64,000 bases of DNA from Timema cristinae (taxonomy: Eukaryota > Arthropoda > Insecta > Phasmatodea > Timematidae): NCBI GenBank assembly GCA_039000515.1, contig JBCFYV010000012.1, positions 121,728,605 to 121,792,604 on the forward strand, written 5' to 3'. Shown in pieces: positions 1 to 64,000 of the stretch. Numbering within the stretch: the first letter of the stretch is position 1; each line of letters starts with the position of its first letter. A program made the translations under genes and the position numbers. The notes under the pieces were generated by a model. It was given only the letters and a program-made list of their open reading frames with translations. It had not been told where the DNA came from and made no database searches.

Positions 1-99
1 ATCACTAAACACTCTTTCCTTGACATCAGGTTGGGAATATCTTCCAAGACGATGTCGACACCGGTACTTGTATCATTACCCGACGATGATGTGTTTTGT
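1..99 (-). CDS. possible ABCC4-like exon M (TMD2 extracellular loop), cut by window edge
   Basis: Acceptor-like TTATGACTTACCCTCAG followed by an open frame reading QNTSSSGNDTSTGVDIVLED and IPNLMSRKECLV to the window edge. In ABCC4-type proteins the loop after the first TMD2 helix is Asn/Thr-rich with glycosylation sites, as here (NTS, NDT). Against it, joining to exon L as sequenced would give TGA in place of the final Trp, so a base is missing or the boundary is wrong. Offered as a candidate only. Confidence 0.4.
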
Positions 100-608
100 C
101 TGAGGGTAAGTCATAACTGTGGGTTGAGTAGTAATGAGCAAGCATTTCTTCTTGATTCACCCTGAAAATAAAACATGTATATGCATTTAATTATATCATT
201 TTATTATTTACTTACTATATGGCATCAGTAACTGGAAAGATGATTAACGCACTTACAAAAGTACGCCACCTATCCTTACTTAGAGATAGTTCTACCTCAT
301 TTCACCCTATCTCTTTCAGGTCCATTATAATGTTACCCTCTCATCTCATCCAAGCCTCCCCAATGGTTTATTCCCACTAGGTTCTCCAGTCGGTGCTCTG
401 AACCAAGCTATAGTTCTTCCATATGCGCTGCATGTCCTGTCCACGGTAATCTACGAGATTCGATTACTCTAACCATGCCTGGCGATTGCAGTTCATGCAA
501 CTCATTATTGTGTGACCTCCTCCACACTTAATTATCTTAATCCTTTTTATGGACAAACCTTTTCCTTGGTATATATATATATATATATATAAATATATTA
601 GTCTATTT
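100..608. other. intron sequence, no gene seen
   Basis: Intronic sequence between the possible exon M and the hAT remnant. It contains an (AT)n run at about 572-592. Nothing coding was recognised. Confidence 0.6.
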
Positions 609-1477
609 CAATGGCGTCTCGTAGCTAAAATTTGTTGTGGTGCTGCTTCAGAAATTTTTAGCCTTTGTTTTAAAATTGTGTAAAGGAAAAAAAAACATGC
701 ATAAAAAGAAAATTTATTCAGGAACTTGATAAAATCTTAACAAAAAAAGAAACTTTTTTTACTAATTTTAACTTAAATTGATACAATTCAAGCTTGATCT
801 ATTCATTTAAAAATGAAATCCATTCTTCTTGTTTTAATTTGCGCAAAAAGTTCAATAATTTTCTCCTTGATCTCTGGATGACAATTGAGGAAATTTTTCT
901 TCAATGAAAGTACTGCAAGCGCATTTAGTCTTTCCGAATTCATAGTGCTTCTTAAAAAAGATTTTTTTCTTTTCAATGTTGAAAAGCAGTGCTCTGCCTC
1001 TGATGTAGTCATGGGAACTGTCAAGAGGATTTTTATCAGTTTCATAATTTCACTAAAAACAACATCTAGATTATTTTCAAAGATAAATTAAAGCACAACA
1101 CACGTTGAGTTAAAAAAAAAACACTTCCTTTCACCATCACGCCAGAGCTGGCACTACGAGAGCAACAGTGCTCTATCTACCTGACAGTCCCATCTTCTTC
1201 TCCACCCCCTCCTATGTTCCCATGCGCACAACAGTCAAACACCACGTTGTTGGCACTGTGAAGCGCACAGTTCCATACAAAGATTTTTGTATCTTTTGCA
1301 TAAACTGTGGGATGGCTACTGAAGTACTGACATTAAGCTTAAGGAATGTATATTGTACTACAAAAATAAACAAAGAATTAAAGAAAAAAGGACTCATTAT
1401 ATTAAATGTTATCGATAATATCAAGTGTAAATAGGGGGTGCTGCAGTTCCGCAGTGCCTATACACGAACCGCCACTG
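609..1477 (-). mobile_element. internally deleted hAT-family DNA transposon
   Basis: Ends read CAATGGCGTCTCGT on the left and, on the reverse strand at the right end, CAGTGGCGGTTCGT, an imperfect terminal inverted repeat. Flanks GTCTATTT (601-608) and ATTTATTT (1478-1485) match at 6 of 8 positions, as expected for an old 8-bp hAT target duplication. Inside, the minus strand codes the hAT C-terminal dimerisation region. The rest of the transposase is missing, so it cannot be autonomous. Confidence 0.8.
803..1045 (-). pseudogene. hAT transposase C-terminal dimerisation fragment
   Basis: An 80-residue open stretch containing TVPMTTSEAEHCFSTLKRKK, then FLRSTMNSERLNALAVLS. This is the classic hATC signature ('xVPxTxxxxERxFSxLxxIKxxLRxxMxxxRLxxLxxLSI') of hAT transposases. 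The zinc finger and catalytic core are absent. It lies within inverted-repeat ends at 609 and 1477, so it is part of a deleted element. It is in intron L-M of the ABC gene and on the same strand. Confidence 0.9.
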
Positions 1478-1485
1478 ATTTATTT

Positions 1486-2215
1486 GTAAGATTAATTTAT
1501 AAATTATATTTTTCATCAATTCTCCTCACTATCCATTAGGGTTTTATGACAATGCAGACCTACTAACTAACCCAATGTGTTAGAGATTAGGGAGCTCGAT
1601 TGTGGAGGAGTCAACCAATCCACCTATCTATGAATAATGGGCAGTTAAGATCGAATGAGGTATTGGCTGGCATCTGAAACTCGAACATATAATTCTACGG
1701 ACTTATGGCTCCCCACACTCTCTGAAATAATTTTTTGAAAATTGACAATGCACTTCTTTTGACAAGAAAATGTCATTACTTTTATTATACATTCAAATTT
1801 TAGTAGGGTTTATCTTATACGACATATAAAAACGTTACTAGATGTACTTACACTTGTTCATACGTCAATTCATGTGATTTTCAGCTGTCCCTTTTAATAC
1901 AAATTATCAATACCCGTAAAATAACCCTCTTATTATAGTAAAATGTTGTTAGTGTTGACCGTGAAATGATATGGCTGTATTTTTTAAAAGTTTCTTATCA
2001 GAATCATACTATATCTCTAAAACAATATTCAGTCTATGTCTTCCATTCTATCTATGGTTTGAACACGTTCTGCTTACCCTGGCAATAAGACACTACACGT
2101 TCTGCTACTTAGCTTACGAGTGTTCTTCTTAGCTGTTAGAGACATTCACAGCTACTGTTTAAACAAATTGTTCTTAACCTCACAACATTCACAACGGATG
2201 CTCGGACACACTCAC
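1486..2215. other. intron sequence, no gene seen
   Basis: AT-rich intron between the hAT remnant and exon L. No coding, RNA or repeat structure could be supported. Confidence 0.55.
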
Positions 2216-2436
2216 CAGAAGGCTGACCAAAGATCCGTCATGCCCATGACCACGTGCAGTACTAAGAAGCTGAGGACTAATATAGTCCCGCCCAGGTAAC
2301 CGAAGCCAGCCTGGAAGTACTGCCGGTAGACGGAGCCCTGGGTCTTCCCTTTAGACGACTTCTCTGTCATTTCCGAGGAGTTGATAACTTCTGTTGATAC
2401 CTCTCCATCTGTGTTTGTTTTTCTTCCTTCAGGGCC
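2216..2436 (-). CDS. ABCC4-like transporter exon L (linker and start of TMD2)
   Basis: Acceptor CTAACACTTTCCAG, donor GTGAGT, 221 bp, phase 0 in and phase 2 out. It reads GPEGRKTNTDGEVSTEVINS, a variable Ser/Thr/Glu-rich linker, then GKTQGSVYRQYFQAGFGYLG and the helix GTILVLSFLVLHVVMG, ending TDLWSAFW. The family pattern is 'GxVxxxxYxxYFxAGxxxxxxxxxxLxxxxxQxxxxxxDWWLxxW', the first helix of TMD2 (TM7). The frame is intact. Confidence 0.93.
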
Positions 2437-2576
2437 CTGGAAAGTGTTAGTGACACACATTGTAGCATGCTCAAGGAGGAAATGGCAAAGTCTACTGAAA
2501 ATAGTCATCATCCTCATCATCATCTGCCACTGTTTCCAGCCTCCTAGCAGGCCATCTTGGTAGATCACTGACATCT

Positions 2577-5500
2577 TTCACTTTCTTTCCACCACTACTC
2601 CTCTATCTTTCCACCATACTCCTCTTTCTTTCCACCACTACTCCTCTATCTTTCCACCACTACTCCTATCTTCACCACTATTCTTTCCACCACTACTCCT
2701 CTATCTTTCCACACACTCCTCTATCTTCCCCCATTATCCTCTTTCTTTCCACCACTACTCCTCTATTCTTTCCACCACTACTCCTCTTTCTTTCCACCAT
2801 TACTCCTCTATCTTTCCACCACTACTCCTCTTCTTTCCACCACTACTCCTCTATCTTTCCACCACTACTCCTCTATCTTTCCACCACTACTCCTCTATCT
2901 TTCCACCACTACTCCTCTATCTTTCCACCATACTCCTCTTTCTTTCCCCCACTACTCCTTATCTTTCCACCACTACTCTCTTATCTTTCCACCACTACTC
3001 CTCTATCTTTCCACCACTACTCCATCTTTCCACCACTACTCCTCTATCTTTCCACCACTATCTACTCCATGTCTATCTTTCCACCACTAACTCCTTTCTT
3101 TCCACCATTACTCCTCTTTCTTTCCACCACATCACTCCTATCTTTCACCATACTTTCTTACTTTCACATATCCACCACTCACCATCTTCCTTATCCTCAC
3201 CCATCACTCCTCTATCTTTCCACCACTACTCACTCTCTTCTTCCACCACTACTCCTCTTTCTTTCCACCACTACTCCTCTTTCAATATTCTAACTCTACT
3301 CCTCTTCTTTCCACTACCTATTTACATACTCTATTCTTATCCACCATATCCTCTATCTTTCCACACATTACTCCTCTTTCATCACCATACTCTCTTTCTT
3401 TCCACCATCTACTCCTCATCTTTCACCATACTCCTCTTTCTTTCCACCAACTCCTCTATCTTTCCACCACTACTCCTCTTCTTTCCACCACTACTCCTCT
3501 ATCTTTCCAACCCTACTCCTCTATCTTTCCACCACTACTCCTCTATCTTTCCACCACTACTCCTCTATCTTTCCACCATACTCCTCTTTCTTTCCACCAC
3601 TACTACCTCTATCTTCCACCACTACTCCTCTTCTTTCCACCACTACTCCTCTATCTTTCCACCACTACTCCTCTTTCATTCCACCACTACTCCTCTATCT
3701 TTCCACCACTACTCCTCTATCTTTCCACCATTACTCCTCTATCTTTCCACCACTACTCCTCTTTCTTTCCACCACTACTCCTCTATCTTTCCACCACTAC
3801 TCCTCTATCTTTCCACCACTACTCCTCTATCTTTCCACCACTACTCCTCTTCTTTCCACCATTACTCCTCTTTCTTTCCACCATACTCCTCTATCTTTCC
3901 ACCACTACTCCTCTTTCTTTCCACCACTACTCCTCTATCTTTCCACCACTACTCCTCTATCTTTCCACCATTACTACCTCTTCTTTCCACCATTACTCCT
4001 CTTTCTTTCCACCATACTCCTCTATCTTTCCACCATCACTCCTCTTTCTTTCCACCACTACTCCTCTATCTTTCACCATACTCCTCTATCTTTCCACCAT
4101 TACTCCTCTTCTTTCCACCATACTACTTCACTTATCTTTCTCACCATTACTCACTCCTACTTCTTTCCACAACCACTACCTTCCTCTTTCTTTCCACCAA
4201 CTACTCCTCTTTCTTTCCACCATTACTCCTCTATCTTTCCACCACTACTCCTTTTCTTTCCACCACTACTCCTCTTTCTTTCCACCATACTCCTCTATCT
4301 TTCCACCATTACTCCTCTTTCTTCCACCAATACTCCTCTTTCTTTCCACCATACTCCTCTATCTTTCCACCATACTCCTCTTTCTTTCCACCAAATACTC
4401 CCTTTCTTTCCACCAATACTCCTCTTTCTTTCCACCACTACTCCTCTACTTTCCACCATTACTCCTCTTTCTTTCCACCACTACTCCTCTATCTTTCCAC
4501 CACTACTCCTCTTTCTTTCCACCATACTTCCACTATCTTTCCACCACTACTCACTCTTCTTCCACCACTACTCCTCTTTCTTTCACCAACCATACTCCTC
4601 TTTCTTTCCACCAACTCCTCTATCTTTCCACCATTACTCCTTTCTTTCCACCATAACTCCTCTATTCTTTCCACAAATTTCTTCAACTCCTCTATCTTCC
4701 AACAATATCCTCTTTCTTTCCACCATTACTCCTCTTTTTCCACCATCACTCCTCTATCTTCCACCACTACCTCTTCTTTCCACATATCTACTTTCTTTCC
4801 ACCATTCCTCTTTTAACTAACTCCTTTCTTTCCACACTACTCACTCTTTCCACCATACAATCACTCCACATAACTCCTTCATACATATATACACTACTAT
4901 ACAACTATCCCCATAACCACCATCCTGTTTTCACCATACTCCCTTTCTTTCCCTACACTCTCTATCTTTCCACATTACTCTCTTCTTTCACACTACTCCA
5001 TCTTTCTTTTCACCATTATCCTCTTCCACATTATCTCTTTTTCCACACAATCCTCTACTTTCCACAATATCACTCTAATTTTCCACCACTACTCCTCTAC
5101 TTTCCACCACTATCCTCATCTTTACACACATATCTCTATCTTTCCACCATACTCCTCTATCTTTCACCATCTCTCTTATCTTTCCACATACTCTTTTTCC
5201 ACCATCTCCTACTCATACTCCATTTCCACCACTATCTACTCCTCATTCTCTTCCACCACTACTCCTCTATCTTTCCACATACTCTCTATCTTACTACTCC
5301 CTCATATTCTTCTCACCATACTCCTCTTTCTTCCACCATACTCCTCTTTCTTTCCACCAACACACTTCCATATCTTTTTCCACCACTACTCCCTTCTTTC
5401 CACCAATACTCCTCTTTCTTTCCACCACTACTCCTCTATCTTTCACCATACTCCTTATCTTTCCACCACTACTCTCTATCTTTCCACCATACTCCTCTAT

Positions 5501-8500
5501 CTTTCACCACTACTCCTCTTTCTTTCCACCACATTATTTTTCCCACATCTCTTCTTCACCACTACTCCTCTATCTTTCAACCACTACTCCTCTATTCTTT
5601 CCACCATACTCCTCTATCTTTCCACCATCTACTTCTTCCTATCTATCTTCCACCACTACTCCTCTTCTTTCCACCACTACTCCTCTATCTTCCACATACT
5701 CCTCTTCTTTCCACCATACTCCTCTTTCTTTCCACCATACTCCTCTTTCTTTCCACCATACTCTCTATCTTTCCACACTATCCTCTATCTTTCCACCATA
5801 TCCTCTATCTTCACCACTACTCCTCTTCTTTCCACCATACTCCTCTTCTTTCCACCACTACTCCTCTTTCTTTCCACTACTCCTCTTCTTTCCACCACTA
5901 CTCCTACTTTCTATCCACCACTACTCCTCTACTTTAAATTCCTTCTTCACATACTCCTCATCTTTCCACATTACTCCTCTATCTTTCCACCACTACTCCT
6001 CTTTCTTTCCACACTACTCCTCTTCTTTCCACCATACTCCTCTTCTTCACAATCTTTTCCACATTACTCCTCTATCTTTCCACCACTACTCCTCTACTTT
6101 CACATACTCCTCTATCTTTCCACCATACTCCTCTATCTTTCACATACTCCTCTTCTTTCCACCACTACTCCTCTATCTTTCCACCATTACTCCTCTTTCT
6201 TTCCACCACTACTCTCATCTTTCCACACACTCCTCTTTCTTTCCACCATTACTCCTCTATCTTTCCACCTACTCTCTATCTTTCACATTACTCCTTTCTT
6301 TCCACCACTCTACTTTCCACCATATCTTTCTCCACCATACTCCTCTTTCTTTCCACATACTCTCTTCTTTCCACTCTACTTTACATCCTCTTTCTTTCCA
6401 CCATACTCCTCTATCTTTCCACATACTCTCTTTTTTCCACCAACTCCTATCTTCCACATATCCTCTTCTTTCCACCACACTCCTCTATCTTTCCATACCT
6501 TTTAAACTTTCCTTTACTTTCCTTCTATTCCACCACATCCTCTATCTTTCCACACTATCCTTTCTTTCCACCATACTCCTCTATTTCCACTATCCTAATA
6601 TTCCATAATCCTTTTTTCACCTTATCCTTTTTCCTTACCTCTTTTCTTTCCCCTACTCTCTTTCACCAATCCATTTCCACATAACTCACTCACCACTCAA
6701 TTCACACACCAACTTTCTCACCATACCTTTACCCAACAAATTCTTCTTTCCACAACACTTCTGTTCAACACAATAACCAACTCCCAAACACCTAACTCAC
6801 ACAAAACACCAACACTTCACATACCTACAAACCATACAACCCACTCACAAACATTCACAACCCACTACCATACCCACTCCACAACCTCCACAAAACCCCA
6901 CCTACTCATCTCACCACACTCTCCAACCCACACACATCTCCCCATACTCCACAACCCACTACAATCCCATTTAATACCCTCCCAAATTCCCTCATCAACA
7001 AATCTCTTATTAATACTTTTCCTCTTATTTTCCACCAATACTCCCTTTCTTCCACCATATCCTCTTCTTTCCACATACTCCTATCTTCACCATTACTCCT
7101 CTTCTTCCCATACTCCTCTTCTTTCACATACTCCTCTCTTTCCACCATACTCCTCTTTCTTTCCACCTACTCCTTATCTTTCCACCTACTCCTCATCTTT
7201 CCACATACTCCCTTTCTTTCCACCAACTCCTCTTTCTTTCCACCACCCACTCCTCTTATCTTCCACCACTACTCCTATTTCCACCCTCTTCATCTTTCCA
7301 CCATACTCTCTTCTTTCACCATACTCCTCTTTCTTTCCACCATTACTCTCTTTCTTTCCACTACTCCTCTATCTTTCACCATTACTCCTCTTTCTTTCCA
7401 CCAATACTCTTTCTTTCACCACCTCCTCTTCTTTCACAACTCTATCTTTCACCTATCTTATCTTTCCACCATTACTCTCTTATCTTCCCACACTCCTCTT
7501 CTTTCCACCATACTCCTCTTTCTTTCCACCACTACTCCTCTATCTTTCACCCCATACTACTCTCTTCTTTCCACCATACTCCTCTATCTTTCCACCACTA
7601 CTCCTCTATCTTTCACCATACTCTCTTTCTTTCCACATACTCCTCTTCTTCCAACATAATCTCTCTATCTTCCACATTACCCCACTTTCCCACTCCCTTT
7701 CTTTCCACCACTATCCTCTATTCTTTCCACCACTACTCCTCTTCTTTCCAACTTCTTCCACACTATCCTCTTCTTTCCATCCATACTCCTTTTCTTTCCA
7801 CACTACTCCTCTATCTTTCCACCATACTCCTCTTCTTTCCACCATACTCTCTTCTTTCACCCTACTCCTCTTCTTTCCCTTTTCTTTCTTTCCACCATTA
7901 CTCCTCTTCTTTCCACCACACTCCTCTTTCTTTCCACCATATCCTCTATCTTCACCACTACTCTTTCTTTCCACCACTACTCCTCTTCTTTCCTCATATC
8001 TATCTTTCCACCATTACTCCTCTTTCTTTCCACCACTACTCCTCTATCTTTCCACCACTACTCCTCTTTCTTTCCACCACTACTCCTCTATCTTTCCACC
8101 ACTACTCCCTCTTTCTTTCCACCATACTCCTCTATCTTTCCACCATACTCCTCTTTCTTTCCACCACTACTCCTCTATCTTTCCACCACTACTCCTCTTC
8201 TTTCCACCATACTCCTCTATCTTTCCACACTACTCCTCTATCTTCCACATACTCCTCTTCTTTCCACCACTACTCCTTATCTTTCCACCATACTCCTTTC
8301 TTCCACCATACTCCTCTCTTCCACCACTACTCCTCTTATCTTTCCACCATACTCCTCTATCTTTCACCATACTCTCTATCTTTCCACCATTACTCCTCTT
8401 TCTTTCACCATACTCCTCTTTCTTTCCACACTCTCTTTATCTTTCCACCATACTCCTCTATCTTTCCACCACTACTCCTTATCTTTCCACCATACTCCTC

Positions 8501-8595
8501 TCTTCCACCATACTCCTTTATCTTTCCACCATACCCTCTATCTTTCCACCACTACTCCTTTATCTTTCACCATTACTCCTCTTTCTTTCCACCAT
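2577..8595. repeat. 6-kb array of a 22-bp pyrimidine-rich minisatellite
   Basis: Unit CTCCTCTATCTTTCCACCAC plus TA (22 bp), with CTTTC/CTATC variants; roughly 270 copies. The plus strand is almost free of G. Units are regular at 2.6-4.6 kb and 7.9-8.6 kb but very ragged at about 4.7-7.7 kb, with many one-base losses and near-random stretches around 6600-7000. That pattern fits unresolved consensus errors in a long-read assembly or an older decayed core. Open frames across it are artefacts. Confidence 0.95.
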
Positions 8596-8599
8596 TCTT

Positions 8600-11500
8600 C
8601 TCCCTCACTTCAGCCCACTCTATCCCCTTGCTTGCATTCCCTCAGCTCTTTCCATCGGAGGAACTGAATTGTATCCTCTTTGAATGAGTTCCATTCAAAC
8701 ATTTCTCAAATAAACATCTTTATTAAAAAGTATGATTTGAATCCACCTTAATTCTAATTCTAATTTCGAAGATAAAATGTGTTTCGTCACACGTCTGTAA
8801 GAAGGCATCAGTATGGACTTCCTAATAACTAGCTACAAGTTCACTAGAGTGCAGCTAAATCTCTATGTTAAAATAAAAAGTTAACAAAACCCCTCATAGT
8901 TTTATATTTAAGCTATTGGTAGATACAAAGTAAACATAATATATTGACGTCATGTTGGTGTCACATCAACTATGTTATTTTCAAGCATCGCCGTTTAAGG
9001 ATCAAATTTAATTTTTATTGTAAGCAAAACTAGAATGGAGAAGTAAATATTATTTATGAATAAAAATATTGAATTCACTATAGCCCTTATTTAAATTAAG
9101 ATATGGAAAAAACAGGTACAAATTTATTTAAATAAAAGGTTATCAACACCTTATTTCATTACATATTTTCTATTTATTACTTTCTAGATTAATTCTTTAT
9201 AATCAAAACAGAAACGTAAGTAATTAGAGGCCTACATAATTATATAATAGTTTATTTAGTTCACTTTACTTGATCAGTTGACTAACCTCACATATTTTGT
9301 CGTGTAATTTTTCTTTCCCATTGCTCACACTTCAGATTGGATTTCAAAAAACTATGTACTGCTTTTGGAATCAAATGTGTGTCAATTTTGAAAATGAATT
9401 AGTTTAAGCTTTCAACCCTCCCCTGTGGCGGTAGCGTCCTTTCCCTATCTGACCAAAATATCACCACAGCGAGAGCGTCATACAAAAATAAATATGTTAA
9501 TAAATTATCAGGGACCTTTATTGACCACCAGTCAACCCAACCAAACCCAGGTGACAGCCCCTACCCTTGTTTTTTATCAGGGAATTAGAGTTGTAGTTAA
9601 ATAAAATCAGGAGAAGTAACAATTAGGGCCTTTCTGCAAGTTTATTTATAACAGGAAAATATTTGAATTTATAACTTTATAAGATTAAATAAGGGTGCGA
9701 GTTCTACGCTATATATTAGACATTTAAACATGACATAAATTAACTCCAATTAATCAAAATTATAACCAATTTACGAATTATTAATTATAGGACGAGCAAC
9801 AAAGTCAGTTTACAACATTAAAATATTGCTCTAATAATGTCCGTAATATACAATCTCACAATAGCGATTCTACAAGAAACACATAAGAGCTACCTTGAAT
9901 TCAAATCTCAAAAGACTGGCTTATCAATAAAGTACATACAAAAAGGAGTTACAGAAATCTAGGCTGTTCCATGCCTTTAATTCCCACTATAACTGCTTCA
10001 TACCTACGAATAACATAAGTTATACGCCAGTGCATAAAGGCTTAGTCCTCTGACCAAACTTTAATAATGAGTTTCAACGTGATCGCAAAGAAAAAGGTCA
10101 ACTAATACTTTAATCTCAGCTCAACGATATTAGCCGTAATAAATAGATATTATAGGACAATTTACACGACTTTTAAATAATATAGAAACGTGCAAAAAAC
10201 CTTATATAAATTAAAGGCAACTTCTTCCAGTGCACAAAGAGGCAGCTACATATTTAAATATCTGTACGCAAACCCTTCCCACTAACGTAATAGTTATAAA
10301 AAATATAATTTGAATCCCCAACACTACGACTACTTACATCCTAATATGTTCCTTAGAACTATTGGCGTCAAAGAGTACTGAGAATCGCTGAGCACTTGCT
10401 TATATTCTGCTTGTAACAGCGGGGGAAATGTGGATGGATTGCATGACGTAAAGTGATGTCATTCACAACCAATGAGAGGTTAGATTACTTCATCAGCGCC
10501 TGCGCACAATGCTGTGAGGTACTAGACTATGATGGGGGGGGGGGGAGAGACTTAGCACTACAGCGCCAATAAACTCCACAAGGCCGCGCTTGCGCATCAA
10601 CCACTACATGGGTTTAGTCCTGTGGAAACAACTGCGCGTTCCCGAGAGGCCTCAGATATTGTTTACTCTTAGTGGCGGTCACAGTCGTTGGCTGGCATGT
10701 CTCCTTGCTCTGTTGTTCACTCCGGTATAGCCGTTAAATGGGGTAAGTGCTGGATGTACACTTGGTGGCGGAGGTTTGCTGGTTATAGTTTGTAGCCACG
10801 GTACAGCTTAACGAATTTTAAAATCGGTTTAGTTCAGTATTCACTTTGTAGTTACGAAAAGTTAAGCATACAGGTTTGAATTTGATCAAGTGTTTTGGAG
10901 ACGAATAGCCCACAATTAATAAATTATGAAAATATCACCAAGTACAAAATTTTAAAAAGTCCAACTTAGGTTTGATGAAATAGGGCCTACTTGGCTCTAA
11001 TATTAGCTGAGAGTGGGGTTATCTTTTCCCTGACAAATTAAGGTACATTTTATTTTTTCTATCCCCTTTACACATAACAATATAAGAAAATTTACTATAA
11101 CACAAAACGAAATTATGTGAAAAAATCTAAATCATTAAAACATAATTCTTAGATATCTACTCAAATTGTTGCTCAATTCTTTAGAGTCCTATTTTATTAG
11201 GCTGTGCTTATCAATTATTTCTAACAACATTTTTATAAACACAATAGTTAATTGATTTTTGATTTATTCACATATTAAAGATTTGAATGGTTAGGTTAAG
11301 CTCGGTTGGGTTTATTTTAGTTTAAAACATTATCAATATTGGGTACAAAAAAAAAGTTATCACGTGCAAAGCTATTTCCCAAACAGTATTTATTTTACAA
11401 TCTATAATTTTTTCACAATATCTGTTTTGTTATAATCGTGAATTTGCTTATCTGGTGTATAAGTGCTAGAAAACCCAATATATAATAATTTGACAGAGAG

Positions 11501-12677
11501 AAAACAAAATCCTGCTTTCAGAGAATACTAGCCACGAATACTCAAGCATATTTACAAACATAATTAGAATTATATAAAACATTAATCTTACGTTAAAACC
11601 CTGAGATATGTTTAATACTTCATAGGTACTACATAATTATGAGTAAATAAAAACAATCCAACAACTGTTTTATTTCCAATGATCAAACTAATTTTCCCAC
11701 ATAGGTACTGTACTTTAATTTTAATCAACTAAGATACCATAACTCATTTGTGTTGGTTTTCAGGAGTTAAGGGCACTCGAAATTTATTTTTACAATAGTC
11801 CGCCTTCGGCTCGGGAACGCCTACACGAAAAACCGACTTTATATTTGATGTGTAAGGTACCAGAAACATTAGAACATATATGTATGACATGCCCTGTACA
11901 TAAGTTGGCTCGGGGAAATTACATTCTTAATTATATTACAGTCTTTTATTTAGTTATGTATTAGGCTCAGACAACGTTACTTTGTATAGGAGGCTGTACA
12001 ATTTCCTTCTAAATATAAATATGTCGGTGTAGAGACGGACAAAATATGTCTTCCCGGTTATCTCGTAGATGAAATTCGTGGTGAGATAGGGCTAGGTTAG
12101 TTGGGTCAGAACTGGAGTGAACTAATAGGGAAATCAAGAAAGTGGAATCGGGAATAAATCAAATACAAGTGTTCCTGGCTTATTGAAGACAACATCTTCA
12201 GTGCCAATGAAAAGGAAAAATAAAATAAAAAAAACTCATTTGTGTGATGAATTTAAAGTTCACAATATCGAATTAAATGTTTTTTTATTTTTTATTTTAG
12301 CTGCCATATGTTAGTTGTGTGGTGGACTAATAATTTTAAATATTTTTTTCCCCTACTATCCCCTAGCAGACGTATTATGCAGTAGAGTTGACTTTTAGTT
12401 TTTAATAAGTAGTTTATTAAACTTATACCACCTTATTCTTGTTTTCTCTATCATCTCATTTAGTTAATCTACTCTTGCTATTTCTCATACAACCTCGTTT
12501 ATTAACCTATCACTCCTGAAATTGGGTAGACTCAATACGTGATAACTTTTACTTATTACTGACAATGAAACCTATCTTTAGGTTGTGTGAAGAAGCTGCT
12601 GTAACTGAATTAGTAAGCAAAAATTATTGGTCTTTAAGACCGTTGTCAAAAATACCAAATAGATTAGAGACAATGGC
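8600..12677. other. long intron segment, AT-rich, with one GC-richer island
   Basis: Between the 22-bp array and SINE A1. No coding sequence recognised. The only compositional feature is the CpG-richer stretch near 10.4-10.8 kb. All of it lies within intron K-L of the ABC gene. Confidence 0.6.
10420..10750 (+). promoter_or_regulatory. possible CpG-rich promoter or first exon inside the ABC intron
   Basis: In otherwise AT-rich DNA this stretch is GC- and CpG-richer and holds GCGC-type motifs (CTGCGCACAATGC, CTTGCGCATCAACC, ACTGCGCGTTCCC), an inverted-CCAAT-like GCGCCAATAAA and a 13-base G run near 10533. It ends with GTTAAATGGGGTAAGTGC, which includes a good plus-strand donor (G/GTAAGT). This could be a promoter and untranslated first exon of a plus-strand transcript, but no downstream coding exon was found. 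Confidence 0.3.
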
Positions 12678-12690
12678 AACACAATGTAGT

Positions 12691-12965
12691 CGGTGACCTG
12701 GTGGTCTAGGGGTAAGGTGTCAGACTTCTATTCTGGCGGCGGGGTTCAATCCTCGGTCCTGGCAAAGATTTATCTGATTACCAAACCCTTCCTTCACCTC
12801 TGACAAGACATCTTGTGAATGTGTGGAATGCCAGGCCTCCACCGTGGTTCGGATTCCACGTTAAACTGTAGGTCCTCCATTTCATCTCACAATCACCCTA
12901 CCATTACACATTAGCGTAAGTGCGTATAACCCGAACGGGTAGTAAGACGCGGTGCTAATAATAAT
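12691..12965 (+). mobile_element. SINE family A copy 1, full length with target duplication
   Basis: tRNA-like head with A-box GGTCTAGGGGTAAGGTG and B-box GGGTTCAATCC, a conserved body, the tail CGTATAACCCGAACGGGTAG and an (AAT)n end. Perfect 13-bp target duplication AACACAATGTAGT at 12678-12690 and 12966-12978. This demonstrates RNA-mediated insertion. Confidence 0.95.
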
Positions 12966-12978
12966 AACACAATGTAGT

Positions 12979-13917
12979 GTAGAGTAGCTGGAAGCAAGAC
13001 GGATATAGTGGACATATTTGGAAGCACTGCAATCAAGAAAGGTAGTGGTTAAGAAAATAGTACAGAAAGTAAATGTTGCGTTTGTCCAAATATGCCTGGT
13101 ATGGAAGAACAGGAATATCTCCAATAAAACCAAGATCCAACTTTTAAACATTAATGTGAAATCAGTTATTTTTTATGCTTGCAAGTCATGAAAAATTTGA
13201 TAACATATCACCCAAAAACTCTAAAATTTTCGTAAATCAACATCTTCACCGAATCATTAACGTTAGTAGACCAGACGTTATTACAAACGAAGACCTATGT
13301 GTGTAAGAAGTCAACGACCTATCAGAGAGCAGAGGGAATTAAGTGGTGATGTCTGGCCAAATTTTAGAAAACAGCATGGGGTGTTGAGAAGTCAGTTTTT
13401 GGTTGGAACGAAGAAGGTAAAAGGAAGCATAGTGAGCCTCCAAGAAAACATGTTGGAGGACAGTTAAAGAAGATGCCTTAAAGGTTGGAAGATCTTGATA
13501 CCAATAACTTGGTAGCTGATAAAACTTTATCTTCTTGGATGACCCATGCTCCACTAATAACAACAAAAATTTAAATACGTTCTAACACCCTCGTCTGGGA
13601 TATCTGCCTCATCCGTCCAGACTGTCTGCATGTTTACAGTTATAGGGTTACAGAGGAGGACATTAGAAATCAGAAGAAATATTTTCCTGCAGATCATAGA
13701 GACTCCATTTATGTAAAACCACTCTGAGCACATTCAGCCAGGATTCAACCCCAACCTTACCTGACTTCTTCGTAGAGGTTCAAGACGTGTCACTGGTATA
13801 AAGAATACTTATGATATATTAACAACTCTATAACCTTGGCTTGTTTTGTCTTTCTGCGCGAGTCCACCATTTACCCTGATTGATACTTTGTATAGTGGCC
13901 AAACAGCTCCTTATATA
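12979..13917. other. intron sequence, no gene seen
   Basis: Open frames on the minus strand (to about 13566) have no recognisable family features. I see no gene here. Confidence 0.5.
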
Positions 13918-14235
13918 TTATATCCCAGCTCCTTCATACATCCCAGCTCCTTCATACATCCCACCCTTCATACATCCAGCTCTTCATACACTCCCAGCTC
14001 CTTTCATACATCAAACCAGCCTCCTTCATACATCCCAGCTCCTTCATAACCCGTCTCACACCAGCTCCTTCATACATACTCCAAAGCTCCTTCATACACT
14101 CATACACCAGCTCCTTATCACTCTATAAATACCAGTCTCCTCCTCTATAAATACAGCTCTTTATACACCAGCTCCTTCATAAATAATCTTATACCAGCTC
14201 CTTCATACATCCACCCAAACCAGCTCCTCCCTGAA
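13918..14235 (-). repeat. 18-20 bp minisatellite derived from exon K end
   Basis: About 15 ragged copies of CCAGCTCCTTCATACATC on the plus strand, starting about 30 bp past the exon K donor. On the gene strand the unit is GATGTATGAAGGAGCTGG, very close to GGAATGTATGAAGGAAATGG inside exon K. The copies differ by small indels. Confidence 0.88.
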
Positions 14236-14260
14236 TATCTGTCTTTGTTACTAGACTTAC

Positions 14261-14415
14261 ACTGGATAGTTTCCTCCGCACCGCTGCCATTTCCTTCATA
14301 CATTCCGGCTCCTCTTGATCATTCTTCTCCTCCTCAGCTCTTCCCCGAATATCTGGCAATAGTCTATCCCGCTCGTGTTGAGAGGGTCGAAGGAGCCGTG
14401 ACTCTGGATCTCCCC
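14261..14415 (-). CDS. ABCC4-like transporter exon K (linker after NBD1)
   Basis: Acceptor GTTGCCCTGGTTCCAG, donor GTAAGT. It reads GEIQSHGSFDPLNTSGIDYC, then QIFGEEL, matching the family 'xGxxxxxGxxxELxxSGxDFxxLL' that follows NBD1. It then meets a frame break near 14331-14335. One missing base restores EEKNDQEEPECMKEMAAVRR, then KLSS, an acidic linker like those of the family, and makes the exon 156 bp so that phase 0 matches exon L. The last third (GGAATGTATGAAGGAAATGG) resembles the unit of the minisatellite directly downstream. Confidence 0.85.
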
Positions 14416-14435
14416 CTGGAACCAGGGCAACCAGT

Positions 14436-15200
14436 TCATTAGGAATTATATAAATAAGTCCAAGCTGGAGTTAGTTATGTGAGATGGAAAACGTTATTTT
14501 AAATCTTTCCGTCAAATATTTTCCGTTTTGGAAACACAAACCTATATTGTTCCCGGTCAAAATCGAGTATTGATATTTTTTATATATGTATTGATACTAT
14601 CAATAAAAAGTTACATCTGTAGACTACAAGACTTGACTTGTGAACTTATGAAGGTATGAAACTACTAGTGTTTCATCTTTTGCCTCGAAATATTGAGATC
14701 AGAATACACAAAGCTGCAATCCCACTGGATGTCCTTTACGGATGTGAAGTGTGGGCTCTCATTCTGAACCAAGATAATAGATAGATGGTTAGTTATCGAG
14801 GTTAAAATGTTGAGAAAGATATTTGTGGCTAAGAGGGATGGACATGCAGGAGAATGGATAAAGCTACATAGGTAAGAACGTCATGACTTGTATGCACCCC
14901 CAAATTTAATAAGTTTAATCAAGACGGGCAGGCGCGTATGGATGACGACAGGCGTGTACACAACATTTTAGTTGTAAAGACTGAAGATACCAGATCCTTT
15001 GTTAGGTCAAGATTTTAATGGGAGGTTAGTGTTAGAATGTATTTGGAAGAGGTTTTTATCTCAGGATAGGGATTGAATGGCGAGCTAACGTTATGGCTGC
15101 CATGAACTTTAGAGTCTTCAAGGTCAGAATTAGTTCTAGTCTACTAAAGATAGCAGCTGTTATATACTGCACTTCCTTACATGTTCCTATAGTAAACTAC
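14436..15200. other. intron J-K sequence
   Basis: Short intron between exons K and J. The stretch near 14690-14830 (GGATGTCCTTTACGGATGTG, CTGAACCAAG, TGTTGAGAAAGATATTTGTGG) reads like decayed LINE-type coding but cannot be assigned with confidence. Confidence 0.4.
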
Positions 15201-15283
15201 AGTTGTACCATCATTGCTCATGATTACAATATCCTTATGTATAAACAGCAGTTGTACCAACATTGCTTAGTATGACAATATCG
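15201..15283 (-). repeat. two-copy duplication of exon J end and donor
   Basis: Plus-strand 15201-15233 and 15250-15283 are imperfect copies (AGTTGTACCATCATTGCTC against AGTTGTACCAACATTGCTT) about 49 bp apart. The right copy includes the last 22 bases of exon J and its donor; the left copy carries the same exonic bases with a few changes, downstream in the intron. It is a small version of the exon-edge arrays elsewhere in the gene. Confidence 0.75.
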
Positions 15284-15445
15284 TCTGCTTCCTGAACAAA
15301 CTGCAGTTGATGGGTGACAAGTATCCGAGTCTTCTTCTTAAGAAAGGACTTGATGCACTCCTCAAACAGTTGACTAGCGACATGTGTGTCCACGGCGGAC
15401 AGGGGGTCGTCCAGCAGATACATGTCGGCCTCTTTGTAAATAGCT
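15262..15445 (-). CDS. ABCC4-like transporter exon J (NBD1 Walker B, D-loop, H-loop)
   Basis: Acceptor GTTTGATCCAG, donor GTTGGT (non-standard but in phase). It reads AIYKEADMYLLDDPLSAVDT, with Walker B (MYLLDD) and D-loop (SAVD), then HVASQLFEECIKSFLKKKTR and ILVTHQLQFV, where His is the switch (H-loop) residue. It ends ADDIVILSN, which joins G-E-I-Q of exon K. 184 bp, phase 2 in and phase 0 out. NBD1 here has the Glu-less 'LDDP' form typical of ABCC NBD1, the low-hydrolysis site. The donor region is duplicated 49 bp downstream in the intron. Confidence 0.95.
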
Positions 15446-15479
15446 CTGGATCAAACAAAACAACGGATTTAGTTAGTTC

Positions 15480-16060
15480 ATCCACGTCCTACTACCCGTG
15501 CGATTGTCCGCATGTTTACTGTGGATTCACGCTCACCGAAATACAAAGAGCATGACATTGTCACGTGACGAGCTCTGAGCCAATCACAAGACATCAGCGT
15601 AATCTGCATTGCCTTTTCGGTGTGACTTTAAGTTCTCTCAAAACTTCCTCAGTCCTTATTTGCTTGTTAGACCCTATCAAATTTGAAAAACCTGCCGTCT
15701 CAATAATTGCGAATGTCTCTACAATTTGGGGCACAAGGAGACAGCTTCATCTACTGTTATAAAATTATTTGAAATTGCTTGTTAAAAGACAGCATGTGTG
15801 TCTTTATTGTTCTGTGTTGATTTTTTTTCACTACATATAACAATTATTTCAAAATATCCATCGGAAAGTTATTTTTAAGAGCTGTTCAATCACTGGAAAA
15901 TAAAATGTATTGATGATCAGCTGTTTATAGTTCTCGTCGCAAAGCATTATGGGCTCAACATACACCCACTGTAGGAGTGTAGATAAGAATCAGCTGGCAG
16001 AAGTTACCAGATCTACTTTCCTCTATCATTTCGCCAAACTATAGGATCTGCGAGATCATA
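15480..16060. mobile_element. dispersed repeat with promoter-like motifs, copy 1
   Basis: Shares long stretches with 38730-39290: GTGACGAGCTCTGAGCCAAT then CACAAGA; GAAAATAAAATGTATTGAT; and GCATTATGGGCTCAACAT-like ends. It contains TCACGTGAC (E-box palindrome) and GAGCCAATCACA (CCAAT box). It lies directly upstream of the exon J acceptor. Class unknown. Confidence 0.65.
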
Positions 16061-16145
16061 TATTGAGCTGCTGTCTTTTGTCAGTCAAAACTTTCACGAC
16101 GAACCATTTGTTTTTAATTATCATTTTCTCTAAACATTTTTAAGA

Positions 16146-16446
16146 TGGCCTGGTGGTGGTCTAGGGGTAAGGTGTCATCAGACTTTGTGCTGGGGGTCCG
16201 GGGTTCAATCCTCGGTCCCGACACAGATTTATCTGATTACCAAACCCTTCCTTCACCTCTGACAAGACGTGTATTAATCACAACTTGTGGACGTGGGGAA
16301 TGCCAGGCCTCCACCGTGGTTCGGATCCCACGTTAAACTTTAGGTCCTCCATTTACTCTGACAATCACCCTACCATTACACATTAGCGTAAGTGGGTATA
16401 CCCCGAACGGGTAGTACGACGTGGTAATAATAATAATAATAATAAT
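16146..16446 (+). mobile_element. SINE family A copy 2
   Basis: Same head, body and tail as copy 1: GGTCTAGGGGTAAGGTG, GGGTTCAATCC, GCGTAAGTGGGTATACCCCG and an (AAT)n end. It carries a 12-bp insertion-type variant (TGTATTAATCACAACTTGTG) also present in the 20.5 kb and 59.9 kb copies, defining a subfamily. Confidence 0.92.
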
Positions 16447-16671
16447 ATTAAAACAATTTTTACATGTTTTGCTAGCTGTCAGTTATCGCCACTCCTATGG
16501 CGAGTCGGCTCTAGATTCCGGCAATGGTTTGAGATCTGAGGCACCCGAGCAAACCCTACTCGATATTTTTGGTGAACGTGTCTATCAACCTCTAAGCTAA
16601 TAGGGTAGGCACAGAGAAAGATGAGACTAAGATGAAATGCATTCATGGGGAGGGAGATTGGGGAGCCATTT

Positions 16672-16918
16672 AAGGGTGGCCACGTGGTCTAACGCGCTAC
16701 TCTCACAGTAGACTAGACTGCCGATGATGGGAAGATAGAGGGTTCGAATCTCGGTTGGATGGACTGAGGCTGGTTTTTCTGAAATTATTTTCCACTCTCC
16801 CTTCACGTAAATGCGGGTATACTTTATATAAATATAGCCCTCCTCATCCCTAAAACCACTATCGTAATTAGTGATTAAGCGTATAATCCGAATGGGTAAT
16901 AAGACATGGTGTTAAGAA
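16672..16918 (+). mobile_element. SINE family B copy (B1)
   Basis: Head GTGGCCACGTGGTCTAACGC with B-box GGGTTCGAATCTCGG, a body with TTTTCCACTCTCCCTTCACG, and the tail GCGTATAATCCGAATGGGTA ending GACATGGTG. The head differs from family A but the tail is homologous. Confidence 0.9.
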
Positions 16919-17204
16919 AGAACTAAAAAAACCTCAGAACACCCGGATGAGATTATCCATATCGGTAAACAAGACGATGAAATTGCCCCCTGTTTTTCTG
17001 ATACAATTGAAAACAGTAGCTTTGTAAGCCAAGTGATCAAAATTAATGATATGGTGCAACACACAGACTATCTCTTGCCTTTTCCTTAAAATAGACCTTT
17101 ACTAAGAACTCGTAAGACTTATGAAGTGAAATAATAGGTCTATACATTGCTGTAGAAACACTAAACCTAGCAGCATAAATGAAATAATATACTGTTATTT
17201 CTTA

Positions 17205-17890
17205 ATCTATGGCAGTAGGAACTTGGAACATTGTTATAGAAACATTGAGAAAAGAGAAACATCTTTGTCCACCAAAAAATATAAGAATCAAATTAATTTT
17301 CTAATACCTGCACTAGAAGGTATATTTGCTTATATCTCAGAAATTATTGGTTTTATAAAAATATATTTCAATTCTTTTAATAATATACTACAACTTTACA
17401 ATTGTAAACCATTTCGTATCTCAAATAGTTGCGGAGAAATTTTGGAAATTGGAAAATTCCATCATGTAAAGTACCTTCAAAGTAATGTTCATGAGGAAAT
17501 AAGAGTTGCCATCTTGTTTATAATGATCAAAATAGTGTATAGATATAAAATTGAATCAAAATCGTCAGAGCGAATTTTGAGAACATTGATTTAAAAAAAT
17601 CTTTTTGCCCTTCAGTATACTACCTTACATTTAGGGTTGGATATATAATTCCAAAAACCCCTTGGGGGGACCTTATGGAAACCTGAGATAAGTTTTAACC
17701 CAATCAGTAAAATAGTTTCGGCTCTAGCCCGAAGTACAGACAGACAGACAGACATACAGATGCACTGAGAAAACAGCTTCTTTTAGTTTCAAGGGATCAA
17801 GAAAGTCGACATTTATCAAAATCTTCGAGAGCGATTTTTTTACGATCACAATACTTTCTCTTTTAAAGGTGTCGAGATAAAGTAAAAAAA
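17205..17890 (+). repeat. ACAGACAG-tailed dispersed repeat, copy 1
   Basis: AT-rich element with recognisable blocks: ATTATTGGTTTTATAAAAAT; TTTCGTATCTCAAATAGTTG; AATCAAAATCGTCAGAGCGA; TTTTGCCCTTCAGTATACTA; a (ACAG)n tract; then AAAATCTTCGAGAGCGAT and CACAATACTTTCTC. The same order recurs at 25.2 (reverse), 36.5, 56.3 and 56.8 kb. The open frame at 17223-17594 has no recognisable domain and is not called as a gene. Confidence 0.75.
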
Positions 17891-18193
17891 AGTGTAATTA
17901 TTTATTTAATTTTTCAATATTGTCTGAATATATATTATTAAAATAAAGAATTTGTCCGTCATGATCATGCAAAGGTCTAGCTGACATTTAAAAAAAATAC
18001 AGTGAGAAAAGGTGTAAGTCTCATCTTGTCTGGGTTTTTCCTCAATTGGAGTGGTCAGAATCCCAATTCCGACTGAGTGTTCTGAATTTTTTTTTTATAT
18101 TATTTCACTCTTCCTCCATGCAAATACCATTAAACTTACCATAAGTTCCTCCTTCCTCGTCTCTATCCCACTAGTATAAAAGTGAGGGTTAAC

Positions 18194-18475
18194 CTGGCCA
18201 AGTTTAACCCTCGCTTTGCTCCAGACATAGCTATTCCCCTCTCCCCGACAAGGTGAGGTCCCCAAGAGGGAACTGCTCCAAGTCGGGCCGCAGGGCGCAC
18301 ACCCTCAACACCTCGTCGTACCGACCCTGGTCGAAGGGCGACCCGAACACGATGTTCTGTCTCACGGTGGAACCAAACACCCAGGGGTCTTGGCAGGCGT
18401 AGGATAGCGTCCCCTTCAACTGTCGGTCCCCTGGGTTGGTTGTAGCTCCCCAAGGATCACTTGCAGCAGGGAACT
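18194..18475 (-). CDS. ABCC4-like transporter exon I (NBD1 Q-loop and signature region, frameshifted)
   Basis: Acceptor ATTCCCCCAG, donor GTTAAC. It begins SSLLQVILGELQPTQGT, completing Walker A. It continues in a second frame with QLKGTLSYACQDPWVFGS (Q-loop at SYACQDPWVFG) and VRQNIVFGSPFDQGRYDEV. It ends in a third frame with LVGERGIAMSGAKRGLNLAR. One base appears to be missing near 18420-18433 and one near 18251-18256; adding both gives the phase 2 exit needed for exon J. The ABC signature, normally LSGGQ(K), reads MSGAK, so it is shortened and altered. It is a confident NBD1 exon but is broken as sequenced. Confidence 0.9.
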
Positions 18476-18960
18476 CTGGGGGAATGATATTCATTACTTG
18501 AGGAGGACCATTGTCTGCCTTTCACTGACGTCTTTCGAGGGAGAGGGGAAGGAAGCTGTGATGTGTTTAGTGTCCATGTTGTACACACATGGTAATGTGA
18601 GGAGGTCACATGATGGGCGAATAGAGCACTCAGCAGCCAAGCCAGAGGTCGTCTTGACACTTATCTACCGGTTGAACTCAACATGCTCCAACCAAGCGTT
18701 CTAGGGATCGATCTTGGCCATCATCTCGTCACGCAGATATCTGATGGGAACCCCCTTTTGATCATCCAATGATCACAATGTTCCGGGACACCAGTCATTT
18801 GATGTTTTACTACACATATAAAGGGAAAATTAAACTTGGAACGGATGTGTCCATAGTTTGGTGGACGTAATTCAATTAATATGTGTGAGAATATTAACTC
18901 GCGATATGGAGCTGAGCTATAAATCATATGCTGTGTGCAGAAATAAGCGCTATATAGTTG

Positions 18961-19150
18961 TGTATCTGATGACCAGCTCGTAATATGGAGCTGAGCTATA
19001 ATTCAAAAGTTGAAGCAGAAATAAGCGCTAGACAGTTGTGTATCTGATGACTGCCTCGCAATATGGAGCTAAGCTATAATTCAGATGCTGGTGCAGATTT
19101 AAGGCCAGGACAGGTGTGTATCTGATGACCAGCTTGCAATATGACCCGAG
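18961..19150. repeat. about 75-bp degenerate tandem repeat
   Basis: Three to four diverged copies of a unit containing TGTGTATCTGATGACCAGCT, CGTAATATGGAGCTGAGCTA and TAATTCAAATGC-type sequence between about 18895 and 19150, in intron H-I. Confidence 0.7.
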
Positions 19151-19829
19151 TTCCAAATAAGATGCTGATTTAGTGTAGCAAAGTTGGCAAATGCTGCTGT
19201 GTAATATACACAAAAGAAAAAATACATAAATAAACGAATGCAAATCTAATGCGAGCATGCCTTATTATTGAGGTGGACATATTTCTATTTATACACCCTC
19301 CTATATTATGTGTGTGGTGTGGTGTGTGGTAAAAACATTAATGAGCACTATTAAGTAAATGTCGATCTCATTGTTTTTAGGGTACCGAATGAACGAACGG
19401 GTGGATTTACTTTTTCCGGGTGATTAAAGTCACTAGCATAACTTCTTTCAGATGTAAGTAAAGCTGTCAATCCCATATCAATTGTGACAAAACGAACAAA
19501 AAACCTTGAAAAGTATGTAAAATACACTTCCCGACAAAATTGATAGGCTCTTTCTCATTCGCTCACATAGAAATTCAACGGGGAAAAAAACATAGCACCG
19601 ATTCACAGCTTCCTTAGATTGGGGATATGCTTTATTTATCCCAGATAGGGTGGGTGACACTAGCCAGTTGAAAGGCTGAGTGCACGTGCTTATAAGGATG
19701 GATGAGGAAGCACATCAAACCAAATTTAGAATGTCAAACCCCTTCTCAAAAAAGTGTTTTTAAATTGTATAATTTTCACTGGATGATTGCTTTGACCTTG
19801 ATACCCCCCTCCCCAGACAAGTCACCTAC

Positions 19830-20034
19830 CTTGCCAGACCCCACACTCCCGGTGATCACTGTTAGGGCCCCCTTTTTGGCCTCGAGATCAATGTTCTTCA
19901 AAGTGTGGTTTGAGGATGAAGAGTCCCACTTGGCCGTCACGCCGCGTAGAGTCAGTTGGGGCCCCGAGGGGTACATCTGATTCAGGTTGCTCAGGTTGCT
20001 CAGGTTGAGGCAATTCTTTCAGTATCAGCACATC
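19830..20034 (-). CDS. ABCC4-like transporter exon H (linker and NBD1 Walker A)
   Basis: Acceptor CTAACCAATCCCAG, donor GTAGGT. The first part reads DVLILKELPQPEQPEQPE, which joins exon G's RIQ as 'RIQ-xxLLxEE'. The second part reads MYPSGPQLTLRGVTAKWD, then TLKNIDLEAKKGALTVITGS and VGSGK. The last is the start of Walker A (G-S-V-G-S-G-K), completed by SS in exon I. The two parts are in different frames: the exon has 205 bp where 204 would keep phase 0 on both sides, so one extra base lies around 19975-20005, next to a three-fold CAACCTGAG repeat. Either an assembly slip or a real frameshift. Confidence 0.88.
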
Positions 20035-20040
20035 CTGGGA

Positions 20041-20292
20041 TTGGTTAGAAACAAACAAGTTGTTAAGGAGGACATGCATATCTAGACGTGACATGATTAG
20101 ACTACTAAAACAAACAAGTTGTTAAGGAGGACATGCATATCTAGACGTGACAGGATTAGACTACTAAAACAAAACAAGTTGTTAAGGAGGACAATGCATA
20201 TCTAGACGTGACAGGATTAGACTACTAAAACAAACAAGTTGTTAAGGAGGACATGCATATCTAGACGTGACAGGATTAGACTACTAAAACAA
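20041..20292 (-). repeat. about 60-bp tandem repeat (4-5 copies) just upstream of exon H acceptor
   Basis: Four full copies and a partial one of a 59-61 bp unit. On the gene strand each contains CTTAACAACTTGTTTGTTTT followed by AG, which resembles the polypyrimidine stretch directly in front of the real exon H acceptor (TTGTTTGTTTCTAACCAATC, then CCAG). The units are nearly identical, so the expansion looks recent. It is intronic but copies the acceptor-side signals. Confidence 0.9.
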
Positions 20293-20454
20293 ACACATTA
20301 TTAGACCCCTTCCTATGTTCACCCGATTTGAGCACTGTATTAATTGAACTAACCAAAATATCACTAAACTATTTCGACCTTTAGATTTTAAATGTAATAA
20401 TAATTATATTATTATTTAAATACCTATCTTATTATAAGAACATTTAGATTGTTA

Positions 20455-20705
20455 ATCCTCGGTCCCGGCACAGATTTATCTGATTGCCAAACCCTTCCTT
20501 CACCTCTGACAAGACGTGTATTAATCACAACTTGTGAATGTGGGAATGCCAGGTCTCCATCGTGGTTCGGATTCCACGTTAAACTGTAGGTCCTCCATTT
20601 CATCTCACAATCACCCTACCATTAAACATTGGCGTAAGTGCGTATAACACAAACGGGTAGTAAGACGTGGTGTAGTAATAATAATAATAAATAATAATAA
20701 TAGAT
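20455..20705 (+). mobile_element. SINE family A copy 3, 5'-truncated
   Basis: Starts within the B-box region (AATCCTCGGTCCCGGCACAG) and continues through the body to ACACAAACGGGTAGTAAGAC and (AAT)n. The tRNA-like head is missing. Confidence 0.9.
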
Positions 20706-20867
20706 TATTAAATGGGATTAGGGATGAGAAGGATAGTTCAAGTACCAGCATTAGCTTGGAGAGAGTGTAAGAAAACCACAGAGACCAATGACAATGTGTA
20801 AGTTCACCCCTTTGGGCAATATAATCTACTTCCGGGTACGATTCCTTTGGCATTTTTTGGTTTTAAT

Positions 20868-21117
20868 AATAATTGTACTTACCACCGCGTCTTACTAACC
20901 GTTCAGGTTATACGCTTAAGTACTAATTACGCTAAAGGGCTAGGAATTGGGAAGATTGAATAAAGAGTAAGTGATTTGTGTGGAGGGAGAGTGGAAAACC
21001 ATTGAGGGAAAACCAACCAGAGTACACCCGAGTGAAATTCGAACCTTGATCTCAACATCCTCAGCAGTCTAGCTAACACGAGACTAGCGCGTCAACTAAC
21101 TGCACCACCGAGGAGGG
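20868..21117 (-). mobile_element. SINE family B copy (B2)
   Basis: Reverse orientation: tail ACCACCGCGTCTTACTAACC first, then the body GAGGGAGAGTGGAAAACCAT, B-box GAAATTCGAACCTTGATCTC and head GCACCACCGAGG. A 9-bp direct repeat GGTTTTAAT flanks it (20859-20867 and 21116-21124). Confidence 0.85.
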
Positions 21118-21461
21118 TTTTAATTTAAAGATTTTAAAAAAAATTAATGTTTTGTATGCATCCAGTTTTATTTAAGTCCAGGCTACCCGCGTATTTACGC
21201 TAACATGGTAAAGGCGAAGAAGGTGGAATATTGAGGAAATGTACTTTCATTTGTAAGAAATGGAATTGAAACTATTACAGAGGGGAGGGGGGAGGGGAAT
21301 CCCTCATTAAATTTGATCGTGATTAGAACTCCAACCTATCGATCGCTGACAAACCAAACTATTGCGTGAGTAGTACTTCAGACAATTCCAACTCGAAGCC
21401 GGTGGTAAAGTATTTTTTTTTAAATAAATAAATTTGTGTTTATTAAACGTTGTATGGCTAC

Positions 21462-21572
21462 CTGTATTCTATTTAAAGAAACTCTGGCTTCTGCTGAAAC
21501 ACTAATCGCCATCCCAAACTGGGTCACGAAATTAGTCCCAAATAGCTGTAGCAGAGCTGTGCAGGTGAATAT
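21462..21572 (-). CDS. ABCC4-like transporter exon G (TMD1, TM6)
   Basis: Proximal acceptor TTTCTGTTTCAG, donor GTAGCC, 111 bp, phase 0 in and out. It reads IFTCTALLQLFGTNFVTQFG, then MAISVSAEARVSLNRIQ. The family equivalent is 'VFxAxALxxxxRxxxxxFFPxAIxxxSExxVSxxRIQ', the end of TM6 and the start of the linker to NBD1. About ten more copies of its acceptor and first codons lie upstream and in frame, so acceptor choice could lengthen TM6 by 18-residue steps. Confidence 0.92.
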
Positions 21573-22176
21573 CTGAAACAGAAACAAGACAAGGTGATGT
21601 TGTAATAGAGCTGTGCAGGTGAATACTGAAACAGAAACAAGACAAGGTGAGATTGTCCTAGAGCTGTGCAGGTGAATACCTGAAACAGAAACAAGACAAG
21701 GTGATGTTGTCCTAGAGCTGTGCAGGTGAGTACCTGAAACAGAAACAAGGCAAGGTGATATTGTCCTAAAACTGTGCAGGTGAATACCTATAAAACAGAA
21801 CAAGACAAGGTGAGATTGTCCTAGAGCTGTGCAGGTGAATACCTGAAACAGTAACAAGACAAGGTGAGAGTGTCCTAGAGCTGTGCAGGTGAATACCTGA
21901 AACAGAAACAAGACAAGGTGAGATTGTCCTAGAGCTGTGCAGGTGAATACCTGAAACAGAACAAGACAAGGTGAGATTGTCCTAGAGCTGTGCGAAAGTG
22001 AATATCTGAAACAGGAAAAAAGACAAGGTAATATTGTCCTAGAGTTGGTCAGGGTGATACCTGAAACAGAAACAGACAAGGTGAGATTGTCCTAGAGCTG
22101 TGCAGGTGAATACCTGAAACAGAACAGACAGGTGAGATTGTCCTAGAGCTGTGCAGGTGAATACCTGAAACAGAAC
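21554..22176 (-). repeat. 54-bp tandem array of exon G acceptor and first codons
   Basis: About 11 copies of a 54-bp unit. On the gene strand each holds a polypyrimidine tract plus acceptor (TTGTCTTGTTTCTGTTTCAG) followed by exon G-type sequence (GTATTCACCTGCACAGCTC). The unit is a multiple of three and has no stop in the exon G frame. The frame therefore stays open upstream from the exon to about 22079, coding an 18-residue module VFTCTALGQSHLVLFLFQ repeatedly. Occasional indels break the frame further upstream. Confidence 0.95.
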
Positions 22177-22315
22177 AATAATGATTGAAGACCAGGCCTT
22201 ATTATCATCGTGTCTGAAATGATCGAGTCAGTGACCACAATGGATGAATCATTTAAAAGAGAAGCGTCATTAAGTGACTAAGGAGGTTGAGTTTAGGGGG
22301 TTACTCTAAATCTAC

Positions 22316-24530
22316 TTTGGGTAGTGTAACGTCACTATCAACTACTTTATCTATTGTGACATCAATATAACGCTATCTTGCTAATGTGACATCACTTAAC
22401 CCTACCTTAACTACTGTGACTTCACTCTAACCTTACCTTGACTACTGTGACTTCACTCTAACGTTACCTTGGCGCTGTGACTTCACTCTAACGTTACCTT
22501 GACTATTGTGACTTCACTCTAACGTTACCTTGGCCGCTGTGACTTCACTCTAACGTTACCTTGACTGCTGTGACTTCACTCTAACGTTACCTTGGCGCTG
22601 TGACTTCACACTAACGTTACCTTGACTGCTGTGACTTCACACTAACGTTACCTTGACTACTGTGACTTCACTCTAACGTTACCTTGACTACTGTGACTTC
22701 ACTCTAACCTTACCTTGACTGCTGTGACTTCACTCTAACCTTACCTTGACTACTGTGACTTCACTCTAACCTTACCTTGACTACTGTGACTTCACTCTAA
22801 CGTTACCTTGGCGGCTGTGACGTCACTCTAACATTACCTTGACTACTGTGACGTCACTCTAACGTTACCTTGACTACTGTTACTTCACTCTAACATTACC
22901 TTGACTACTGTGACGTCACTCTAACGTGCCTTGACTACTGTGACTTCACTCTAACCTTACCTTGACTGCTGTGACTTCACTCTAACGTTACCTTGGCGGC
23001 TGTGACGTCACTCTAACATTACCTTGACTACTGTGACGTCACTCTAACGTTACCTTGACTACTGTTACTTCACTCTAACATTACCTTGACTACTGTGACG
23101 TCACTCTAACGTGCCTTGACTACTGTGACTTCACTCTAACCTTACCTTGACTGCTGTGACTTCACTCTAACGTTACCTTGGCCGCTGTGACTTCACTCTA
23201 ACGTTACCTTGGCCGCTGTGACTTCACTCTAACGTTACCTTGACTGCTGTGACTTCACTCTAACGTTACCTTGGCGGCTGTGACTTCACTCTAACGTTAC
23301 CTTGGCCGCTGTGACTTCACTCTAACGTTACCTTGACTGCTGTGACTTCACTCTAACGTTACCTTGACTATTGTGACTTCACTCTAACGTTACCTTGGCC
23401 GCTGTGACTTCACACTAACGTTACCTTGACTGCTGTGACTTCACTCTAACGTTACCTTGACTGCTGTGACTTCACTCTAACGTTACCTTGGCCGCTGTGA
23501 CTTCACTCTAACGTTACCTTGACTGCTGTGACTTCACTCTAACGTTACCTTGACTATTGTGACTTCACTCTAACGTTACCTTGGCCGCTGTGACTTCACA
23601 CTAACGTTACCTTGACTACTGTGACTTCACTCTAACGTTACCTTGACTGCTGTGACTTCACTCTAACCTTACCTTGACTACTGTGACTTCACTCTAACGT
23701 TACCTTGACTGCTGTGACTTCACTCTAACGTTACCTTGGCTGCTGTGACTTCACTCTAACCTTACCTTGACTACTGTGACTTCACTCTAACGTTACCTTG
23801 ACTGCTGTGACTTCACTCTAACCTTACCTTGACTACTGTGACTTCACTCTAACGTTACCTTGACTGCTGTGACTTCACTCTAACGTTACCTTGACTGCTG
23901 TGACTTCACTCTAACCTTACCTTGACTACTGTGACTTCACTCTAACGTTACCTTGACTGCTGTGACTTCACTCTAACCTTACCTTGACTGCTGTGACTTC
24001 ACTCTAACCTTACCTTGACTACTGTGACTTCACTCTAACGTTACCTTGACTACTGTGACTTCACTCTAACGTTACCTTGGCTGCTGTGACATCACTGTAA
24101 CGTTACCTTGGCGGCTTTGACGTCACTCTAACATTACCTTGACTACTGTGACTTCACTCTAACGTTACCTTGACTACTGTGACTTCACTCTAACGTTACC
24201 TTGACTACTGTTACTTCACTCTAACGTTACCTTGGCTGCTGTGACTTCACTATAACGTTACCTTATCGGCTGTGACGTCACTCTAACGTTACCTTGACTA
24301 CTGTGACGTCACTCTAACCTTACCTTGACTACTGTGACTTCACTCTAACGTTACTTTGACTACTGTGACTTCACTCTAACCTTACCTTGACTACTGTGAC
24401 TTCACTCTAACGTTACTTTGACTACTGTGACTTCACTCTAACGTTACCTTGACTACTGTGACTTCACTCTAACGTTACCTTGACTGCTGTGACTTCACTC
24501 TAACGTACCTTGGCCGCTGTGACGTCAACC
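22316..24530 (-). repeat. 31-bp tandem array of exon F end plus splice donor
   Basis: About 70 copies of a 31-bp unit. On the gene strand each is TGAAGTCACAGCGGCCAAG (exonic type) followed by GTAACGTTAGAG (intronic type). Many units carry GTAAGG, a better donor than the GTACGT of the exon itself. Several higher-order blocks repeat (for example near 22800-22960 and 22990-23140), so the array has grown partly by multi-unit duplication. The array abuts exon F and overlaps its last bases. Confidence 0.95.
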
Positions 24531-24647
24531 CTAAGTATCAGCATTGCGATCAAGGTGTAGAATATGGCCGTACGAAGAGCCAGTATGAGACTCGCACCAA
24601 CCAGAGACCTGACGTAGCTCGTGTTGAGTATAGCTCTTATTTCCGAC
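24509..24647 (-). CDS. ABCC4-like transporter exon F (TMD1, TM5)
   Basis: Acceptor ATGTTTGTTGAAG and proximal donor GTACGT. The exon reads SEIRAILNTSYVRSLVGAS, then LILALRTAIFYTLIAMLIL (TM5), and ends RVDVTAAK. The family pattern is 'xExxxIxxSSYxRGxNxAxFF...TxYVLxGxxxTAxxVF'. The 139 bp give phase 2 in and phase 0 out, matching exon G, whose first residues complete the 'TA-x-VF' motif. The last 19 bases plus the following 12 intron bases are the unit of the adjoining 31-bp array, so this exon end is followed by about 70 near-copies of its own donor. Confidence 0.9.
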
Positions 24648-24796
24648 CTTCAACAAACATTGGTAATACTTTATATAGATCTCCGAGAGTAGGCTGCGAG
24701 AGATACAATCATTGGACCTTAAGGTGGGGATGGAGGGGAGGTGGGAACAGACCAAGGTTTGTACAGTATCTTAGGAAAACTCCAGTATAAACACTG

Positions 24797-24946
24797 AGAG
24801 TTTAATTTTCCTCCCACGGTGATATCAACAGTTGTTGAATATCTGTCACGAGCATTAGATGAAAAACTTTTAACTGAAGAGAAAAAGAGGTCATTGAATT
24901 CCAGGACACCTTTGACTGTTGATATCAATATTTGAGGAAAATTAAA
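24797..24946. mobile_element. palindromic MITE, copy 1
   Basis: Begins TTTAATTTTCCTCCCACGGT with GATATCAACAGTTGTTGAAT and ends with the inverse (TGTTGATATCAATATTTGAG, GAAAATTAAACT). The arms fold into a long hairpin. Related copies lie at 27.25 and 43.26 kb. Confidence 0.8.
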
Positions 24947-24984
24947 CTAACTGAAGAAATGTTTGGATCAAAAATATGTTTTGC

Positions 24985-25097
24985 TTTAAAAACTGCAAAA
25001 ATACTGACCCTGGATTGAACCTTATCTCCCAGTCTTCTAGTATATGGTGAGAGTATCGCTCTAGACCATGCGGCCACCGAAACGGGTAGCCCGGGAT
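24985..25097 (-). mobile_element. SINE family B fragment
   Basis: Contains only the tRNA-like head in reverse: CCTGGATTGAACCTTATCTC through CATGCGGCCACCG. Body and tail are lost. Confidence 0.65.
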
Positions 25098-25189
25098 ATT
25101 AGATAAAACATGTCTTGTTGTAATTTTATTCTCTCTCAATCAGTTGGAAAAAGAAGTATTGTAATGGTAAAAAAAACTTGAGGATTTGA

Positions 25190-25800
25190 TAAATGTCGAC
25201 CTTTCATGACCCCTAGTAAACGTGGATTTCGCGATGTGGTCTATCCATCTGTCTGTCTGTCTGAATCTCTACCTAGAACTGAAATTATTTTATCGATTGG
25301 GCTAAAACTTATCTGAGGTCTTCATTAAAGTCCCCCCAACGGTTTTTAGAATTAGATATCCAACCCTTAATATAAGAGTAGTTTACTGAAGGGCAAAAGA
25401 GAGAAAAATTATTTTCTCAAAATTATCTCTAACGATTTTTATTAAATTTTATATCCGAGACACTATTTATCGTTATAATAATGGCAGCTCGCGTTTTATT
25501 ATAAAAATGAATTTGAGAGTAATTTACATAGAGGAAATTTTAAATTCTCGTATTTTCTCAACTGTTTGAGATAAGAAATATCTTATCATTGTAAAGTTGT
25601 AGAACTATTAAAGATAAAATCTTTTATTTGAAATATATTTTTTATAAAACTAATAACTTCTGAGCTATAAGCAAATATTATATACTATATACTCTTTATT
25701 TAAGTTCTTTGAAAATTAATTTGATTCTTATGCTCGTTGGTGGACAAAGATATTTATCTTTTCTCAATTTTTCTGTAACAATGTTTTTTTTAATAATTCC
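25190..25800 (-). repeat. ACAGACAG-tailed dispersed repeat, reverse copy
   Basis: Reverse of the 17.2 kb element: CTGTCTGTCTG tract near 25250, then GATTGGGCTAAAACTTATCT, TCCCCCCAACGGTTTTTAGA, AGTAGTTTACTGAAGGGCAA and the AT-rich body. Confidence 0.75.
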
Positions 25801-27245
25801 CTTGGTTTAGTCATAGATTTATGATTAATCCGCAATGTGTAAATAATAATGATTCCATGTTTTTGGTTCTCAATTGTTTAATTTAGGTATAGGTATCTTT
25901 CTTTGTTAAGATATCAGATTGTTTATTTCCATTCATACCGAAATGAGATGGTATCTATTTGGAAGGTTATTAGTTTTCCAAGGTTTTGTAGTAAATTGTA
26001 CAATGTAGTTCTTGTATTTTACTGTCAAATGAGTAGAGTGATGTTATAGCGCGTGATACTGATCTGGGATCACTTAATATAATCACTTTGTTAAAGTGGA
26101 ACACAGGAAATCACACCGCGATAAGCGCTTGGGTCGAGAGATATTTTATTAGGTCAGGTGTTAGCCGGGGTTTGAAGAGGGTTACGGGGTATTTAAAGCA
26201 CAACCTACACCAAGGGAAATAACCTCACACTATTGTATTTCCTATATTAGAATGACCGCTCTAGAACTTCAAAACAACTCAAATAATCCTCTATTATTAT
26301 ACAAAATGTTCTGTTATTACTTTGTTGAAATATGAATTAATCTGCTAGAAGAATAAAGGTCTCGGGTTAGATTCCTTGCACCCTCCCGGAGCATGCCTAA
26401 ACACCCACGTCAGAATTAGTAAATATAATGTTGTCAGTAAACTGCCCTTGAATTAATTTATTTTATAAAAATAATCATATATTATTATTTATCATGTAAA
26501 ATAGTCCCCTTATGCCAATTTTGAACAAAATCATTTAAGACATTTACAACTGAATTAAATTATTACCAAGATCTGTCATCAGTAACCTTCTATAAAATTA
26601 TATATTTTTGAAAATCACACACATATATATATAATTATTTAAAATATATGAAACATACACTTTTGAACCAAATCATTAGAATTAGAAATATTCTTTGTTT
26701 TAAAAAACTACCCTTAAATTAATTCTTCCCACCTCCCACCACCACTCCCAACAAAAACAAATCTCAGGAGATATACAGTTTGTTTGTCATGGGAAACCCC
26801 CCCCCCCCACCCCCGATATTTATTTTAAACAACATTATTTTAAAAATAGTTAAAATTTTCGAAAATCACTCTTGAGTAAACTACCCTTTAATGAATTTTT
26901 ATCTAAAAACCAAGACGCGTAAAGCTTTTATTTGTAAGTTCAAACACGCCATAGATATAAATTTTAAACAAAATCGCATCAGTAACCCCCCCCCCCCCTC
27001 CCGCCATATTAGATTTAGGGCTAGGGTCAAAATCAAAATAATGTTCCGAGGTGTTGCCCTATAGCATATAGATATCAAATTAGAACAAAATACATCAAAC
27101 CATTTAAGATCCAGACAGACAGACATGAGGACAGACAGAATAATATTAAGTTCACTATATTTTTTGATCCGGACACATATAAAACATAAAGATTCACATT
27201 ATCTCATGGCCAAATATTTTCACGGTTGCAATACTTTCTCTTAAA
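25800..27245. other. AT-rich intron with poly-C tracts and a decayed ACAGACAG repeat
   Basis: No gene seen. Contains C runs near 26799 and 26985, several GAGTAAACTACCCTT blocks and a CAGACAGACAG tract near 27114-27135, so at least part is a diverged copy of the ACAGACAG-tailed family. Confidence 0.5.
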
Positions 27246-27248
27246 ATG

Positions 27249-27415
27249 AGAAATTTTCTTCACACGGTGATATCAGCAGTTGTTGAATATCTGTCGAGGA
27301 TATCCTGGAATTTAATGAATTTTTTTCTCTTCATTTAAAAAGTTTGTCATCTAATGCCACCATGACAGATATTTAACAATTGTTGATATCACCGTGTGAA
27401 GATTACTAAACTTTA
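27249..27415. mobile_element. palindromic MITE, copy 2
   Basis: Left arm TTCTTCACACGGTGATATCA and right arm TGATATCACCGTGTGAAG (as GTTGATATCACCGTGTGAAG) are near-perfect inverse complements around an unpaired core that includes AAAAAGTTTGTCATCTAATG. About 165 bp. Best-preserved member of the family. Confidence 0.88.
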
Positions 27416-27830
27416 TTTATCATCTGGAGAAGTATCTCATTTATTTTGACCAACAGAATGTTTTGTTAAAGATATATATAAAAAAACACTGTCCTTATCT
27501 CAAGTCCACTACATTCCTACCTTAAGGTACACCGGATATCATCTCTGAGGGAGTTGCATGTCTACCATTAAGAAACAATGTTGTCATTTTCTTGTTTTCG
27601 TATGCCAAATATTCCCTCAAATATAAGACAAGTTTTGCAACGCTGGTTAGCCAATGTTGCCAGTAGCTCCTTCTTACTCTCAGCACACCACTATCTAACA
27701 TAACTGAGAACGAGGAGATTTGGCAACAGTTAATTGAGAGAGAGCTGAGATAAAACTTTTCTCCATAAGACCTGCAGTTCCCTTAGAGGTTGACTGTAGT
27801 TTGTAAGTCGGGTTGTGTCTCTCTCTCTAC

Positions 27831-27987
27831 CTCCTCGCTGCAGTGACCAAAGACTCGAAAGGTTTCTCCCAAGTGTACATCTTGATGATTCTGATGCCAG
27901 AAAGGATCTCGTCCATCAGCCTGATTCGCTCGTCGGTCTTCACCGCCGTCTGTCGGCGGAACTTTGTACTTAGTTTTCCGCTGACCA
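27831..27987 (-). CDS. ABCC4-like transporter exon E (TMD1 intracellular loop)
   Basis: Acceptor TCTCTAATGTTGCAG, donor GTAGAG, 157 bp. With the split Val codon from exon D it reads VVSGKLSTKFRRQTAVKTDE, then RIRLMDEILSGIRIIKMYTW and EKPFESLVTAARR. The 'TDxRIRxMxEIxxGIRxIKMYxWEK' block is a hallmark of ABCC exporters; it forms the coupling region that contacts the nucleotide-binding domains. Phase 1 in and phase 2 out agree with exons D and F. The frame is intact. Confidence 0.95.
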
Positions 27988-28289
27988 CTGCAACATTAGA
28001 GAATATTATAGGTTCGTGCGTGAAATAGAGAACTCAAGTTAAGTTTTAGAAAATGTTTCCAAGTTGTCAAAAGTCTACATCTAACACGTCATCAACGTTT
28101 CTAGATGTGGCGTGTCAGTTTAATAAAATGATCAATCTTACTCTATTCTTCCTCTTTAATACTTCCCTTCTACTCTCAATTTCACACTTAATGTTAGCTA
28201 CTCTGCATCTCTTTCTTGCCTACATTAGTCTCATTTCCTACATACTTCATTTACATCATTTTATTTGGCATTCTCTCTTATTATTCCTC

Positions 28290-29165
28290 ATCTTACATGC
28301 CATACCATCTCAGTCTTGCTTCCTCTACTATCTCATGTACTCAACATCCTCATTACATGTCCATACCATCTACTTCTTCCACTACTATCTCATATCTACT
28401 ACAATATCTCATACTACATGTACTCATTACCATACATGTCATACCATCACTTGCTTCCTCTACTATCTCATGTACTCCAACATCCTCATTACATGCCATA
28501 CCATCTACCCTTGCTTCCTCTACTATCTCATGTACTCCAACATCCTCATTACATGTCCATACATCTCACTCTTGCTTCCTCTACTATCTCATGTACTCCA
28601 ACATACCTCATACATGACCATACCATCTCACCCTTGCTTCTCTACTATCTATACTCAACTCATACATGTACTACCATACCATCTTGCTCACTCTACATCT
28701 CATACTCAACATCTCATTACATGTCATACATCTCACTCTCTTACTATCTCATGTACTCCAAATCTCATACATCATACATACCCTCACTATCTCATGTACT
28801 CAACTCCTCATACATGTCTACATCTCAGTCTGTTCCTCTACTATCTCAGTACTCCAACATCCTCACTACATGTCCATACCATCTCATCTTACATTCTCTA
28901 CTATTCTCATGTACTCCAACTATCCTCATACATGTCCTATACCATCTCACCTTGCTTCTACTACATCTCATGTACTCCAACATCCTCATTACATGACCAT
29001 ACCATCTCACTCTTGCTTCCTCTACTATCTCATGTACTCCAACATCCTCATCTACATGCCATACCATCTCATCTTACATTCTCTACTATCTCAGTACTCC
29101 AACATCCTCATTACATCTCCATACCATCTAAGTCTTGCTTCCTCTACTATCTCATGTACTTCCTC
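28290..29165. repeat. about 58-bp minisatellite, possibly derived from LINE coding sequence
   Basis: About 15 ragged copies containing CTCTACTATCTCATGTACTC, CAACATCCTCATTACATG and TCCATACCATCTCA. The minus strand reads VRWYGHVMRMLEYMR in each unit, which resembles the 'LRWFGHVxRM' motif near the C-terminus of some non-LTR retrotransposon proteins. The long plus-strand frames (to 390 residues) come from the repeat and are not called as genes. Confidence 0.85.
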
Positions 29166-29269
29166 TACCCTTATTCTTTCCCAGATAACTTAATTCCTAA
29201 TCTTGTTTCTCTTCGTGACAGCTAACATGCTCCTCACAATCTTCAAAGCTGTACAAAGTGTTATATTTA

Positions 29270-29515
29270 TTTTTGGTCAACTATCTCACCACTCGCTCGG
29301 TGAACGAATCGCGCTGATGTGTTTAGGGATGAGAGTGTTTGAATCTAGATTGAATGCACCCAAATATGAGTATAGAGAGAGTGGAAAACAATTTAGGACA
29401 AAAATAGATAAGTACGACCGACTGAGATTCGAACCCCGATCTCCCCGACATCGGAAGTCAAGTGTATAGCGAGAGTGACGCCTTATAATATTAGATTACC
29501 GAGGTACGTTCACAT
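29270..29515 (-). mobile_element. SINE family B copy (diverged)
   Basis: Reverse-orientation body (AGAGAGAGTGGAAAACAATT) and head with B-box GAGATTCGAACCCCGATCTC. The tail is poorly preserved. Confidence 0.7.
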
Positions 29516-29584
29516 GTCGATTAAAATGATATAATTTTTAAATATTATTTCATGACTAACAGTACGTTCATTCACTTAGTCTGA

Positions 29585-29609
29585 TTACATACATACATAC
29601 ATACATACA
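29585..29609 (+). repeat. (ACAT)n tract at 5' junction of R1-clade element
   Basis: About six ACAT units immediately before the first retrotransposon-derived base; the 3' end of the same element is followed by a much longer (ACAT)n run. Confidence 0.9.
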
Positions 29610-29639
29610 GAGGATGATCGCTAGTACTTCTCAGATAGA

Positions 29640-29940
29640 GTCCTGACCTACGACTCCGAGACGGGTCAACGAATGTACCGGGTAACCGGAGGAGTGCAAC
29701 AGGGAGCAGTTCTTGGTCCTCCGCTGTGGAACATCATGTACGATGCGGTGCTGAGGCTTCATTGCCAGACGGAGCTACGTTAGTGGGATTTGCCGACATT
29801 TGATGACATCGCTATAGTTGCTGTTGGAAAGTTCCTCGACGAGGTTACGTACATAGCGAACAGAGCTATCGCCAACATCCGTCAGTGGCTTTCTTCTGTT
29901 GGCCTGCAACTAGCAGATCACAAGACGGAGGCAGTATAGT
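29640..29940 (+). pseudogene. R1-clade reverse transcriptase core fragment, frameshifted
   Basis: Reads GVQQGAVLGPPLWNIMYDAV, then a stop near 29779. The catalytic box appears as GFAD followed by DDIAIVAV in another frame (about 29788-29822), so the F-A-D-D motif is broken by an insertion. It continues DEVTYIANRAIANIRQWLSS and VGLQLADHKTEAV. Role in an intact element: target-primed reverse transcription. It cannot be functional as sequenced. Confidence 0.85.
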
Positions 29941-29987
29941 GACAGGAAGGAAAATCAGAGAATCCATCACCCTGAGTGTAGGAGACA

Positions 29988-30476
29988 ATGTCATTATATC
30001 GTCAACCTTCACTGAGGTACCTGGGCGTGCAAATAGATGCCAAGTTACGCTTTAACGACCATCTTCGGAACGTCAGCCAAAAAGCAGCAAAGGTGGCAAA
30101 TGCGCTTTCAAGCATCATGCCCAACACGGGAGGCCCAAAGCCGAGCCGCAGACGTCTGATTTCTACGGTCACAAGCTCCATTATGCTGTACGCAGCACCA
30201 GTCTGGTCACCGGCAATGAAAGTGGCGGTGCATGCCCACATGTTGAACAAGGTACATAGGAGAATGGCACTGCGTGTTGCATGTGCCTACCGCACAGTCT
30301 CTGGCGATGCTGCTTGCGTGATAGCAGATATGACGCCTATCGACCTCTTGGCAGACGAGAGAAATAGGATTTACCGCCAGACCCGGACTCCTTCCGAGCT
30401 CACGAAAACAACCATCGTGAGGGACGAAAAGAGAAAACCATGGAAATGTGGCAAAGACGCTGGGACTCATCGATGA
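29988..30476 (+). pseudogene. R1-clade ORF2 thumb region fragment
   Basis: 162-residue open stretch with LRYLGVQIDAKLRFNDHLRN, KAAKVANALSSIMPNTGGP, then RRLISTVTSSIMLYAAPVWS and RMALRVACAYRTVSGDAACV. The order 'YLGVxxDxxLxFxxH ... LMPNxGGPxxxRRxLLxxVxxSxxLYxAPVW ... VALRVxxAYRTVSxxAxxVIAGxxPIDLL' is characteristic of R1-clade proteins. The start at 29988 is only the first Met after a frame break. Confidence 0.88.
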
Positions 30477-30721
30477 ATGGTAGATGGACCCACCGTCTTA
30501 TTCCAGTAGTGTCACTCTGGAGTACGAGAAAACACGGTGAGACGGACTTTTACCTCACCCAGCTCCTGACAGGCCACGGATGCTTCAGGTCATATCTGGA
30601 GAGATTCGGACTAGATGATTCACCATCCTGTCCTAACTGCACAGAGTTGGAAGAGACTGCGGAGCACGTCTTTTTTGGGTGTCCCCGCTTTGCTGTTGAG
30701 AAGGAGGAGCTGGATAGGTGA
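30440..30721 (+). pseudogene. R1-clade ORF2 C-terminal Cys-His domain fragment
   Basis: Overlaps the previous fragment in another frame. It reads WQRRWDSSMNGRWTHRLIPV, then DFYLTQLLTGHGCFRSYLER, then CPNCTELEETAEHVFFGCPR, i.e. a C-x2-C-x8-H-x4-C zinc-binding pattern typical of the C-terminus of R1/TRAS-type ORF2 proteins. The frame change near 30440-30470 suggests one indel. Confidence 0.88.
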
Positions 30722-31158
30722 CTCCAGATGAGATCAACTCCAGAAAGCATCGTCAGTTTGATGCTGCTCAACGAGGGCAACTGGAAGGCTGTAGCAGACA
30801 TGGCTTCGCGCGTTGTGAAGAACCTCAGGCTAGAGGAAAGAGAAAGGAGTAGACCACCTAGATAATGGCAACGACGGAGTAGGCAGTTAGCCATCCAGCC
30901 TCACGCGAAGTAATGCCTGACGGCCGTTCCGCGTGGGGTGTATTGGAGAACACTCTTGAGGTGGGGTACAGGGCTATACCCCGGGGGTTTTAGTAGGTAG
31001 GGTTCTACCTTTTGTAGTTCGGTACGTCGGGAATATGGAATATTCTTGCCGTACACCTAGAGTCACCTTCTCTAGTGGAGTCCCACAGCCTTTCAGATGG
31101 ATCTGAAGGCTCCGTAAAAAGGATTTCCCTCCTCGTTAAAAAAAAAAACAAAAAAAAA

Positions 31159-31313
31159 ACATACATACATACATACATACATACATACATACATACATAC
31201 ATACATACATACACACACATACATACATACATGTATACATACATACATACATACATACATACATACATACATACATGTATACATACATATACACATACAT
31301 ACATACGTACATA
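31159..31313 (+). repeat. (ACAT)n microsatellite, 3' side of R1-clade element
   Basis: About 37 ACAT-type units with a few GTAT and ACAC variants. Produces long artefactual frames on both strands. Confidence 0.97.
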
Positions 31314-32260
31314 TGCCCAAACCCACGTAAGACACTTCTTTCATATTGACCTATTGCGTTCCTTTCCAAACCACACTTCTTCTGCACCCATTCATTGCTG
31401 ACTGTCCATATAAGTATTTCCACGTACATTTCTTAGCTATTTCATTCCAACCGCATACATCTTGCTCTTGTGTCTCTCCTGACAAACCCACATCCATAAA
31501 ACAATGTTGGCATTAAGGTCTTTTTATGTACTGCCATCTTCATCTCTTTTGGTATTACAAACTTCATTATTTACCGTAGCCCACATATATTCAACTATCC
31601 TCCAAGATTTCACCACCTATCCTTCCATTTTTACAGAACATTCTGCCCAGTTACACAAAATCATTCATTGGTTCCAACAGTTCTCCAGTTATACTAAGTT
31701 GATAATCATATCTTGATCCATTCTTATCAAAAACTATCACCTTAGTTTTGGATACATTTGTAGGAAGATCCATTTTGCCTGTTGCCACGTTCAAACAATT
31801 TAATGCTTTCTGCAAGTCTCAGACATTAATACGGCATTATATTCGCAAAACAGCACTTTAACCTTCAGATTGTTCATTTGTACACCGAACGCGTTCTCAC
31901 AAGCATCCCTCATACACTTATTTATGAAAACATTAAACAATCATGGAGACATAACCTGGTCTAACCTTGTCCTGTTCATTGTCAAACCATTCGCTCAAAG
32001 CTTCATCCACCCTTTACTTTCATCATTCACCGCCTTAACTGCATTTACTAACAATTCATCCACACCATACTCTCTAAGAACATTCTATAACATACTCCTA
32101 TTAACACGATCACGATCGTATGCTTTCTCAAGATCAACGAATGCACAATAAACTCTCTTCCTTAGTCAAACATTCCTCAATCCCTTGTTGCAGTGCACAT
32201 ATCTGGTCTATACAACCTCTACCTGGCATTCAACCACCTTGCACATCCCACATATATACA
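31314..32260 (-). pseudogene. second non-LTR retrotransposon fragment (reverse transcriptase), opposite strand
   Basis: Minus strand codes pieces of a reverse transcriptase in changing frames: CIDQICALQQGIEECLTKEE (about 32160-32215), then FVDLEKAYDRDRVNR (about 32085-32135), a family motif 'FxDLEKAYDRVNR' with a two-codon-like insertion. Downstream come VNDESKGWMKL and, near 31420-31320, WVQKKCGLERNAIGQYERSV followed by LRGFGHM, equivalent to the 'LRWFGHVxRM' region. It then runs into the (ACAT)n tract. Many indels; dead copy. It belongs to a different clade from the R1-type element. Confidence 0.8.
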
Positions 32261-32532
32261 TACAAGTTGGGGCCAGAACAATTAGACGATGATCAGTATC
32301 TTAAAAATTAACACTTTAATTGATTAGTAAATATTCACTAGCTAAATAAAATCAAATAACAAACTACACTTTTTGAATATAATGTCAGTCAGGTGATCTC
32401 CACCAGACATCAGACAAGCCTCAGCACGTTGTCCATCACTTTCATCAGCATATATCGTCCAATTGTTTGCGCTCCACCATATATATGTGGTGTGTTTATG
32501 ATTTATGCATGGATCTATCACATAAATTGATC

Positions 32533-32675
32533 CGCTTAAGTGGTCAAATGGTCTAAGGCGATTATATTTCAATATACTGGACTGCCAATGAGGGGAGATC
32601 AGGGCTTTAAAACCAGTTTGGGTGTTAATGAGTTCTGTTTTCTTGAGAGGTTTTCCACTCTCCCTCCATGCAGGC
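32533..32675 (+). mobile_element. SINE family B fragment next to exon D
   Basis: Head TGGTCAAATGGTCTAAGGCG, body GAGAGGTTTTCCACTCTCCC and TCCATGCAGG. It ends about 55 bp from the exon D donor, inside intron D-E. Confidence 0.75.
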
Positions 32676-32728
32676 TCTGTCACATTTCCTCCTCCGGGCC
32701 CGGAGACCCATCCTAGACGAGAACGCAC

Positions 32729-32951
32729 CGGTGAGAGGCAGGAACAGGATGAAGATGGCTATCCCCACGAAGCTTGAGACAGACACCTCCACCCAGATGA
32801 AGTACAAGGTCACCAGACCACAGATGGGGGCAGACCACCAGTAGTGGATGGTCGAGGCGGTAAGCTCGAACCTGGAGACGTCGTTGGACAAGAGGTTTAC
32901 AATCCTACCAGCGGTTATGTTGTTCAAGACACTTCTGTCGAGCCTCAGGAC
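32729..32951 (-). CDS. ABCC4-like transporter exon D (TMD1, TM3-TM4)
   Basis: Acceptor CTCTGTGTTCCAG, donor GTGCGT, 223 bp, phase 0 in and phase 1 out. It reads VLRLDRSVLNN, then the strongly conserved ABCC motif AGRIVNLLSNDVSRF, the stretch STIHYWWSAPICGL, and the helices VTLYFIWVEVSVSSF and VGIAIFILFLPL (TM3-TM4). The family equivalent is 'TTGQIVNLLSNDVxKFD...LHFLWxGPLQ...ILLPLQ'. Reading past the donor gives unrelated residues and then SINE sequence, which supports the boundary. No indel is seen in this exon. Confidence 0.95.
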
Positions 32952-33009
32952 CTGGAACACAGAGGAGACAGGGTTTTCATAGACAGAGGGAACAAGGTCA
33001 GGAGAGACT

Positions 33010-36000
33010 GAGCAGCGGCCAGTGATAGACTTACCTTCCTGTAGATGAGCGAGCCGCAGCCAGTGATAGACTTACCTTCCTGTAGATGAGCGAGCAGCAG
33101 CCAGTGATAGACTTACCTTCCTGTAGATGAGCGAGCTGCAGCCAGTGATAGACTTACCTTCCTGTAGAGGAGCGAGCAGCGGCCAGTGATAGACTTACCT
33201 TCCTGTAGATGAGCGAGCAGCGGCCTGTGATAGACTTATCTTCCTGTAGAAGAGCGAGCAGCAACCAGCGATAGACTTACCTGCCTGTAGAGGAGCGAGC
33301 AGCGGCCAGTGATAGACTTACCTTCCTGTAGATGAGCGAGCAGCAGTCAGTGATAGACTTACCTTCCTGTAGAGGAGCGAGCAGCGGCCAGTGATAGACT
33401 TACCTTCCTGTAGATGAGCGAGCTGCAGTCAGTGATAGACTTACCTGCCTGTAGAGGAGCGAGCAGCGGCCAGTGATAGACTTACCTTCCTGTAGATGAG
33501 CGAGCAGCAGTCAGTGATAGACTTACCTTCCTGTAGAGGAGTGAGCAGCGGCCAGTGATAGACCTACCTTCCTGTAGAGGAGCGAGCAGCGGCCAGTGAT
33601 AGACTTACCTTCCTGTAGATGAGCGAGCAGCAACCAGTGATAGACTCACCTTCCTGTAGATGAGCGAGCAGTGGCCAGTGATAGACTCACCTTCCTGTAG
33701 ATGAGCGAGCTGCAGCCAGTGATAGACTTACCTTCCTGTAGATGAGCGAGCAGCGGCCTGTGATAGACTCACCTTCCTGTAGATGAGCGAGCAATGGCCA
33801 GTGATAGACTCACCTTCCTGTAGATGAGCGAGCTGCAGCCAGTGATAGACTTACCTTCCTGTAGATGAGCGAGCAGCAACCAGTGATAGACTCACCTTCC
33901 TGTAGATGAGCGAGCAGTGGCCAGTGATAGACTCACCTTCCTGTAGATGAGCGAGCTGCAGCCAGTGATAGACTTACCTTCCTGTAGATGAGCGAGCAGC
34001 GGCCTGTGATAGACTCACCTTCCTGTAGATGAGCGAGCAGTGGCCAGTGATAGACTCACCTTCCTGTAGATGAGCGAGCTGCAGCCAGTGATAGACTTAC
34101 CTTCCTGTAGAGGAGCAAGCAGCGGCCTGTGATAGACTTACCTTCCTGTAGATGAGCGAGCAGCGGCCTGTGATAGACTTATCTTCCTGTAGAGGAGCGA
34201 GCAGCAACCAGCGATAGACTTACCTTCCTGTAGATGAGCGAGCAGCAGCCAGTGATAGACTTACCTTCCTGTAGATGAGCGAGCAGCGGCCAGTGATAGA
34301 CTCACCTTCCTGTAGATGAGCGAGCAGTGGCCAGTGATAGACTCACCTTCCTGTAGATGAGCGAGCTGCAGCCAGTGATAGACTTACCTTCCTGTAGATG
34401 AGCGAGCAGTGGCCAGTGATAGACTCACCTTCCTGTAGATGAGCGAGCAGCGGCCTGTGATAGACTTACCTTCCTGTAGATGAGCGAGCAGCGGCCAGTG
34501 ATAGACTCACCTTCCTGTAGATGAGCGAGCAGTGGCCAGTGATAGACTCACCTTCCTGTAGATGAGCGAGCAGCGGCCAGTGATAGACTTACCTTCCTGT
34601 AGATGAGCGAGCAGCGGCCTGTGATAGACTTACCTTCCTGTAGATGAGCGAGCAGCAGCCAGTGATAGACTTACCTTCCTGTAGATGAGCGAGCAGCGGC
34701 CAGTGATAGACTTACCTTCCTGTAGAGGAGCGAGCAGTGGCCAGCGATAGACTTACCTTCCTGTAGATGAGCGAGCTGCAGCCAGTGATAGACTTACCTT
34801 CCTGTAGATGAGCGAGCAGCAACCAGTGATAGACTCACCTTCCTGTAGATGAGCGAGCAGTGGCCAGTGATAGACTCACCTTCCTGTAGATGAGCGAGCT
34901 GCAGCCAGTGATAGACTTACCTTCCTGTAGATGAGCGAGCAGCGGCCTGTGATAGACTCACCTTCCTGTAGATGAGCGAGCAGTGGCCAGTGATAGACTC
35001 ACCTTCCTGTAGATGAGCGAGCTGCAGCCAGTGATAGACTTACCTTCCTGTAGATGAGCGAGCAGTGGCCAGTGATAGACTTATCTTCCTGTAGATGAGC
35101 GAGCAGCAGTCAGTGATAGACTTACCTTCCTGTAGAGGAGCGAGCAGTGGCCAGTGATAGACTTACCTTCCTGTAGATGAGCGAGCAGTGGCCAGTGATA
35201 GACTCACCTTCCTGTAGATGAGCGAGCAGCGGCCTGTGATAGACTTACCTTCCTGTAGATGAGCGAGCAGTGGCCAGTGATAGACTCACCTTCCTGTAGA
35301 TGAGCGAGCAGTGGCCAGTGATAGACTCACCTTCCTGTAGATGATCGAGCAGCGGCCAGTGATAGACTTACCTTCCTGTAGATGAGCGAGCAGCGGCCAG
35401 TGATAGACTTACCTTCCTGTAGAGGAGTGAGCAGCGGCCAGTGATAGACTTATCTTCCTGTAGAGGAGTGAGCAGCGGCCAGTGATAGACTTACCTTCCT
35501 GTAGAGGAGCGAGCAGCGGCCAGTGATAGACTTACCTTCCTGTAGATGAGCGAGCAGCGGCCAGTGATAGACTCACCTTCCTGTAGATGAGCGAGCTGCA
35601 GCCAGTGATAGACTTACCTTCCTGTAGATGAGCGAGCAGCGGCCAGTGATAGACTCACCTTCCTGTAGATGAGCGAGCAGCGGCCAGTGATAGACTCACC
35701 TTCCTGTAGATGAGCGAGCAGCGGCCAGTGATAGACTCACCTTCCTGTAGATGAGCGAGCAGTGGCCAGTGATAGACTCACCTTCCTGTAGAGGAGCGAG
35801 CAGCGGCCAGTGATAGACTTACCTTCCTGTAGATGAGCGAGCTGCAGCCAGTGATAGACTCACCTTCCTGTAGATGAGCGAGCAGCGGCCAGTGATAGAC
35901 TCACCTTCCTGTAGAGGAGCGAGCAGCGGCCAGTGATAGACTTACCTTCCTGTAGATGAGCGAGCAGCGGCCAGTGATAGACTCACCTTCCTGTAGATGA

Positions 36001-36108
36001 GCGAGCAGTGGCCAGTGATAGACTCACCTTCCTGTAGAGGAGCGAGCAGCGGCCAGTGATAGACTTACCTTCCTGTAGATGAGCGAGCAGCAGCAGTGAT
36101 AGACTTAC
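33010..36108 (-). repeat. 41-bp tandem array of exon C end plus splice donor
   Basis: About 75 head-to-tail copies of a 41-bp unit. Read on the gene strand, each copy is 23 nt of exon C end (finishing ATCTACAGGAAG) followed by 18 nt of intron start (GTAAGTCTATCACTGGCC). Variants carry GTGAGT or GTAAGA at the donor and Leu/Gln-type differences in the exonic part. The array fills the intron between exons C and D except for about 60 bp next to the exon D acceptor. Almost every unit keeps a good 5' splice-site consensus. Confidence 0.95.
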
Positions 36109-36313
36109 CTTCCTGTAGATGAGTGAGCAGCAACCAGTCTTCACCCTTAGCGCCACATGAGAAGCGTTCTGCATGTAATGAGCATTGAGGAGACTTGTCA
36201 ACGCCGTGTTGGCCACCAGCACGCCTGCGTACAAATAGGCATCGTCCCTGAGGTGCGCGTGGTTGGGATGGAAGCACCTGAGGAGTTGGCCCAGTAGCAG
36301 GGGCTGCGCCAGT
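36109..36313 (-). CDS. ABCC4-like transporter exon C (TMD1, TM1-TM2)
   Basis: Acceptor GGTCCTCCAG and first donor GTAAGT. The 205-bp exon reads LAQPLLLGQLLRCFHP, then AYLYAGVLVANTALTSLLNA (TM2), and ends ALRVKTGCCSLIYRK. These match the family landmarks 'xxPLLLGxLIxYF' and 'G[MA]xLRVAxCxxIYRK'. Length gives phase 2 in and phase 0 out, as needed for exons B and D. The donor is the first of about 75 near-identical donors, because the last 23 exon bases plus 18 intron bases form the 41-bp unit of the adjoining array. Using a later donor would add 41 bp per unit and keep frame only for multiples of three units. Confidence 0.93.
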
Positions 36314-36474
36314 CTGGAGGACCAGATCATTTAAGGGTCTGCGAACTTTAACCTTGGTGGTGAGGGGGTAGCAGCTGGGAAGCACGTTTACCTGCTCACT
36401 CAGATCACTGCTTCAACTCAAGTAGTTTAGTTATATTGCACCCAACAGTGCAACGACTCACCAGTACAGTAAAC

Positions 36475-36477
<3 letters not shown>

Positions 36478-36529
<52 letters not shown>
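36478..36529. repeat. (AT)n microsatellite
   Basis: About 26 uninterrupted AT units. Confidence 0.97.
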
Positions 36530-36531
<2 letters not shown>

Positions 36532-36830
36532 TAAAGCAATTTCGAGAAAATTTATTTTTCTCTTTTTGCCTTTCAGTAAACTACCCTTAAAATTAGACAT
36601 TAAATTAGACATCTAATTCCAAAAAACCCTCCCTCGGGGGACCTTATGAACACCCCACATACCAAGTTACAGCCCAATCTGTTAAATAGTTTCAGTTCTA
36701 TCCCAAACAACTTATTTTGGTTTCAGGGGGTCGTGAAACGCCAACATTTTATCAAAATATCGAGTTAGATTTTTTTTTTCAACAATCACAATACTTTCTC
36801 TCCGAGGTGTCGAAATACAGTAACTAGAAA
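36530..36830 (+). repeat. ACAGACAG-family repeat, truncated
   Basis: Starts at the TTTTTGCCTTTCAGTAAACT block, includes CCTCGGGGGACCTTATGAAC and ends at CACAATACTTTCTCTCCGAG. The upstream half is missing and the ACAG tract is lost. Confidence 0.7.
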
Positions 36831-36889
36831 TAATATATGAAAAATTAATATACTAATGTGATGGTAGTGATGTCTATAATAAGAGATAT

Positions 36890-37965
36890 GTTTTAAGTGA
36901 GACGGTCGTATCAGAAACCTGGGTTAGTTTAAATAGGACCTGGGTCGATACCAGGGTGGGCTGCCTGCGCTTGCTAGTTACAGTTCACGCTTGTGCACAA
37001 AATTCAAATTATTGGCCGGATGTACATTGGGGGGGAGAAGGGGTGATATTACCTAAATGATTTCCACTTCTCTCTTAAAGTAAATAGGGGTAATCTTTCT
37101 CTAAATAATACATATATAAAAACTGTATTTATTTTCTGATAGCATTGGGCGCAGTGAAAAAATTATTAAAAACCAGGATTTGAACTCTTGTAGGCGATCA
37201 AGATGGCGTGATGATGGTCCCAGGGACAAAAATTGGGTTCAAACCGTGCGAAAGGTTGAAAGCCACTGCTCTAATAAATTTTATTCATAGTAATATTATT
37301 TTAAAATAGTACAATATGTATAAGATCCTACCTCCCCCGTCGCAAATTGTACAAAAATAATTCAAATAAAGAGAATACATAGTCTATTTAACATTACCAA
37401 GAAATCAAATTATTGTAAATGACTTGTTTGTTAGTAATAAGGTTTTCTTTTAAACTATTAACTATTTTATCTGGTCCTTATATTACCTTTAACTATAAAA
37501 TTAAAAGATGTGTGGTTACAAATATATACCGATAGTGTTTGGATTGCGCGCGTGCTAGTATGCTAAGATACTAGCGCTTTTTTACTTCAATGGCTGATCA
37601 CTGGAACTAAAGAGAAGCTAGACCAGTATATCTTAGACCTTGGACTGTAGTAAAGATAAGAACATAAAGGGAGCGAGGTCAACTGTTAATAGAACTACTA
37701 GTAAGAGTATAACATTCAAAACATATTGAGAATTAAAATTGTTGTATTATATACCATTTGGATTCATTTCTGTTTCAGATAATCCAACAGATATATTTAG
37801 ATAATCTGACAAATAGTTTTTCTTTTAGTTTTAATTTTCTTCTACCTGGTATCTCGTGATTCGAGATTTTATTGTAACCTTGGATCTGGTATTTCCTAAA
37901 GTAGTTCTCAAGCGTCACTTTGTTATGATGACGGAATTACACTAGGTATGATTTTAATTTATATC
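36890..37965. other. intron B-C sequence with decayed SINE B
   Basis: 36900-37110 resembles SINE B (GACCTGGGTCGATACCAGGG, then TGATTTCCACTTCTCTCTTA and AATAGGGGTAATCTTTCTCT). The remainder is AT-rich with no recognised gene. Confidence 0.5.
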
Positions 37966-37969
37966 TCAC

Positions 37970-38104
37970 CTTAATATGACATTACAGAACAAATTGATGA
38001 AACCCAAATATATTAATTCCCAAGCAAAGGTTTTAAAGAGAGTTCTTGACAATTTTGGAGCTCGACCAGCCTTTATTGCATTCTTATATTCCTTGCTCCA
38101 AGCT
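37970..38104 (-). CDS. ABCC4-like transporter exon B (start of TMD1, TM1)
   Basis: Acceptor TTTTGTTACAG, donor GTGAGA. The exon reads AWSKEYKNAIKAGRAPKLSR followed by TLFKTFAWELIYLG and FINLFCNVIL. This parallels the family 'FWxKE...KPSLxxAIxKxFWxxYLxLG' region that leads into the first membrane helix. The hydrophobic stretch LIYLGFINLFCNVIL is TM1. The exon starts by completing the Lys codon split from exon A and ends in phase 2 (AG), which exon C completes to Arg. The reading frame is intact throughout. Phase agreement on both sides makes this assignment strong. Confidence 0.9.
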
Positions 38105-38269
38105 CTGTAACAAAATATACGGTGTCTTATAGATAGTAAGGTAGGTAATATATAGGTATTATCAACTAACAAAGCTTGACACTAGTATTTTATAGGTGAA
38201 TAGGTTGGTAAGAGAGAGGTATTATCAATGAACACAGCTTGATACTAATGTTTTTGTGGGTGATTAGAT

Positions 38270-38420
38270 TGTAAAGCTACTATCACACACACGACACTTG
38301 CTTGTACCAGAAATCAAATGTGCTAGCTAGCGCCTAGATATCTGTATACTAGCTAGTACAATAGAAACGGAACTAGATTATTCACACGCTGCTAGTTTGG
38401 TACTATATTCTAGTGCAAAT
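38270..38420. mobile_element. short dispersed repeat with ACACGACACTTGCT end
   Basis: TATCACACACACGACACTTG, then CTTGTACCAGAAATCAAATG and TGCTAGCTAGCGCC resemble the reverse complement of 60120-60240. Low-copy MITE-like element of unknown class. Confidence 0.5.
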
Positions 38421-38729
38421 ATTTATAGAACGTCAGAGATTAATTTTGGTTGCAACAGCTGCATTAATTATTAATGATTATATTGAAACTTATGAAAAGG
38501 AGCGTAGGAAAATAATATGGACACGGGACTGGCTGGAAAGATGAAATAATAGTCGCGGGATGCTACAAATGATACATTCGGGGTGACACTAACGTTTAGT
38601 ATCTCGCTAAATAGTTTGATTTATCAGTTGACTATTCTTTCAGTGCTGTAAAGTATGTCTTATAATTAGATAAAGTTTAAAACTGCATAAAGAATATCCA
38701 GGAGAGACTGAAAGGTTTTCTGATACCTG

Positions 38730-39290
38730 AACGGGTCTACGTCAAGGTTTACTGTGCATTCCCACGTTCATCGAAAAACAAAGGCAGAACAGAAACGTGG
38801 TCATGTGACGAGCTCTAAGCCAATCACAAGATTTCCACCTCATCGGCGCGAGCTGTTCTGCTAAAGTTCAACTCATCTCTACTTCGTCCGCTCTGTCCGA
38901 GATGTTCATCACGGGAGAACCAATCAAATCTCAGAACCAATCATCTAAAATCAAAGCGCATGTGCATTTGACAGCGCATGCGCTGTAGAGATAACAGCAA
39001 GCAGACAACTTTGTTTGTCCGTTGTGAAGAGATTTGAAATAACTCTTTAATGGAAAGCGTGTAGATCGATGTATCTGATTGTTCCAAGACGACACCGCAT
39101 TATAATTTGAACATCCATCGGGGAAATGATCTTAAAAATATATATATATTTATACTAGAAAATAAAATATGTCAATAATCAGCTATTTATATTTAGCGTT
39201 GCAATGCATCATGGGTACACAAATAGCGTGTGAATTTCTGCTCCACTCAAACAGATTCTGTTCTCTATTTTCGCAAATGTGTGAATAAAG
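38730..39290. mobile_element. dispersed repeat with promoter-like motifs, copy 2
   Basis: Second copy of the 15.5-16.06 kb repeat: TCATGTGACGAGCTCTAAGC, then CAATCACAAGA; later GAAAATAAAATATGTCAATA and TGCATCATGGGTACAC. Adds AGCGCATGCGCTG (NRF-1-like palindrome). It ends about 10 bp from the exon A donor side. Confidence 0.65.
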
Positions 39291-39302
39291 ATTTACACTA
39301 AC

Positions 39303-39413
39303 TTTTCCAGTTGATCACCAACAATTTTCGAGTGGTCTTTCTCCAACGGCGTGTAAAATCTTTCTCTTCCAGGTCCTTCCGGATAGCCTTTTCGCAAGAA
39401 GGCTATGATCCAC
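39303..39413 (-). CDS. ABCC4-like transporter exon A (N-terminal cytosolic segment)
   Basis: Most upstream exon I can place of an MRP4-type ABC subfamily C transporter, a plasma-membrane ATP-driven exporter of organic anions in this family. It follows an acceptor (TTCTCACAG) and ends at donor GTTAGT. It reads W-I-I-A-F-L-R-K-G-Y, then FYTPLEKDHSKIVGDQLEK, matching the family stretch 'WLNPLFKxGxxRxLEExDxYxxLPEDxS...'. Between about 39381 and 39355 the family-like residues (RKDLEEKD) appear only in another frame, so a +1 and a -1 indel compensate each other. It ends in phase 2 (AA of a Lys codon), which fits exon B. The true start codon and first exon were not found upstream. Family identity is confident; orthology to ABCC4 is inferred from exon-by-exon similarity recalled from the family. 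Confidence 0.82.
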
Positions 39414-39839
39414 CTGTGAGAACAGAATCGAGCTTCTTTGTACATAATCCTTAGACAAAGACAATTAAAACAACATACACTCAGTCTCAGAGAAGTTTCG
39501 CTGTGCATACTTGATGACAAGCTTTAGTAAACGCACTGAGATCTCTTTCAATTTGTTCATGATAAAGTACTTACAAATGGAAGATTTATAAAAACAATAT
39601 CTCTTCAATATGTTCATTGTAAGGCTAAAATCTGAGAGAGATGCGTTTCTTGGGTTGGCATATGTTCTCTTTAATATACGGATTCTGAAATGAGAATAAC
39701 GATTGAAGGTTGCTGTATTATTGGTTGATGTTTTTTTTACACCTCCTTACATACGAATGATAACTCTCTTTTAGGAAAGTAAATTACTTACAATTGCTGA
39801 ATAAATATATATTGGAACCAATAATTGTTAATTTATATA

Positions 39840-40992
39840 CCTCACTTTAATACGAACTAGGACCTCACTTACAATTACCTAACTAGCACACTCTCACTTA
39901 CAATTCCTAACTAGCACATCTCACTTAAAATTACTAACTACGAATCTCACTTACAATTCCTAACTGCAACTCTCACTTTACAATTACCTAACTAGCGACA
40001 CTCTCACTTACAATTACCTAACTAGCGACACTCTCACTTACAATTACTAACTAGCGACACTCTCACTTACAATTACCTAACTAGCGACATCTACTTTCAT
40101 TTACAATTACCTAACTAGCGACACTCTCACCTTACAATTACCTAACTAGCGACACTCTCACTTTACAATTAACTAACTAGCGACACTCTCACTTACAATT
40201 ACCTAACTAGCGTACACTCTCACTTACAATTACCTAACTAGCGACACTCTCACTTACAATTACCTAACTAGCGACACTCTCACCTTACAATTACCTAACT
40301 AGCTACACTCTCACCTTACAATTACCTAACTAGCGACACTCTCATTTACCAATTTACTAGTAACTACGACACTCTCACTTTTACATTACTAACTACGACA
40401 CTCTCACTTTTACAATTAACTAACTAGCGACACTTCACCTTACAATACTAACATACGAACTCTCACTTTACAATTACCTGAACTATACAATCTCACTTTA
40501 CATTGCCTGGAACTAGTACATTCTCATTACAATATTGAATAACTAAATTCATTTAATTGCTGAAAGTGCTACTTCATTTATAATTACCTAACTAGCGACA
40601 CTCTCACTTTACAATTACCTAACTAGCGACACTCTCACCTTACAATTACCTAACTAGCTACACTCTCACATTACAATTACCTAACTAGCGACACTCTCAC
40701 CTTACAATTACCTAACTAGCTACACTCTCACATTACAATTACCTAACTAGCGACACTCTCACCTTACAATTACCTAACTAGCTACATTCTCACATTACAA
40801 TTACCTAACTAGCGACACTCTCACCTTACAATTACCTAACTAGCTACACTCTCACATTACAATTACCTAACTAGCTACACTCTCACATTACAATTACCTA
40901 ACTAGCGACACTCTCACCTTACAATTACCTAACTAGCTACACTCTCACATTACAATTACCTAACTAGCTACACTCTCACATTACAATTACCA
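39840..40992. repeat. 30-bp minisatellite upstream of exon A
   Basis: About 38 copies of ACCTAACTAGCGACACTCTC plus ACTTACAATT. On the gene strand each regular unit holds AATTGTAAGTGAGAG, a donor-like GTAAGT. Units at 40350-40560 are ragged; the right half shows a two-unit alternation (GCGACACTCTCACCTTACA and GCTACACTCTCACATTACA). Confidence 0.95.
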
Positions 40993-40999
40993 GGGTATA

Positions 41000-42460
41000 G
41001 TGACACACTCAACTAAATGTTTCCCCAAAATTAGTTACAGTGTATCAATACTAAGGTCACAGTCCAGCTATCAAAGAATGTACCTGCTCATCCAAACAAT
41101 GAAACAATTATCATACATTTTATCTCCTGCAGTAATTACTTTCATAACCCGTCCTGGAGAGACTTTCGCATCAATTACAACCTTATCGAACCTTTAAAGG
41201 TTACACTAACCGGTCATACTTGTTGCTATCTATGTCGGCTGTACTCAGGGTTGCCTATAATACAGGGCACCCAATTATCGCACTATACCCGTGTTTTAAC
41301 AACTTTTACTAATTAAAACCTTATAATTAATATCAAGATATTTCTTTAAATTACTTTACCATTTTTGAATGAGCAGACAATATAAAAAAACAAATTGAAT
41401 TTTGTGTGAAAGTGATTAATTGGATTTTTATATGGGAATAATAATCAATTATGTTGGTTTTAATTAGAGTTAATGATACACAAACTATACATATTTTTAA
41501 TCAGAAGTAGACTACATTGTTCTTTAAAGAAAATTATCATAAAAAATACGACCAACTGAACTATTATAATTTTATTCTTAACATTCCTTATTTAAAAAAA
41601 TGGTGTGTGTAGTACTTATGTACGCGCGCGAGAAGTTATACTTCTTTGGCATCATTAAAAATAGTTTTTAATTGCATGCAAATAATTAATTACAATAAAA
41701 TGATAATATTTAGTATTAATTATGTTAAATAATAATATTTTAATTTATATCAATAAATAATACATACGAATAGTTAACCTCAATTATATTGTAGCACTTG
41801 AAAAAGTCTATAAGCACTATTTTTTTCACTAATATTTACGAGTAGTAAATAATATTAATCAAAATATTCAATTTAAATCACTACTGAATATAATTTATTA
41901 GCACATATATAATTCGCACTTGTATGAAACTAAAACACGTGTTGTGAATGTATAAACTAGAAACATGTGGATAAATATTATATATATGAAAACAGTGATC
42001 AGAGGCGACGAGCGTACCATAGAGAAAGGAATAATATAGTATACATTTCTCTATGAGCGTACCAACATGCGCGACTAACAGAGGTTCTATTTCTATTTTG
42101 TTGGTAGCTTTTTTTTTCGAGACTTAGTGAGCGGTTTACCTTCAACCTGTTACTTTTGTGTTACAGTGATGCGCGCGCATCTTAAAATTTCACTCTCGTC
42201 ATTTTTTCATAACGCGCCTAAAGAAGTATAACTTCAAAAATCAGAAATTTCCAGTCCAGAAAAATGATTTCATTCCACCAGAGACCATTGGTAAAGAAGT
42301 TGTTTGGTCTGGCTTTGATGAATGTCATACTTTGACCAAAGGGAAATATTTAGAACTAGCACAAGTACCCTGCGTCGTTTCAGGAAGCAACGTAATGGAT
42401 TGCCTGGTTACCTGGGGGCAACTCCTTCCTATACTTCAAACAAACAGAAACCCACATTGG
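41000..42460. other. AT-rich sequence, no gene seen
   Basis: No recognisable coding region. It includes the 37-bp inverted-repeat insertion at 42018-42054. The first coding exon of the ABC gene was sought here and not found. Confidence 0.5.
42018..42054. mobile_element. 37-bp micro-MITE with 8-bp target duplication
   Basis: The inverted repeat ATAGAGAAA...TTTCTCTAT forms the ends of a 37-bp insert. It is flanked on both sides by GAGCGTAC (42010-42017 and 42055-42062), a perfect 8-bp direct repeat. Direct repeats outside inverted repeats are the mark of a transposition event, here extremely short. Confidence 0.65.
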
Positions 42461-42706
42461 TGGCCGTGTGGTCTAAGGCGCTTCAATCGCAGTAGACTAG
42501 ACTACCGATGATCGAGGATATTGAGGTTCAAATCTCGGTCAGGTGTACTGAGGTTGATTTATATAAAATGTATTTTTACGCTCTCCCTCCACGCAAATGG
42601 GGTACGATCTCTATAAATATAACCTTCTTAATCCCTAAAACCGTTAGTGTAATTAGTAAATAAGCGTATAGTCTGAACAGGTAGTAAGACGCGGTAGTAA
42701 AAAAAA
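42460..42706 (+). mobile_element. SINE family B copy
   Basis: Head GGTGGCCGTGTGGTCTAAGG, B-box AGGTTCAAATCTCGGTC, body TACGCTCTCCCTCCACGCAA, tail GCGTATAGTCTGAACAGGTA and GACGCGGTAGTAA. Confidence 0.9.
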
Positions 42707-43261
42707 TATCATTTTATTTATTCCGAACAATTTTTTAATTTAATCAATTTAGGAGAATCAAATTCAAATATTAAAGTTCTGCTTCTAAGTACACATGTTG
42801 GTGCAAAGGACTTATCAGTTTTAAAATGTCAGACTTCTTCTTGAGGTAGATATTGCACACCAATCACGACAGACACAAAACGCTTCATTTTATTAATATA
42901 GATCTAAGAATTTTATATCTACCGTAATTTTTATATTCATATCACTCAAGCTCTAGTAGATTCTTTTTTACTGTTTCATAGCTGGAAAAAGTTATTTATT
43001 TACAGACTTTTAGTAATAAAATACAACTTTTTATTTTTAAAAACTAAAATCAAACCATTTTATTTTGCCACAAATCAGTGTCTCTACTTATAGCTATTAC
43101 ACTTGGAGAAACTTCGAGCCCCGATGAGACCAGTATCTTACTTTCCAAGCGTTAAGGTGGGACGAAAGGCGACGCGAGAAAAAGTCAGTTTTTTTTTTGT
43201 AGTTTTTAGGGCAACTTATTTGTTGGTCCAAATAAATAAAATACTACTCCAGTACAAAACT

Positions 43262-43440
43262 ATAATTTAATTTTCTTCACATGGTGACATTAAAATTTCT
43301 TGATTTCTGTCAAAGGTGTTCTGTAATATAATGACAACTTTTTCCATTCATTTAAAAAGTTTGTCATCTAATGCCACTACGCTCATGACAGATATTCAAC
43401 AATTGTTGATATAAACATGCGAAGAAATTAAACTCTGTTT
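43262..43440. mobile_element. palindromic MITE, copy 3
   Basis: Shares AAAAAGTTTGTCATCTAATG and GACAGATATTCAACAATTGT with copy 2. The left arm (TTTTCTTCACATGGTGACAT) has diverged more than the right. Confidence 0.8.
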
Positions 43441-43856
43441 CTAGTGGAGAAATATTTGACTTATTTTTTACAAAAAAAAGTTTTGCCATTAAAACTGCAA
43501 AAATACCGTCTTTTCATCACGTCCTTTCCATAGCACCTTGGGTGCTGTCTAGCTTATATACGAACAAGGTTATAGGCACCCAGAAATAGGTGCCGTCTTT
43601 TTAAGAAGTAGTTTGTCAATTAAAGTATATGTTTCATGGCTAAATAGAGGGGGAGGACGTCCACATGTCCGTATATAGTTATCAAACTTACATTTAAATT
43701 ATTATAATTACAATAAAATAAAATAAAAAAAAGTTCACCTCATTTTTAACAACGTCTATTGAAATATCTGGAAAATACAAGGTCAAAGTAAATGATTAGA
43801 AACATAACGTTCAATTTTCTTTGTAAAGGTTTTTTATAAAATAAAAACATATTACC

Positions 43857-44108
43857 CACCTCGGTGGCGTAGTTAGCTAACGCGCTAGTTTTGTGTTGAG
43901 CTATACTGCCTAGGACGGGGAGATTGATGTTCGAATCTCGGTCGAGGGAACTGGGGTGGTTTTCCCTAAATGGTTTCACCACTCTCCCTCCACGAAAAAG
44001 AGGGTTCACTTCCTCTAAGTTCGACCTTCCCATTTCCTAATCCATTAAGGTAATTATTACTTAAGCGTATAAACCGAACGGGTAGTAAGACGCGATGATA
44101 GATAAAAT
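43857..44108 (+). mobile_element. SINE family B copy
   Basis: Head CCTCGGTGGCGTAGTTAGCT, B-box ATGTTCGAATCTCGGTCG, body CACCACTCTCCCTCCACG, tail GCGTATAAACCGAACGGGTA ending GACGCGATG. Confidence 0.92.
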
Positions 44109-44413
44109 AAAATAATTTTGCGGACAAAATGTATAACACCTTACACATTTATTAGTGTTATTCAATAGATACTGATATCCAAATTTAAATCTACAGATAA
44201 TATGACTTGACGTATTAATGCATGAAATTAGATATATTATCCTTTCTAGATATCATGCATATAAAGTCATACCTAGGAAGATTCAACTGCAATCTATGTT
44301 CTTACTCTAAAAAATAAAAACATGATTTAACAACGTCACAACACCATATTCTAAGCTAATTGAGGATGTTTTTGTGATTTTGACATTTTCACAAAAAATA
44401 AACTAGTGTGATT

Positions 44414-47400
44414 AAGGTATACACCAGACACTCAGTCTAGCACACAGACAAGGTATACACCAGACACTCAGTCTAGCACACAGACAAGGTATACACCAGA
44501 CACTCAGTCTAGCACACAGACAAGGTATACACCAGACACTCAGTCTAGCACACAGACAAGGTATACACCAGACACTCAGTCTAGCACACAGACAAGGCAA
44601 GGTATACACCAGACACTCAGTCTAGCTCACAGACAAGGTATACACCAGACACTCAGTCTAGCACACAGACAAGGTAAGGTATACACCAGACACTCAGTCT
44701 AGTTCACAGACAAGGTATACACCAGACACTCAGTCTAGCACACAGACAAGGTATACACCAGACAGTCTAGCACACAGACAAGGCAAGGTATACACCAGAC
44801 ACTCAGTCTAGCACACAGACAAGGCAAGGTATACACCAGACACTCAGTCTAGCTCACAGACAAGGTATACACCAGACACTCAGTCTAGCACACAGACAAG
44901 GCAAGGTATACACCAGACAGTCTAGCACACAGACAAGGCAAGGTATACACCAGACACTCAGTCTAGCACACAGACAAGGTATACACCAGACACTCAGTCT
45001 AGAACACAGACAAGATATACACCAGACAGTCTAGAACACAGACAAGGCAAGGTATACACCAGACACTCAGTCTAGCACACAGACAAGGTATACACCAGAC
45101 AGTCTAGCACACAGACAAGGCAAGGTATACACCAGACACTCAGACTAGCTCACAGACAAGGTATACACCAGACACTCAGTCTAGCACACAGACAAGATAT
45201 ACACCAGACACTCAGTCTAGCACACAGACAAGGTATACACCAGACACTCATTCTAGCACACAGACAAGGCAAGGTATACACCAGACACTCAGTCTAGCAC
45301 ACAGACAAGGCAAGGTATACACCAGACACTCAGTCTAGCACACAGACAAGGCAAGGTATACACCAGACACTCAGTTTAGCACACAGACAAGGTATACACC
45401 AGACACTCAGTCTAGCACACAAACAAGGTATACACCAGACACTCAGTCTAGCACACAGACAAGGTAATGTATACACAAGACACTCAGTCTAGCACACAGA
45501 CAAGGTATACACCAGATACTCAGTCTAGCACACAGACAAGGCAAGGTATACACCAGACATTCAGTCTAGCACACAGACAAGGTATACACCAGATACTCAG
45601 TCTAGCACACAGACAAGGCAAGGTATACACCAGACACTCAGTCTAGCACACAGACAAGGCAAGGTGTACACCAGACACTCAGTCTAGCACACAGACAAGG
45701 CAAGGTATACACCAGACACTCAGTCTAGCACACAGACCAGGTATACACCAGATACTCAGTCTAGCACATAGACAAGGCAAGGTATACACCGGATACTCAG
45801 TCTAGCACACAGACAAGGTATATACCAGACACTCAGTCTAGCACACAGACAAGGTATATACCAGAAACTCAGTCTGGCACACAAACCAGGTATACACCAG
45901 ACACTCAGTCTAGCACACAGACAAGGTATACACCAGACAGTCTAGCACACAGACAAGGCAAGGTATACACCAGACACTTAGTCTAGCACACAGACATTGC
46001 AAGGTATACACCAGACACTCAGTCTAGCACACAGACAAGGTATATACCAGACACTCAGTCTAGCACACAGACAAGGTATATACCAGACACTCAGTCTGGC
46101 ACACAGACCAGGTATACACCAGACACTCAGTCTAGCACATAGACAAGGTATACACCAGACAGTCTAACTCACAGACAAGGTATATACCAGACACTCAGTC
46201 TAGCACACAGACCAGGTATACACCAGACACTCAGTCTAGCACACAGACCAGGTATACACCAGACACTCAGTCTAGCACACAGACCAGGTATACACCAGAC
46301 ACTCAGTCTAGCACACAGACCAGGTATACACCAGACACTCAGTCTAGCTCACAGACAAGGTATACACCAGACACTCAGTCTAGCTCACAGACAAGGTATA
46401 CACCAGACACTCAGTCTAGCACACAGACAAGGCAAGGTATACACCAGACACTCAGTCTAGCTCACAGACCAGGTATACACCAGACACTCAGTCTAGCACA
46501 CTGACAAGGTATACACCAGACACTCAGTCTAGCACATAGACAAGGTATACACCAGACACTCAGTCTAGCACACAGATAAGGCAAGGTATACACCAGACAC
46601 TTAGTCTAGCACACAGACAAGGCAAGGTATACACTAGACATTCAGTCTAGCACACAGACCAGGTATACACCAGAACTCAGTCTAGCACACAGACAAGACA
46701 AGGTATACACCAGACACTCAGTCTAGCACACAGATAAGGCAAGGTATACACCATACACTCAGTCTAGCACACAGACAAGGCAAGGTATACACCAGACACT
46801 CAGTCTAGCACACATACAAGGTATATACCAGACACTCAGTCTAGCACACAGACCAGGTATACACCAGACACTCAGTCTAGCACACAGACAAAGGTATACA
46901 CCAGACACTCAGTCTAGCACACAGACCAGGTATACACCAGACACTCAGTCTAGCTCACAGACAAGGTATACACCAGACATCCAGTCTAGCTCACAGACAA
47001 GGTATACACCAGACACTCAGTCTAGCACACAGACAAGGCAAGGTATACACCAGACACTCAATCTAGCTCACAGACCAGGTATACACCAGACACTCTGTCT
47101 AGCATACAGACAAGCCAAGGTATACACCAGACACTCAGTCTAGCACACAGACATGGCAAGGTATACACCAGACACTCAGTCTAGCACACAGACAAGGTAT
47201 ACACCAGACACTCAGTCTAGCACACAGATAAGGCAAGGTATACACCAGACACTTAGTCTAGCACACAGACAAGGCAAGGTATACACTAGACATTCAGTCT
47301 AGCACACAGACCAGGTATACACCAGATACTCAGTCTAGCACACAGACAAGACAAGGTATACACCAGACACTCAGTCTAGCACACAGACCAGGTATACACC

Positions 47401-48945
47401 AGACACTCAGTCTAGCACACAGACAAGGTATATACCAGACACTCAGTCTAGCACACAGACCAGGTGTACACCAGACACTCAGTCTAGCACACAGACCAGG
47501 TATACACCAGACACTCAGTCTAGCACACAGACAAGGTATACACCAGACAGTCTAACTCACAGACAAGGTATATACCAGACACTCAGTCTATCACACAGAC
47601 CAGGTATACACCAGACACTCAGTCTAGCACACAGATAAGGCAAGGTATACACCATACACATCAGTCTAGCACACAGACAAGGCAAGGTATACACCAGACA
47701 CTCAGTATAGCACACAGACCAGGTATACACCAGACACTCAGTCTAGCACACAGACCAGGTGTACACCAGACACTCAGTCTAGCACACAGACCAGGTATAC
47801 ACCAGACACTCAGTCTAGCACACAGACAAGGTATATACCAGACACTCAGTCTAGCACACAGACCAGGTATACACCAGACACTCAGTCTAGCACACAGACA
47901 AGGTATACACCAGACACTCAGTCTAGCTCACAAACAAGGTATACACCAGACACTCAGTCTAGCTCACAGACAAGGTATACACCAGACACTCAGTCTAGCA
48001 CACAGACAAGGCAAGGTATACACTAGACATTCAGTCTAGCACACAGACCAGGTATACACCAGATACTCAGTCTAGCACACAGACAAGACAAGGTATACAC
48101 CAGACACTCAGTCTAGCACACAGACCAGGTATACACCAGACACTCAGTCTAGCACACAGACAAGGTATACACCAGACACTCAGTCTAGCACACAGACCAG
48201 GTATACACCAGACACTCAGTCTAGCACACAGACAAGGTATATACCAGACACTCAGTCTAGCACACAGACCAGGTATACACCAGACACTCAGTCTAGCACA
48301 CAGATAAGGCAAGGTATACACCATACACTCAGTCTAGCACACAGACAAGGCAAGGTATACACCAGACACTCAGTCTAGCACACAGACCAGGTATACACCA
48401 GACACTCAGTCTAGCACACAGACAAGGTATATACCAGACACTCAGTCTAGCACACAGACCAGGTGTACACCAGACACTCAGTCTAGCACACAGACCAGGT
48501 ATACACCAGACACTCAGTCTAGCACACAGACAAGGTATACACCAGACAGTCTAACTCACAGACAAGGTATATACCAGACACTCAGCTCTATCACACAGAC
48601 CAGGTATACACCAGACACTCAGTCTAGCACACAGACCAGGTATACACCAGACACTCAGTCTAGCACACAGACCAGGTATACACCAGACACTCAGTCTAGC
48701 ACACAGACAAGGTATACACCAGACACTCAGTCTAGCTCACAAACAAGGTATACATCAGACACTCAGTCTAGCTCACAGACAAGGTATACACCAGACACTC
48801 AGTCTAGCACACAGACAAGGCAAGGTATACACCAGACACTCAGTCTAGGTCACAGACCAGGTATACACCAGACACTCAGTCTAGCACACAGACAAGGCAA
48901 GGTATACACCAGACACTCAGTATAGCTCACAGACAATGTAAACAA
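44414..48945. repeat. 4.5-kb array of a 36-bp minisatellite with 41-bp variants
   Basis: Unit GGTATACACCAGACACTCAG plus TCTAGCACACAGACAA (36 bp). Variants carry an extra GGCAA (41 bp) or lose CACTCAG. Roughly 115-120 copies, with higher-order blocks repeated between 46.2-48.9 kb. Because 36 is a multiple of three, frames stay open, but the peptide is a repeat artefact. Each unit carries ACAAG/GTATAC, a weak donor-like motif on the plus strand. Confidence 0.96.
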
Positions 48946-48959
48946 CAAACTCATTTGAC

Positions 48960-49900
48960 ATTGTGACGAAATAAAAAATCTTGTAGGGAAAATACATGAA
49001 TACGTAGCTGTACTGTAGGTTTTTGACCCACATAGGCAGTTGAAGGAATTTACATTACATTACTTCTGAACCCAAATTCAGGAGGTCTTAGGTTCAGTTT
49101 TAATTGACAATCTTCCTTCCCCAATTGTAGGAATTTATAATATTCTCTCTTCTTCTCTACCAAAATACTGGTAAGGACGAATAAAATTCACCCTCCTCAA
49201 ATAATTATTTAATTTTCCTTATCATGTTGGTCATTAATATCAATAGAGCGCAGTAGCCTTTTGTGTTCAACAATACCACAGTATAGTATTGTTTCCATAG
49301 AAACACGGAAAATCCCAGTTATTTTTATATTCAAAATTCATGTGATTTTCTAACCACATCTTTTTCCTATTCAAAATTAATTTTGTATTCTAAATTTCAA
49401 GTTTTGTGCAATTTTTTTTTTTTAAATAATGGTTTATTTGTCATTTTTTCAGCAGTTTAGCTCCATGTGACTTTGTACTTGAAAGTGTTACCTGCACCAA
49501 TAAATTTTACCTTCATGTGGATTGTAAGATTTAACAGATCAAAAATACACGGTTTATTTAGGAACATGACTAAGAGATTACCTTAAAAATGAGAATTCAA
49601 AATCACCAACTACCACCAAACTAAAATTGAGTAAGGTTTCTTACTTCATGTCTGAAAAACTGCCACCAAAGAGCCTAATTCTGCTTTGTACGAACCCAAA
49701 TTAACATTCCCATGCAGCCTGCAGACAGTAATTTGTTACGTGTATGTAGTTACCTATACGTTACGACACGTGTGGGACTTTGTGTCTACCTTCTTGGGAC
49801 TTAATGCTTTTCAACGACAGAATCTATCCCCGATCAACTTGAGGCAAGTAGTCAAACTGGACGCCCACCGAGGTTCTAAACGGCACACACGTCGGTGCAC
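48960..49900. other. sequence upstream of the plus-strand coding region
   Basis: AT-rich up to about 49670, then more balanced. The frame at 49686-49961 ends with LRQVVKLDAHRGSKRHTRRC and may be the true N-terminal part of the gene below, in another frame; no start signal decides it. Confidence 0.4.
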
Positions 49901-49915
49901 GAGATACGTTGGTAG

Positions 49916-51979
49916 ATGTCCATCAGACCCGAAGACACCAGACTCGCCCTCACAAACGTAAACTGCTACAGTCCGGCGTCTTCGAAAGAAGGAATTTTCA
50001 AGTACGAATATAAGGGCGAGTCAAGGGTAAACATCCTTCCCCCCCGCCATGGTGGGACGGAGATCTACCAAGGAACAGCTCTGTACGAACAACAGAAATG
50101 CAGAAACATATCCAGAAATGTTGGAACTTCCAAAGTTCGGTTCCTGAAGAGACACGTAGAAGGGTTTCCGAAACGACGCCAACCGGACATCAAGAACACC
50201 TTCTTTGGGCGTTATTTGAATGCATCGTCGTCCTACACCAAGGGTGTAAACATCGACGAGGACGATTCAAAAGCTACTCTCCTTCCAAAGGTAGAAGAAG
50301 AAGCAGAGTCCTTAGAGATCACACTTCCAGAAATAGTGAACGATCCTTTGAAGGGAGAAAGTATTGTCGTCATAGGAAGCTGCGTACAGATTATTCATAG
50401 GGAAGACATTTCGCGAGGGCCGGAGCCGTGCATAGGCCCACAAGATGAAGCCAACACCAAGATAGGGAGCAAAACGTTGTTACTTCCGGTAGAGAGCTTG
50501 AAAGCTAGTATAAATGTCCTGGAGTGCAGCAGGAAGGACAATGTGGCCAGCAAACCTACGACCATCCTGAAGAAAGCGAAACAGGTCAAAAGGAAACGTA
50601 GCCTTAGGAAGGTATCCAACAATAAACCTCCTTGCTGTTGCCACAGGAAGATTGGAATCGAAATAAACTATGACTCGCCCACTTACAAACCGGATGGTTA
50701 TGGAACTACAGCGAAATATAGGAAATCGTCAAACCTCCATCCTCGAGCTTATAAATACCGCTGTAAGAAGCACTCTTGCGTCCTCTGCAAAGGCCCGTCT
50801 GTGGCTTTCCGTATAGACAGGGATGTCCGAACCGTCATAGAGGACATTGACCCCCGTGGAAGCTCAATGGCTTGTCACAAAGGAGCGACCCGGTGCCCAA
50901 CCTCGCCGGGTGGTCACCCTTGGAGGGAGGCGCGGACGATGCACCTTACCAATTCCAAGAGGTGACCTTGGAGTTTTACCAATACGTGGAAGAGATCATG
51001 AACCTTGGGGAAAGTTCAGATGAGTCTTCTACCTGCTTACCAGGGAAGATCTCCCAGAGCGGTGACAGTGATTACAGAGAAGAAACCCGTCCGGAGAGTC
51101 CCTGGGAAGAGGTCATGGGCAAGGAACGACAAAGGGTATTCCCCCACGACGTTGAATCAAAAAGTGGCCACCCACCTTGTTTCATCGGAATATCTGCCCA
51201 CGAAATTGAAGTAGGTGATAATATGGTAAGCGACGACATGGGTGGTGGGGTAAAGTCTCCAATGACCTGCGAAAGAGGCTTTGAGTACGAATCAGAAGAA
51301 AGTTGCCAGTCATTAAATAAGTGCATGCGTGAGATGAGTTTAGATGTAATTAAAATCTCAGAGCAAGAGGATTCGCCGTTTGAAAGTGAATTACGTGTAC
51401 AATCTGATCTCGAATTTGAATGGAGTTATGAGCCTGACAGTTTCCAAGAAAGACTCGGTGAATCTAATACTGCGAGTACTTTACCTGAGAACGCCATCAG
51501 TGTTTGGAGGAACAGAAACATCGCTACTGAAGTCTGCAAGTCAGGCAGATATTCGATAAGGAGTTGTATGGCAATCAAGAATCCTTAAGTGAGGCCGACA
51601 CAATCTGGGTCAGAGGCCTCAGACCAACTCACAGAAGTGAGATTGAAACAGTCGAGGAGACAAGCAACGGTGACGTCATCCTATCAAGTCTGCCGGGTCG
51701 GTGAACCCCGACAGAGACCTGGGGCGTCTACCCCCTTCTGTAGGTAGTCCCAACGGAAGCGAAGGGGACGAGGTAAGGAAAAGACTTTCGAATCTGTTGG
51801 ACGCCCTGGGTAGAGCCCGTGCGGACTTTTCGAGACTTCATCACGAGTTCGAAACGCTCCAGAATAGTCCAGCTAGAAACGAATCCTTGATCGGCCAATT
51901 GGAGGCCACGCTGAGTTCCAAAGAGAAGGAGATGATGTTAATGTTGGTCCTGTACCGCGTCCTGTCCCTAAAAAACTGA
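49916..51979 (+). CDS. unknown protein, intronless coding region broken by about three frameshifts
   Basis: I do not recognise the family. Open pieces follow one another: 49916-50965, 50872-51588, about 51531-51704 and about 51668-51979, about 690 residues in all. The first piece is basic with two Cys/His-rich clusters (PPCCCHRKIG near residue 238, YRCKKHSCVLCKG near 282) that could bind metal. The middle is acidic and Ser-rich (GESSDESSTC, ESEESCQSL). The end (RLSNLLDALGRARADFSRLH through SKEKEMMLMLVL) is heptad-like and probably coiled coil. The frame changes sit in or near short runs, e.g. five C at 50851. Composition stays coding-like across the breaks, so assembly indels are as likely as a pseudogene or retrocopy. 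An ATG at 49916 directly follows TAG. Confidence 0.6.
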
Positions 51980-52135
51980 CTTAACTCTCAAAACCCTTTG
52001 TCCAACTTTCTTAGACCAAAACAAAAGGGAAAACTTCAACCTCAACAAATGTATTTTACTGTATTTTTAAAATAATATTTATTATATATGCAATATTTTT
52101 ATCATATACGTTTAATATTTTGTCTGAATTCATGA

Positions 52136-52141
52136 AATAAA
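52136..52141 (+). terminator. polyadenylation signal AATAAA
   Basis: AATAAA about 157 bp after the stop at 51979, in an AT-rich 3' region and followed by TGTTGTCTTC (GT-rich). Consistent with the 3' end of the 49.9 kb transcript. Confidence 0.6.
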
Positions 52142-52149
52142 TGTTGTCT

Positions 52150-53196
52150 TCAAAATCTTTAACCACCATAGTCTAATATTATATTCCCCCGGTTAAATTA
52201 CCATAAAACAAAACCTTTTCTCTTTTGCAAGTTTTGCTGAGATTATTGTTAATGTTTAAAAATAAAATGAAAACTATAAAAAAGTAAGCCAATGTAACAC
52301 TGAAGCTTAGTAAGTCTCTTGTATATAATTATATTACTGTTTACCTGTTTAATTATTCCGAATAAACGTAGTACCGACTATCCACCAGCCGACTATCCAA
52401 CTTAAACACATTTTGAAGGATCCGAGGGAGAGACTAGAAATATATTAAGGAATTTGCCTACTTAGTTAATTAGAAGACATATCTTTTGTGAAGCAGGTTG
52501 CATCCTAGCTTGATGCACCTAGGTATTCTAGGCACCAATGTACGGAATACGAAGGGAGAAGAAAAAAAGCAGTGCACCACGTTATAACATTTCCCCTCTT
52601 CCGCTGACGAGTATCACATGGGGAAATAGAGGGAGTTCTAGTGTCTACATGGAGGAAGGTTGAGTACATCAAAGTGTTACGTAGCCAGATTTTATACTTT
52701 AATTCTAATTTTGAAAAAAATATAATATATTTTTCATGTTTTACCCGTTAATAAAAAGCTAACTTAAAATTCAAAGTTGTATTAAATCTGAGACATTCAT
52801 TTACTGTCACATAATTTTCCCTGTGAAATAATATACACTCACTCTTGATGTGAAAAGTTACGTAACAAAGGTTGTAAGGGAGAGGAGGGGTCAGGATAAA
52901 TGTTTACTTGGTGTTACAGTGAGGGGTGTCGAAAAGGTGAGCAAAAAGTGTTATACGTGGTTTATGGATTAACCAGTGATATGTGGGCCAATGTTCTGAC
53001 TGGTTATGCCTTGTGGCAGTAAACACAAGCAGACTCTCACCACCCCTTGATCAACGATAAACGCAATCTGTTATACAAGACTGTTAAAGGAGTTGCATAC
53101 CTTAGGGCGCTTTTAAAAAAATTAAACAAATACTCTCGACATTCTTTGTTTGTGTGTCCTTCAAGGTGATGTGTAATAAAGAACTGGATAGTTCGA
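52150..53196. other. intergenic sequence, no gene seen
   Basis: AT-rich; no coding, SINE or array structure recognised. Confidence 0.55.
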
Positions 53197-53204
53197 TAGT
53201 AAAT

Positions 53205-53638
53205 TAGAGATGTGCAAAGCTTCAACTTGGCTTCGAAACAAATATCAGCTTGACTTTTTTGACTTTTCTTCGAAGCTTCGCCAATAAAAATATTGACACT
53301 AAAATACTCAATTTACTTCAAATATTGTTGCCATTCTGAGCTGTTTCATAAATTAAAAATTAATATTTATTATAAAAAACCTGATGTAATTAACTTGAAC
53401 ATTATGATAATAACTCTTTTTTATCAGTGTAACATGAATTATTACAAACAATTGTAACAATAAAACATTTGCCAAGTAGTTTTAGTACATTAAATAATAT
53501 AAATAACCATGATATAACATTTTTTCAACCATAAGACAACTAAAAAAATATTAGAACTTCGATTCACTTCGAGAATATTTCATATATATTCGATTCGAGT
53601 TCGCTTCGAATTGAAAAAATAAACTTAGCACGTCTCAA
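53205..53638. mobile_element. hAT-type MITE with 8-bp target duplication
   Basis: Ends TAGAGATGTGCAAAG and, reversed, TTGAGACGTGCTAAG form terminal inverted repeats. Flanks TAGTAAAT (53197-53204) and TGGTAAAT (53639-53646) match at 7 of 8. Non-coding, 434 bp, with TTCGAA-rich subterminal sequence. Confidence 0.82.
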
Positions 53639-53656
53639 TGGTAAATATAAGTACAC

Positions 53657-53661
<5 letters not shown>

Positions 53662-53702
<41 letters not shown>

Positions 53703-53965
53703 ACCGCGTCTTACTACCCGTTCGGGTTATACGCACTCACGCTAATGTGTAATGGTAGGGTGATTGTGAGATGAAATGAAGGACCTACAGTTTAACGTGG
53801 AATCCGAACCACGGTGGAGGCCTGGCATTCCCCACATTCACAAGATGTCTTGTCAGAGGTGAAGGAAGGGTTTGGTAATCAGATAAATCTGTTCCGGGAC
53901 CGAGGATTGAACCCCGGCCGCCAGCACAGAAGTCTGACACCTTACCCCTAGACCGCCAGGTCACC
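53662..53965 (-). mobile_element. SINE family A copy 4, full length with target duplication
   Basis: Reverse orientation with (ATT)n first, then CGCGTCTTACTACCCGTTCG, the body and the head ending TAGACCGCCAGGTCACC. Perfect 13-bp target duplication AAGTACACTATTA at 53649-53661 and 53966-53978. Inserted only a few bases from the hAT MITE end. Confidence 0.96.
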
Positions 53966-54305
53966 AAGTACACTATTAATGTTGACTGTTATCTCAATAT
54001 TGTAGTATATTAAAAATGAGGTGTACATCAAAATATTACTAGGAAAATAACGAACAAATATTTTACTATACAGCGTATTTGTGTGAATGTTACGCTCATA
54101 AAATAGGGATAAGGAAGGTATAGTTTGAGAGGAAATGTGCATACATTTGCCTAAATATAGAGCTGCAAATCGTTCAAGGAAAACATTAAAACTATTATTA
54201 TTATTATTGCTGTAGAAACCTTAATCTAGAACCGAGTTTTTATAAATCTACAAGTCTATAATTTACAGCTTACAAGTCAATGATTTATAATTAAATTGTA
54301 AATAT

Positions 54306-55490
54306 AAGGGGTTTCATAAAGAACATTTGTTGACTTGTAAATTATGATGCTCTTGTAGAAAAAATTTACAAGTAGGCTTGATATTTTTTATTTACAAAGA
54401 AAATAGTAATGCAGCTAATTTAATATCCAATGTTACAGAACCCTAAAGAAAACAAAAAAATTTAAAATTATTTTGTGACAGTTGTAGTTAAATATTAAAA
54501 TATCAGTTATTAAAATTTAGGGCACAAAAATACATTTTGTTTAGAGCTTTCTAAAATTGTAAATAAGAAATATGTTGGAAATATGTTAAAATATATTAGT
54601 GAAGATATAAGCGAAGAAAATAATATTAGCTGCAGTTGATAAAATACCAATTTGAGACCAAAAAGTGTTTTTTTATGTCATGGATAACATACATTAATAA
54701 ATACATATATGAGATAAGAAAGATTGAATCTAGAGGAAGTGTACCAGCATATGCATGGAGGGAGAGTGGATAACCATATAGAACAAACCACCATCTGTAC
54801 ACTTGACCGGTATTCAAACCCTGATCTCCCCGTTATCAGCAGTCCAGTTTATTGGGAGAGTAGCGCCTTAGAACATGCGGCCACAGAAGTTGGCTACCTG
54901 TTTGTTTATCTTCGTGTATCAATGTCGTCTGAAAAAGTTTGATTAATTCTTCAAAAAAATGTAATGTAATTATGGAATGAGGACCATTACATTTATTTTC
55001 GTTGTTTTTTAGGCTCAGCATTACTGTAAGGCATTGCGTAGTTTGGTTTATCTCTATTTGAGGAAGTTGCTGATTTACTTTATACAACAATAGCTTGTTA
55101 TATGTCAATAATCAGCTGTCCACGTCATCATCATATGCCAATCAACGTAATATACATGTAACTTGAACTGTCTACACAGGTACTATTCCTTAAAGTGGTA
55201 AACTGACCTAATTATGTACAAATAAAACATGAAAATTGTACTTGAAAAGTATTTTTACCTTTGTATTGGCTGAAACTCCTTGCGTAACAAGTGTTTATAA
55301 GTTACAAGAAGCTTTATGAGACCAAACTATAAACTTAATTGTAAAAAAAAGCTGTGAATGGTAAAATATGACTTGTAATTACAAGTGTTTACGTGTAGTT
55401 TGATGAAACATAATTTCTTCATTTATTACAAATTTACAAGTAATTCGCTTGTAAAATTGTAGGCTTGTAACTTTATGAAACGGGCCCCAG
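54306..55490. mobile_element. possible DNA transposon with TTACAAG-rich ends
   Basis: The left end GGGGTTTCATAAAGAACATT and the reversed right end GGGGCCCGTTTCATAAAGTT are similar. Both are followed by many TTACAAG/CTTGTAA motifs. Contains a SINE B insertion. No transposase seen; class undetermined. Confidence 0.5.
54718..54897 (-). mobile_element. SINE family B copy, 3'-truncated
   Basis: Body GGAGGGAGAGTGGATAACCA, B-box GGTATTCAAACCCTGATCTC, head GAACATGCGGCCAC; the common tail is absent. Confidence 0.75.
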
Positions 55491-55589
55491 ATAGCGTCTA
55501 ATCAGTCTCCTTGAGCACCCATCCACAGGGCGTTTGGACACAAGTATAGCCTGCATCAGGCCACCCATTTGCTCTGGTTTGATAGTGAA

Positions 55590-56275
55590 GGGAAGGTCGG
55601 GGGACGAATCCTGACCGGCTTGCACTCAAGATCTTTCTCAAATATTTCCCCCTTTTTCTCATTAAAATGCGGGTGTATTTCTTCTAAATATTCTTCTTTA
55701 TATTAATCCTTATTAATGAAAATATGTTGACAGCATGAGGGAATGAAATATATATATATATTTACCGTATTACCTTTTTCTTGTGTCATTACTCAATATA
55801 CATGGGCGTATTTACCGAGAAATAATAATAAATGATACGGAGATACGCATGGACTTTCTCACTTCATTGTTAAAATGGAGATATTTACTTAAAACTCGTA
55901 ATATAGGGTGAAACGAAATAATATACACTAGCAAACCCGAGCAAAAATTGTGTTATACTTACGTTAAACATTTTTTGACTCCCGGATTTAAATTTTGATG
56001 ATTTTATTTTTAAAGAATTAAAGTTAAGTATATTTGGACAAAAAAAAACTATATTTGGTCCACAAGTGTCAATACTTCGAATTAAAATTTCGAATTCTCG
56101 TTAAAATTTTCGACATTTTGTTAGGGGCTACACATCTTATGGTTATCGTATTTTTATTAAATTCCTAATTTATAAATGCATACCAATAAAATAATTAAAT
56201 ATTGACTATTGAGTCTCAAATGATAGAGATAGATCATTGCTGTACAAACATTTGCCCTAAGAGGTTAAAGAGAAA
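55590..56275. other. AT-rich sequence with decayed SINE-like part
   Basis: 55600-55740 resembles a SINE B head and body (GGGGGACGAATCCTGACCGG, AAATGCGGGTGTATTTCTTC). The rest shows no feature. Confidence 0.45.
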
Positions 56276-56279
56276 AGAA

Positions 56280-56825
56280 CATAAACTTTTAGAGATATTT
56301 ACTTACTCTATGATATTAGCGAATTATTGCGTTAAAATTTAAGTAGTATCTTTGTACATTTAAAGCTCACAAAATTGTATTAATATATTTGTCAATATCT
56401 CCGAAACTGTTAGTTTTATAAAGATATATTCTGTATACAAGTTTTTTAAAATTTTTAATGGTACTCAATTTTGCAATGATAAGTTATTTAGTATCTCAAA
56501 TAGAGGCGGAGATAAGGAAATTTCAGCTTCTGTAAAATACCCTAAATTTATTTTAATAGGAAAATAAAATTAGCCATTTGGTTTATAATCTTAATCAACG
56601 CCTAGATAAGAATTTTAATCAAAATCGTTGGAGCCGATTTTGAGAAAATCGATTTTTTCTCTTTTCGCCCTTTATTAAACTACTCTTAATTTTAGGGTTA
56701 AACAGACACACAGACAGACGGCATTGCAAATACCACGTTTTAGGGTTCTGGTGGTCTTGAGACGTCGACATACATCAACATATTGGGTTAGATTTTATTT
56801 TTACGGTCGCAATACTTGTCCTTTA
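56280..56825 (+). repeat. ACAGACAG-tailed repeat, tandem copy 1
   Basis: Blocks AGTATCTCAAATAGAGGCGG, AATCAAAATCGTTGGAGCCG, CGCCCTTTATTAAACTACTC, the ACAGACAG tract and GTCGCAATACTTGTCC, in the same order as at 17.2 kb. Confidence 0.78.
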
Positions 56826-56839
56826 TTAATCGAAAAGTT

Positions 56840-57410
56840 AAAATATATAGATGCGTTTATCTTGAAAATTATTGGTTTTATAAAACCATGTTTCAAATGA
56901 AATATTTGTATTATAAAGAGACCTACAAATTTACAATGAAAAGTAATTTCATATCTCAAATAGTTTCGGGGATGTGATAAAAAAATATATGAGAATTTAC
57001 GTATCAGACCGGAACCCAAAGTCATTTTGCCGAAAAAAAATGAGAGTAGTTATTTTGTTTATAATATTGATCAATGCTTGGAAGTTAAATTTAATCAAAA
57101 TCGTTGGAGCCGATTTTGAAAAAATAGATTTTTTTCTTTTTTCACCCAACAGTAAACTACCCTTAATTTTAAGGTTGGATATCCAATTCCAAAAATACCT
57201 TGAGGCAACCCTATGAAAACCCTAGATACCAAGTTTTGGCCCGATTGGTAAAATAGTTTAGGCTCTAGTTGGAGGTACAGACAGACAGAAATTAAAAAAA
57301 AAAACTTTTTCGGATATAGGGGAGAAGGAGGGGCGGGACATGAAACGTCAAAATTCATAAAAATCTTGAGTTCCATTTTTTTTATGATCTCAATATTTCC
57401 CTACCCGTTA
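56840..57410 (+). repeat. ACAGACAG-tailed repeat, tandem copy 2
   Basis: Directly follows copy 1: TTCATATCTCAAATAGTTTC, AATCAAAATCGTTGGAGCCG, CAACAGTAAACTACCCTTAA, ACAGACAGACAG, then ATCTCAATATTTCC. Two copies head to tail suggest tandem or repeated insertion. Confidence 0.8.
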
Positions 57411-57549
57411 GATAGCTAGAAAGTAAAAACAGCCTTTTGGCCCGTTAAATCGTTAAATTATACGCCAGGGGGGCTCAAGTCTGCGACCTTTTGGCAACAA
57501 AACGAACCAATAGCAGTGCTTCTATAGATGCTGACCTGAAACTTTTTTT

Positions 57550-57965
57550 TTGTACCACGTCTTACTACCAGTTCGGGCTCTACACTTTTTCACTAATTAA
57601 ATTAACGGGCCAGAGATTAGGAAGATTGAATTTAAAGACGGTCCATCCGCATTTGCGTAGAAAGAGAGAGAGATAGAGTAGAAAATCATCTATAAATAAA
57701 CCACCCTCAGTACACCCCGTCCAGGATTCAAACACTGATATCATCATCGGCAGTCCAGTCTAAGCATCATTCTCGCTATAGACTGGATTGCCAAATACGA
57801 GGAGATCGGGGTTTGATTACCGATCTGGTGTATAAAGGTTGGTTTTTTTTACTAAGTGGCTTTCCACTCTCTTTCCACACAAATGCTGGTAGACTTCCTT
57901 CTCCCCTAACATATTATCTTAATTAGTACATAGGGGTAAAAACTTAACGGGTAGTAAGATGCAGT
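57550..57965. mobile_element. two SINE family B copies in inverted orientation
   Basis: 57550-57770 is reverse (ACCACGTCTTACTACCAGTT, body, CACTGATATC). 57771-57965 is forward (TAGACTGGATTGCCAAATAC, GGGTTTGATTACCGATCTGG, GGCTTTCCACTCTCTTTCCA, GGGTAGTAAGATGCAGTG). They lie almost back to back and could form a hairpin transcript. Confidence 0.78.
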
Positions 57966-58297
57966 GACAAAAAATAAAGTTCAACCCTCATATGGTATTG
58001 AAGCAAAGTCTTTCAGACACGTTCTCCCTTACCACTCAGCTATTAAGATTCAGGTTGTAAATAAGACTAACATTATATTTTTAAATAAAAACTCCATGTC
58101 ATCAGCCCGTAATCAAACCACGCTTATCAAGCTGTCACCGTATGTTGGTGAAGCTAGTGCCAACTTCTTCTGACAGATGGTGTCATGTGGTCAGCACAAC
58201 AAGCTCTCCAGCCGTTAATCTCAGTTTACTAAACCGGAGCCACTACTTTTTTCCCTTCAAGTATCTGACCCCGCCGTTACAGAAGCACTGCTTCACA

Positions 58298-58372
58298 GAA
58301 AATTTGAAAGCCACGGGCATCGATCCTGGGACCTCTGTATCTGTAGACAGGCACTCTGATCACTAGACCACA
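58298..58372 (-). mobile_element. tRNA-like SINE head of a third type
   Basis: Reverse complement reads TTGTGGTCTAGTGATCAGAG, then GTGCCTGTCTACAGATACAG and AGGTCCCAGGATCGATGCCC: A-box and B-box positions are right for a tRNA but paired arms are poor. The body does not match family A or B. Confidence 0.5.
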
Positions 58373-58545
58373 AAAGATAACGTTATATATTTATTTATCT
58401 TAAGACCCGCCACCGGAAATAACGTTTTCAATAAAAGCGCACGCCACTTTTAAAATAATTACGTTAAAGAATAAAGAAAAGGAATCCACCCACAATGGAA
58501 GTATTGGGGAAGAAAAACTTTTTAAAAAAAGTGTCCTGGCCTGTG

Positions 58546-58642
58546 AAGTAATGTTCCACATGGCAACACGAGGCAACACGTCTCCCAGTGTATCGTGATG
58601 TTCCACATGGCAACACGAGGCAACACGTCTCCCAGTGTATCG
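58546..58642. repeat. 46-bp tandem duplication
   Basis: GTTCCACATGGCAACACGAG, GCAACACGTCTCCCAGTG and TATCGTG occur twice in succession, identical. Confidence 0.95.
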
Positions 58643-58944
58643 TGCCGTGTGTGTGAGTGAGTGAATGTGTGCGGGTAGCTCCTCATACAGTCACACATGC
58701 CCCCGGTTATATACGGGTTATTATTTCATAGAAGCCAATTGAAGACAATTTAGCCTCGTTTAGTTTCAATTGGATGAAACATCCTTCCCCCCCTCCTCTC
58801 CTAATATTCATTCTTCCCTCTCCCCCCTTCCCCGTTCTTCTGACGGCGGGACAACTGAGGCAACTTTCGTAGAGGCGAGGATGTCTGCATGCAAGCAACA
58901 CTGAGCTAAGGGACCAACCACTCACATCTTCTTAGCGCCGCGTC
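58643..58944. other. GC-richer spacer, no gene seen
   Basis: Contains GTGTGTGTGAGTGAGTGAAT and pyrimidine-rich stretches. No coding recognised. Confidence 0.45.
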
Positions 58945-58950
58945 TTTAGG

Positions 58951-58955
<5 letters not shown>

Positions 58956-58983
<28 letters not shown>

Positions 58984-59251
58984 GCACCGCGTCTTACTAC
59001 CCATTCGGGTTATACGCACTTACGCTAATGTGTAATGGTAGGGTGATTGTGAGATGAAATGAAGGACCTACAGTTTAACGTGGGATCCGAACCACGGCGG
59101 AGGCCTGGCATTACCCACATTCACAAGATGTCTTGTCAGAGGTGAAGAAAGGGTTTGGAAATCAGATAAATCTGTGCCGGGACCGAGGATTGAACCCGGG
59201 ACCACCAGCACAGAAGTCCGACACCTTACCTCTAGACCACCAGGTCACCCT
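58956..59251 (-). mobile_element. SINE family A copy 5, full length with target duplication
   Basis: (ATT)n, GCACCGCGTCTTACTACCCA, body, then the head TAGACCACCAGGTCACC. Perfect 11-bp target duplication TTTAGGGTATT at 58945-58955 and 59252-59262. Confidence 0.96.
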
Positions 59252-59467
59252 TTTAGGGTATTCCTTAGGCCTAAATTACGTAATGGTTTTTGGGGATCAG
59301 GGGGGCTCAGTGTGTTCTTACGAAGGAGGAGGGGGATCAAAATCCATATGACCTAAGGTTATTTACCAATGTTTACGGTAAGACAAAATTTTGACAGGAA
59401 ATAAATATATTAATTATAAAATGTAACTTATATTTCATTAACTTACAACTAATTTTTTTATTTTTTA

Positions 59468-59714
59468 TTTTATTTTCGCGTCTTACTACCCGTTCGAGTC
59501 ATACGCCTGAGTGTTAATTAAACTAACCTTTAAGGATAAGAAAGGTTTAGTTTATATTAAGTGCAGCCGCATTTGCGTGAAGCAAGAGTGAAAAGCCATT
59601 TAGAAAAAAAAATCTCCCACAGTGCTCCCGACTGGGGTTAAACCCCAATAACCCCGTCTTCAGCAGTCTGGTCTATTGCGAGAGAAGCACATTAGACCAT
59701 GCGGTCACCAAAAC
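59468..59714 (-). mobile_element. SINE family B copy
   Basis: Tail TCGCGTCTTACTACCCGTTC, body CAAGAGTGAAAAGCCATTTA, B-box GGGGTTAAACCCCAATAACC, head GACCATGCGGTCACC. Confidence 0.88.
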
Positions 59715-59737
59715 ATGTTTCAGGGGTTTTAATATAA

Positions 59738-59739
<2 letters not shown>

Positions 59740-59768
<29 letters not shown>

Positions 59769-60048
59769 GCACCGCGTCTTACTACCCATTCGGGTTGAAC
59801 GCACTTACACTAATGTGTAATGGTAGGGTGATTGTGAGATGAAATGGAGGACCTACAGTTTAACGTGGGATCCGAACCACGGTGGAGGCCTGACATTCCA
59901 CACAGTCACAAGTTGTGATTAATACACGTCTTGTTAGAGGGGAAGGAAGGGTTTGGTAATCAGATAAATATGTGCCGTGACCGAGGATTGAACCCCGGAC
60001 CCGCAGCACATAAATCTTACACCTTACCCCTAGACCACCAGGTCACCC
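59740..60048 (-). mobile_element. SINE family A copy 6, full length with target duplication
   Basis: (ATT)n, GCACCGCGTCTTACTACCCA, body with the TGTGATTAATACACGTC subfamily block, head TAGACCACCAGGTCACC. Perfect 12-bp target duplication TTTAATATAAAT at 59728-59739 and 60049-60060. Confidence 0.96.
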
Positions 60049-60119
60049 TTTAATATAAATAGAAAAAACACAAAGCTATATATTTCTTTAGCAAATTTTA
60101 ACCAAGTGTAGGCTATATA

Positions 60120-60236
60120 ATGGTAGCCAGTACCAAGTGGCAGAACCAGTATACTTTTTATGATTCACGCGACGCTAGATGATGACGTGCTAGTTAGCAC
60201 ACTGGATTTCAAGTACGAGCTAGTGTCGTGTGATAC
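60120..60236. mobile_element. short dispersed repeat related to 38.3 kb
   Basis: Reverse complement shares TATCACACGACACTAGCTCG and CCAGTGTGCTAACTAGC with 38285-38330. Ends at the SINE-tail fragment. Confidence 0.45.
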
Positions 60237-60282
60237 GGGCTTAAGCGTATAACCCGAATGGGTAGTAAGACGCGGTGCTAAA

Positions 60283-60319
<37 letters not shown>

Positions 60320-60320
60320 G
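60237..60320 (+). mobile_element. SINE tail-only fragment
   Basis: Only TTAAGCGTATAACCCGAATG, GGTAGTAAGACGCGGTGCTA and (ATT)n are present: an extreme 5' truncation, or the 3' end of the partner LINE. Confidence 0.7.
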
Positions 60321-60714
60321 ACCTGGTTTAGAGTAATTAGCTTTCCTTTACAAATAAACAACACAAACTTCAACATTTGCACGCGAGCTATAGGATAATT
60401 CCACAGCCCTGCTCGGTGATTTCACAACACCAATTTGTCGAAGGTCCTCGAACATGCACGGAAATGACCGAACAAGTGAGGCTGTCGAACCAAAGGAAAT
60501 AATATCTGTAAAACGTTATCTCCCTCCGTTTTGATTTAGTTCACCGAGGCGAGAGAGAGCTGTCTTTAAGACGTGTTCATTTTATAATCATTGCTAGTAC
60601 ACCTATATTTTTGGATTAGTACCATAAACGATCTCTTAGGTTCTGAATGACTTCATCGCATTGGCGGGCACGGGGATGTATTCCAAGGCCCGCCTTGCCT
60701 TCTCAATATATTCT

Positions 60715-61258
60715 CTGTCTACTCAGTATATTAGAGCCATCTTATCTACTCAGTATATGAGAGCCATCTTGTATAACCAGTATATTAGAGCCATTTGTCT
60801 ACTCAGTATATTAGAGCCATCTTGTCTACTCAGTATATTAGAGCCATCCTGTCTACTCAGTATATGAGAGCCATCTTGTCTAACCAGTATATTAGAGCCA
60901 TCTTGTGTACTCAGTATATTAGAGCCATCCTGTCTACTCAGTATATGAGAGCCATCTTGTCTAACCAGTATATTAGAGCCATCTTGTCTACTCAGTATAT
61001 TAGAGCCATCTTGTCTACTCAGTATATTAGAGCCATCCTGTCTACTCAGTATATGAGAGCCATCTTGTCTAACCAGTATATTAGAGACATCTTGTCTACT
61101 CAGTATATTAGAGCCATCTTGTGTACTCAGTATATTAGATCCATCATGTCTACTCAGTATATTAGAGCCATCCTGTCTACTCAGTATATGAGAGCCATCT
61201 TGTCTAACCAGTATATTAGAGCCATCTTGTGTACTAAGTATATTAGAGCCATCCTGTG
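60715..61258. repeat. 30-bp minisatellite, about 18 copies
   Basis: Unit TCTACTCAGTATATTAGAGC plus CATCTTG-type sequence, about 30 bp, with CTAACCAG and GTGTACTCAG variants in an ordered pattern. Open on both strands because 30 is a multiple of three; not called as a gene. Confidence 0.95.
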
Positions 61259-61489
61259 TCACGCTCCACTATTTGCAGACCGGAGAAAAAGAGAGTGTCA
61301 CATGGCACGTTGTGGCTTTGAGTCCTGGTGAGAGAGATGACATCTCTCATGAGATGCTGGGACACTGATGGCGAGGGTAAAGGGGAGGGGGTCAGGCTGG
61401 TCCAAGCTCTGATCGGCCACCTGCAGCACACACCCGGAGGATCAAGGATTCGACGACAGGATCAAGCACTGGCTTGGCTAAATATCGTA
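61259..61489. other. unique spacer between two arrays
   Basis: GC-richer, with TGTGGCTTTGAGTCCTGGTG (B-box-like). Short frames on both strands lack recognisable features. Confidence 0.4.
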
Positions 61490-64000
61490 CTGAGGGTCTC
61501 CCTCAGGCGATACCTTAGGGAGGATAGTACCTAGGGATCTCCCTCAGGCGATACCTTAGGGAGGATAATACCTAGGGATCTCCCTCAGGCGATACTTTAG
61601 GGAGGATAGTACCTAGGGATCTCCCTCAGGTGATACCTTAGGGAGGATAATACCTAGGGATCTTCTACAAGTGAAACCTTAGGGATGAGAGTACCTAGGG
61701 ATCTTCCTTAGAAGAAACCTTAGGGATGAGATTACCTAGGGTTCTTCTACAGATGAAACCTTAAGGATGAGAGTACCTAGGGATCTTCCTCAGGTGAAAC
61801 CTTAGGTATGAGAGTACCTAGGGATCTTCCTTAGAGGAAACCTTAGGGATGAAAGTACCTAGGGTTCTTCCTCAGGTGAAACCTTAGGGATGAGAGTACC
61901 TAGGGATCTTCCTTAGATGAAACCTTAGGGATGAGAGTACCTAGGGTTCTTCCTCAGGTGAAACCTTAGGTATGAGAGTACCTAGGGATCTTCCTTAGAG
62001 GAAACCTTAGGGATGAGAGTACCTAGGGATCTTCTACAGATGAAACCTTAAAGATGAGAGTACCTAGGGTTCTTCCTCAGGTGAAACCTTAGGTATGAGA
62101 GTACCTAGGGATCTTCCTTAGAGGAAACCTTAGGGATGAGAGTACCTAGGGATCTTCTACAGATGAAACATTAAGGATGAGAGTACCTAGGGATCTTCCT
62201 CAGATGAAACCTTAGGGATGAGAGTACCTAGGGATCTTCCTTAGATGAAACCTTAGGGATGAGAGTACCTAGGGTTTTTCCTCAGGTGAAACCTAAGGGA
62301 TGAGAGTACCTAGGGTTTTTCCTCAGGTGAAACCTAAGGGATGAGAGTACCTAGGGATCTTCCTTAGAGGAAACCTTAGGGATGAGAGTACCTAGGGATC
62401 TTCCTTATATGAAACCTTAGGGATGAGATTACCTAGGGTTTTTCCTCAGGTGAAACCTAAGGGATGAGAGTACCTAGGGATCTTCCTTAGGCGATACCTT
62501 AGGGATGAGAGTACCTTGTGTTCTTCCTCAGGTGAAACCTTAGGGATGAGAGTACCTAGGGATCTTCCTCAGATGAAACCTTAGGGATGAGAGTACCTAG
62601 GGTTCTTCCTCAGGTGAAACCTTAGGGATGAGAGTACCTAGGGATCTTCCTCAGGTGAAACCTTAGGGATGAGAGTACCTAGGGTTCTTCCTCAGGTGAA
62701 ACCTTAGGGATGAGAGTACCTAGGGATCTTCCTTAGATGAAACCTTAGGGATGAGAGTACCTAGGGTTTTTCCTCAGGTGAAACCTAAGGGATGAGAGTA
62801 CCTAGGGATCTTCCTTAGAGGAAACCTTAGGGATGAGAGTACCTAGGGATCTTCCTTATATGAAACCTTAGGGATGAGATTACCTAGGGTTCTTCCTCAG
62901 GCGATACCTTAGGGATGAGAGTACCTAGGGTTTTTCCTCAGGTGAAACCTAAGGGATGAGATTACCTAGGGTTCTTCCTCAGGTGAAACCTTAGGGATAA
63001 GAGTACCTAGGGATCTTCCTTAGATGAAACCTTAGGGATGAGAGTACCTAGGGTTTTTCCTCAGGTGAAACCTTAGGTATGAGAGTACCTAGGGATCTTC
63101 CTTAGAGGAAACCTTAGGGATGAGAGTACCTAGGGATCTTCTACAGATGAAACCTTAAAGATGAGAGTACCTAGGGTTCTTCCTCAGGTGAAACCTTAGG
63201 GATGAGAGTACCTAGGGATCTTCCTCAGGTGAAACCTTAGGTATGAGAGTACCTAGGGATCTTCCTTAGATGAAACCTTAGGGATGAGAGTACCTAGGGA
63301 TCTTCCTTAGATGAAACCTTAGGGATGAGAGTACCTAGGGATCCTCCTTAGATGAAACCTTAGGGAGGAGATTAGCTAGGGTTCTTCCTCAGGTGAAACC
63401 TTAGGGATGAGAGTACCTAGGGATCTTCCTCAGTTGAAACCTTAGGGATGAGAGTACCTAGGGATCTTCCTCAGGTGAAACCTTAGGGATGAGAGTACCT
63501 AGGGTTCTTCCTCAGGTGAAACCTTAGGGATGAGAGTACCTAGGGATCTTCCTTAGAGGAAACCTTAGGGATGAGAGTACCTAGGGATCTTCCTTATATG
63601 AAACCTTAGGGATGAGATTACCTAGGGTTCTTCCTCAGGTGAAACCTTAGGGATGAGAGTACCTAGGGATCTTCCTTAGAGGAAACCTTAGGGATGAGAG
63701 TACCTAGGGATCTTCCTTATATGAAACCTTAGGGATGAGATTACCTAGGGTTCTTCCTCAGGCGATACCTTAGGGATGAGAGTACCCAGGGTTTTTCCTC
63801 AGGTGAAACCTAAGGGATGAGATTACCTAGGGTTCTTCCTCAGGTGAAACCTTAGGGATAAGAGTACCTAGGGATCTTCCTTAGATGAAACCTTAGGGAT
63901 GAGAGTACCTAGGGTTTTTCCTCAGGTGAAACCTTAGGTATGAGAGTACCTAGGGATCTTCCTTAGAGGAAACCTTAGGGATGAGAGTACCTAGGGATCT
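61490..64000. repeat. 41-bp minisatellite running off the window end
   Basis: About 61 copies of ACCTAGGGATCTTCCTCAGG plus TGAAACCTTAGGGATGAGAGT-type sequence. The first four units (61490-61660) use a GCGATACC/GGGAGGATA variant, and higher-order blocks repeat (e.g. 62600-62990 and 63480-63870). Each unit has CTCAG/GTGAAA, donor-like on the plus strand. Confidence 0.95.

Follow-up and report, generated by a model that had tools for sequence, protein, structure and literature searches.

Introns built largely of tandem copies of their own splice junctions in an ABCC4-like gene of Timema cristinae

Two successive introns of an ABCC4-like gene in the stick insect Timema cristinae consist almost entirely of tandem copies of their own splice junctions, and similar arrays recur at exon edges of other genes. 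We favor the hypothesis, to which we give a probability of about 0.7, that these arrays are minisatellites that arose by local tandem duplication over a splice junction, expanded, and are tolerated through the outermost sites. The DNA analyzed is a stretch of 64,000 nt, hereafter the window, inside a contig of 130 Mb, the whole assembly measuring 1.29 Gb; its relevant features are listed in table 1. The host gene occupies the minus strand, with matches from position 38100 to ~23.6 kb past the low end of the window. Similarity to ABCC4 (MRP4-like) transporters extends over both the membrane and the nucleotide-binding halves, both of which are spanned by tblastn matches, and the best PDB matches of the first membrane part are vertebrate ABCC4 structures (best E 1e-28). 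The closest database protein belongs to another stick insect, T. monikensis (77% identity across 48% of the query); nine of ten exons are 97-100% identical to this protein and one has no match in it. Small indels disrupt the reading frame relative to T. monikensis in the NBD1 exons (window 18190-20034).

Table 1. Positions in the window of the exons, introns, and arrays of the ABCC4-like gene
Feature	Position	Strand	Remarks
Exon E	36109..36313	-	Ends ..CCSLIYRK; start approximate
Intron E	32952..36108	-	Next upstream of intron F/G; 3157 nt, 98% array
Donor-type array of intron E	33010..36138	-	41-bp unit (exon E end plus donor); 76 copies including the genuine junction, 72 with GT
Core of intron E	32952..33034	-	83 nt, last donor copy to acceptor; likely ancestral intron
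Exon F	24509..24647	-	Its last ~20 bases supply the exonic portion of the 31-bp unit
Intron F/G	21573..24508	-	2936 nt, 94% array
Donor-type array of intron F/G	22355..24527	-	31-bp unit (exon end plus donor); 70 copies including the genuine junction
Stretch between the two TRF arrays	22176..22354	-	Degenerate donor copies at upstream end
Acceptor-type array of intron F/G	21553..22175	-	54-bp unit (acceptor plus exon G start); 12 copies including the genuine junction
Exon G	21462..21572	-	
Two-copy duplication across donor ~15261	15187..15284	-	49-bp unit; second copy lost GT

Intron F/G had been placed at 24508 to 21573, and direct reading returns the same limits and a length of 2936 nt. Tandem Repeats Finder (TRF) finds 31 bp x 70.3 at 22355-24527 and 54 bp x 11.6 at 21553-22175, in line with the roughly 70 donor and 11 acceptor copies of the original prediction; by segment count there are 70 donor copies (at least 24/31 consensus letters, from 75 period segments, five edge or degenerate ones being omitted) and 12 acceptor copies (at least 40/54 letters, from 15 segments). 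Per-copy comparison confirms that both kinds of unit derive from the junctions that flank the intron, and the resemblance to the exon edges exceeds chance: 36-bp windows placed on junctions F and G have copies at 30/36 and 35/36, compared with 24/36 for the best of 100 shuffled windows. The expectation that each repeat keeps its GT or AG is correct for the acceptors (AG in 12/12 copies, 11 of them aligned and one an alignment gap that yet reads CAG) and too strong for the donors (GT in 67/70), the genuine sites being counted in both; two of the three GT-less copies lost the T through a one-base loss and the third reads AT. By these counts the donor-like sites of a transcript would, as anticipated, run into the dozens, and there would be about a dozen acceptor-like ones. 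GTACGT is the sequence of the genuine donor; GTAACG is found in 46 of the 70 copies, and a G at +5 is present in 15 of the 69 non-genuine copies. Most donor copies are thus weaker than the genuine donor, which scores 9.4 against 7.2 for the GTAACG copies with a donor matrix. In the acceptor array, the 54-bp unit is a multiple of three, and the frame of exon G stays open across much of the array.

The pattern is larger than first noted, in that the neighboring intron E is purer and other genes are affected. In intron E, 76 donor copies were kept from 82 segments, with six omitted, and their hexamers are GTAAGT (42), GTGAGT (29), ATAAGT (4), and GTAGGT (1). With the same donor matrix, whose maximum is 12.9, 72/76 score at least 10. 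The length of the intron follows from its structure (83 + 75 x 41 - 1 = 3157 nt), and the 83-nt core alone resembles an ordinary short intron. The units straddle the existing junction, and the intron retains its own core and acceptor, which would speak against the gain of a new intron between duplicated exonic AGGT sites. An 8-bp direct repeat, GCTGCTCA, flanks donor E, with one copy in the exon and the other in the intron, exactly 41 bp apart, and ACTGG stands two bases before it. We infer from this sequence arrangement that the direct repeat would be the expected footprint of a microhomology-bounded duplication that took in the donor.

Based on these features, we propose the following course of events. 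First, a direct repeat present by chance would have set the limits of a short tandem duplication that took in an exon-intron border, and the footprint seen at intron E fits such a step. The duplication would then have grown locally to tens of copies by slippage or unequal exchange. The arrays would have survived because normal mRNA is still obtained from the outermost sites, the donor of the first copy and the acceptor of the last; if these are the sites used, each extra unit merely lengthens the intron, and an intron of ~83 nt would thus have become one of 3157 nt. As for the source of the duplications, the region is very rich in minisatellites, so that a general bent for tandem duplication would be enough.

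Comparison with other proteins bears on the third step. The outermost copies are intact, and splicing at them would give a protein collinear with the expected one, as judged by alignment to the retrieved proteins. There is no gap at joint E in 170 of the 172 retrieved proteins whose alignment spans it, nor at joint G in 124 of 132, so that the usual protein is uninterrupted at both places. The remaining proteins have gaps of 1 to 7, save one each of 29 and 36, and these two lengths are those of inserts in T. monikensis, whose protein carries 29 and 36 additional residues exactly at joints E and G, respectively. Both inserts match translated array units; the 36-residue insert consists of two 18-residue acceptor units and is 86% identical to two adjacent units here. 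The arrays are therefore not private to the T. cristinae assembly. The T. monikensis inserts may be real in mRNA or may be a product of gene prediction; if the gene model is based on RNA, its array peptides speak against splicing at the outermost sites only. Among 53 proteins, with identities of at most 45%, we recognized no shorter protein of the same gene from another Timema.

The alternative that the arrays are functional, their competing donors and acceptors tuning splicing, has to be weighed against this background. It would provide for isoforms longer by in-frame acceptor units of 54 nt and for non-productive transcripts through donors that shift the frame by 31 or 41 nt. The near-perfect donors in 72/76 copies of intron E are consistent with it, as are the 54-bp period, divisible by three, of an acceptor array largely open in the exon G frame, the two in-frame acceptor units of the T. 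monikensis model, and the reported use of inner units in the human gene IFI6 (PMC4526556). Against it, the GT columns are kept no better than others: minority letters number 4 and 0 of 76 in intron E, where the column mean is 3.3, and 1 and 2 of 70 in intron F/G, where it is 4.2. Columns about as variable as the rest give no sign of selection to keep or silence copies and are as expected of neutral copies. Furthermore, the copies in intron F/G are mostly weaker than the genuine donor, and neither 31 nor 41 is a multiple of three. We consider a tuning function unlikely. We hold instead that the arrays are mostly neutral by-products of tandem duplication over junctions; leaky use of inner copies is possible.

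The copy numbers given here were counted in a single assembly, some of whose coding exons are broken by small indels, and it could be asked whether the arrays are inflated or misjoined, or whether they reflect the free drift of a dead gene. The broken NBD1 frame relative to T. monikensis would agree with such an origin, as would the many indels in some other arrays of the window, such as the 16% at 2584-8594. However, TRF reports 0% indels in the 31-bp and 41-bp arrays, array peptides stand at the same joints in T. monikensis, and the pattern also occurs in myosin and homeobox genes. Artefact or decay therefore seems to us a poor explanation, distinctly improbable. A pseudogene, as the NBD1 indels might suggest, seems the less likely reading, given that the T. 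monikensis model reads through, that myosin genes also bear arrays, and that a homeobox exon contains a similar indel; assembly indels are likelier, and the indels in the NBD1 and homeobox exons are likely base errors of the assembly.

Introners are dispersed repeated sequences that bear splice sites, and an introner-like or other mobile element that spreads among junctions, although it would account for several affected introns in several genes, is very improbable because every unit is built from the local exon edge and the 31-bp unit occurs at this locus only (55 matches at no more than two mismatches in the 1.29-Gb assembly, all in the donor array of intron F/G; reversed control 0).

Duplications across junctions are not confined to introns E and F/G. 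A homeobox gene ~84 kb away (locus L022; Pfam homeodomain E 6e-26) has a 1819-nt intron with both borders duplicated: an array of 65 bp x 3.1 spans the acceptor, and a two-copy unit of ~85 bp spans the donor. Its relatives in the database, named insects included, are continuous across the joint between these exons. A small indel breaks the frame relative to these relatives in the exon at L022:3784-4104. We also sampled myosin exons without regard to arrays. From 81 matches to the myosin head we used 20, namely ranks 1 to 19 and rank 22; ranks 20 and 21, with several stops, were skipped. Exon edges were taken as match ends, and the 20 loci were analyzed by self-comparison, four of them also by eye. 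Junction-spanning arrays are present at two of the 40 edges. One (L056) is a donor array of ~38 bp with ~30 exon letters, and the other (L067) is a 28-bp acceptor array with just six exon letters in common. At L056 a 60-bp array also tails off; from its likeness to myosin sequence in general, we take its unit to be the last part of the myosin exon before it together with the donor of that exon. Two further myosin loci, L060 and L069, were at first called junction arrays and then rejected, since 14 and 10 nt, respectively, separate their arrays from the acceptor; at L069 one alignment reaches 5 nt from it. An array of 59 bp x 4.2 at window 20049-20295 resembles these two in that it falls short, by 14 nt, of what is likely the acceptor of an NBD1 exon.

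It is less clear that junctions are preferred. We compared 36-bp windows at 45 approximate junctions of the ABCC4-like gene with windows elsewhere, a copy being a match of at least 27/36 within 1.5 kb. Duplicated windows were found at 4/45 junctions and at 0/22 mid-exons, which is not significant (p 0.29), at 2 to 5 of 22 or 23 intronic positions at each of five distances, at 96/400 random positions, and in 0/100 shuffled windows; duplicated windows were thus rarer at junctions than at random positions (p 0.02). Counted by arrays, 3/14 lie at junctions where 0.65 would be expected (p 0.03), in a gene that had been chosen. A genome-wide count of triple AGGTAAGT at a spacing of 15-45 bp gave 869 (303+566) against 833 (309+524) in the reversed control, with no enrichment. 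Five of the arrays from this count were run through TRF. By eye, some units from the count resemble each other at distant places on one contig, C1 (1.23 and 5.03 Mb; 4.23 and 69.6 Mb), and since the matches thus include dispersed repeats the number says little about junctions. A preference is hinted at in the chosen ABCC gene and is not borne out by the genome-wide motif count; given that donor-motif arrays are not enriched across the genome, it is unproven.

In 224 kb around the window there are 39 distinct arrays of at least three copies, which cover 45,315 of 224,000 bp (20%). Only 7 of the 39 consensus units score at least 8 as donors with the donor matrix, so most minisatellites in the 224 kb have no strong donor; the 31-bp unit, at 7.2, falls outside the seven, and one of the seven is the acceptor array on the opposite strand. 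Minisatellites are so abundant in the genome that most are unrelated to splice sites. No exon was recognized by eye at the edges of the arrays at 39864-40991, 44414-48944, 60716-61257, and 61493-66580. One 46-bp unit, as judged by eye, makes arrays at -11811 to -8044 and at 127287 to 127612, ~135 kb apart, and some local minisatellites thus belong to dispersed families. At L015:5760-6256 (-24240 to -23744 in window coordinates), a 70-bp unit is repeated seven times and, on the minus strand, looks like a whole mini-exon; the order within the unit is CTCCATCTTACAG, ~31 nt, and GTAAGTAAGT, and every unit might bear splice sites of both kinds, acceptor and donor. A 56-bp unit repeated five times at L014:9341-9620 (-30659 to -30380 in window coordinates) has a strong donor, CAG|GTAAGG, that follows an open stretch headed by an ATG; this may be the donor of the first exon in a neighboring plus-strand gene. 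At window 2584-8594, a 22-bp unit forms a CT-rich array of 6 kb in which TRF reports 16% indels and which may be unpolished long-read sequence. At 49916-51588, on the plus strand, two long overlapping open frames of 349 and 245 codons lie in a GC-richer stretch.

The original prediction knew of no comparable class of element, and in this respect it has to be revised. A minisatellite in the human interferon gene IFI6 (6-16, G1P3), reportedly described by Turri, Cuin, and Porter in 1995, is said to supply several splice donors. According to a later paper, two downstream repeat units of IFI6 act as donors and give three mRNA species (PMC4526556). The arrays described here likewise consist of short tandem units that span the exon-intron boundary and keep donor-type sequence (GT in 67/70 and 72/76 copies). 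IFI6, however, is one human gene and, as far as described, involves donors only, whereas in Timema the copies number 70 and 76 in two adjacent introns, acceptors form an array as well, and other genes are affected. Human genes in segmental duplications are described as having internal tandem repeats at exon-intron boundaries, with units of 30 bp on average (PMC2812944). There, too, units of minisatellite type shift exon and intron limits; those repeats average four units and 160 bp and are discussed as a source of novel introns, whereas in Timema an old intron would have grown from copies of its own junctions. Lastly, introns can be gained by tandem genomic duplication of AGGT (PMC3443670), with cases in Drosophila (PMC2891723). 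Such duplication resembles that in Timema in adding splice sites without necessarily altering the mRNA and differs in that an exonic duplication yields a new intron, whereas in Timema an existing intron would be lengthened. In the titles and abstract openings of open-licence literature we recognized no account of introns made almost wholly of copies of their own junctions, of arrays at both ends of one intron, or of recurrence across genes; a more specific phrase gave no paper either. Minisatellites that supply donors are thus already known; near-total junction-copy introns, arrays at both ends, and recurrence across genes would be what the present sequences add.

How short introns grow long without damage, and how a choice is made among near-identical sites, are questions often studied with artificial constructs. 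The arrays of Timema form natural series in which anywhere from about a dozen to 76 sites compete. They concern donors, acceptors, and both ends of a single intron, and the protein expected from the host gene is known. Intron definition would join the nearest pair and exon definition would use whichever site lies closest to the exon. The products expected are opposite, and steps of 31, 41, and 54 bp make each splice choice readable from transcript length. On a broader view, which we put at slightly under even odds, a sizeable share of the long introns of Timema has grown inside-out by junction copying, with the outermost site routinely picked and leakage feeding in-frame extensions. If this is true, duplications that span splice sites would be the sole class of tandem repeat able to touch coding DNA and survive, and Timema would allow exon definition to be tested against intron definition in nature. 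Leakage from inner copies would then be raw material for in-frame extensions of proteins, as the two 18-residue units in the T. monikensis gene model may suggest.
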